The notes under the pieces: generated by a model
The model's database searches: none
Told to the model about the DNA's origin: nothing
The model's input: the letters and a program-made list of their open reading frames with translations, nothing else
NCBI GenBank assembly: GCA_903940425.1
Contig: CAJAKX010000136.1
Coordinates: forward strand, 1 to 32,489
Length of the DNA: 32,489 nucleotides
DNA from: an uncultured Opitutia bacterium
Lineage (GTDB): Bacteria > Verrucomicrobiota > Verrucomicrobiia > Opitutales > Opitutaceae
Direction: 5' to 3'
Part shown: positions 1 to 32,489 of the stretch, in pieces
How the letters are laid out: each line of letters starts with the position of its first letter
How positions within the stretch are numbered: position 1 is the first letter of the stretch
Program-made: the position numbers and the translations under genes

Positions 1-2634
1 CAGTGGGTGACGCATCACGCCAAGCGCGAATTCACCACGTGGCCCATCGCCACCCAGCCCTACGGGGGCGTGAACTGGGACCAGGTCGACGTGAGCTGGT
101 ATAAGAACCACCCGAGCGCCAACTCGATGTTCGCCTGGAACTACACCGACGACTTCTACGCCGGCTACGATCACGGCAGGCAGGCCGGCGTCATGAGCGT
201 CGCCGACCACCATGTCGTGCCCGGCAAGAAATTCTGGACCTGGGGCAACGGTCCGCGCGGCCGGATGTGGGACGACATCCTCACCGACACCGACGGCCCC
301 TACATCGAGTTGATGGTCGGCGCGTATTCCGACAACCAGCCCGACTATTCGTGGCTGCAGCCGTTCGAGACGCGCGCCTTCACGATGAATTGGTATCCCT
401 TCCGCGACATCGGCGGCGTGAAGAACGCCAACCTCGAAGCGGCCGTGAATCTCGAAGTGAACGACGGCAATGCAAAGTTCGGCTTCTGCACGACGAAGGA
501 ATTCCCCGCCGCCATCGCGCGGCTCCAGGCCGGGGACAGGGTCCTCCTCGAAGAGCCCATCGCGATCAATCCCGGCAGGCCCTACACGAAACAAGTCGCC
601 GTGCCCGCCGGCGTCGACGCGCACGAGGTGCGCGCTTCGCTCTGGGCCGGTGGCCGCGAGGTGATCGCGTATGCGCCCCTCCGGCTGAAACCGGTGCCGC
701 AGCCCGCCGTCGTCGTCCCGCCGCCGGCGCCGAAGGAATTCACCACCACCGAGGAGCTTTATCTCGCCGGCCTGCGGATCGATCAGTTCCACAATCCGAC
801 GCTCGACGCCGATCCGTACTGGGAGGAGGCACTACGCCGCGATCCCGGCGACACCGAGGCGCACACGGGCTTGGGCCGGCTCGATCTGCGCCGCGCGAAG
901 TTTGCGTCGGCCGAGCAGCATTTCCGCGCCGCGCTCGAACGGCTGATGGCGAAATACACCGCGCCGAAGAACGCCGAACCCCTGTACTATCTCGGCGTTG
1001 CCCTCAAGGCGCAGGGCAAAACCGACGAGGCCTTCGACGTCTTCTACCAGGCCGCGTGGAGCCAGGAATGGAAATCGCCCTGCTATTTCGCACTCGCGGA
1101 AATCGCGGCGGCGCGCGGCGACTTCGCCGCCGCGCTGAAATTCGCCGACCGTTCGCTCGACGCCAACGCGCTCAACGTCCGCGCCTACGGTCTCAAGTCC
1201 GCCATACTCCGTCACCTCGATCGCACGCCGGACGCGCGCGACGTGCTGGCGCTCGCCGCCGCGAAGACCGATCCGCTCGACGTCCGGCTGATGGCCGAGC
1301 AGTGGCTCGCGGGCAAGGCCGCCGCCGCCGGCAAGACGCTCTTCGCCACGCTCAACGACCACCCCGCCACCGCGCAGGAAATCGCGGCGGAGTTCGCCAA
1401 CGCCGGTCTCTGGCGCGACGGGGCGGACGTCCTCGCGGCGTCGATTGCCGCGGCCTCCGACCCGGCGAAAGGCTCGCCGATGGTGTATTACTATCTCGGC
1501 GACTTCGCGGAAAAACTCGGCGACACCGCCAAGGCCGCCGCATATCGCCGCACCGCGATGCAGCAATCACCGGAATATGTGTTCCCGTTCCAATCCGAAC
1601 TCATTCCGGTCCTTCGCCGCGCGATGGCGGCGAATCCCGCCGACAGCTGCGCGCCCTACTATCTCGGCAACCTGCTTTTCGACTGGCAACCCGCCGAGGC
1701 GGTCGCGCTCTGGGAAAAGTCGGTTGCGCTCGACCCGACGTTTCCGATCGCGTGGCGCAACCTCGCAATCGCGTGGTCACATCAGGGCGGCGATGAGGCG
1801 CGCGCCAGGGCCATTGCCGCGCTGGAGAAAGCCGTGGCGCTGAGCGACGCCTATCCGACGCATTTCGCCGAGCTCGATGCCCTCTACCGGATGTCGGGCA
1901 CGCCAGTGGAAAAACGCCTCGCGCTGCTCGAAAAGCACCAGGAGGCCGTCGCCAAAAAGGACGAGGCGATCGCCAGTTTGATCAGCCTCAAGACTTTCAC
2001 CGGGAAACCGGATGAGGCGATCGCATTGTTGCAGGGCCGGACCTTCAGTATCTGGGAGGGCGGCAATCGCTTCGACACCGGCGACGCGTGGACAGACGCG
2101 CATCTGGTGCGCGGCTTGCAGCGCCTCGGCGCCAAAAACTATCGCGATGCGCTGGCCGATTTCGACGTGGCGTTGACCCCGCCGGCAAACCTGCGCGCGA
2201 ACGAGCGCGGCACTGCGCGCCGGGTGGAAATCGCCTACTGGACCGGCTGCGCGCACGAAGCACTCGGCCACACCGACCAGGCGCGCCAGTCCTGGAATGA
2301 GGCAGTAGCGGCGACCGGACCCGAAGGCGGGCGGGGTGCGGGACGTGACCGGAGCAACCAGCTTTCCGCGCAGAGCGTGCAACGTTATTATCAGGCTCGC
2401 GCGCAACAAAAGCTCGGCCGCGCGGAGGCGGCGGCGGGGGCGTTCCGCCAATTGGTCACCGCGGGCCTGGAGGCCTTGAATGAGTCCACCGACGCCGCAA
2501 CGGCGCGCTACGTCGCCGGCCTCGGCTACGCGGGACTTGGCGACAAGGAGAAGGCGCGCGTCGAACTGACCGCCGTGCTTGCCGCCGTGCCTGACCACCT
2601 CGGAGCCAAGCTGGCGTTGGGGAACCTGCCATGA
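1..2634 (+). CDS. DUF5107 domain protein with TPR repeats, 5' end outside window
   Basis: The frame is open from base 1, so the true start lies upstream; the GTG at position 7 is probably internal. 877 residues are visible. Residues 1 to about 240 look like the tail of a DUF5107 domain: aromatic-rich beta segments such as FAWNYTDDFYAGYDHG and the typical stretch around TMNWYPFRDIGGV. A Pro-rich linker (PQPAVVVPPPAPKEF) follows, then roughly 600 residues of Ala/Leu-rich helical pairs with TPR signatures (AEPLYYLGVALKAQGKTDEA, APYYLGNLL, TARYVAGLGYAGLGDKEKAR). DUF5107 proteins commonly sit beside glycoside hydrolases, and here the gene opens a same-strand glycosidase cluster, with 92 bp to the GH31 gene. 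The biochemical role is not established; a carbohydrate-linked function is inferred from context. Export cannot be judged because the N-terminus is missing. Confidence 0.85.
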   Translation, partial: QWVTHHAKREFTTWPIATQPYGGVNWDQVDVSWYKNHPSANSMFAWNYTDDFYAGYDHGRQAGVMSVADHHVVPGKKFWTWGNGPRGRMWDDILTDTDGPYIELMVGAYSDNQPDYSWLQPFETRAFTMNWYPFRDIGGVKNANLEAAVNLEVNDGNAKFGFCTTKEFPAAIARLQAGDRVLLEEPIAINPGRPYTKQVAVPAGVDAHEVRASLWAGGREVIAYAPLRLKPVPQPAVVVPPPAPKEFTTTEELYLAGLRIDQFHNPTLDADPYWEEALRRDPGDTEAHTGLGRLDLRRAKFASAEQHFRAALERLMAKYTAPKNAEPLYYLGVALKAQGKTDEAFDVFYQAAWSQEWKSPCYFALAEIAAARGDFAAALKFADRSLDANALNVRAYGLKSAILRHLDRTPDARDVLALAAAKTDPLDVRLMAEQWLAGKAAAAGKTLFATLNDHPATAQEIAAEFANAGLWRDGADVLAASIAAASDPAKGSPMVYYYLGDFAEKLGDTAKAAAYRRTAMQQSPEYVFPFQSELIPVLRRAMAANPADSCAPYYLGNLLFDWQPAEAVALWEKSVALDPTFPIAWRNLAIAWSHQGGDEARARAIAALEKAVALSDAYPTHFAELDALYRMSGTPVEKRLALLEKHQEAVAKKDEAIASLISLKTFTGKPDEAIALLQGRTFSIWEGGNRFDTGDAWTDAHLVRGLQRLGAKNYRDALADFDVALTPPANLRANERGTARRVEIAYWTGCAHEALGHTDQARQSWNEAVAATGPEGGRGAGRDRSNQLSAQSVQRYYQARAQQKLGRAEAAAGAFRQLVTAGLEALNESTDAATARYVAGLGYAGLGDKEKARVELTAVLAAVPDHLGAKLALGNLP

Positions 2635-2726
2635 CTTTGGAGTCCAGCAGCTCGTGAGAACACCGTTCTCGCGCCACGACCAATCCGCATGAAATCCTGC
2701 TCTAAACTTCGCCTCTGCCTTTATCC

Positions 2727-4943
2727 ATGCACATGAATTCGTCCGCAGTTGCCACCGCCGTCCGATGGGGCGCCTTGTCCGCCTGCTGGCTCGGCGCGCT
2801 GCTCATTTCCGTACCCGCGGGAGCGGCGGAAACCGCCCTTACGCCGAAGTGGGAACCGGTCGCGCCCGGAGTGTGGAAAGCCACGATCGGTTCGCCCGAA
2901 GATCTCACGCTGCTGAGCGCCGCCGGCCAGGCACCCCAGCTGGCGGCGCTGGCCGGGATGCCCGCAGCGGCGTTTCCCTTCGCCGCCGCGGAAATCGAAG
3001 CGCGTCCGCAGGCGCGGCGCACCGCCCTGCGGTTTCCGTTGGGACTCGACGAAGACATCTACGGCCTCGGCGTGGATTTCAAGTCACTGCGCCGGACGGG
3101 CTCGGTGTTTCAGCTGCATGTCGATCACTGGAGCGGCCGCACCGGGCGCACCCACGCGCCGGTGCCGCTCTACATTTCCACGCGCGGCTACGGAGTGTTG
3201 ATCGACTCGTCGCGGTACGTGAACTTCAGCGTCGGCTTGGGCGTGCGCCTCGCGGCGAAGGACAAACCTCCGGTGGTGGACCGCACCACGGGCGGGCCGG
3301 CGTGGAGCTCGTTGCCGCGTTCCGATTCGGTCGAGGTCTCGGTGCCGGCCGGCGGCGTGGTCGTGTACGTCTTCGCCGGACCGACGCCGCTCGACGCCGT
3401 GCGCCGGTACAATCTTTTTTGCGGAGGGGGCGCGCTTCCGCCGAAATGGGGGCTCGGCTTTCTGACCCGCACCCCCATCGGCTATTCGGCGCAGGAAGCG
3501 CTGGCCGAGGTGGATGAGTTTCGTCAGCGCGGGATACCGCTCGACATGCTGGGACTCGAGCCGGGCTGGCATGACCAGGCCTATCCGTGCTCGTTCGAGT
3601 GGGACCAGAACCGCTTTCCGGACCCCGCCGGTTTTCTCGCCGGACTCGAGAAACGCCACGTGCGCGCAAACCTCTGGTTCAACCCCTACATTTCACCCAC
3701 GGCGCCGCTGTACGCGCAGTTGCGGCCCTACGCGGGTTCGCATCTCGTCTGGAACGGCATCGTGCCCGACTACTCGCTGCCGCAGGCGCGGGAGATTTTT
3801 GCGGGTCACCTCCTGAAGAAAATCGTGGGTGTGAACCCGGCGGCGCTGGGCGGTTTCAAGATCGATGAGGTCGATGGCGGCGATCAGTGGTTGTGGCCGG
3901 ACCACGCCTCGTTCCCCTCGGGTCACGACGGCGAACAACTCCGGCAGACGTATGGCCTGCTCCTGCAGCGCACGTTGATGGAGGTCTTCCGCGGGCTAAA
4001 CCGTCGCACGTTCGGCCAGGTTCGCGGGACGAATGCGGGCGCCTCCCCGTTTCCGTTCGTCATCTACAACGACAACTACGATTTCAACGAGTACATCACC
4101 GCCGTCGCCAACACGTCTTTCGCGGGAGTGCTCTGGTCTCCGGAGGTGCGCGGCGGCACGGGTGAGGATATGCTGCGGCGCGTGCAGGCCGTGTGTTTCT
4201 CGCCGCTCGCCTTGTTCAACGGCTGGGCGACGAACACCAAACTCTGGACGCACGCCGACGTCGCCGGACAGATCCGCGACGTCATCATGCTGCGCCAGCG
4301 CCTGCTGCCCTACTGGTATACGACGTTTGCCCAGTATCACTATCAGGGAACGCCGGTCATCCGCGCCATGCCGCTGATCGCCGGGTTCAAGGCGCCCGCG
4401 GCAAACCCGGAGCCCGGCAAACTCGACGCCACCGCGAACCCGTATGCGATCGGCAAGGTCGTCGAAGCGAAGGATCAGTATCTCGTCGGCGATGTGCTCC
4501 TCGTCGCGCCGATCGCCCCGGGTGTCGCTTCACGGAAGGTGACACTGCCGCCCGGCCGGTGGTATGATTTTTATACGGGAAAACCCGCGGGAGAAAACGA
4601 GACCATCGACGTGTCGCCGCCGCTCTCGCAAATTCCGCTGTTCGTGAAGGACGGCGGGCTCATCCCGCTCACGAACGAACGCCAATGGGCCCCGGGCCGC
4701 GAAGAGGCCGTGCCGTTGGAGGTCCGCCACTACGGGGAAAGTCCGGGTGAGCTTTCGCTCTACGACGACGACGGCGAAACCTTCGACTACGAACGCGGGG
4801 AGTGTTCCTGGACGAAGCTGCGGGCCGCGAAAGACGCGACCGGCGCGTGGCAGGGTGAAGTGACGGCTGAAAAGGACGCGCGGCCCTGGCGCTATTCGGC
4901 CGTGACGTGGCGTTTCATGACCACCCCGGAGGCGTCGCGTTGA
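2727..4943 (+). CDS. GH31 family glycoside hydrolase (alpha-glycosidase), secreted
   Basis: 738 residues. The N-terminus has a signal-peptide-like segment (hydrophobic ALSACWLGALLISVPAGAA), so the enzyme should act in the periplasm or outside. An N-terminal beta domain (about 40-230) leads into a TIM barrel. GFKIDEVDGGD carries the expected nucleophile, Asp380. LWSPEVRGG (Glu473) lies where many GH31 enzymes have a GDN-type acid/base motif, so the acid/base residue is uncertain. The C-terminal beta domains include VGDVLLVAPI and LYDDDGETFDYERG, typical of GH31. GH31 members hydrolyse alpha-glucosides, alpha-xylosides, alpha-galactosides or alpha-GalNAc; substrate cannot be read from sequence. 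A second in-frame ATG at 2733 is an equally good start. The gene lies 92 bp after the DUF5107 gene and 90 bp before the fucosidase gene. Confidence 0.9.
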   Translation: MHMNSSAVATAVRWGALSACWLGALLISVPAGAAETALTPKWEPVAPGVWKATIGSPEDLTLLSAAGQAPQLAALAGMPAAAFPFAAAEIEARPQARRTALRFPLGLDEDIYGLGVDFKSLRRTGSVFQLHVDHWSGRTGRTHAPVPLYISTRGYGVLIDSSRYVNFSVGLGVRLAAKDKPPVVDRTTGGPAWSSLPRSDSVEVSVPAGGVVVYVFAGPTPLDAVRRYNLFCGGGALPPKWGLGFLTRTPIGYSAQEALAEVDEFRQRGIPLDMLGLEPGWHDQAYPCSFEWDQNRFPDPAGFLAGLEKRHVRANLWFNPYISPTAPLYAQLRPYAGSHLVWNGIVPDYSLPQAREIFAGHLLKKIVGVNPAALGGFKIDEVDGGDQWLWPDHASFPSGHDGEQLRQTYGLLLQRTLMEVFRGLNRRTFGQVRGTNAGASPFPFVIYNDNYDFNEYITAVANTSFAGVLWSPEVRGGTGEDMLRRVQAVCFSPLALFNGWATNTKLWTHADVAGQIRDVIMLRQRLLPYWYTTFAQYHYQGTPVIRAMPLIAGFKAPAANPEPGKLDATANPYAIGKVVEAKDQYLVGDVLLVAPIAPGVASRKVTLPPGRWYDFYTGKPAGENETIDVSPPLSQIPLFVKDGGLIPLTNERQWAPGREEAVPLEVRHYGESPGELSLYDDDGETFDYERGECSWTKLRAAKDATGAWQGEVTAEKDARPWRYSAVTWRFMTTPEASR

Positions 4944-5033
4944 CCTCACGCCGGGCGGCTTGGCCACGGTTGAACCGAAAACCCGTTGACGGTGGAGTGC
5001 GGGTGAAGGTATTCCATCCATAACCCTTGCCCC

Positions 5034-6509
5034 ATGCGTTCAAGACTCCTCGTCTTGGTTCTTCTGATGGTTCATTTGGCACGCGGTTTTGCCGCGGATA
5101 CTCCGGCGGCCACGCAGGTCCCCGCCAACCGAATGGCGCCGCCGGCAGCCGGACTGCCTTCCCTTCCTGCCGTCGTCCGGAACGAGACGCCGGAACAACA
5201 GGAGGCGCGCCTGAAATGGTTTCGCGAGGCGCGCTTCGGTTTGTTCATCCACTGGGGCGTTTACGCCGTGCCCGCCGGATTCTGGCAGGGAAAGCCCGTC
5301 AGCGCCGAGTGGATCATGAATCGCGGCAAGATTCCCGTGGCTGACTACAAGGCGTTCGCGAAGAACTTCACCGCGGCGAAATATGACCCGCAGGCGTGGG
5401 CCCAACTCGCCGCCGACGCGGGCATCAAATACGTCGTCATCACCGCGAAGCACCACGAAGGATTCGCGCTTTTTGATTCCGCCTATTCCGACTGGAACGC
5501 GGTGAAGGCCTCGGGTGCCAAACGCGATCTGCTGCAACCGCTCGCCGACGCCGTTCGCGCCAAAGGAATCAAATTCGGCACCTACTACTCGCAGTCCCAA
5601 GACTGGGTGAATCTCGGCGGCGGCAAGGGCAACACGCAGCCGTGGGACGAGGAGCAGAAGAAGGGCTCGTTCGACGAGTATCTGGCGAAGATCTCGCTGC
5701 CGCAGGTCCGCGAGCTGCTGGACAAATACCACCCCGACATCCTCTGGTGGGACACCGAATACCAGATGACGCCCGAGCGTGCGCGTCCGTTCTTCGACCT
5801 GGTCACGTCTCATCCGAATTTGATCCACAACAGCCGCTTGGGCGGAGGGGTGCTCGGCGACTTCCGGACCTCGGAGCAGCGCATCCCGGCCAGCGCCATG
5901 CTGGGACGGGCCCTCGAAGTCAACATGACGATCAACCGGTCGTGGGGATACCGTTCGGACGACACGGATTGGAAGTCATCGCAGCAGCTCATTCGCAACT
6001 TGTCCGACATCACCAGCAAGGACGGCAACTATCTCCTGAATGTCGGACCGACGGCTGAGGGCGAAATCCCGGCGCCGGAAGTGGAGCGCCTGCTCGCGAT
6101 CGGCCGCTGGCTGAAAGTGAACGGCGAGGCGATCTATGCGACGCGGGGCGGTCCGTTTTCCGAGCCACTTCCTTGGGGCCGCACCACGCAGAAAGCGCGT
6201 CCCGGCGGTGGCACCATACTCTATGTTCACGTCTGGGAGTGGCCTGCCGACGGCAAGATTCTTCTGCCGGGGATCAAGCAAGCCGCGCGCTCGGGCCGTT
6301 TGTTGGCCGGGGGCCCGGCGGTCGCCTCGAGCGTCACCGCGGACGGGTTGGTCGTGTCGCTGCCGGCCTCAGCGCCCGATCCGGATGTGTCGGTGGCCGC
6401 GCTCGAATTTGACCATCCCATCCAAGTCGCGGACGCGGCGCCGTTGCCCGCCGACACGGGCGCCTCGGGCACGCTGGCCGACCCGAGCAAAACGCCGCCG
6501 CCGCATTGA
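5034..6509 (+). CDS. GH29 alpha-L-fucosidase, secreted
   Basis: 491 residues starting with a clear Sec signal peptide (MRSRLLVLVLLMVHLARGFA). GH29 signatures are in order: ARFGLFIHWGVYAVPAGFW near residue 65, YVVITAKHHEGFALFDS, then DILWWDTEY, whose Asp240 is the expected catalytic nucleophile, and ALEVNMTINRSWGY with Glu295 as a plausible acid/base. The NYLLNVGPTAEGEIP stretch is also characteristic. A C-terminal beta domain follows, then a short Pro-rich tail ending KTPPPH. GH29 enzymes release alpha-linked L-fucose with retention of configuration. In this setting the substrate could be fucosylated xyloglucan or RG-I/arabinogalactan side chains, or fucosylated host or algal glycans. The stop codon is 41 bp before the esterase gene, consistent with cotranscription. 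Confidence 0.93.
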   Translation: MRSRLLVLVLLMVHLARGFAADTPAATQVPANRMAPPAAGLPSLPAVVRNETPEQQEARLKWFREARFGLFIHWGVYAVPAGFWQGKPVSAEWIMNRGKIPVADYKAFAKNFTAAKYDPQAWAQLAADAGIKYVVITAKHHEGFALFDSAYSDWNAVKASGAKRDLLQPLADAVRAKGIKFGTYYSQSQDWVNLGGGKGNTQPWDEEQKKGSFDEYLAKISLPQVRELLDKYHPDILWWDTEYQMTPERARPFFDLVTSHPNLIHNSRLGGGVLGDFRTSEQRIPASAMLGRALEVNMTINRSWGYRSDDTDWKSSQQLIRNLSDITSKDGNYLLNVGPTAEGEIPAPEVERLLAIGRWLKVNGEAIYATRGGPFSEPLPWGRTTQKARPGGGTILYVHVWEWPADGKILLPGIKQAARSGRLLAGGPAVASSVTADGLVVSLPASAPDPDVSVAALEFDHPIQVADAAPLPADTGASGTLADPSKTPPPH

Positions 6510-6550
6510 ACCCGACCAGGTGCCCGCCGTCGTTCCGGAGACCACTAAAT

Positions 6551-7945
6551 ATGCAAAAGCAATCCTTGCCCCGCCGCACCTTTATCACCCCGTTTGCTGC
6601 GGTCTGCCTCCTGATGCTGAACGCGCAGGCATCGCTGGCCCAGCGACCAGAAGATCGGCCACTGCCGCCGCCGCTGCCGGTTCACGCTGAGTTCAAATTC
6701 GATTTTGGGCCGGGCAAAGCGCGCGACGGATACGTGCAAGTCTCCCCCGGGGAGATGTATTCCTCCGAGCGCGGCTACGGTTTCGACTTTGGCTCCAAGC
6801 CAATCGGGGTGGAGCGAGGCGGCGGCGATCCGCTGATCGATGGATTCATTACGGCCGACGAACCGCCGTTCTTCTTTTCCATCAAAGTGCCGGAAGGGAA
6901 TTATAGGATCACGGTCACCCTCGGCGACGCCGAGGGTGAATCGCGCACGACCATTCGCACGGAGGCGGCCCACCTGATGGCGCCGAACATTGTCACGGCG
7001 TCCGGGAAATTCGAAACGCGGACTTTCTATGCCAACGTGCGGCGGCCGCAGATTCCGCCGCCGCCGCGCAATGCGCCGGGAGGAACCGAAGTCCATATGT
7101 TCCTCGCCGGAGAAGCAGAGGCCCGGTGCTGGGACGAGAAACTCACCATCGAGTTCAACAACACGCGGCCCTGCCTCTGCACGATGGAGATCGTGAAAGA
7201 CGACGCGGTGCCGACGATCTTCGTCGCGGGCGACTCCACCGTCGGCGATCCGCGGCGCGGTCCCGGGGGAAACTGGCCGACGCAAATCTGTCAGTTCTTC
7301 AAACCGGAGGTCGTGGTCTGCAACAGCGCCGAAGGAGGGGAGACCAGCAAGAGCTTCGTCACCGGGCTCCGGCTGGACAAGGTTCTCAGCCAGATGAAAG
7401 CGGGGGACTTCTTCCTCGTTCAATTCGGTCACAACGACTCGAAGCCACAGTGGCCCCAGAGCTACACCGAGCCGGGCACGAGCTTCAACGCCTACCTGCG
7501 GGTGTTCATTGCCGAAGCCCGACGCCGCGGGGCCACGCTCATCCTGGTCACGCCGATGGAGCGGCGAGCCAATGGCGATTCCGTGGGTCCGTGGGCCCGC
7601 GCCATGCGCGAAGTCGCGGAGCAGGAAAAGGTCCCGCTCATCGACCAGTGGGCGATGAGCAAGGAGCTCTGGACGGCGATGGGGCCGAACGTGAATCAGG
7701 CGTTTGCCGACCAGACCCACCTGAGTGGCTACGGCGGATATCTGCTCTCCAAGCTCATCGTCGGAGGCATCAGAAAGAACATCCCGGCGCTTTCCCGTTT
7801 CGTCGTGGAGGACTTCAAGGAGATGGATCCGGCGCACCCCGAGCCCCCGCCAGAATACCTTCAGCAGTCGCCCGGTCCTGGCGTGCCACGGCGCGGACCG
7901 GGAGACGCGGGGACCGCGCCCGCGACGAGTAGCAAGACGCCGTGA
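6551..7945 (+). CDS. Rhamnogalacturonan acetylesterase-like SGNH hydrolase, secreted
   Basis: 464 residues from the ATG at 6551, chosen because GGAG lies 10 nt upstream and the product then begins with a signal peptide (MQKQSLPRRTFITPFAAVCL, cleavage near ASLAQ). Residues about 40-215 form a beta-rich, carbohydrate-binding-like module starting at AEFKFDFGPGKARDGY, as in other rhamnogalacturonan acetylesterases. The SGNH core follows: FVAGDSTVGD with nucleophile Ser229, a block with NSAEGGETSKSF, VQFGHNDSKP with Asn295, and DQTHLSGYGG supplying Asp387 and His390, so the full triad and oxyanion residues are present. It should remove acetyl esters from galacturonic acid in RG-I-like pectin, or from another acetylated glycan. 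The C-terminal 35 residues are Pro/Gly-rich and probably unstructured. Confidence 0.88.
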   Translation: MQKQSLPRRTFITPFAAVCLLMLNAQASLAQRPEDRPLPPPLPVHAEFKFDFGPGKARDGYVQVSPGEMYSSERGYGFDFGSKPIGVERGGGDPLIDGFITADEPPFFFSIKVPEGNYRITVTLGDAEGESRTTIRTEAAHLMAPNIVTASGKFETRTFYANVRRPQIPPPPRNAPGGTEVHMFLAGEAEARCWDEKLTIEFNNTRPCLCTMEIVKDDAVPTIFVAGDSTVGDPRRGPGGNWPTQICQFFKPEVVVCNSAEGGETSKSFVTGLRLDKVLSQMKAGDFFLVQFGHNDSKPQWPQSYTEPGTSFNAYLRVFIAEARRRGATLILVTPMERRANGDSVGPWARAMREVAEQEKVPLIDQWAMSKELWTAMGPNVNQAFADQTHLSGYGGYLLSKLIVGGIRKNIPALSRFVVEDFKEMDPAHPEPPPEYLQQSPGPGVPRRGPGDAGTAPATSSKTP

Positions 7946-7993
7946 GGACGGCTCGCGTTGGCGGACGGAGAATTACTCGCTGACCCCGCATGG

Positions 7994-8204
7994 TTATTTG
8001 TCCGCCGCCTCGATTACCACCACCCAGTCCTGACCCTGCGGTCTTTTCTCCAAGGTGAGGCTTTCGGGATTGGCGAAGCGCACCGCCGGTGTTTTGTTTT
8101 TTCCAATGGGGAAACCCTCCCCGTCAGAGCCACCAACTCCGGCTTCGACCAATTGCTTGGCTTGCCTCCGTTCTTTCGCTTGAATTTGCTCAATCCGCCT
8201 ATCT
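7994..8204 (-). pseudogene. Possible 3' remnant of an unidentified gene
   Basis: The 259-bp gap between the esterase and GH43 genes contains a minus-strand frame that reads like the tail of a protein. It has a charged helical stretch (RRIEQIQAKERRQAKQLVEA), then NKTPAVRFANPESLTLEKRP and QDWVVVIEAADK, ending in TAA. Third codon positions are mostly G/C, as in the surrounding genes. Upstream the frame runs antisense into the start of the GH43 gene, where it stops looking like protein, and no start codon suits a small gene. The best reading is a 3' fragment left after rearrangement. Chance coding in GC-rich DNA is the alternative. I recognise no family. Confidence 0.3.
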
Positions 8205-9206
8205 ATGAAGCTTCTCCAATATTCCCTGTGGTTGCTCCTCGGCAGCTCACTCGCCCCGGCCGTCGCGTCGGGCGGGAATCCGCTGGTCACGAACATCTTC
8301 ACCGCTGATCCCACCGGCCGGGTCTTTGGCGGGCGGCTTTATGTTTACACCTCGCACGACGAGCCGGCCGCCACCTACTGGGACATGGTGGACTGGCGCC
8401 TGCTCTCGACCACCGACCTGGCCACGTGGAAGGACCATGGCTCGATATTTCGCGTGAAGGACTTCGCGTGGGCGACGCGGTGGGCCTGGGCACCGGATTG
8501 CGTCCAGGCGAACGGCAGGTATTACCTCTTCCTGCCGGTCGATCGCACCAAGATCGGCGTCGCGGTTGGCGACAGTCCGGAAGGGCCGTTCAAGGATGCC
8601 ATTGGAAAGCCGCTGATCGACAACGCCGCGCTGCCGGATGCCGGACGGGAACCGATTGATCCCGCGGTGCTCTTGGATGACGACGGCCAGGCCTACCTGT
8701 ATTTCGGCTGCCGCAACCTCAGGATTGTGAAGCTGGACGCCTCGCTGACCAAACTTGCAGGCGCGCTGCAACCCGGCGTGGTGCTCGATGCGCAAGGGCG
8801 ACCGATCCCCGTTGCGGCGCCCGATACGCAACCCGTCCTGCCCGAGGGCTATGGCGAGGCGCCTTTCATTTTCAAACGAGCCGGGAAGTACTACCTCGTT
8901 TACTCGAACGGCTGGGCACCGGAATCCACGCAGGTCTATGCCATGGCCGATCGCCCGATGGGCCCGTTCACCTATGCCGGAAAAGTGATGGAGCACGCCG
9001 CTTCGGTCACGCAACACGGCTCCGTTGTCCAGTTCAAGGACAAGTGGTATGTCCTTTATCACACGAGCGAACTCTCGAATGGGAACGCCTTCCGCCGCTC
9101 CGTGTGCATCGATGAGTTGAGCTTCGACGCGAACGGCCGGATCAACACCGTCACCCCGACGAAGAACGGCCCGGTGCCCGCGGCCGCCGGCCTTGGTTCC
9201 CAGTAG
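8205..9206 (+). CDS. GH43 family glycoside hydrolase, secreted
   Basis: 333 residues with a Sec signal peptide (MKLLQYSLWLLLGSSLAPAV, cut near ASG). This is a single five-bladed beta-propeller of GH43 type. NIFTADPTGRVFGGRLYVYT holds Asp35, the likely general base. EPIDPAVLLDDDGQAYLYFG holds Asp152, the pKa modulator. EAPFIFKRAGKYYLVYS holds Glu218, the likely general acid. There is no additional C-terminal domain, so it is a minimal GH43. Family members act mostly on alpha-L-arabinofuranosides, beta-xylosides or beta-1,3-galactans by inversion; with GH51 and an RG-acetylesterase nearby, arabinan or arabinogalactan side chains are plausible. Its start abuts the antisense remnant described at 7994-8204. 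Confidence 0.9.
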   Translation: MKLLQYSLWLLLGSSLAPAVASGGNPLVTNIFTADPTGRVFGGRLYVYTSHDEPAATYWDMVDWRLLSTTDLATWKDHGSIFRVKDFAWATRWAWAPDCVQANGRYYLFLPVDRTKIGVAVGDSPEGPFKDAIGKPLIDNAALPDAGREPIDPAVLLDDDGQAYLYFGCRNLRIVKLDASLTKLAGALQPGVVLDAQGRPIPVAAPDTQPVLPEGYGEAPFIFKRAGKYYLVYSNGWAPESTQVYAMADRPMGPFTYAGKVMEHAASVTQHGSVVQFKDKWYVLYHTSELSNGNAFRRSVCIDELSFDANGRINTVTPTKNGPVPAAAGLGSQ

Positions 9207-9382
9207 CCGATGGTGCGAGAAGGCAGACGGATTTTCGCGCCCATCCCATGACGACAACCGCACCTGAACGCTGCGCAGGAGTGACAGGAGTGGCGGCGGT
9301 GTTTCCATGAGTTTGCGCCGCGGTTGGTTCAGAATTGCTACGAAGCACACCCCGCACCCAGCTTGTCCCGCCGGCAGAAGCC

Positions 9383-9643
9383 GTGAATCGTTTTTTTGTT
9401 TATCTGCTGGTTTTGCTCGCGATCAGTCCTGCGCTCAGCGCCGCCGAACGCGATTCGCGCCCGTGGGGCGAATGGCAAACCTGGGGCGCCCAGGACGACG
9501 GCACCTACCGAAATCCGGTGCTCCCCGCGGACCGCATCGGCATCTACTGCTTCAACTCCCGCAGTGACGCCGGATACGTCGACGTTGACCATCTCCGCTA
9601 CACCTATGCCGGCCCCCAGGATTCAATCCGCAAGTCAGATTAA
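9383..9643 (+). pseudogene. GH43-like gene reduced by an internal deletion
   Basis: An 86-codon frame from a GTG at 9383 encodes a signal peptide (MNRFFVYLLVLLAISPALSA) followed by WGEWQTWGAQDDGTYRNPVL. This is the usual opening of a long GH43, with the blade-1 NPVLPAD segment. At about residue 50 it switches directly to IGIYCFNSRSDAGYVDVDHL and RYTY, which resembles the end of the C-terminal beta-sandwich found in multi-domain GH43 proteins. The propeller core and both remaining catalytic acids are absent, although the frame stays open across the join. This fits an in-frame internal deletion removing most of a GH43 gene. A collapsed genome assembly would look the same. It ends 12 bp before the next gene. 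The short product might still be exported but cannot be catalytic. Confidence 0.6.
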
Positions 9644-9655
9644 CCCGTCCCACGT

Positions 9656-11455
9656 ATGAAATCAGTCATGTCCATCCCGCGCCATTGCCTCGCACTTTTC
9701 TTGTTTGTTGCCGCCTCCGCCTTGGCCGCGGACGGGCCGCGGCAGCTCGTCTTCGACGGCGTGCTCTGCGAACACCGGCTGGCGCTGAAGGACCTCGACC
9801 CGGCGATGCCGTCGGACTGGACGGGCTACACGCATCTGGTGATCGAAATGAAAACCTCGACGCCGCAACGCTTCGCCCTCTGGGCCTATACAGCCGACGG
9901 CCCGCGGCGCATCGAGCTCCAACCCTTCGGGCAGAACGTGTGGCTGCGCGCGTCGATCTCCTTGCAATACTTCGCCGGCATGGACAAATCGGGCACGGAT
10001 CTCGCTTCGACGAACAACCGGCGGACCAACTCCTTCTGGATGTCCGTGTGGGGGCCGTTTGGCGGGCTGCAGTCAGTCGAGGCGCTGGGGTTCGCGATGC
10101 AGTATCCGATCAACCGGCCGACGATCGAGCTGCGCTCGATCCACCTCGCGAAGCAGGACGAGGGATCGGAATTCCTCGGGGGGCAGCCGGTCGTGGACGA
10201 GTTCGGCCAGTGGGCGCACGTCGATTACCCGCGCAAGATCCACAGCCGCGAGCAGCTCGAAAAGGAGCTGGCCGACGAGGAGAAAACCTTCGGCAGCGGG
10301 GCTGACTTCGGCTATTGCGAGCTGGGCGGCTTCAGGGATGCGCTGCCGGCCGGCAGCGCGAAGGCGACGGGCTTCTTCCGCGTCGAGCAGATCGATGGCA
10401 TCTGGTGGTTCGTCGATCCGCACGGGCATCTGTTTCTCTCGACCAGCTCCAACGGCCTTGGCGGCTTCGGGGGTGGGGGGCCGGGCCGGCCGGCGGGCGG
10501 GATGACACCAGCGGCGGCCACCGACCGCCTGATCCGCCGCCTCGAGTCCTGGGGCCTGAACACCGGCGGCCCGGGTCGCCCCAATATTGTTTTCCTCCGC
10601 TGGCCGCGGGCGCCGGAGACCACCTTCCTCGGCGTGCCCGACGTCTACGCCGAGGCGTTCGCGCGCGGCATCGATGAAGCGGCGGGCACCCAGTGCGCCG
10701 CGCACAAGGATGACCCGCTCGTGATCGGCTATTTCATCGGCAACGAACCGCCGTGGGGCGGCCGCGAGGGCGAGGTGGTCGATCTGATTCTTGTCGGGCC
10801 CGACACCGCGACGAAGGCCCGGCTCAAGGAGTTCCTCGCGCCGGGTGACACGCCGAAACAGCGCCGGCAGTTCGTGGTGGCCGCGTTTGAGAAATACCTC
10901 GATCTGGTCTGCCGCGCGGTCCGCAAATACGATCCGAATCACCTCAACCTCGGCATCCGTTTCGGCGGCAAGCCGGCCGACGAGGTCCTGCGCCTGGCGC
11001 GCGTCTTCGATGTCTGCAGCATCAACGTCTATGAATATGAGCCCACCAAGCAGCTCGAGCGGTCGTACCGTCTGTCGGGCCGGCCGATCTTGATCGGCGA
11101 GTTTCATATCGGCGTGCCGGCCAACGGCCTCGGCGCGGGCCTCGTGCAGGCGAAGGATCAATCCGAGCGCGGCATCGGCTATCGCTATTTCGTCGAGCAG
11201 GCGGTGTCGCTGCCCTACTGCCTCGGCGCGCACTGGTTCACTTGGCGCGACGAGCCCGTGCTCGGCCGCATGGACGGCGAGAATTACAACATCGGCTTCG
11301 TCGACGCCACCGACCGGCCGTATCCGGAACTGGTCGAGGCGGCCAAAGCGACGAACAAACATCTGCGGGAGGTCCACTCCGGCCGGACACTTCCCTTCCA
11401 CCAGAGACCCATGGCCTCCGAGGCCGGCAGTCCCTCCTCGCCATGGGATCCTTGA
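9656..11455 (+). CDS. Secreted clan GH-A-like glycoside hydrolase, family unassigned
   Basis: 599 residues with a signal peptide (hydrophobic CLALFLFVAASALAA). Residues about 25-190 form a beta-rich accessory domain (WTGYTHLVIEMKTSTPQRFA and ALWAYTADG are visible). From about 240 a TIM-barrel-like region begins with GIWWFVDPHGHLFLSTSSNG. It contains VIGYFIGNEPPWGG (Glu364, likely acid/base after an Asn) and RPILIGEFHIG (Glu482, likely nucleophile), the two strand-end glutamates of clan GH-A. A late WFTWRDEPVLGR segment is also typical. The layout is reminiscent of GH50/GH86-like agarase relatives, but I cannot assign a family. A Gly-rich stretch (GGFGGGGPGRPAGG, near 280) is unusual inside a catalytic domain. 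Substrate is unknown; context suggests a beta-linked plant or algal polysaccharide. Confidence 0.75.
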   Translation: MKSVMSIPRHCLALFLFVAASALAADGPRQLVFDGVLCEHRLALKDLDPAMPSDWTGYTHLVIEMKTSTPQRFALWAYTADGPRRIELQPFGQNVWLRASISLQYFAGMDKSGTDLASTNNRRTNSFWMSVWGPFGGLQSVEALGFAMQYPINRPTIELRSIHLAKQDEGSEFLGGQPVVDEFGQWAHVDYPRKIHSREQLEKELADEEKTFGSGADFGYCELGGFRDALPAGSAKATGFFRVEQIDGIWWFVDPHGHLFLSTSSNGLGGFGGGGPGRPAGGMTPAAATDRLIRRLESWGLNTGGPGRPNIVFLRWPRAPETTFLGVPDVYAEAFARGIDEAAGTQCAAHKDDPLVIGYFIGNEPPWGGREGEVVDLILVGPDTATKARLKEFLAPGDTPKQRRQFVVAAFEKYLDLVCRAVRKYDPNHLNLGIRFGGKPADEVLRLARVFDVCSINVYEYEPTKQLERSYRLSGRPILIGEFHIGVPANGLGAGLVQAKDQSERGIGYRYFVEQAVSLPYCLGAHWFTWRDEPVLGRMDGENYNIGFVDATDRPYPELVEAAKATNKHLREVHSGRTLPFHQRPMASEAGSPSSPWDP

Positions 11456-11514
11456 GCAACCCCGGCCGCGTCGTCCGTGTTGGTGCGCGGTCATTCTATC
11501 CGCCAGCCAAATTC

Positions 11515-13038
11515 ATGAAATCCACCCTGTGCCTCGTCCTCACCTGGGCCGCCCTGGTTCTCGGCGCCGGCGTGCTGCCCGGCGCCGCGAAGCTCCCGCC
11601 GCATTTCTCCGACCACATGGTTCTCCAGCGGGGGATGAAAGTCCCGATCTGGGGCACGGCGGCTGCCGGCGAGTCCGTGTCGGTTGAATTCGCGGGCCAG
11701 AAGCAGACGGCCACGGCGGGTGCGGACGGCAAATGGCGCGTCGACCTCGCACCCATGGCGGCATCCGCGGAAAGCCGGACCATGGTGGTCACCGGCGGTG
11801 ACGGCGGACCGGCGGCAAGGTTCGACGACGTGCTCGTGGGTGAGGTCTGGCTGTGCTCGGGCCAGTCGAACATGGATTTCACCGTCGCGAAGACGCCCAA
11901 GTACTACTTTGCCGGTGTGAACAACGAAGCCCAGGAGGTGGCGGCGGCGAATGACCCGCTGATCCGCATGTTCACCGGCGAGTGGAGCCGGACTTATGAA
12001 CCGCAAGCCACCGTCGCGGGCACATGGCGCGTCTGCAGCCCCGAGACGGTGCGGGAATTCTCGGCCATCGGCTACTTCTTTGCCCGCGACCTGCAGAAGG
12101 AGATCAATGTCCCGATTGGCATCATCACCGGGACGTACGGCGCGAGCACCGCGCAGGCGTGGATCCGGCGCGAGACCATCGCGGCCAGTCCGCAACTCAA
12201 GCCCGTGCTCGACGAGTTCGACGCGAAGGTGAAGGCCTACACTCCGCCCACTGAGGAGGAATTGCAGCCGTGGCACGACGCCGTCGACAAAGCCAGGGCG
12301 GAAGGCAAGCGCCCGCCGCGCCGGCCGCGGCCTGATCCGGTGCAGGATCAGCACAACCCCACCGTGCTGTTCAATGGCATGATCGCGCCGATCATCCCCT
12401 GCGCGATCCGTGGCGTGCTTTGGTACCAGGGCGAGTCAATCACCCCGCCGAAGGAGCTGTTCCCGCTCTGGAACGAGACGCTCATTGCCGACTGGCGGAA
12501 GCTCTGGGGTTACGAGTTTCCGTTCTTCTTCGTGCAACTCGCCGCGCTCAAGGCCAACAGCAACACGCCGGCCGTGCGCGAGGAGCAGGCCCGGGCGCTG
12601 GCGCTGCCGAACACCGGCATGGCGGTCACCATCGACATCGGCGACCCCGACAACGTCCACCCGAAGAACAAGCAGGACGTCAGCGCCCGGCTCGTGCGCA
12701 TCGCGCTGGCCAAGGTCTACGGCCGCGACCTCGAATACTCCGGCCCGGTGTACACATCGATGCAGGTCGAAGGCGGCGCGATCCGCCTGAAGTTCTCGCA
12801 TATCGCCGACGGACTCGTCGCGCACGGCGGCGAGTTGAAGACATTCGTCATCGCCGGCAGTGATCTGAAGTTTGTCCCTGCCACCGCCCGGATTGAGGGC
12901 GACACCGTGGTGGTCTCCAGCCCGGAGGTTGCCTCGCCCGTGGCGGTGCGCTATGCGTGGGAAAACTACCCGGAAGGCTGCAATCTCTACAACGCCGCCG
13001 GCCTCCCCGCCGCGCCATTCCGCACCGCCCGCCCGTAG
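11515..13038 (+). CDS. Sialate O-acetylesterase family (SASA) esterase, secreted
   Basis: 507 residues from the ATG at 11515, where a signal peptide begins (MKSTLCLVLTWAALVLGAGV). An N-terminal beta domain (KLPPHFSDHMVLQRGMKVPI) precedes the SGNH-like core. VWLCSGQSNMDF holds the nucleophile Ser118. GVLWYQGES is a conserved strand. DPDNVHPKNKQD holds Asp379 and His382, completing the triad. A C-terminal beta domain follows. Enzymes of this family remove O-acetyl groups from sialic acid or, very often in plant-polysaccharide gene clusters, from xylan, pectin or other acetylated glycans. The gene is 59 bp after the clan GH-A gene and 41 bp before GH51, so it is probably part of the same transcript. 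Confidence 0.88.
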   Translation: MKSTLCLVLTWAALVLGAGVLPGAAKLPPHFSDHMVLQRGMKVPIWGTAAAGESVSVEFAGQKQTATAGADGKWRVDLAPMAASAESRTMVVTGGDGGPAARFDDVLVGEVWLCSGQSNMDFTVAKTPKYYFAGVNNEAQEVAAANDPLIRMFTGEWSRTYEPQATVAGTWRVCSPETVREFSAIGYFFARDLQKEINVPIGIITGTYGASTAQAWIRRETIAASPQLKPVLDEFDAKVKAYTPPTEEELQPWHDAVDKARAEGKRPPRRPRPDPVQDQHNPTVLFNGMIAPIIPCAIRGVLWYQGESITPPKELFPLWNETLIADWRKLWGYEFPFFFVQLAALKANSNTPAVREEQARALALPNTGMAVTIDIGDPDNVHPKNKQDVSARLVRIALAKVYGRDLEYSGPVYTSMQVEGGAIRLKFSHIADGLVAHGGELKTFVIAGSDLKFVPATARIEGDTVVVSSPEVASPVAVRYAWENYPEGCNLYNAAGLPAAPFRTARP

Positions 13039-13079
13039 GACCACTCCCGCCAAGCCGCGCCCACTCCGATCTTTTCCCC

Positions 13080-15116
13080 ATGACCCCGATCAGATTCGCC
13101 ACCCTCGCCGGCGTCACCGCCCTCCTGATTACCCGCCCGGTCGGGTCGGCCGAGCCGGCGGTGACCCTCACCATCGACGTCGCTCATCCCGGTCACGCCG
13201 TCAGCTCGGTGCTGCACGGCGTGTTCTTCGAGGCCATCAACTACGGCGCGGACGGTGGTCTGTACGCAGAGCTCGTGCAGAACCGCTCGTTCGAGCACGC
13301 CGAGCACCTGTACGCCTGGGGCACGGTCAATCGCGGCGGCGACGGCGACGTGACGATCGAGACGGCCGGGCCGCTCAACGCGAAGAACCCGCACTACGCA
13401 CGCCTCACGGTGCGCGATCCGGGCAGGGGCTTTGGCCTCGGCAATTATGGCTTTGGCGGCATCGCCGTGAAATCGGGTGAGAACTACCTGTTTTCAGTTC
13501 GGGCCCGCACCGACGCCGCATACCAAGGTGCGCTCATCGCGGTGCTGGAGGACGAATCGGGCCGCCCGCTCGGCGAGTGCCGGCTGGCGGGCCTCGGATC
13601 CGCGTGGGCGCAGCTCGACGGCACGATCAAGTGCGGCGCCACCGCCACGTCCGCCCGCCTCGTCGTGCTGGCGACCGCCGCCGGCCGCGTCGACCTGGAC
13701 GTCGTCTCGCTCTTTCCCGAACACACGTTCAAGAACCGCCGCAACGGTGTGCGCGCCGACCTGGCGCAGATGCTCGCCGACCTGCACCCGGCGTTCCTGC
13801 GCTTTCCCGGCGGCTGCATTGTCGAGGGCCGGGACCTGCCGAACCGCTACCAGTGGAAGGACACCATCGGCGACATTGCCGGGCGTTCGGAAAACTGGAA
13901 CCGCTGGCAGGACGCCGTGCGCGGCACCGCGCCGCAGTATTACCAGACCTATGGCCTGGGATTCTTCGAGTTCTTCCAGCTCTGCGAAGACCTCGGTGCC
14001 GAGCCGCTGCCGATCCTCAACTGCGGCATGGCCTGCCAGTACCAGAGCAAACAGCTTGTGCCGCTCGACCAGCTCGATCCCTACGTGCAGGACGCGCTCG
14101 ACCTGATCGAGTTCGCCAACGGCCCGGCTGCGAGCGGGTGGGGCGCGCAGCGCGCGGCGATGGGCCATCCGGAGCCGTTCCACCTGAAATATCTTGGCGT
14201 CGGCAATGAGCAGTGGGGCGAGGACTATTTCGCGCGCTACAAAATCTTCCGGGCCGCAATCAAGGCGAAGCATCCGGATATGCAGCTCGTCACACCGGCC
14301 GGGCCGGGCGTGGACGACGGCTTCTGGAAGCTCGCGTGGGACAAGTTCCGGAGCGGCACGCCCGCCGACATCGTCGACGAGCATTACTACCGCCCGCCGC
14401 AGTGGTTTCTCGAAAACGCCACGCGTTACGACGCGCAGGACCGCGCCGGCCCGAAGGTGTTCGCGGGAGAATTCGCCGCGCACGACCGCGACCGCCGCAA
14501 CACTTTGCGCGCCGCGCTGGCCGAGGCGGCGTTCATGACCGGCCTGGTGCGCAACAGCGACCTCGTGGCCATGTCGTCCTACGCGCCGCTCTTCGCCAAG
14601 GCCGGCGCGTGGCAGTGGGCGCCGGACCTCATCTGGTTCGACAACACGCGCGTCTACGGCACGCCGTCATATTATGTGCAGTCGCTCTTCAGCAACAACC
14701 GGCCCGATCGCGTGGTGCCGGTGACGGTGGCGGGTCCAGCCGTCACGCTGCCGCCCCTGCCGGCGCGCGAGGTCGCCACCTACGGCGCGCCACCGCTGAC
14801 GCCCTACAAGCCTGTTTCAATCCCTGCGCTGTTCGCCGCCGGCGGCCTTCGAGGAAGCGCGGGCGAGATTGTCGTCATCGTCGTCAATCCCTATGCCGAG
14901 GCGCGGGCGGCGATCGATCTGCACGGCACGAAGAGCATCGCCCCCGGCGCCAGAGCTGTCGTGCTGACTTCGGCCAGCCCGGACGATGAAAACTCTTTTG
15001 AGGCGCCGACCAAGGTCGCCCCGCGCGAGGAGACGGTGTCCATTTCCGGCCCGTCTTTCGAGCACACCTTTCCGGCGAATTCGCTCACCATCCTGCGGCT
15101 CACGGCGGCGGAGTAA
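13080..15116 (+). CDS. GH51 alpha-L-arabinofuranosidase, secreted
   Basis: 678 residues from the ATG at 13080. The open frame extends upstream into the esterase gene, but the signal peptide (MTPIRFATLAGVTALLITRP, then VGSAE) fixes the start. The mature protein opens with HAVSSVLHGVFFEAINYGAD, typical of GH51. A carbohydrate-binding-like insertion spans about 95-210. The TIM barrel contains FLRFPGGCIVEGRDLPNRYQ, YLGVGNEQWGEDYF with acid/base Glu377, and KVFAGEFAAHD with nucleophile Glu464. The C-terminal beta domain ends at NSLTILRLTAAE. The enzyme should release arabinofuranose from arabinan, arabinoxylan or arabinogalactan. Export is common for this longer type with an N-terminal insertion, unlike the short cytoplasmic GH51 enzymes. 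Confidence 0.92.
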   Translation: MTPIRFATLAGVTALLITRPVGSAEPAVTLTIDVAHPGHAVSSVLHGVFFEAINYGADGGLYAELVQNRSFEHAEHLYAWGTVNRGGDGDVTIETAGPLNAKNPHYARLTVRDPGRGFGLGNYGFGGIAVKSGENYLFSVRARTDAAYQGALIAVLEDESGRPLGECRLAGLGSAWAQLDGTIKCGATATSARLVVLATAAGRVDLDVVSLFPEHTFKNRRNGVRADLAQMLADLHPAFLRFPGGCIVEGRDLPNRYQWKDTIGDIAGRSENWNRWQDAVRGTAPQYYQTYGLGFFEFFQLCEDLGAEPLPILNCGMACQYQSKQLVPLDQLDPYVQDALDLIEFANGPAASGWGAQRAAMGHPEPFHLKYLGVGNEQWGEDYFARYKIFRAAIKAKHPDMQLVTPAGPGVDDGFWKLAWDKFRSGTPADIVDEHYYRPPQWFLENATRYDAQDRAGPKVFAGEFAAHDRDRRNTLRAALAEAAFMTGLVRNSDLVAMSSYAPLFAKAGAWQWAPDLIWFDNTRVYGTPSYYVQSLFSNNRPDRVVPVTVAGPAVTLPPLPAREVATYGAPPLTPYKPVSIPALFAAGGLRGSAGEIVVIVVNPYAEARAAIDLHGTKSIAPGARAVVLTSASPDDENSFEAPTKVAPREETVSISGPSFEHTFPANSLTILRLTAAE

Positions 15117-15124
15117 GAGCCCTT

Positions 15125-15266
15125 GGTGGAGCCCGCACCACCTGACGTACACGATAATCCGAAGTTCTTCTTTGCGTAGGAAGCCCGCTTGCGGGCGATA
15201 ATCGGTCGCAAGCGACCTGCCTACATGGAAAGAAATGGCAGCCAAGGTGAAGCCCGCACTCCCTGA
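15125..15266. repeat. Imperfect 21-nt direct repeats flanking the REPIN-like element
   Basis: Copy 1 is 15125-15145 and copy 2 is 15246-15266, offset by 121 nt. They share GGTG, AGCCCGCAC and CCTGA and match at 18 of 21 positions. Both lie in the gap between the GH51 and GH27 genes, one on each side of the palindrome pair at 15176-15224. They might be part of one larger repeat unit or the product of a local duplication. Confidence 0.5.
15176..15224. repeat. REPIN-like element: two inverted GTAGG-bounded palindromes
   Basis: The element opens with GTAGG (15176-15180) and closes with CCTAC (15220-15224). Inside are two perfect 6-bp hairpins: GCCCGC-TT-GCGGGC (15183-15196) and GGTCGC-AA-GCGACC (15204-15217), separated by 7 nt (GATAATC). 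Read outward-in from each end, the halves align as two copies in opposite orientation that differ in the stem only by paired, compensatory changes. A GTAG foot next to a palindrome is the hallmark of REP sequences moved by RAYT (TnpA-REP) transposases, and an inverted REP pair is called a REPIN. No RAYT gene lies in the window. Confidence 0.7.
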
Positions 15267-15350
15267 AACTGAAGACTGGATGTGAAAATGGCCGGGCCTG
15301 AGGATTTTTCCCGGTTGAGATGGGCCATGGCGGCTGCAGAATGGCGGACC

Positions 15351-16736
15351 ATGCAATCCTGGTATGCGAAGATGTCGTGGACCACGGCGCTGTTTCTCGC
15401 CGCCGGTGGCCTGCTCCGGGCGGCGGATGGCGCGGGGCCGGCGCCCGCCTTCTGGCAGTGGGCGCCGACGCCGCCCATGGGGTGGAACAGCTGGGACCGC
15501 TACGCCACCACCGTGACCGAGGCCCAGACCAAGGCGCAGGCCGACTTCATGGCCAAACAGCTCGCGCGTCATGGCTGGCAGTACATCACGGTCGACATCC
15601 AGTGGTACGAGCCGAACGCGACGGGCTACAATTACCGCAAAGGCGCGAAACTCGTCATGGACGTGTGGGGGCGGCTGCTGCCGGCGCCCAACCGCTTCCC
15701 CTCCGCGGGGGACGGCACGGGCTTCAAGGCGCTGGCCGACTACGTGCACGGCAAGGGGCTCAAGTTCGGCGTGCACCTCATGCGCGGCATTCCGCGCCAG
15801 GCGGTCAGCCAGAACACGCCGGTCAAGGGTGTGCCGAGGCATGCCGCCGACATCGCGAACAAGCAGAGCGTCTGCCCCTGGAACACCGACATGTACGGCG
15901 TCGACATGACGAAGCCCGGCGCGCAGGCCTACTACGACTCCGTCTTCGAACTCCTTGCGGCGTGGGGCGTCGATTTTGTCAAGGTGGACGACATGAGCCG
16001 GCCGTATTTCGACAACCAGGCGGAGATCGAGGCGGTGCGAAAGGCCATCGACCGCACCGGCCGCCCGATGGTGCTGAGTCTCTCGCCGGGCGAGACCGCG
16101 CTGGCCGCGGCGGAGCACGTCAGGCGGCACGCCAACCTGTGGCGCATCAGCGACGACTTCTGGGACAACTGGCCCGCGCTGAATCAGCAATTCGAGCGTT
16201 TGCGCAAGTGGGCCGAGTTTGGCGGTCCCGGACACTGGCCCGACGCGGACATGCTGCCGTTCGGCGTGCTCGACCTGGGGCGGCGCTCCACGCATTTCAC
16301 CCGCGACGAGCAGCGCACCGTCATGACCCTGTGGTCCATCGCGCGCTCGCCGCTGATCATGGGCGGCGACCTGACGAAGCTGCCCAACTTCACCCTGGAG
16401 CTGCTGACCAACGACGAGGTCATCGCCGTCGACCAGCACAGCACGGGCGGCCGCCAGCTCTTCAACCGTGACAATCTCATCGGCTGGATGGCCGACGCGC
16501 CCGGCTCGGCCGATCGGTACGTCGCCCTCTTCAACACCCGCGACAAGCCCGGAGCGCCGGCGGGTTCGCCTGGCGTGCCGGTGCCCGTGAAACTTTCCGA
16601 GCTGGGTTTCGATGGCGCGTGCCGCATTCGCGATCTCTGGCAGACCAAGGACCTCGGTGAATTCACCGGCGAATTTGCGCCGGAGATCCCCTGGCACGGC
16701 GCCGGGCTTTACCGCGTGTCGCCGGCTCAGAAGTGA
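15351..16736 (+). CDS. GH27 alpha-galactosidase, secreted
   Basis: 461 residues from the ATG at 15351, chosen because it gives a signal peptide with a positive N-region (MQSWYAK, then SWTTALFLAAGGLLRAAD). ATGs at 15282 and 15372 are alternatives, and none has a good ribosome-binding site. Clan GH-D signatures: TPPMGWNSWDRYATTVTEAQ near the mature start, then DFVKVDDMSRPYFDNQ with nucleophile Asp213. WRISDDFWDNW aligns without gaps to the acid/base segment of human alpha-galactosidase A, placing Asp269 as acid. FGGPGHWPDADMLPFG and SIARSPLIMGGDLTKLPNF are typical. A C-terminal beta domain ends after PEIPWHGAGLYRVSP. It should remove alpha-linked galactose, for example from galactomannan, raffinose-type sugars or arabinogalactan. 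The 234 bp upstream hold the REPIN-like element. Confidence 0.9.
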   Translation: MQSWYAKMSWTTALFLAAGGLLRAADGAGPAPAFWQWAPTPPMGWNSWDRYATTVTEAQTKAQADFMAKQLARHGWQYITVDIQWYEPNATGYNYRKGAKLVMDVWGRLLPAPNRFPSAGDGTGFKALADYVHGKGLKFGVHLMRGIPRQAVSQNTPVKGVPRHAADIANKQSVCPWNTDMYGVDMTKPGAQAYYDSVFELLAAWGVDFVKVDDMSRPYFDNQAEIEAVRKAIDRTGRPMVLSLSPGETALAAAEHVRRHANLWRISDDFWDNWPALNQQFERLRKWAEFGGPGHWPDADMLPFGVLDLGRRSTHFTRDEQRTVMTLWSIARSPLIMGGDLTKLPNFTLELLTNDEVIAVDQHSTGGRQLFNRDNLIGWMADAPGSADRYVALFNTRDKPGAPAGSPGVPVPVKLSELGFDGACRIRDLWQTKDLGEFTGEFAPEIPWHGAGLYRVSPAQK

Positions 16737-16924
16737 ATTTGAACAACCAAGGCGCCAAGACACGAAGTCGAAGCGTTCTCTGCGCAATTTTGCTCTGCGC
16801 TTTGGTGTCTCCATAGAGAGATTGCTCCCGCCGGAGACGAACTGTCAGAACTCCGCCGGCATGGCGGGCGCATGAAAAAGCGGTGTGCATCCGTGCCATC
16901 CGTGGTAAAAGCAACCCTCTTCCC
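16737..16924. other. Gene-free gap made of short dispersed-repeat motifs
   Basis: The 188 bp between GH27 and GH112 hold no gene. Three motif clusters are visible: CAACCAAGGCGCCAAGACAC (16744-16763); an 8-bp direct repeat CTCTGCGC at 16778-16785 and 16793-16800, followed by TTTGGTGTCTCC; and a tandem CATCCGTG at 16888-16895 and 16897-16904 followed by GTAAAA. From memory, strings of this kind recur between genes in Verrucomicrobiota and Planctomycetota. No clear promoter or ribosome-binding site for GH112 stands out. Confidence 0.45.
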
Positions 16925-19111
16925 ATGACTACTCCAGATCTGACCAAGGGCGATTTCACCCTGCCGGGCGAGGCCGGTTACGAGGCGCTGACGCTCCGTC
17001 TCGCCAGGCAATGGGGCGCGGACACGATCCGCGACAGCGATGGCACGCAGCTGTCGCCGGAGATCACCCGGGCCGGCTACCACATTTACTCGACCCTCTG
17101 CCTCGTCCGCTCGGTCAACGCGTGGGCCAAACGAAACCCCGACAAGCTCCAGCAGAACTTCCTGATGAGCTTCCCGGTCGTGGCGGAGCAGGGCACGGTC
17201 ACGATCGAACTGCTCAAGGGCTATTTCCGCGAGCAGTTCGTGGTGAACTTCGAGGACGACCCGAAGCAGTGGTGGCAGGTCTTCGACCGCACGACCGGCA
17301 GGGAGGTCCCGAAGCGGCAGTGGTCCGGCAACGCGCGGCGCGGCACCGTCACCATCCGGGGCGCCGTGCCCGGCCACAAGTACACCGTCAATTTCCTCAC
17401 CTTCCGCATCTGGGAGGAGATCTCGATGTACAACCACATCACCAACCACTGGGGCGACCGCGAGCACCTCGCGGCCGTGGATCCGATGCATCCCGGGACC
17501 CGGCGGGTGCTGCTGGCCTTCCTCGAACAGTGGCTGAAGGACCATTCCGACACCACGGTCGTGCGCTTCACGTCGATGTTCTACAACTTCACGTGGTTCT
17601 GGGGCGACGATCCGAACCTCCGCTACATTTATTCGGATTGGGGCGACTACGCGATGACCGTCAGCCCGCGCGCGCTGCGGCGCTTCGCGAAGAAATACGG
17701 CTACCGGCTCACCTCCGAGGATTTCGTCAATGGCGGGCTCTACAATTCCACGCACAACGCGCCATCGCGGCGCTACCGCGACTACATGGACTTCATCCAC
17801 GATTTCGTGATCGGGTTCGGCCGGCAGTGCGTCGACCTGGTCCACCGGCACGGCAAGCAGGCCTATGTCTTCTACGACGACCACTGGATCGGCGTGGAGC
17901 CCAACAGTCCGCGTTTTGCCGAGTTCGGCTTCGACGGCCTGATCAAGTGCGTCTTCAACGCCTTTGAGGTCCGCCTTTGCGCCCACGCCGCGGGCGTGAA
18001 GACCCACGAGCTGCGCCTGCATCCGTATCTTTTCCCCACCGGCCTCAAGGGCGAGCCGACCTTCAAGCCGGGCGGCAACCCGACGCTCGACGCCAAAAAC
18101 TTCTGGATCGACGCCCGCCGCGGCCTCATCCGCGCGCCCATCGACCGCATCGGCCTCGGCGGCTACCTCTCGCTCGTCGAGCCGTGGCCCGATTTCGTCG
18201 GCTACATCAGGCGGCTCGCCCGGGAGTTCCGCCTGCTGAAATCCTTCCATCGGGGCGACCGGCCTCATGTCGCGCCGTTCAAGGTCGCCGTGCTCACCGC
18301 GTGGGGCCGCCTGCGCTCGTGGATCTGCAGCGGCCACTTCACGCATGGACTCGAGCTGAACGAGCTCATCGAGTCGCTCGCCGGCCTGCCGATCGCCGTC
18401 GAGTTCCTCAGCTTCGACGACCTCCAGGAAAAGGGCGTGCCGGGGGACGTGCGGGTGATCATCAACTGCGGCCGTGAAGGCAGCGCGTGGAGCGGCGGCC
18501 ATTACTGGGCCGACCCGGAGATCAACCGGATCCTCACCCGGTGGGTGCGGAAGGGCGGCGGCTTCATCGGCGTGGCCGAGCCATCCGCCGTGCCCGGGCC
18601 CGGCCAGCTCTTCAAGCTCTCGCACGTGCTCGGCCTCGACCGCGACCGCGGCGAACGCATCGCCAACGGCAAATACCAGTACGCCGCGCCGGCGCCGCAC
18701 TTCATCACCGCCGATCTCGCCGGCGCGCCGGACTTCGGAAAGGATGTTGACGGCATCTACGCTCTGGGCGCAGGCACCCGGGTGCTCGCCGGGCGCGACG
18801 GCTCGCCACGCATCGCGACCCACGCCTTCGACCGGGGCCGCAGCGTCTACCTCTCGGGTTTCAAGTTCACCTACGAGAACACCCGACTGCTGCATCGGGC
18901 GCTCTTCTGGGCCGCCGCGCAGGAGAGGACATTCCCGGTCTGGAACTGCTCCAACCTCCGCACCGAATGCGCGTACTTTCCCCGGAAGGGGAAGCTCGTT
19001 GTCATCAACAACGCCGGCACGCCGCAGAAAACGGTCGTCACCCTCGGCAACGGCCGCTCACGGAAGAGAGTCCGCCTCGCCGCCCACGGCATTCAAATCC
19101 TGGACGTCTGA
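16925..19111 (+). CDS. GH112 beta-galactoside phosphorylase (cytoplasmic)
   Basis: 728 residues with no signal peptide. The opening KGDFTLPGEAGYEALTLRLA followed by WGADTIRDSDGTQLSPE is diagnostic of GH112, the family of galacto-N-biose/lacto-N-biose phosphorylase and D-galactosyl-beta-1,4-L-rhamnose phosphorylase. These enzymes use inorganic phosphate to give alpha-galactose 1-phosphate plus the second sugar. The TIM-barrel domain contains AYVFYDDHWIGVEP; Asp319 sits where the Bifidobacterium enzyme has its general acid (about residue 313). An amidotransferase-like middle domain (GGGFIGVAEPSAVPGPGQLF) and a C-terminal beta domain follow. Length fits the family. With an RG-acetylesterase and arabinofuranosidase in the same cluster, the galactosyl-rhamnose activity is a reasonable guess; with the fucosidase, a mucin-type role is the alternative. 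Start at 16925 excludes an unlikely 14-residue extension. Confidence 0.9.
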   Translation: MTTPDLTKGDFTLPGEAGYEALTLRLARQWGADTIRDSDGTQLSPEITRAGYHIYSTLCLVRSVNAWAKRNPDKLQQNFLMSFPVVAEQGTVTIELLKGYFREQFVVNFEDDPKQWWQVFDRTTGREVPKRQWSGNARRGTVTIRGAVPGHKYTVNFLTFRIWEEISMYNHITNHWGDREHLAAVDPMHPGTRRVLLAFLEQWLKDHSDTTVVRFTSMFYNFTWFWGDDPNLRYIYSDWGDYAMTVSPRALRRFAKKYGYRLTSEDFVNGGLYNSTHNAPSRRYRDYMDFIHDFVIGFGRQCVDLVHRHGKQAYVFYDDHWIGVEPNSPRFAEFGFDGLIKCVFNAFEVRLCAHAAGVKTHELRLHPYLFPTGLKGEPTFKPGGNPTLDAKNFWIDARRGLIRAPIDRIGLGGYLSLVEPWPDFVGYIRRLAREFRLLKSFHRGDRPHVAPFKVAVLTAWGRLRSWICSGHFTHGLELNELIESLAGLPIAVEFLSFDDLQEKGVPGDVRVIINCGREGSAWSGGHYWADPEINRILTRWVRKGGGFIGVAEPSAVPGPGQLFKLSHVLGLDRDRGERIANGKYQYAAPAPHFITADLAGAPDFGKDVDGIYALGAGTRVLAGRDGSPRIATHAFDRGRSVYLSGFKFTYENTRLLHRALFWAAAQERTFPVWNCSNLRTECAYFPRKGKLVVINNAGTPQKTVVTLGNGRSRKRVRLAAHGIQILDV

Positions 19112-19131
19112 GCAAGCACCGGCCCGCGGCG

Positions 19132-20178
19132 TCAGCCGTCCGGGGGCGGAGGAGGTCCTGCGATCGGAAGTGGCGGGGGAGCTCCGTCGGGCCCCGGGTT
19201 CTGCATCATCTGCTGCCGCAGTTGCGCCGCGGCCTGCTGCTGTTGCTGGATTTCCCGCAGCGCCTGGATCTGCGCCGTGGAGAGCACGCTTTGCGCACGG
19301 GTGACGGTCTCATCGGTGACCAGGCTTCCCCCGAAGCCTCCGCCGCCGTCCGGGGGCGGGGTGCCAACGGCGATGACCATGCTGTTTCCGGAACCCGTGC
19401 GGTTGACATAGGTAACGGCCGCACCGCCGGTGCCGGGCGCGCCGCCGCCATTCACCGTGGAGGTGTCCGCCAGGATCTGCATCAGCTGGCCGGCCTGGGC
19501 GGTGGTGAGCGGGGTGTCGGTGTAGCTCAAGGATTGCTGGAGCTGGTTGACGACCGTGCGCTGGGGCTCCGTCTGGACGTAATTCTGATATTGGGCGTAG
19601 CTGGCGGGATCGAGCGCGGCCTTGATTTTGTCTTCAATCTCGGCCTGGGCGTTCTGGACGAGCTGGCGGAATTCCTGAGGGTTTTGCATCGGGTTGATGC
19701 CCTGCTGGCTGACGGCCGTCATCACGTCCATGGGAACCGACAGCTTGTCGGCCAGCAGACTCTGGAATTGCGCGAGCTTCTCGGGTGAGAGGGCGAGCTT
19801 CTTGAACAGGGCGGCATAGCGGGCATTGAGCATGGCCTTTTCCCGCATGGCCATGAGGCGCACCGCCTCGGGACGATTCATGAGTGACGCAAAGCCGGTC
19901 ATCATGTTGCCGGAGGCGGCTCCCGGAGGCTGCCCGCGGGCGGACGAAACGGTGCCGGCGGTGGATCCACCGGGGCGGGCGGCGGCGAGCTGGTTCTCGA
20001 GGTTCTGGGCGCGTTTTTGGGCGGCCCAGACGCGCTTTTGCCAGTCGGCGCGCTCGCCGCTGCTGAGCGAGGCGGCACGCCATGCATTGATCTCCTGGAG
20101 TTGCTTCCAGGCGAGCACCGATAGACCGAAAATAATCAGCGCCAACAGGAGCAGGAGGTAATTCTTGAAGGTTTGCAT
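19132..20178 (-). CDS. Membrane-anchored protein with LTxxQ-like repeats, unknown function
   Basis: 348 residues. An N-terminal helix (YLLLLLALIIFGLSVLAW, residues 7-24) anchors the protein. A coiled-coil-like stretch follows (about 25-68), then a Gly/Pro linker. Three helical segments start alike: LSPEKLAQFQSLLADK (130-145), LTTAQAGQLMQILADT (224-239) and LSTAQIQALREIQQQQ (299-314). This LTxxQ-type opening recalls Spy/CpxP-like periplasmic proteins, but the overall sequence is not one I recognise. The end is low complexity: Gln-rich, then a Pro-rich tail (PPPLPIAGPPPPPDG). The gene is convergent with GH112, with only 20 bp between stops, and a promoter candidate lies 55-82 bp upstream of its start. 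Confidence 0.75.
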   Translation of the reverse strand: MQTFKNYLLLLLALIIFGLSVLAWKQLQEINAWRAASLSSGERADWQKRVWAAQKRAQNLENQLAAARPGGSTAGTVSSARGQPPGAASGNMMTGFASLMNRPEAVRLMAMREKAMLNARYAALFKKLALSPEKLAQFQSLLADKLSVPMDVMTAVSQQGINPMQNPQEFRQLVQNAQAEIEDKIKAALDPASYAQYQNYVQTEPQRTVVNQLQQSLSYTDTPLTTAQAGQLMQILADTSTVNGGGAPGTGGAAVTYVNRTGSGNSMVIAVGTPPPDGGGGFGGSLVTDETVTRAQSVLSTAQIQALREIQQQQQAAAQLRQQMMQNPGPDGAPPPLPIAGPPPPPDG

Positions 20179-20485
20179 GATTGATTAGCGGGCAGCGGCG
20201 GAAGCGACAACTGCGGACGCGCGCTACCAGGCGTTAGAGAATCTGTTTTTTGTCTGCCAAGCGTCGACAATTGTTCCGCTAGCGGGATGCTGGAGCGCTC
20301 CGGGAAATGTAATCATTGGTGCGCCACTGGCTTTGGATCGTGAATCTGGCATTCTTCAGCAGGCGGATCAACTCTGGGCCGGCGATCGCTGATTCTGCCG
20401 CAGGCGGGCGACTTGGAGCCGGAGGACTGCATCCGGCTGGTTTTGATCTGTAAACCCGGCGACTGCCGTTGGTATGCTGCCACTC
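20179..20485. other. Divergent intergenic region
   Basis: This 307-bp gap separates two divergent genes and should carry promoters for both. It holds the minus-strand promoter candidate at 20233-20260 and a perfect 10-bp palindrome CCGCTAGCGG (20276-20285), which could be an operator but may be chance. I saw no convincing promoter for the plus-strand gene, no ribosome-binding site on either side, and no coding potential. Confidence 0.5.
20233..20260 (-). promoter_or_regulatory. Candidate sigma70-type promoter
   Basis: On the minus strand, TTGGCA (20255-20260) and TCTAAC (20233-20238) are separated by 16 nt that include an A-run. Both hexamers are four-of-six matches to the consensus. It points at the LTxxQ-like membrane protein, whose start is about 55 nt downstream. 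Promoter rules in this phylum are poorly known, so this is only a pattern match. Confidence 0.3.
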
Positions 20486-21619
20486 ATGAAAGCATCAGTC
20501 CGCCTCATCCTCCCCACGTCGGTTCTCGCCCTTGTGATTTTCGGTCCCGCGCAGGCGGTCGCGAACGCCGATTCGGCGTCCGCGCGGCGAACCACCGTTT
20601 CGATCGTCGGCGACGAATTCCAGATCAACGGTCAGCCGACCTATGCCGGCCAGTTTTGGCACGGTCACAAAATCGAGGGACTGCTGCTGAATTCGCGCAT
20701 GGTGCAGGGGATCTTCGACGACCTCAACCCGGCGACGGTGTCGCGCTGGGCCTACCCCGACACCGGCAAGTGGGACGCGGAGCGCAACACCCGCGAGTTC
20801 CTCGCCGCGATGCCGGAGTGGCGGCGCCACGGGCTGCTGGCATTCACGATCAACCTGCAGGGCGGCGCACCGATCGGCTACGCGAAAGAACAGCCGTGGC
20901 TCAACTCGGCGATCGCGCCCGACGGTTCGCTGCGGCCCGCCTACCTGAACCGCCTCGCACGCATCCTCGACCAGGCGGATGAGCTTGGGATGGTGGCCAT
21001 TGTCGGCTATTTCTATTTCGGGCAGGACGAACGGATCCGGGACGAGGCAGCGGTGCTTCGCGCCACCGACGACGCCACGCGCTGGCTGCTCGACGGCGGC
21101 TACCGCAACGTACTCGTCGAAATCAACAACGAGTGCAACATAGCCTACGATCACGCGATCCTGCAGCCCGAGCGCGTCGCGGAGCTGGTCTCGCGCGTGC
21201 AGGCCATGACGCGCAACGGCCGCCGCCTGCTCGTCAGCACCTCCTATGGCGGCGGCACGGTGCCGCAGGAGAACGTCGTGCGCACCGCCGATTTTCTGCT
21301 CATGCACGGCAACGGCGTAACGGATCCCGCGCGCATTGCCGGCATGGTGCGCGCGGCGCGGGCGGTGCCGGGCTACTCGTCCAAGCCGATCCTCTTCAAC
21401 GAGGATGATCACTACGACTTCGACAAGCCGCTCAACAACTTCACGGCCGCCGTCGGCGAGTATGCTTCATGGGGATTCTTCGATTACCGCCGCCCTGGCG
21501 AGAGCTTCGCCGAGGGCTACCAGAACGTTCCGGCTGACTGGGGCATCTCCAGCGAACGCAAGCGCGCTTTTTTCCGGTTGGTGCGTGAGGTTTCGGGCGA
21601 CGCGCGCCCGGCCGAATGA
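20486..21619 (+). CDS. Secreted TIM-barrel hydrolase, clan GH-A-like, family unassigned
   Basis: 377 residues from the ATG at 20486, which gives a normal signal peptide (MKASVRLILPTSVLALVIFG, cut near AVANA). An ATG at 20474 adds four residues. The mature protein starts with a short beta segment (VSIVGDEFQINGQPTYAG), as in clan GH-A enzymes that recognise substrate through an N-terminal strand pair. RNVLVEINNECNIAYDH provides Glu216 at the strand-4 acid/base position, after an Asn. KPILFNEDDHYDFDKP provides Glu306 at the strand-7 nucleophile position. YFYFGQDERIRDE and ASWGFFDYRRPGESFAEGYQ are further visible motifs. I cannot place it in a numbered family; cellulase-like GH5 relatives are the nearest in layout. 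It stands alone between divergent neighbours, apart from the large cluster. Confidence 0.65.
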   Translation: MKASVRLILPTSVLALVIFGPAQAVANADSASARRTTVSIVGDEFQINGQPTYAGQFWHGHKIEGLLLNSRMVQGIFDDLNPATVSRWAYPDTGKWDAERNTREFLAAMPEWRRHGLLAFTINLQGGAPIGYAKEQPWLNSAIAPDGSLRPAYLNRLARILDQADELGMVAIVGYFYFGQDERIRDEAAVLRATDDATRWLLDGGYRNVLVEINNECNIAYDHAILQPERVAELVSRVQAMTRNGRRLLVSTSYGGGTVPQENVVRTADFLLMHGNGVTDPARIAGMVRAARAVPGYSSKPILFNEDDHYDFDKPLNNFTAAVGEYASWGFFDYRRPGESFAEGYQNVPADWGISSERKRAFFRLVREVSGDARPAE

Positions 21620-21711
21620 GAGCCAATGCTGACAAAAGGCATTCGGTGAGGTATGTTTGATCAAGTTCAGGCACCACCCGACATTCCTCCATCATTACCC
21701 AGGCCATCGCC

Positions 21712-22191
21712 ATGAAAGCGTCCCAATCCCCAACGCCGAGATCGACGGGCGCGAATGCCAACGTCCTCATCCGCCTCGTGGTGGGCGGCGTGTTCCTCAA
21801 CGAAGGGATCCTCAAATTTCTCGATCCGGCGGCCAACGCAGCTGGCCGCTTTGCGGCCATCGGCATCCCTCATCCGGATTTTTTCGGCCCGTTCGTCGCC
21901 GTGGTCGAAGTCCTGGGCGGACTGCTCGTCATCCTCGGCCTGCTGACCCGCCTGTCCGCGCTGGCGCTATTCATCAACATCTCCGTGGCAATCTTCACCA
22001 CGAAGATCCCGGTTCTGCTGGGACACGGCTACTTGGGGTTCTCACTGATGAAACTGAAGAGTTACGGCCTCCTCAGCATGGTGCACGAGGCGCGCACGGA
22101 TTTCTCGATGTGGTTTGGACTGCTGTTCCTGCTGGTGGCCGGGCCGGGCTGTTGGTCGCTTGACGCGCGACGCAAGGCAGGCTCCGCCTGA
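21712..22191 (+). CDS. DoxX family membrane protein
   Basis: 159 residues with four hydrophobic segments: around VLIRLVVGGVFLNEGILKFL (18-37), FVAVVEVLGGLLVILGLLT (61-79), LSALALFINISVAIFTTKIP (81-100) and MWFGLLFLLVAGPGCWSL (133-150). The GGVFLNEGILKFLDP opening and the VEVLGGLLVILGLLTR segment are characteristic of DoxX/DoxD-like proteins, named after a subunit of an archaeal thiosulfate:quinone oxidoreductase. In most bacteria the role is undefined, with links to redox stress and thiol homeostasis. Start at 21712 gives the normal family length. The neighbouring cupin is convergent with it, so cotranscription is excluded. Confidence 0.88.
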   Translation: MKASQSPTPRSTGANANVLIRLVVGGVFLNEGILKFLDPAANAAGRFAAIGIPHPDFFGPFVAVVEVLGGLLVILGLLTRLSALALFINISVAIFTTKIPVLLGHGYLGFSLMKLKSYGLLSMVHEARTDFSMWFGLLFLLVAGPGCWSLDARRKAGSA

Positions 22192-22321
22192 TCGGCGGGG
22201 GCAGGAGCAGCAGATTGGGGCAGTTTGAATGCCGGTTCACCGGTCCAGTACGGCGGGGCTGCTGGACGGCGGCTAAGAGGCAGGTGGCGACAGTTTCTCG
22301 CACAAGCCCATGGCACCGCCT

Positions 22322-22672
22322 TCAGCGGCGCCGGTAATCCTCGCGCGCCGGCGAAAACATCTCGATGGCGACCGAGTCCTCCAAAACTTTCACGCCGTGT
22401 TCCACGCCGCCGGGAATCGTCCAGCTGTCGCCGGGGCTCATCTCGTGGTCACCCCCCGTGATCGTCAGGATCATGCGCCCCGACACGAGATAGCCGGTCT
22501 GCTCCTGCGAATGCGAGTGGACGGGAATCACCGCGTCTTTCGCCAGCATGAATTCGACGAGCTGGGTGTGCGCGCCGTCGAGCATGGTCTTGCGCCGGAT
22601 GCCCTCGATGGCGCGGACGTAGCCCGTGGGGGCGGCGTGGCACACGCTGGCCTGGGCGGGGGAGGAACTCAT
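22322..22672 (-). CDS. Single-domain cupin protein
   Basis: 116 residues. Cupin motif 1 is VIPVHSHSQEQTGYLVSG with metal ligands His52, His54 and Glu57 or Gln58. Motif 2 is GDSWTIPGGVEHGV with PxGxxH ending at His92. The protein is cytoplasmic and has the length of a minimal beta-barrel cupin, so a small metal-binding enzyme or sugar/ligand-binding protein is likely; function cannot be narrowed further. It lies 123 bp downstream of the DUF3795 gene on the same strand and converges on the DoxX gene, with 130 bp between stops. Confidence 0.85.
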   Translation of the reverse strand: MSSSPAQASVCHAAPTGYVRAIEGIRRKTMLDGAHTQLVEFMLAKDAVIPVHSHSQEQTGYLVSGRMILTITGGDHEMSPGDSWTIPGGVEHGVKVLEDSVAIEMFSPAREDYRRR

Positions 22673-22795
22673 GGCTGAATGTTTGTCAGTCCAGGCGCGC
22701 CACCGGCAAGGCTGAATCAGCAGCCGGCAGCGGGTTCACCACGAAGAGCCGAAGGGACCCGAAGCTCTGACCGGCCGTCGCACGCGTCCGCCGGG

Positions 22796-23323
22796 TCAGC
22801 TCAGTATGAATCCGTCCGTCGCCGCGTACGCCTGCTGGAGCTTGATCATCTGTTTATGGAAGTCCGGGTAGTTCTTCCAAAGATCCTTGTCGCAGTCGGC
22901 CAGCTTCCGGCATTGCACGCAGGAGTCGAAGCCGCGCGCGGCGCTGCATTTGAGGACGGTGCAGCGGGAGTGGGGAATATTCTCGGGCTTGCCCGGTGCC
23001 TTGCAGCCGTAACAGAAGACCTGGTCGGGGTTGAACTCGATCCCGAACTTCTCCTTCCACTTCCACTCCTCATAAACCTTCTGCTTCGCGGCGGCATCGT
23101 TCGTCCGGGTGACCTTGAAGAGCGGGCAGCGGTCGTCGCAGATCAGTCCGCAGTAGGCCAGGGTTTTGAGTTCGGGCAGCTTCTGCGGAGCGGCGGGGCC
23201 TCCAGGCGTTGCCTGGTCGGCGGCCAGCCGGACGGCCATGCCGCCACAGGCGCAGGCGGCACCAAACCGGCTCAATAATTTCAGGAATTCACGGCGGGGC
23301 AGGGGTGGGTGCATGACACCCAT
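22796..23323 (-). CDS. DUF3795 Cys-rich protein with Tat-type export signal
   Basis: 175 residues. The start PLPRREFLKLLSRFG fits the twin-arginine consensus (RRxFLK) followed by a moderately hydrophobic stretch ending near LAADQA. The mature part has the DUF3795 pattern: YCGLICDDRCPLFKVT (three Cys near 58-66), FCYGCKAPG, then SRCTVLKCSAARGFDSC, VQC and ADCDKD. About ten cysteines remain after the signal, which suggests bound zinc or an iron-sulfur cluster; Tat export would fit a protein folded around a cofactor before secretion. DUF3795 proteins are usually short and of unknown function. Alternative start: an ATG four codons in. It is divergent from the Gfo/Idh/MocA gene across 182 bp. Confidence 0.82.
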   Translation of the reverse strand: MGVMHPPLPRREFLKLLSRFGAACACGGMAVRLAADQATPGGPAAPQKLPELKTLAYCGLICDDRCPLFKVTRTNDAAAKQKVYEEWKWKEKFGIEFNPDQVFCYGCKAPGKPENIPHSRCTVLKCSAARGFDSCVQCRKLADCDKDLWKNYPDFHKQMIKLQQAYAATDGFILS

Positions 23324-23505
23324 AACACCGCCCGCGCCTCCATCCCTTCGAGCTGGAGCAGAATCGGTCTGTGGGCAGCAGGGGCCCGGCGAAACGAACC
23401 GGATTCACGGTGCGTGGGAACGAACGAGTTGGCTGATGCCTTTCAGGCCGGCCTGCGCGCGAAAACGGAATCGCCTGGCGCACCCCGACACTCCACAGTT
23501 GCGCG

Positions 23506-24582
23506 ATGGCCACCCGGACTCCGCCCCTGTTGAAAGTCGCCATGATCGGCTGCGGCAAGCCCCGCGGCACCGAGGGTGCCACCGGCTTCGGCATGGCCCA
23601 CCGCCACATGGCCGGCTACACCCGGTCCGGCCGCTGCACCCTGGCCGCCGTGGCCGACCTCAGCCGCGAAAACGCCGAGGCGTTCGTGGCGCAGCACCAT
23701 CCCGCCGCGGCGATCTTCTCCGACTATCGCAAGATGATGCGGGCGGTCCGGCCCGACGTGGTGAGCGTGTGCCTCTGGCCCCACCTGCACGCCCGGGTGG
23801 TGGGCGGCGTGGCGCCGTTCCAGCCGCGGGTGATCCTGTGCGAGAAGCCCATGGACATCCACTGGGACGCCTGTCTGCGGATGCACCGGACGTGCCGGAA
23901 GCACGGCGTCCTCCTTGCGATCAACCACCAGCGCCGGTTCAACCTGCCGCTGGCGAAGGCCAAGGCGTTGCTCGACGGCGGCGCCATCGGCGGCCTGCGA
24001 CGCCTGGACGGCGCATGGCACAACCTCTCCGACGCGGGCACGCACGTGCTCGATATGATGTTTTTCTTCAACGGCGACACGCCCGCCGAATGGGTGCTGG
24101 GGCAGATCGACATGCGCGGCGCTACCAAGGTGTTCGGCGCGATCAACGCCGGCCACGGCATCTCCGAATTTCGCTTTCAGAACGGCGTGCGCGCCGTCTA
24201 CCACTTCGGCCACCAGCATGCCGAGCTCGGCTGCCTGCTGCGGCTCACCGGCGAGGGCGGCATGATCGAGATTCTCTTCGACGCGCCCTGGCTGCGCCTC
24301 CGGCGCCACGGCCAGGCGGAATGGGAGGTCGTCGACACCGGCGAATCCATCCACGACGACCAGGCCATCTACCGCGGCATCGCCGACATGCTGGCGTGCC
24401 TGGACGCCGGCACGGTGCCGCAGCTTGCGAGCGAGCGGGCCCTGCGCGCAACCGAGATCATCTTCGCCACCCACGAATCGGCGCGCCGCCGCGGCCGGGT
24501 GGACCTGCCCCTGCGCGCCGGCAAATGCGCCATGCTGGCGATGCTCGCCTCGGGCGAACTCAAGGCGGAATTCCCCGACTGA
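23506..24582 (+). CDS. Gfo/Idh/MocA family oxidoreductase
   Basis: 358 residues, no signal peptide, so probably cytoplasmic. The N-terminal Rossmann fold opens with LKVAMIGCGKPRGTEGATG; the usual GxGxxG dinucleotide loop carries an insertion of about nine residues before GFGMAHRHMAGY. The next strand is TLAAVADLSRENAEAF. ILCEKPMDIHWD contains the family's EKP motif (113-115), and LLAINHQRRFNLP follows. The C-terminal alpha/beta domain includes GGLRRLDGAWHNLSDAGTHV. Members oxidise, reduce or epimerise sugars or inositols with NAD(P). Its stop is 9 bp before the isomerase-like gene, a clear two-gene operon, so the two should act on related sugar intermediates. Confidence 0.9.
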   Translation: MATRTPPLLKVAMIGCGKPRGTEGATGFGMAHRHMAGYTRSGRCTLAAVADLSRENAEAFVAQHHPAAAIFSDYRKMMRAVRPDVVSVCLWPHLHARVVGGVAPFQPRVILCEKPMDIHWDACLRMHRTCRKHGVLLAINHQRRFNLPLAKAKALLDGGAIGGLRRLDGAWHNLSDAGTHVLDMMFFFNGDTPAEWVLGQIDMRGATKVFGAINAGHGISEFRFQNGVRAVYHFGHQHAELGCLLRLTGEGGMIEILFDAPWLRLRRHGQAEWEVVDTGESIHDDQAIYRGIADMLACLDAGTVPQLASERALRATEIIFATHESARRRGRVDLPLRAGKCAMLAMLASGELKAEFPD

Positions 24583-24591
24583 ACTCCCATC

Positions 24592-25464
24592 ATGTTTGCC
24601 TCCTTTAATCCGGGCCACGTCGGCATCACGGTCTCCCTGCGCGAGGGGCTGGCGCTGGCCGGGCGCCATGGTTTCGGCGGCTACGACGCCCAGCTCGCCA
24701 CCCTGCGTGACGAGGTGGCCGCCCAGGGGGCGGCCGCGGTGCGCGATCAGTTCCTCGATCACGGGCTGCGCATCGGCGCCTGGAACCTCCCGTTCATGCC
24801 GTACCGCGTGACCGAGGCGGAGTGGCGCGACTGGCTCGGCAAGCTGCCTCCGCTGCTGGCTGGCGCCCGCGCGCTCGGCGCGCTGCGCGCCGGCATGTGG
24901 ATCCTGCCCGGCAGCGACGAGCGGGGTTTCGACGACAACTTCGCCTTTCACATCGCCCGCTTTCAACCCGTCGCCCGGCTCCTCGCCGACCACGGCGTCC
25001 GCCTCGGCCTCGAGTTCATCGGACCGGAGACGGCGCTGCGGAAGTTCAGACACCCGTTCATCCGCTCCGTCGCGGCCATGCTGCAGCTCGCGCGCGCGAT
25101 CGGTCCCAACTGCGGCCTGCTGCTCGACGCCTGGCACTGGCATTGTGCCGGCGGCACGCGCGAGGATCTGCGGGGGCTGACGCGCGACCTGCTCGTGCAC
25201 GTGCATGTCGACGACGCGCCGGCGGGCGTCCTCCGCGCCGAGCTCATCGACAACCGCCGGAAACTCCCCTGCACGACGGGGGTGATCGACATCGACGGCT
25301 TCATGCAGGCGCTGGCCGACGCCGGCTACGACGGCCCGGTGACCGCGGAGCCCTTTGATCCCGAAGTCAGCGCGCTGCCGGCGGAGGAATCGGCCGCCCG
25401 CACCGCCCAGACCACGCGCGCCGCCGTGGCCCGCGCCGTCCGTTCCGCGGAGCGCGCCCGGTAG
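24592..25464 (+). CDS. Sugar phosphate isomerase/epimerase-type TIM barrel
   Basis: 290 residues, cytoplasmic. The fold is that of the xylose isomerase-like / AP endonuclease 2 superfamily. Candidate divalent-metal ligands are in order: RLGLEFIGPE (Glu141), LLLDAWHWH (Asp179 and His182), LVHVHVDDAP (His203 or His205) and VTAEPFDPEV (Glu253). Related proteins isomerise or epimerise free or phosphorylated sugars and inositols, and they are often encoded next to Gfo/Idh/MocA oxidoreductases, as here with a 9-bp gap. Substrate is unknown. It converges with the GH26 gene, 50 bp apart. Confidence 0.88.
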   Translation: MFASFNPGHVGITVSLREGLALAGRHGFGGYDAQLATLRDEVAAQGAAAVRDQFLDHGLRIGAWNLPFMPYRVTEAEWRDWLGKLPPLLAGARALGALRAGMWILPGSDERGFDDNFAFHIARFQPVARLLADHGVRLGLEFIGPETALRKFRHPFIRSVAAMLQLARAIGPNCGLLLDAWHWHCAGGTREDLRGLTRDLLVHVHVDDAPAGVLRAELIDNRRKLPCTTGVIDIDGFMQALADAGYDGPVTAEPFDPEVSALPAEESAARTAQTTRAAVARAVRSAERAR

Positions 25465-25514
25465 GGTTCGGCCGGAGCACCAGGTGGCGGCACACTTCTT
25501 TCGCCGGCCAGGTG

Positions 25515-26558
25515 TCAGGGGGCGTTTCCCGCCAGGCCCGGCGGCAGGTCCTCGCGATTCACCAGCCAGGGATGGTTGAAAAGTTCCGGCGCGCCATGGT
25601 TGCTGGCCGGACTCCATTTGGCATTCCAGCTCATGAAGAACGTCGTGCGCGGGAAATTGGCCATGACGCCTGCCAGGAAACGCCGGTAGTCGTAATCGCC
25701 GGGCGGATTGCTCGGGCCGTGCGGGCCGTATTCGCCAAAACCGAACGGCTTCGCCAGCCGCGCCAGCGCGGCGTAGCCTTTGACGTTCTCGGTATCGACC
25801 AGGTCGGTATAGGCGTCGATCGCGACCACATCCACGCAGTCGTCGCCGGGATAATAATCGGCGGTGTGATCGCCGTGGTTGGGGCTGTAAACCCACAGGA
25901 GATTGTCGAGGCCCTTCGTCGTGGTGAAGTAGGCGAACATGTGCCGCCAGACGCGGACGAACGCCGCCGGCTCCTTCGCGCCCCACCAAAACCACCCGCC
26001 GTTCATTTCATGGAACGGCCGCCACAGCACGACCACGCCCGCCGCCTTGAGCTCCTGCAGGCCCGCCACCAATTCATCGAGCTCCCGCATCCATCGCTCA
26101 TGCGTCGCGGTGCCGGGCGCCAGCAGTTCGGCGAGATCGACGCCCTGGTCGCGCAGCCCACCCCCGCTGGGATTGGCTGGATTGCCCAGATGGGCGCTGA
26201 CCGTCACGAGTCCGCCCTCACGCCAGTACGCGATCGCAACGCGGTTCGGCGTCCCGGTAGTGAGTGAGCTCTGGTTGGCGGCCGGGTTAAACTCCGCGTA
26301 GTCCACGCCGATCAGTGCCAACCAGTGCCCCGTCTGACGGTGGATTTCCTTCGGCAACGCCAGGTCCGCCCGGCTGCCGAAATCAGTGAACTGGCCGGAC
26401 AACATGCGCTTGTCCGTCCGCGGTTCCAGACTCGCGAGATAGTCGAAAACGGCCCGGGTCCGGGCGCTGGCCTGCGGATTGGCCGGCGCGCCGGCCGCGC
26501 CGATCAGCGGCGCGGACATGAGCGCAAGGACGGGCAGCAGCCAGCGGAGTGCCTTCAT
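25515..26558 (-). CDS. GH26 beta-mannanase, secreted
   Basis: 347 residues from the ATG with first base at 26558, giving signal peptide MKALRWLLPVLALMSAPLIG (cut near GAAGA). A longer open frame upstream to 26648 would bury the signal and is unlikely; an ATG two codons earlier is possible. GH26 signatures: RMLSGQFTDFGS, VVVLWRPFHEMNGGWFWWG with acid/base Glu184, the NLLWVYSPN strand, YYPGDDCVDVVAIDAY, and KPFGFGEYGPHG with nucleophile Glu276. FFMSWNAKW is a late aromatic strand. Most bacterial GH26 enzymes are endo-beta-1,4-mannanases or mannobiohydrolases; a few act on beta-1,3-xylan or mixed-linkage glucan. The AGE-family epimerase gene further upstream supports mannan. Confidence 0.9.
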   Translation of the reverse strand: MKALRWLLPVLALMSAPLIGAAGAPANPQASARTRAVFDYLASLEPRTDKRMLSGQFTDFGSRADLALPKEIHRQTGHWLALIGVDYAEFNPAANQSSLTTGTPNRVAIAYWREGGLVTVSAHLGNPANPSGGGLRDQGVDLAELLAPGTATHERWMRELDELVAGLQELKAAGVVVLWRPFHEMNGGWFWWGAKEPAAFVRVWRHMFAYFTTTKGLDNLLWVYSPNHGDHTADYYPGDDCVDVVAIDAYTDLVDTENVKGYAALARLAKPFGFGEYGPHGPSNPPGDYDYRRFLAGVMANFPRTTFFMSWNAKWSPASNHGAPELFNHPWLVNREDLPPGLAGNAP

Positions 26559-26686
26559 GGTCATTGTGGGCGTGATAATCCAGACCTGCTGGCGTAAGGT
26601 CGCAAACTTTTCCCTCGACTGGTTTGCCTTGTCCCCCGGGGCGGTCATTCAGCCGGAATGCCTCCGGGTGTCCGGCGCGCCGGGGA

Positions 26687-26710
26687 AAAGAATCATCCCG
26701 GCTTCCCGGG
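26687..26710 (-). terminator. Candidate intrinsic terminator of the histidine kinase gene
   Basis: On the minus strand, starting 9 nt after the kinase stop codon, CCCGG-GAAG-CCGGG folds into a 5-bp GC stem (26697-26710). A short spacer follows, then the T-rich TTCTTTT (26687-26693). The stem is short but position, GC content and T-tract fit rho-independent termination. It would separate the kinase from the GH26 gene that lies downstream. Confidence 0.5.
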
Positions 26711-26718
26711 AATTCCTC

Positions 26719-29700
26719 TCAATCGCGCTGCGCCAGCACCTGCTTGATCGTTCCGATGAGTTGATCGATCTCGTACGGTTTCGCCACCATCGCCTGGAAA
26801 CCGAAGCTGCGGAAATCGGCCAGCACCGCGTCGCTGCTGTAGCCGCTCGACACGATGGCAGGCACGCGGGAATCCATGCGGCGGATGACCTCCATCGTTT
26901 CCCGCCCCCCCATTCCGCCCGGAATGGTGAGGTCGAGGATGACCAGATCGAAGGGCCGGCCGTCGCGCCGGGCGGCGCTGAACTCGCGCACGGCCGCGGC
27001 GCCCTCGGCGACCACCGTGACCTCCAGCCCCATGCGCTGCAGCAAAGTTGCGCCCAGCCACCGGATGCTTTCCTCGTCATCCATCAGCAGCACCCGGGCG
27101 GTCCGCACCGGGGCCGCAGCCGCGACGGGTGCCGGGGCCGGCGGGGGCGGCTCCGGCGGTGCGGTGTCGGCGGCCGGCAGCCACAAGGTGAACGTTGTGC
27201 CTTGCCCGGGCGTGGAATCGACTTCGATGTGCCCATGGTGTTTCTTGACGATCGAATAGACGGTGGCGAGTCCGAGTCCGCCGCCGGTTTTCTTGGTCGA
27301 GAAATACGGATCGAAAATCCGCGGCAGGATGTCGGGGCGGATGCCCTCGCCGGAATCGGCGATCACCAGCCTGACGTAGCGGCCCGCCGCAAGCCCGGCC
27401 TTCACGCCCGGGGCGATTTCGTCGTTGCTCAGCGACACCCGGATCACCCCGCCATGGGGCATCGCCTGCACGGAATTGAGCACGATATTCTGGACCACCT
27501 GGGTGATCTGATCCTTGTCCACGTTGGCGTTCCACAAACCGGGGACCACGTTGTAGTCGCAGCGCGCGCTGGTCCCATGGAGGACCAACTCGGCTGCCGC
27601 CCGGACGATGTCGGGCAGTGGCACCGTGGTGCGCAGCGGATCACCGCCTTTGGCGAAGGTCAGCAGCTGTTGGGTGAGGGCGGCGGCCCGGATGGCGCCC
27701 CGCTCGATCTCGCGCAGGTAGTCACCGGCGGCGGCCTTCACCTTGTCGTTGAGCATCGCCAGCCCGAGATTTCCCATGATGATCGTCAGCAGATTATTGA
27801 AATCGTGGGCGATGCCGCCGGCGAGCACCCCGAGCGATTCGAGCCGCGCGGCGCGCTGTACTTCGGCCTCGAGGCGCGCCTGATGCTCCAGCTGCCGGCG
27901 GATCTGCCCGGTCTGCTGGCGCACCCGGCGTCGCAGTGCCGTGATCCAGGCCAGGCTGAGCACGATGCAGCCGCCGAGGATGGCAAGCGCGATGAGCGCC
28001 CGCTCCGCCGTCAAAAAACGGGCCTTCCGGATGACCACCACGTCCAGCGGGGACCGCAGCTGCAATTGGAAGCTCCGCAATTGCCGGGAATCGTCGAAGA
28101 TGCTCTTGTAAACGCCCGTGAGTTCCAAGCCCGCGCTCAGCGCGAGCCCGGTCAGGGCCGGAGTGCCGGGCGACGGATCGAGCACGGCTTCGAACAGCGT
28201 GTTACCGGATTGCAGCGTCAGGCGCGTGCGCTCCGGCCGGTATAACGCATCGATCAACGTTCCGCGCATCCGCACCAGCCGCGCATCATATGTCGTCGAC
28301 AGGCGCGAAGGATCGTCGAGCAGCAGGGGCGCGGGCGGAGTCCCGGTGCCGCGTTTGCGGTACACGGCTTCGCGCAGCAGGGTGCGGGCGCCTTCGCGCC
28401 CGAGGATGCCCACCGCCTCGATCGAGTCTCCGGGGGCCAGCGGCGCCGTTTCGTGGCTGAGCACGAGCAGGCCCGAGTCGCCCTCCTGCACGTACACGAA
28501 GCGGCCGGGTACGGCGTGCGACACGATCCCGGAGATCCGGACCCGAAGCATATCCTGCGTCGTGCTGAGCTGCTCCAGGGCTTTGATGGGCCGAAGCGGC
28601 AGGCCGTAGATGTCAGCCGGAGCGCCTTCTTCGATCGAGATACCGTGCAGGAACGGCACCCGGAGGGTAAGCCCGGTGATGTGTCCAGTTTCATCCACGG
28701 CCGTTTCGCACACGCCGTGGACGTTGATCAAGGAGCCGGGCGTGGTCTCGAAGGTGACCGGCGACTGCAGATCCGCGACAAACTCCCCGTCCGGTGAAGT
28801 CACGTTGATCAAACGTCGCTGACCCTGCGACACGGTGTTCTGGTAGAAACCGCGCATTTCGACCCACTGGCCATCTTCCTTGCCGGTGATCGCCTGCTCG
28901 TAGGTGATGCGCTTGGCCGGCGGCGTGCTCATCGCCCCGAGATCCTTGTAATGCTTCAGATCCACCGCCGGTGCATTGCCGCCGTTGTAGGTCACGCCTT
29001 CCACCGCGAGATACTGGTTCAACCGAGGCGCATCCATCATGCCCCGCGGGTAGCGCACGCGGATGCCTCCGCTGAAGTCCTGCAGGAAGAAAAAGTCAGA
29101 ATCGGGCACCGTCCAGGTGACCATACCGGAAAAGGCCACCGGATAGCCGTGTGCGGCATCCTCCGTTGTCAACTGGCGGATCTGCTCGATTGTCTCGATG
29201 AGAGCTGCCCCTTTCGGCGGGGATTGGTTCGATGCAGCGGGCAAGGTAACCCGGCGGTACACGGCGGACTGGAGAATCCATTGGGCGCCGTCAATTGCCA
29301 GGCGACCCACCGCCTCGACCTCGGTGCCAAAAGGGAATCGCTGTTGTTGGACGGAACGGACCATGACCTGCCCCGTGGTGTCGCGAATGACCATGAACGA
29401 GCCGGGTTCGTGGGCCTGAACCACGCCGCGCACCCGGATCATCTGGCCGGTCGGAGCCTGATGGATTTCGTTGATTCGCGTCAGTGGAATCTGGAAATCC
29501 ACATAATCGTCGAGCGATCCCAGGACAGTCAGATCACTCTGCCGGCCGACATACAGCTCGATGGTGGACTCGGTCCCCGATGTGTCAAAACGGGCGGAAT
29601 ACAAAGCGGTGAAGCGGACGAACCGGCCCTGCCAATTCGGCACGGAGTGAGGATCGTCCGGTTTGACCCAGCCGATGACGGGGCGATCTTCGATCACCAG

Positions 29701-30216
29701 CGCAAGGCGGACGTGGTCATCATCCATCAATTGTTGTCCGTCGACGTAGGCGTCGGCGGTCACGATCCGGCCATCCAGCGCGTTGGAATCCCGAATCCTG
29801 CTCTTGGTGGGCAGTGGTTCAATCGGGGCGAATTCCTTCAGCACCGTCACCGTGACCGTGTTGGCGTCCAGCCCTCTAACCGGGAGTAGGCTTCCTTCAA
29901 TCCGTACGTATTGGCCGGTGCGCAGGACTGGTGGGGATGACGACAATTTCATGTACGTGCCAACGCCGTCCTTTTCCAGCCACGAATTTCTCCAGCGCGG
30001 ATCGTAGAAACTCACGCGACCTTCGATTCGAAGCGGATGCACGATCGACCGCATTTCGGTCGATAGCGGCCAGATCTGGCTCGGATCGGTGATGGTTTCG
30101 GCCGGCGGGGGGGCTGCGGGGGCTTCGGCTGCGCCGACGCGCGCCGGAGCAAGCGCTAACCAGACCGTCACGCAGGCCGCGAGGCCGCGTCGGCCGAAGC
30201 GGTTACCGACGTGCAT
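26719..30216 (-). CDS. Hybrid sensor histidine kinase/response regulator with long beta-rich sensor
   Basis: 1165 residues from the ATG with first base at 30216, supported by GGAG 7 nt upstream and a signal sequence (hydrophobic GLAACVTVWLALAPARVGAA). Residues about 60-730 are extracytoplasmic and contain about seven consecutive beta-rich units of 65-80 residues resembling OB folds (for example RVRGVVQAHEPGSFMVIRDT and RVRISGIVSHAVPGRFVYVQ). A transmembrane helix (740-761) and coiled coil lead to SLGVLAGGIAHDFNNLL with phosphoacceptor His804. The ATPase has NIVLNSVQAMPHGG, DSGEGI, FDPYFSTK and GGGLGLATVYSIV. A Pro/Ala linker precedes a receiver domain: MDDEE, LVILDLTIPGG with Asp1095, and AKPYE. 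There is no DNA-binding domain, so output needs a partner. It sits between GH5 and GH26 on the same strand, suggesting but not proving a role in mannan sensing. Confidence 0.88.
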   Translation of the reverse strand: MHVGNRFGRRGLAACVTVWLALAPARVGAAEAPAAPPPAETITDPSQIWPLSTEMRSIVHPLRIEGRVSFYDPRWRNSWLEKDGVGTYMKLSSSPPVLRTGQYVRIEGSLLPVRGLDANTVTVTVLKEFAPIEPLPTKSRIRDSNALDGRIVTADAYVDGQQLMDDDHVRLALVIEDRPVIGWVKPDDPHSVPNWQGRFVRFTALYSARFDTSGTESTIELYVGRQSDLTVLGSLDDYVDFQIPLTRINEIHQAPTGQMIRVRGVVQAHEPGSFMVIRDTTGQVMVRSVQQQRFPFGTEVEAVGRLAIDGAQWILQSAVYRRVTLPAASNQSPPKGAALIETIEQIRQLTTEDAAHGYPVAFSGMVTWTVPDSDFFFLQDFSGGIRVRYPRGMMDAPRLNQYLAVEGVTYNGGNAPAVDLKHYKDLGAMSTPPAKRITYEQAITGKEDGQWVEMRGFYQNTVSQGQRRLINVTSPDGEFVADLQSPVTFETTPGSLINVHGVCETAVDETGHITGLTLRVPFLHGISIEEGAPADIYGLPLRPIKALEQLSTTQDMLRVRISGIVSHAVPGRFVYVQEGDSGLLVLSHETAPLAPGDSIEAVGILGREGARTLLREAVYRKRGTGTPPAPLLLDDPSRLSTTYDARLVRMRGTLIDALYRPERTRLTLQSGNTLFEAVLDPSPGTPALTGLALSAGLELTGVYKSIFDDSRQLRSFQLQLRSPLDVVVIRKARFLTAERALIALAILGGCIVLSLAWITALRRRVRQQTGQIRRQLEHQARLEAEVQRAARLESLGVLAGGIAHDFNNLLTIIMGNLGLAMLNDKVKAAAGDYLREIERGAIRAAALTQQLLTFAKGGDPLRTTVPLPDIVRAAAELVLHGTSARCDYNVVPGLWNANVDKDQITQVVQNIVLNSVQAMPHGGVIRVSLSNDEIAPGVKAGLAAGRYVRLVIADSGEGIRPDILPRIFDPYFSTKKTGGGLGLATVYSIVKKHHGHIEVDSTPGQGTTFTLWLPAADTAPPEPPPPAPAPVAAAAPVRTARVLLMDDEESIRWLGATLLQRMGLEVTVVAEGAAAVREFSAARRDGRPFDLVILDLTIPGGMGGRETMEVIRRMDSRVPAIVSSGYSSDAVLADFRSFGFQAMVAKPYEIDQLIGTIKQVLAQRD

Positions 30217-30223
30217 TCCCAGG

Positions 30224-30227
30224 CTCC
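30224..30227 (-). promoter_or_regulatory. Ribosome-binding site deciding the kinase start
   Basis: GGAG on the minus strand lies 7 nt upstream of the ATG at 30216. Alternative in-frame starts at 30273 and 30390 have no comparable site and would place extra residues ahead of the signal sequence. Confidence 0.55.
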
Positions 30228-30386
30228 AAGGTTGCCTGGAAGTCGCCGGGAAATGCGCGGGATGGTTTTCCATCGGACTAAAACAGTTATGGTCACCAAG
30301 TTCAGTCAAAGCAAACCGCAGTATGGCAGATTTGGAGGCAATAGCACTAGGGTTAGGTACCCAGTAGCGCGGCAAACAGATGCCCA

Positions 30387-31496
30387 TCAATGCGCAATGA
30401 GCAGTTCGAGCATCCTCCGGTCCAGCTTATGTCCGCGGAAATCCTCGTAGACGACGTCGCTTCGCCCGCTGTCGACGAGGCCGAAGGTGCCGCGAAGGTT
30501 CCACATGGCCCAGCCCCAGCCGGCTTCCTTCCAAAGGGCCAGCAGGTCGTTCATCCACGCCAGCGCGACGTCGTGGGGCGTCCGGTTGAAACAGCCCCAT
30601 TCACCCACGTGGATCGGCACGCCGAGCGCAACGAGCGGCTGCCATTTGGCGATGAGTTCCTGGCGGAGTTTTTCGCGGTCCCACGTCTGCCCCTTGGCAT
30701 CGACGAGCGGCCAGGTCGGAATGGCGAACGACTCGAATTCATTCTTCGGCACCCAGGTGGCCGTGTAGTGGCTGACCGCTTTGGGCAGGTAGCCGCGCGT
30801 GCTTTGGACAAGGCCAAGATCCACGATCCCCGGCACCGGGGTCTGACCGAGATCGGCGCCGTCCGCCACGATGAGGCGGTCCGGGCTTTTTTCGCGAATC
30901 GCCGCGACCAGCGCGTGGACGATTTCCACATAGCGCGCCTGGTCGTTCATCCACGGCGGCTCGTTGAGCAGGTCGAAGCTGAGCCGGGCGCTGGGGATGG
31001 CTTGATAGCGCTCGGCGAAAAACCGCCACTGATGCGTCGCCGCCGCCAGCGCCTTCTCCATCGACTCCCGCGGGCTGTCGAACAGCAGGAACGGCTCCAG
31101 CTCGCGACCGTTGACGCAGTAGCCCGGAATCCGGTGGAGGCACAGATTGACGTGAATCCCGTGCTGCCGGCCGTACTCAATGGCCTGGTCGACCGGCGCG
31201 AGCGCCCGCTCATCGATGCTCATCCAATCCTTGCGGTTCGTCCACGCCCAGTAGGACAGCGGGAGGCGGGCAAAGTCGAAGCCCCATTCAGCCATCCACT
31301 CAAAGTCGGATTCGCTCAGAGCCACGCCGCGCTGGTTGGGCGCCAGCACCGGGAGATTGAAGCCGCGCCGGCGCGGGATGCGCGGCTGACCGCTCGACTC
31401 TGGTGTCGCTGCGGCTGCGGCCATGGCACGAGAAGACAGCAAGAGGCCGGCCGCCGCCGTGGCGGAAGAACCGATAAAATCACGTCGATTCATCAT
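30387..31496 (-). CDS. GH5 family glycoside hydrolase with Tat signal
   Basis: 369 residues. The N-terminus MMNRRDFIGSSATAAAGLLL followed by SSRAMAAAAA is a textbook twin-arginine signal (RRDFIG). The TIM barrel opens with RRRGFNLPVL and has WGFDFARLPLSYWAWTNRKD. SFDLLNEPPWMN supplies acid/base Glu179 and IHVGEWGCFNRT supplies nucleophile Glu299. GWGWAMWNLRGTFGLVDSGR is the usual late aromatic strand. GH5 covers endoglucanases, mannanases and many others; mannan or glucomannan is inferred from the GH26 and epimerase genes. It follows the epimerase gene by 72 bp. The 170 bp downstream to the kinase hold the kinase leader region, which is visibly less GC-rich than the coding DNA. Confidence 0.88.
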   Translation of the reverse strand: MMNRRDFIGSSATAAAGLLLSSRAMAAAAATPESSGQPRIPRRRGFNLPVLAPNQRGVALSESDFEWMAEWGFDFARLPLSYWAWTNRKDWMSIDERALAPVDQAIEYGRQHGIHVNLCLHRIPGYCVNGRELEPFLLFDSPRESMEKALAAATHQWRFFAERYQAIPSARLSFDLLNEPPWMNDQARYVEIVHALVAAIREKSPDRLIVADGADLGQTPVPGIVDLGLVQSTRGYLPKAVSHYTATWVPKNEFESFAIPTWPLVDAKGQTWDREKLRQELIAKWQPLVALGVPIHVGEWGCFNRTPHDVALAWMNDLLALWKEAGWGWAMWNLRGTFGLVDSGRSDVVYEDFRGHKLDRRMLELLIAH

Positions 31497-31568
31497 GCTT
31501 GGGAAGAAGACTAGGGGGCAACTCGCCGAACAAGCCGAGTGGGGGCATGGAATCGCCGTGCACCATCG

Positions 31569-32489
31569 TCATTGCCTTGGAGTATCGGAAACATGGGCCG
31601 GCGCCGCTGCCCTCAGGATGTCGGCAAGGCGGCTGACCAGCTCCATGCAGGCTCTCCCATCGTGGTAGGGGCATTTCCAGAGGCTGACCTTGTCACTCGA
31701 AAGAACGGTGCCGTCCCGCGCCAGGAGGTTGTACCACTCGCCGTGCTTCTGATCGACCACATGGGTTGCGATGAAATCCCAGCTGTGCATGGATGCCTGG
31801 AGAAAGCGGGGATCACCGGACAATTGGTAGGCGTTCAAAAAGCCGGTCGCCGCCTCCGCTTGTTGCCACCATTCTTTGTGCGTGTTCGTCAGGCCCGTGG
31901 GCCCGGCTTCCGACAGCAGCCCGCCGTCAGCGTCCACGCCTTCGGCCAGCGTGGCCCGGGCGACTTCCACGGCGACGGTGCGGGTCCGCGCGACCAGATC
32001 GTGATCGCCCAGCACCTCGGCGGTCTCGAGGAGCAGCCAGCTGAATTCGATGTCGTGGCCGAACGAGATGCCGTCGGAGCGCGGCGTCCAATCGTCGGCG
32101 AGGAACAGTCGCAGGTGGTGGTTGGCGGGATCGAGGACGCGCGTGAGCATCAGGTCCACGAGGTCTTGCAGGTTGCCGCGCAGCTCCGGGTCGGGCCAGA
32201 CCCGCAGCAGGTTGGCGTAGGCCTCCATCACATGCAGATGGGTGTTCTGGGATTTCGGGCCCGGCGCGCTGAGGCGGCCCCATTGCGGGTCGGACCGCTT
32301 CCAGTCCCGGGTGAACTCCTCGAAATAGCCGCGGTGCGCCCGGTCGTGGCTGTGGGACTCGACCGCGCGATACAGCGCAATCGCGCGATCCAGTGGCGCG
32401 CGGTCGCCCGTGGCGCGGTGATATTCAGCCAGCGCGTAGATGCCGAAGGCCTGGCCGTAGATTCTTTTCTTGGTGTCGAGCGGCTTGCC
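31569..32489 (-). CDS. AGE family epimerase (cellobiose/mannobiose 2-epimerase-like), 5' end outside window
   Basis: 306 residues are visible; the frame continues to the right edge, so the N-terminal portion is missing. The (alpha/alpha)6-barrel signatures of the N-acylglucosamine/cellobiose 2-epimerase family are clear: KRIYGQAFGIYALAEYHRAT, SQNTHLHVMEAYANL, ISFGHDIEFSWLLLE, KEWWQQAEAATGFLNAY and SLWKCPYHDGRACMEL. The histidines in THLH, GHDIE and PYHDGR match the family's catalytic and substrate-binding histidines. Cellobiose 2-epimerases convert the reducing-end glucose of beta-1,4 disaccharides to mannose and back; in mannan clusters they turn mannobiose into mannosyl-glucose for a GH130 phosphorylase. 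GH5 and GH26 downstream make that role likely. No GH130 gene is in the window. Confidence 0.87.
   Translation of the reverse strand, partial: GKPLDTKKRIYGQAFGIYALAEYHRATGDRAPLDRAIALYRAVESHSHDRAHRGYFEEFTRDWKRSDPQWGRLSAPGPKSQNTHLHVMEAYANLLRVWPDPELRGNLQDLVDLMLTRVLDPANHHLRLFLADDWTPRSDGISFGHDIEFSWLLLETAEVLGDHDLVARTRTVAVEVARATLAEGVDADGGLLSEAGPTGLTNTHKEWWQQAEAATGFLNAYQLSGDPRFLQASMHSWDFIATHVVDQKHGEWYNLLARDGTVLSSDKVSLWKCPYHDGRACMELVSRLADILRAAAPAHVSDTPRQ

Follow-up and report, generated by a model that had tools for sequence, protein, structure and literature searches.

Which signal does a histidine kinase read with seven tandem periplasmic units in which no classical sensor domain is evident? The question is raised by a gene in the window, by which we mean the whole 32,489-nucleotide stretch of uncultured Opitutia DNA analyzed here. 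We propose, with a probability of roughly 0.57, that its product is a modular sensor which detects oligosaccharides of plant or algal origin in the periplasm, with seven OB barrels mounted on a single-pass hybrid kinase. The architecture is drawn from sequence and prediction, and the ligand from the gene neighborhood.

Layout of the gene and its protein

Judging from its sequence, the protein (P0001; Table 1) is a hybrid sensor histidine kinase with intact kinase and receiver motifs. Indeed, HisKA, HATPase_c, and the receiver all score above the Pfam cut-offs, and His823, the N, G1, and G2 boxes, and Asp1114 are all present. A probable signal peptide, called by eye from sequence and hydropathy, comes first; toward the C terminus there follow seven units of five strands each in tandem (residues 73-751), a single transmembrane helix, and the HisKA, HATPase_c, and receiver domains, in that order. 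The receiver stops at residue 1176 of 1184, and no HTH after it was matched in Pfam. The kinase core and receiver (residues ~790-1182) resemble those of CckA/VirA-like kinases, as seen with the NCBIfam models HisKinCckABruc (E 5.4e-67, 226 bits, cut-off 1000) and PRK13837.1 (E 9.9e-69, 232 bits, cut-off 647), whereas the sensor is entirely different. A sequence-only reading of this DNA had placed the sensor at 28020-30110 on the minus strand, which corresponds to residues 55-751, and had seen no classical sensor domain in it. This holds in Pfam, where no PAS domain was found in the kinase and where Reg_prop and Y_Y_Y are absent among its seven matches at E<=1.

Table 1 Features of the sensor kinase gene and its neighbors, in window coordinates.
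Feature	Position	Strand	Details
GH26 glycoside hydrolase (beta-mannanase family), directly downstream	25515..26648	-	Pfam PF02156 E 5.3e-62
Hybrid sensor histidine kinase gene	26719..30273	-	1184 aa (P0001), ATG at 30273
C-terminal receiver, phospho-acceptor Asp1114	26746..27093	-	Pfam PF00072 E 2.8e-15
HATPase_c with N, G1, G2 boxes	27169..27519	-	Pfam PF02518 E 3.1e-26
HisKA, phospho-acceptor His823 (AHDFNN)	27646..27825	-	Pfam PF00512 E 8.5e-7
Transmembrane helix	27928..28020	-	residues ~752-782; hydropathy
Unit 7 (U7), predicted class B OB fold, adjoins membrane	28021..28299	-	residues 659-751
Unit 6 (U6), predicted class A OB fold	28333..28563	-	residues 571-647
Unit 5 (U5), predicted class B OB fold	28621..28884	-	residues 464-551
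Unit 4 (U4), predicted class A OB fold	28918..29160	-	residues 372-452
Unit 3 (U3), predicted class A OB fold	29233..29460	-	residues 272-347
Unit 2 (U2), predicted class B OB fold	29509..29784	-	residues 164-255
Unit 1 (U1), predicted class A OB fold	29809..30057	-	residues 73-155
Probable signal peptide	30127..30216	-	residues ~20-49; hydrophobic core, then AxA-like site
GH5 glycoside hydrolase, directly upstream	30387..31496	-	Pfam PF00150 E 1.7e-21
GlcNAc-2-epimerase/AGE-type epimerase, cut by window end	31569..32489	-	Pfam PF07221 E 6.3e-28

Repeats, unit classes, and fold

The sequence-only reading had units begin near residues 60, 147, 258, 358, 449, 556, and 646, in a count that apparently started at the second in-frame ATG (position 30216, residue 20). 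Shifted by 19, these starts (79, 166, 277, 377, 468, 575, and 665) agree with the points where the first strand of each unit begins in the AlphaFold2 model (79, 170, 278, 378, 470, 577, and 666; model number plus 57), and therefore the units number exactly seven and lie where they had been claimed. Five strands are modeled in every one of them. The single repeat pattern that had been described fared differently: the seven repeats are above chance, but profile-profile comparison ruled out one uniform repeat and resolved two related classes, arranged A-B-A-A-B-A-B along the chain. With each unit's profile built from eight orthologues, the pairs U3-U6, U2-U7, U5-U7, U4-U6, and U1-U4 score 64.5, 37.5, 35.5, 30.6, and 26.0, compared with a best of 15.5 among 60 column-shuffled controls; 12 of the 21 pairs do not exceed 17, and almost all of these are cross-class. 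When the whole alignment was compared with itself in hhalign, nothing was listed, and the units were compared one by one instead. Class HMMs trained on distant loci only, without the close relatives of P0001, recovered all seven of its units at 17.4-69.1 bits (top shuffled or reversed sequence, 4.2 bits); this leave-out scan is the independent test, the HMM E-values of the unit survey being largely those of training members. By profile comparison and modeling, the periplasmic part of the kinase is thus made of seven repeats in two classes. Both a known single sensor fold and a lack of internal repeats were looked for, and neither appeared.

That the seven units are OB folds, as had been suggested, is supported by predicted structure and by sequence comparison. 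The U6-U7 pair model (pLDDT 91.8, pTM 0.86) matches OB-fold proteins with Z up to 12.8, the first PDB match of the sequence-only class A profile is archaeal RPA14 (E 5.1e-4; class B, E 0.1 or worse), and a unit of one relative, L038, passes the cut-off of the Pfam OB-fold family PF01336 (31.3 vs 27 bits). Structure comparisons resolved U5-U7 best, and for U1-U4 the assignment follows the strand pattern and homology. In the full sensor model, which bears on the further suggestion that the chain may span the periplasm, pTM is 0.44, and how the units are oriented to one another is predicted without confidence. Among the VIA-align matches listed, which concern mostly U7 and sometimes U5 and U6 and bear only on the families named there, the closest single-barrel fold to U7 is the anticodon-binding OB domain of AspRS/AsnRS (5xix_B, Z 13.5, rmsd 2.6 Å, 96 residues; 5zg8 with U7 of the pair model, Z 12.8, 2.2 Å, 92 residues), whose protein context and function are unlike those of the window sensor. 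U3 (residues 272-329) has a match to the BOF family (PF04076; YgiW, SipA) at E 0.0096 and 16.4 bits, below the gathering cut-off of 25.8. BOF proteins share a periplasmic OB fold, present as a single small barrel that is not known to be fused to a kinase.

Spread of the A-B module

The architecture survey that had been called for shows that the module recurs as AB, ABAB, ABAABAB, or longer, up to nine units. After 10 duplicate loci were dropped, 67 non-duplicate ORFs comprised 25 ABAB, 24 ABAABAB, 10 AB, and 8 other arrangements. Within the window's class, at least 85 of 286 genomes contain the module, as do at least 14 of 199 in the phylum of an Acidobacteriaceae genome; these counts are lower bounds because four candidates per genome were scored in the class survey and nine in each phylum survey. 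Among the nine candidates scored per genome, it was found in none of 200 genomes of the phylum of a Pseudomonadota genome. A single genome holds up to nine matched stretches. Outputs joined to the module are HisKA hybrid, HisKA_3, and GGDEF, and an acidobacterial protein (L070) carries a 3keto-disac_hyd domain ahead of its A-B pair. By sequence, then, the A-B pair is an input domain that can be moved between proteins: outside this kinase it is joined to other histidine kinases as well as to diguanylate cyclases. It recurs across many soil and water bacteria.

The sensor class had been thought undescribed, and no Pfam model covers the module, nor was a description found in the full-text literature searched, a result that applies to the places searched. 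Vibrio DbfQ was considered as a comparison and dropped, as an OB fold is not mentioned in the portion of its paper available to us (PMC12714742).

Gene neighborhoods and the candidate ligand

The kinase gene lies between genes for GH5 and GH26 enzymes on the same strand, with an AGE-type epimerase nearby; several ORFs chosen in the left half of the window have no Pfam match and may be on the wrong strand. Two of the seven full-length relatives (L009-L015) share parts of this neighborhood: L009, whose kinase is 90% identical, has the same GH5/GH26/epimerase set, and L014 (59% identical) has GH5, epimerase, Gfo/Idh, and AP_endonuc_2 genes in rearranged order. The mannan neighborhood is missing in the other five (L010-L013 and L015), which rules out that the sensor generally sits in a conserved mannan operon and favors the view that nearby glycan genes are incidental in hosts rich in glycoside hydrolases, the kinase sensing something unrelated. 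We consider this view rather unlikely. Genes for GH16 or GH3 occur within ~7 kb of 7/40 sensor loci and 3/20 in a replicate set, vs 0/40 and 0/20 loci of control HisKA kinases from the same or overlapping genomes. In this comparison the replicate set by itself gives a one-sided p of 0.115, set 1 served to build the GH HMMs, some genomes contribute several loci, and HisKA_3 kinases predominate among the four-unit relatives that were scanned. One locus (L114) has no called sensor gene; it is counted among the 40 and in the tree, and the Pfam neighbor scans took in the other 39, listing the best 25 families each, with one neighbor protein of >1600 aa dropped. The GH16/GH3 loci concentrate in one four-unit kinase clade (9/14 rows, SH-aLRT 100), with six label changes on the tree, a number as low in 2 of 500 shuffles. 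This clade spans five family-level groups, and the hydrolase gene is often directly adjacent to the sensor gene, which also speaks against incidental proximity. The association with GH16 is a feature of the four-unit clade: GH16 is absent from the window's genome (PF00722/PF00933 genome tables) and from within 5 kb of 30 sensors encoded by eight genomes of the window's family. Around these 30, GH3/GH16 genes occur three times vs 0.45 expected, a small excess that is too weak alone and leans toward the incidental view.

A second alternative is that the units bind no small ligand and serve instead as a spacer, as an arm on which partner proteins of the periplasm or outer membrane dock, or as a sensor of envelope state. 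Small periplasmic proteins serve other kinases as partners, unit number varies freely, as in spacers, and the conserved residues of the class consensus are mostly structural. Periplasmic BOF proteins, moreover, act in stress responses according to the available parts of two papers (PMC6370654, PMC5636140). We nevertheless regard this alternative as improbable: U5 is clearly the most conserved unit among the eight orthologues (invariant in 29 of 88 columns), a constraint not expected of a plain spacer, and the clade-wise GH16/GH3 link suggests specificity. Finally, a periplasmic DNA/RNA sensor, binding extracellular nucleic acid in the manner of RPA or the HIN-200 DNA sensors, is suggested by the top Foldseek matches, both for the whole sensor and for U6-U7 (p204/IFI16 HIN domains, RPA, Teb1, LEF-3, and RADX; E down to 4e-14), by the RPA14 match (E 5e-4), and by weak Pfam matches of the module to OB families named for nucleic acids, but seems very improbable, since function does not follow from a common fold, these strings of barrels are eukaryotic or viral proteins of ~10% identity to the sensor and apparently other inter-barrel geometry with no kinase among them, whole-chain TM-scores are low (0.10-0.17), U6-U7 superposes on HIN domains only at ~7-9 Å rmsd (TMq 0.36-0.47) and so may be differently oriented, and the informative loci neighbor glycoside hydrolases.

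The earlier idea of glycan binding is backed indirectly, by gene neighborhoods in two clades; the binding itself we infer. In the oligosaccharide-sensor reading that we prefer, the OB barrels would bind oligosaccharides freed from plant or algal polysaccharide, probably beta-mannan oligosaccharides in the window kinase, by analogy with the beta-propellers of glycan-responsive Bacteroides hybrid kinases. Binding would shift the membrane-proximal pair U6-U7, and the signal would be relayed to the DHp dimer by the single helix with its coiled coil, altering the kinase/phosphatase balance at His823. Phosphate would then pass to Asp1114 and, through a separate Hpt protein and a response regulator, act on the GH26/GH5 genes; a free-standing Hpt (L171) is encoded in the same genome. 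The Bacteroides HTCS are hybrid two-component glycan sensors with Reg_prop beta-propellers. Like them, the window kinase combines a large periplasmic sensor with a kinase and a receiver in a single polypeptide, and its gene adjoins polysaccharide-degrading genes; in contrast, its sensor consists of tandem OB folds instead of propellers, without a Reg_prop or Y_Y_Y match, and it has no C-terminal AraC-type HTH.

Verrucomicrobia and Acidobacteria are major polysaccharide degraders of soil, peat, and sea, and to our knowledge how they sense their substrates is largely open. More tentatively, and at clearly less than even odds, the tandem A-B module may represent an undescribed, lineage-expanded class of extracytoplasmic sensors in these two groups that reads polysaccharide fragments as a counterpart of the HTCS propeller, with the glycan recognized (beta-glucan, beta-mannan, or others) and its chain length tuned by how many A-B pairs there are and of which kind. 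If true, there would be tandem OB-fold glycan receptors on both kinases and diguanylate cyclases. A sensor module this widespread and absent from Pfam would help to interpret many kinases and cyclases that are now orphans, and the GH16/GH3-linked clade offers a ligand prediction open to direct test.

Domains and fold of the sensor

The anatomy of the hybrid kinase P0001 is that of a kinase that crosses the membrane once and extends a long arm into the periplasm; it is presumably dimeric. Its catalytic motifs are present (His823, the N, G1 and G2 boxes, and Asp1114). Seven MAGs labelled Opitutia, Opitutaceae or Verrucomicrobia contain full-length relatives (L009–L015; 49–90% identity). For the pre-membrane region, Pfam yielded sub-threshold OB-fold families only (BOF, E 0.0096; Rep_fac-A_3, E 0.055), and the best 25 of the 128 matching NCBIfam models all start at residue 762 or later.

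Features of the kinase, its neighbourhood and the second polysaccharide block
Feature	Position	Strand	Remarks
P0001 ORF	26719-30273	-	1184 residues
N-terminal hydrophobic stretch	from residue 30		hydropathy
Single helix	residues about 752-782		hydropathy
HisKA	residues 817-876		Pfam, above cut-off
HATPase_c	residues 919-1035		Pfam, above cut-off
Receiver	residues 1061-1176		Pfam, above cut-off
GH5	30387-31496	-	one side of kinase gene
GH26	25515-26648	-	other side of kinase gene
GlcNAc-2-epimerase-type gene			farther upstream of P0001 than GH5
Gfo/Idh/MocA oxidoreductase and AP_endonuc_2 sugar isomerase-like pair	23506-25464		near kinase also in L009 and L014
TPR/DUF5107 protein, GH31, alpha-L-fucosidase, GDSL esterase, GH43, alpha-L-arabinofuranosidase	within 1-15116	+	second block

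The AlphaFold2 model of the sensor (eight sensors; mean pLDDT 82, pTM 0.44) contains seven five-strand runs, with first strands starting at P0001 residues 79, 170, 278, 378, 470, 577 and 666. The seven unit starts proposed by the sequence-only reading, once shifted by 19 residues, lie within 4 residues of these and are thus borne out. Profile comparison separated the units into class A (U1, U3, U4, U6) and class B (U2, U5, U7), with scores of 64.5 (U3-U6), 37.5 (U2-U7), 35.5 (U5-U7), 30.6 (U4-U6) and 26.0 (U1-U4) against a highest null score of 15.5 among 60; the pooled class profiles match each other with 94% probability. HMMs trained on 94 class A units (46 loci) and 88 class B units (45 loci), excluding L009–L035 and their duplicates, recovered all seven P0001 units at 17.4–69.1 bits. 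Run on 301 sequences that had been shuffled or reversed, the class A HMM gave some match in 177 and the class B HMM in 183, the top score being 4.2 bits.

The U6-U7 pair was modelled with higher scores (24-row input; pLDDT 91.8, pTM 0.86). In Foldseek searches of the PDB, the top matches of the whole chain were tandem OB proteins, namely p204 HIN (E 4e-14), RPA, Teb1, LEF-3, RADX, BRCA2 and telomere proteins, and those of the pair were HIN domains and Teb1. VIA-align placed U7 with the AspRS/AsnRS anticodon OB domain (Z 13.5, 2.6 Å, 96 residues), U6 with an AsnRS (Z 11.3, 2.1 Å, 87 residues) and U5 with Ten1-type and CST OB domains (Z 11.4–11.6). From sequence only, the first match of the class A profile was RPA14 (E 5.1e-4), and class B weakly matched PolD and AspRS OB regions (E 0.1–0.3). 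Whole-chain TM-scores are low and HIN domains superpose on the pair at about 7–9 Å; the barrels therefore resemble those of known OB proteins, but their arrangement appears to differ. Nucleic acid as the ligand is the main structural rival to the oligosaccharide binding proposed below.

Among the open papers listed by full-text searches, none describes tandem OB folds as a kinase sensor, judging by titles and abstract openings. We therefore rate P0001 as a histidine kinase whose type of sensor is not modelled in Pfam or among the best NCBIfam matches.

Gene neighbourhood and proposed mechanism

Together, the GH26, GH5 and epimerase-type genes suggest the use of beta-mannan. Among the kinase loci compared, L009 keeps the gene order of the window around the kinase, L014 retains GH5, the epimerase, Gfo/Idh and AP_endonuc_2 but has them reordered, and L010–L013 and L015 do not keep the GH5/GH26/epimerase neighbourhood. 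The window also carries a second polysaccharide block (1-15116), hinting at the use of hemicellulose side chains.

Oligosaccharides would bind along the OB barrels, and the U6-U7 pair would relay the effect of binding to the single helix and the coiled coil. Phosphate would then pass from His823 to Asp1114 and on to a separate Hpt, as P0001 has no output domain after its receiver; the genome encodes one free-standing Hpt (L171), and another Hpt forms part of a large hybrid. Of all these steps the ligand is the least certain, and the main mechanistic rival is that the arm serves a partner protein.

GH16 and GH3 genes near related sensors

We compared 40 sensor loci with 40 HisKA kinase loci that served as controls and came from the same genomes, then 20 more of each. 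Among the Pfam families listed for the two nearest genes on either side, GH16 occurred in five and GH3 in three of the first 75 sensor neighbours; for the second 76 and for 160 control neighbours, neither family was listed. HMMs built from proteins of the first set detected GH16 or GH3 at 7/40 sensor and 0/40 control loci of that same set (one-sided Fisher p 0.006), and at 3/20 and 0/20 loci in the replicate (p 0.115). At the GH-bearing loci, GH16 or GH3 often directly adjoins the kinase. A tree built from 68 sensors places nine of these ten loci inside one 14-row clade (SH-aLRT 100), and the GH label requires 6 changes (shuffled mean 9.5; as low in 2 of 500 shuffles). P0001 lies in a separate clade, among seven-unit kinases.

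Spread of the A-B module

Among the candidates scored per genome, the seven-unit profile (E<=1e-5) matched in at least 85 of the 286 genomes sampled from the window's class. On the same basis, the four-unit profile (E<=1e-10) matched in at least 14 of 199 genomes from the phylum to which the Acidobacteriaceae genome of L022 belongs, and in none of 200 from that of the Sulfuricella genome behind L019. One unit (L038, PF01336) passed a curated Pfam OB cut-off among 21 whole proteins scanned; when 56 units of class A and 58 of class B were compared with OB families, a handful matched at E<=0.01.

Ninety loci gave 67 non-duplicate unit-bearing ORFs, several truncated by locus ends, with the orders ABAB (25), ABAABAB (24), AB (10) and others (8). 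The longest array seen, BAABAABAB (L057:223-4212), has nine units and possibly ten, its start being cut by the locus end. In an acidobacterial HisKA_3 kinase (L070:757-3093), a 3keto-disac_hyd domain precedes a single A-B pair. In the Acidobacteriaceae MAG, a sensor and GGDEF are split across frames and masked stretches (L022:3771-5626); a pseudogene or a faulty assembly may account for this.

The A-B unit module is a portable input module, joined to hybrid HisKA kinases, HisKA_3 kinases with or without PAS, and GGDEF cyclases. GGDEF is fused to A-B modules in L062, L072, L073, L076 and L085, some of which also carry PAS plus a partial EAL, or GAF; these fusions point to the same sensor feeding c-di-GMP signalling.
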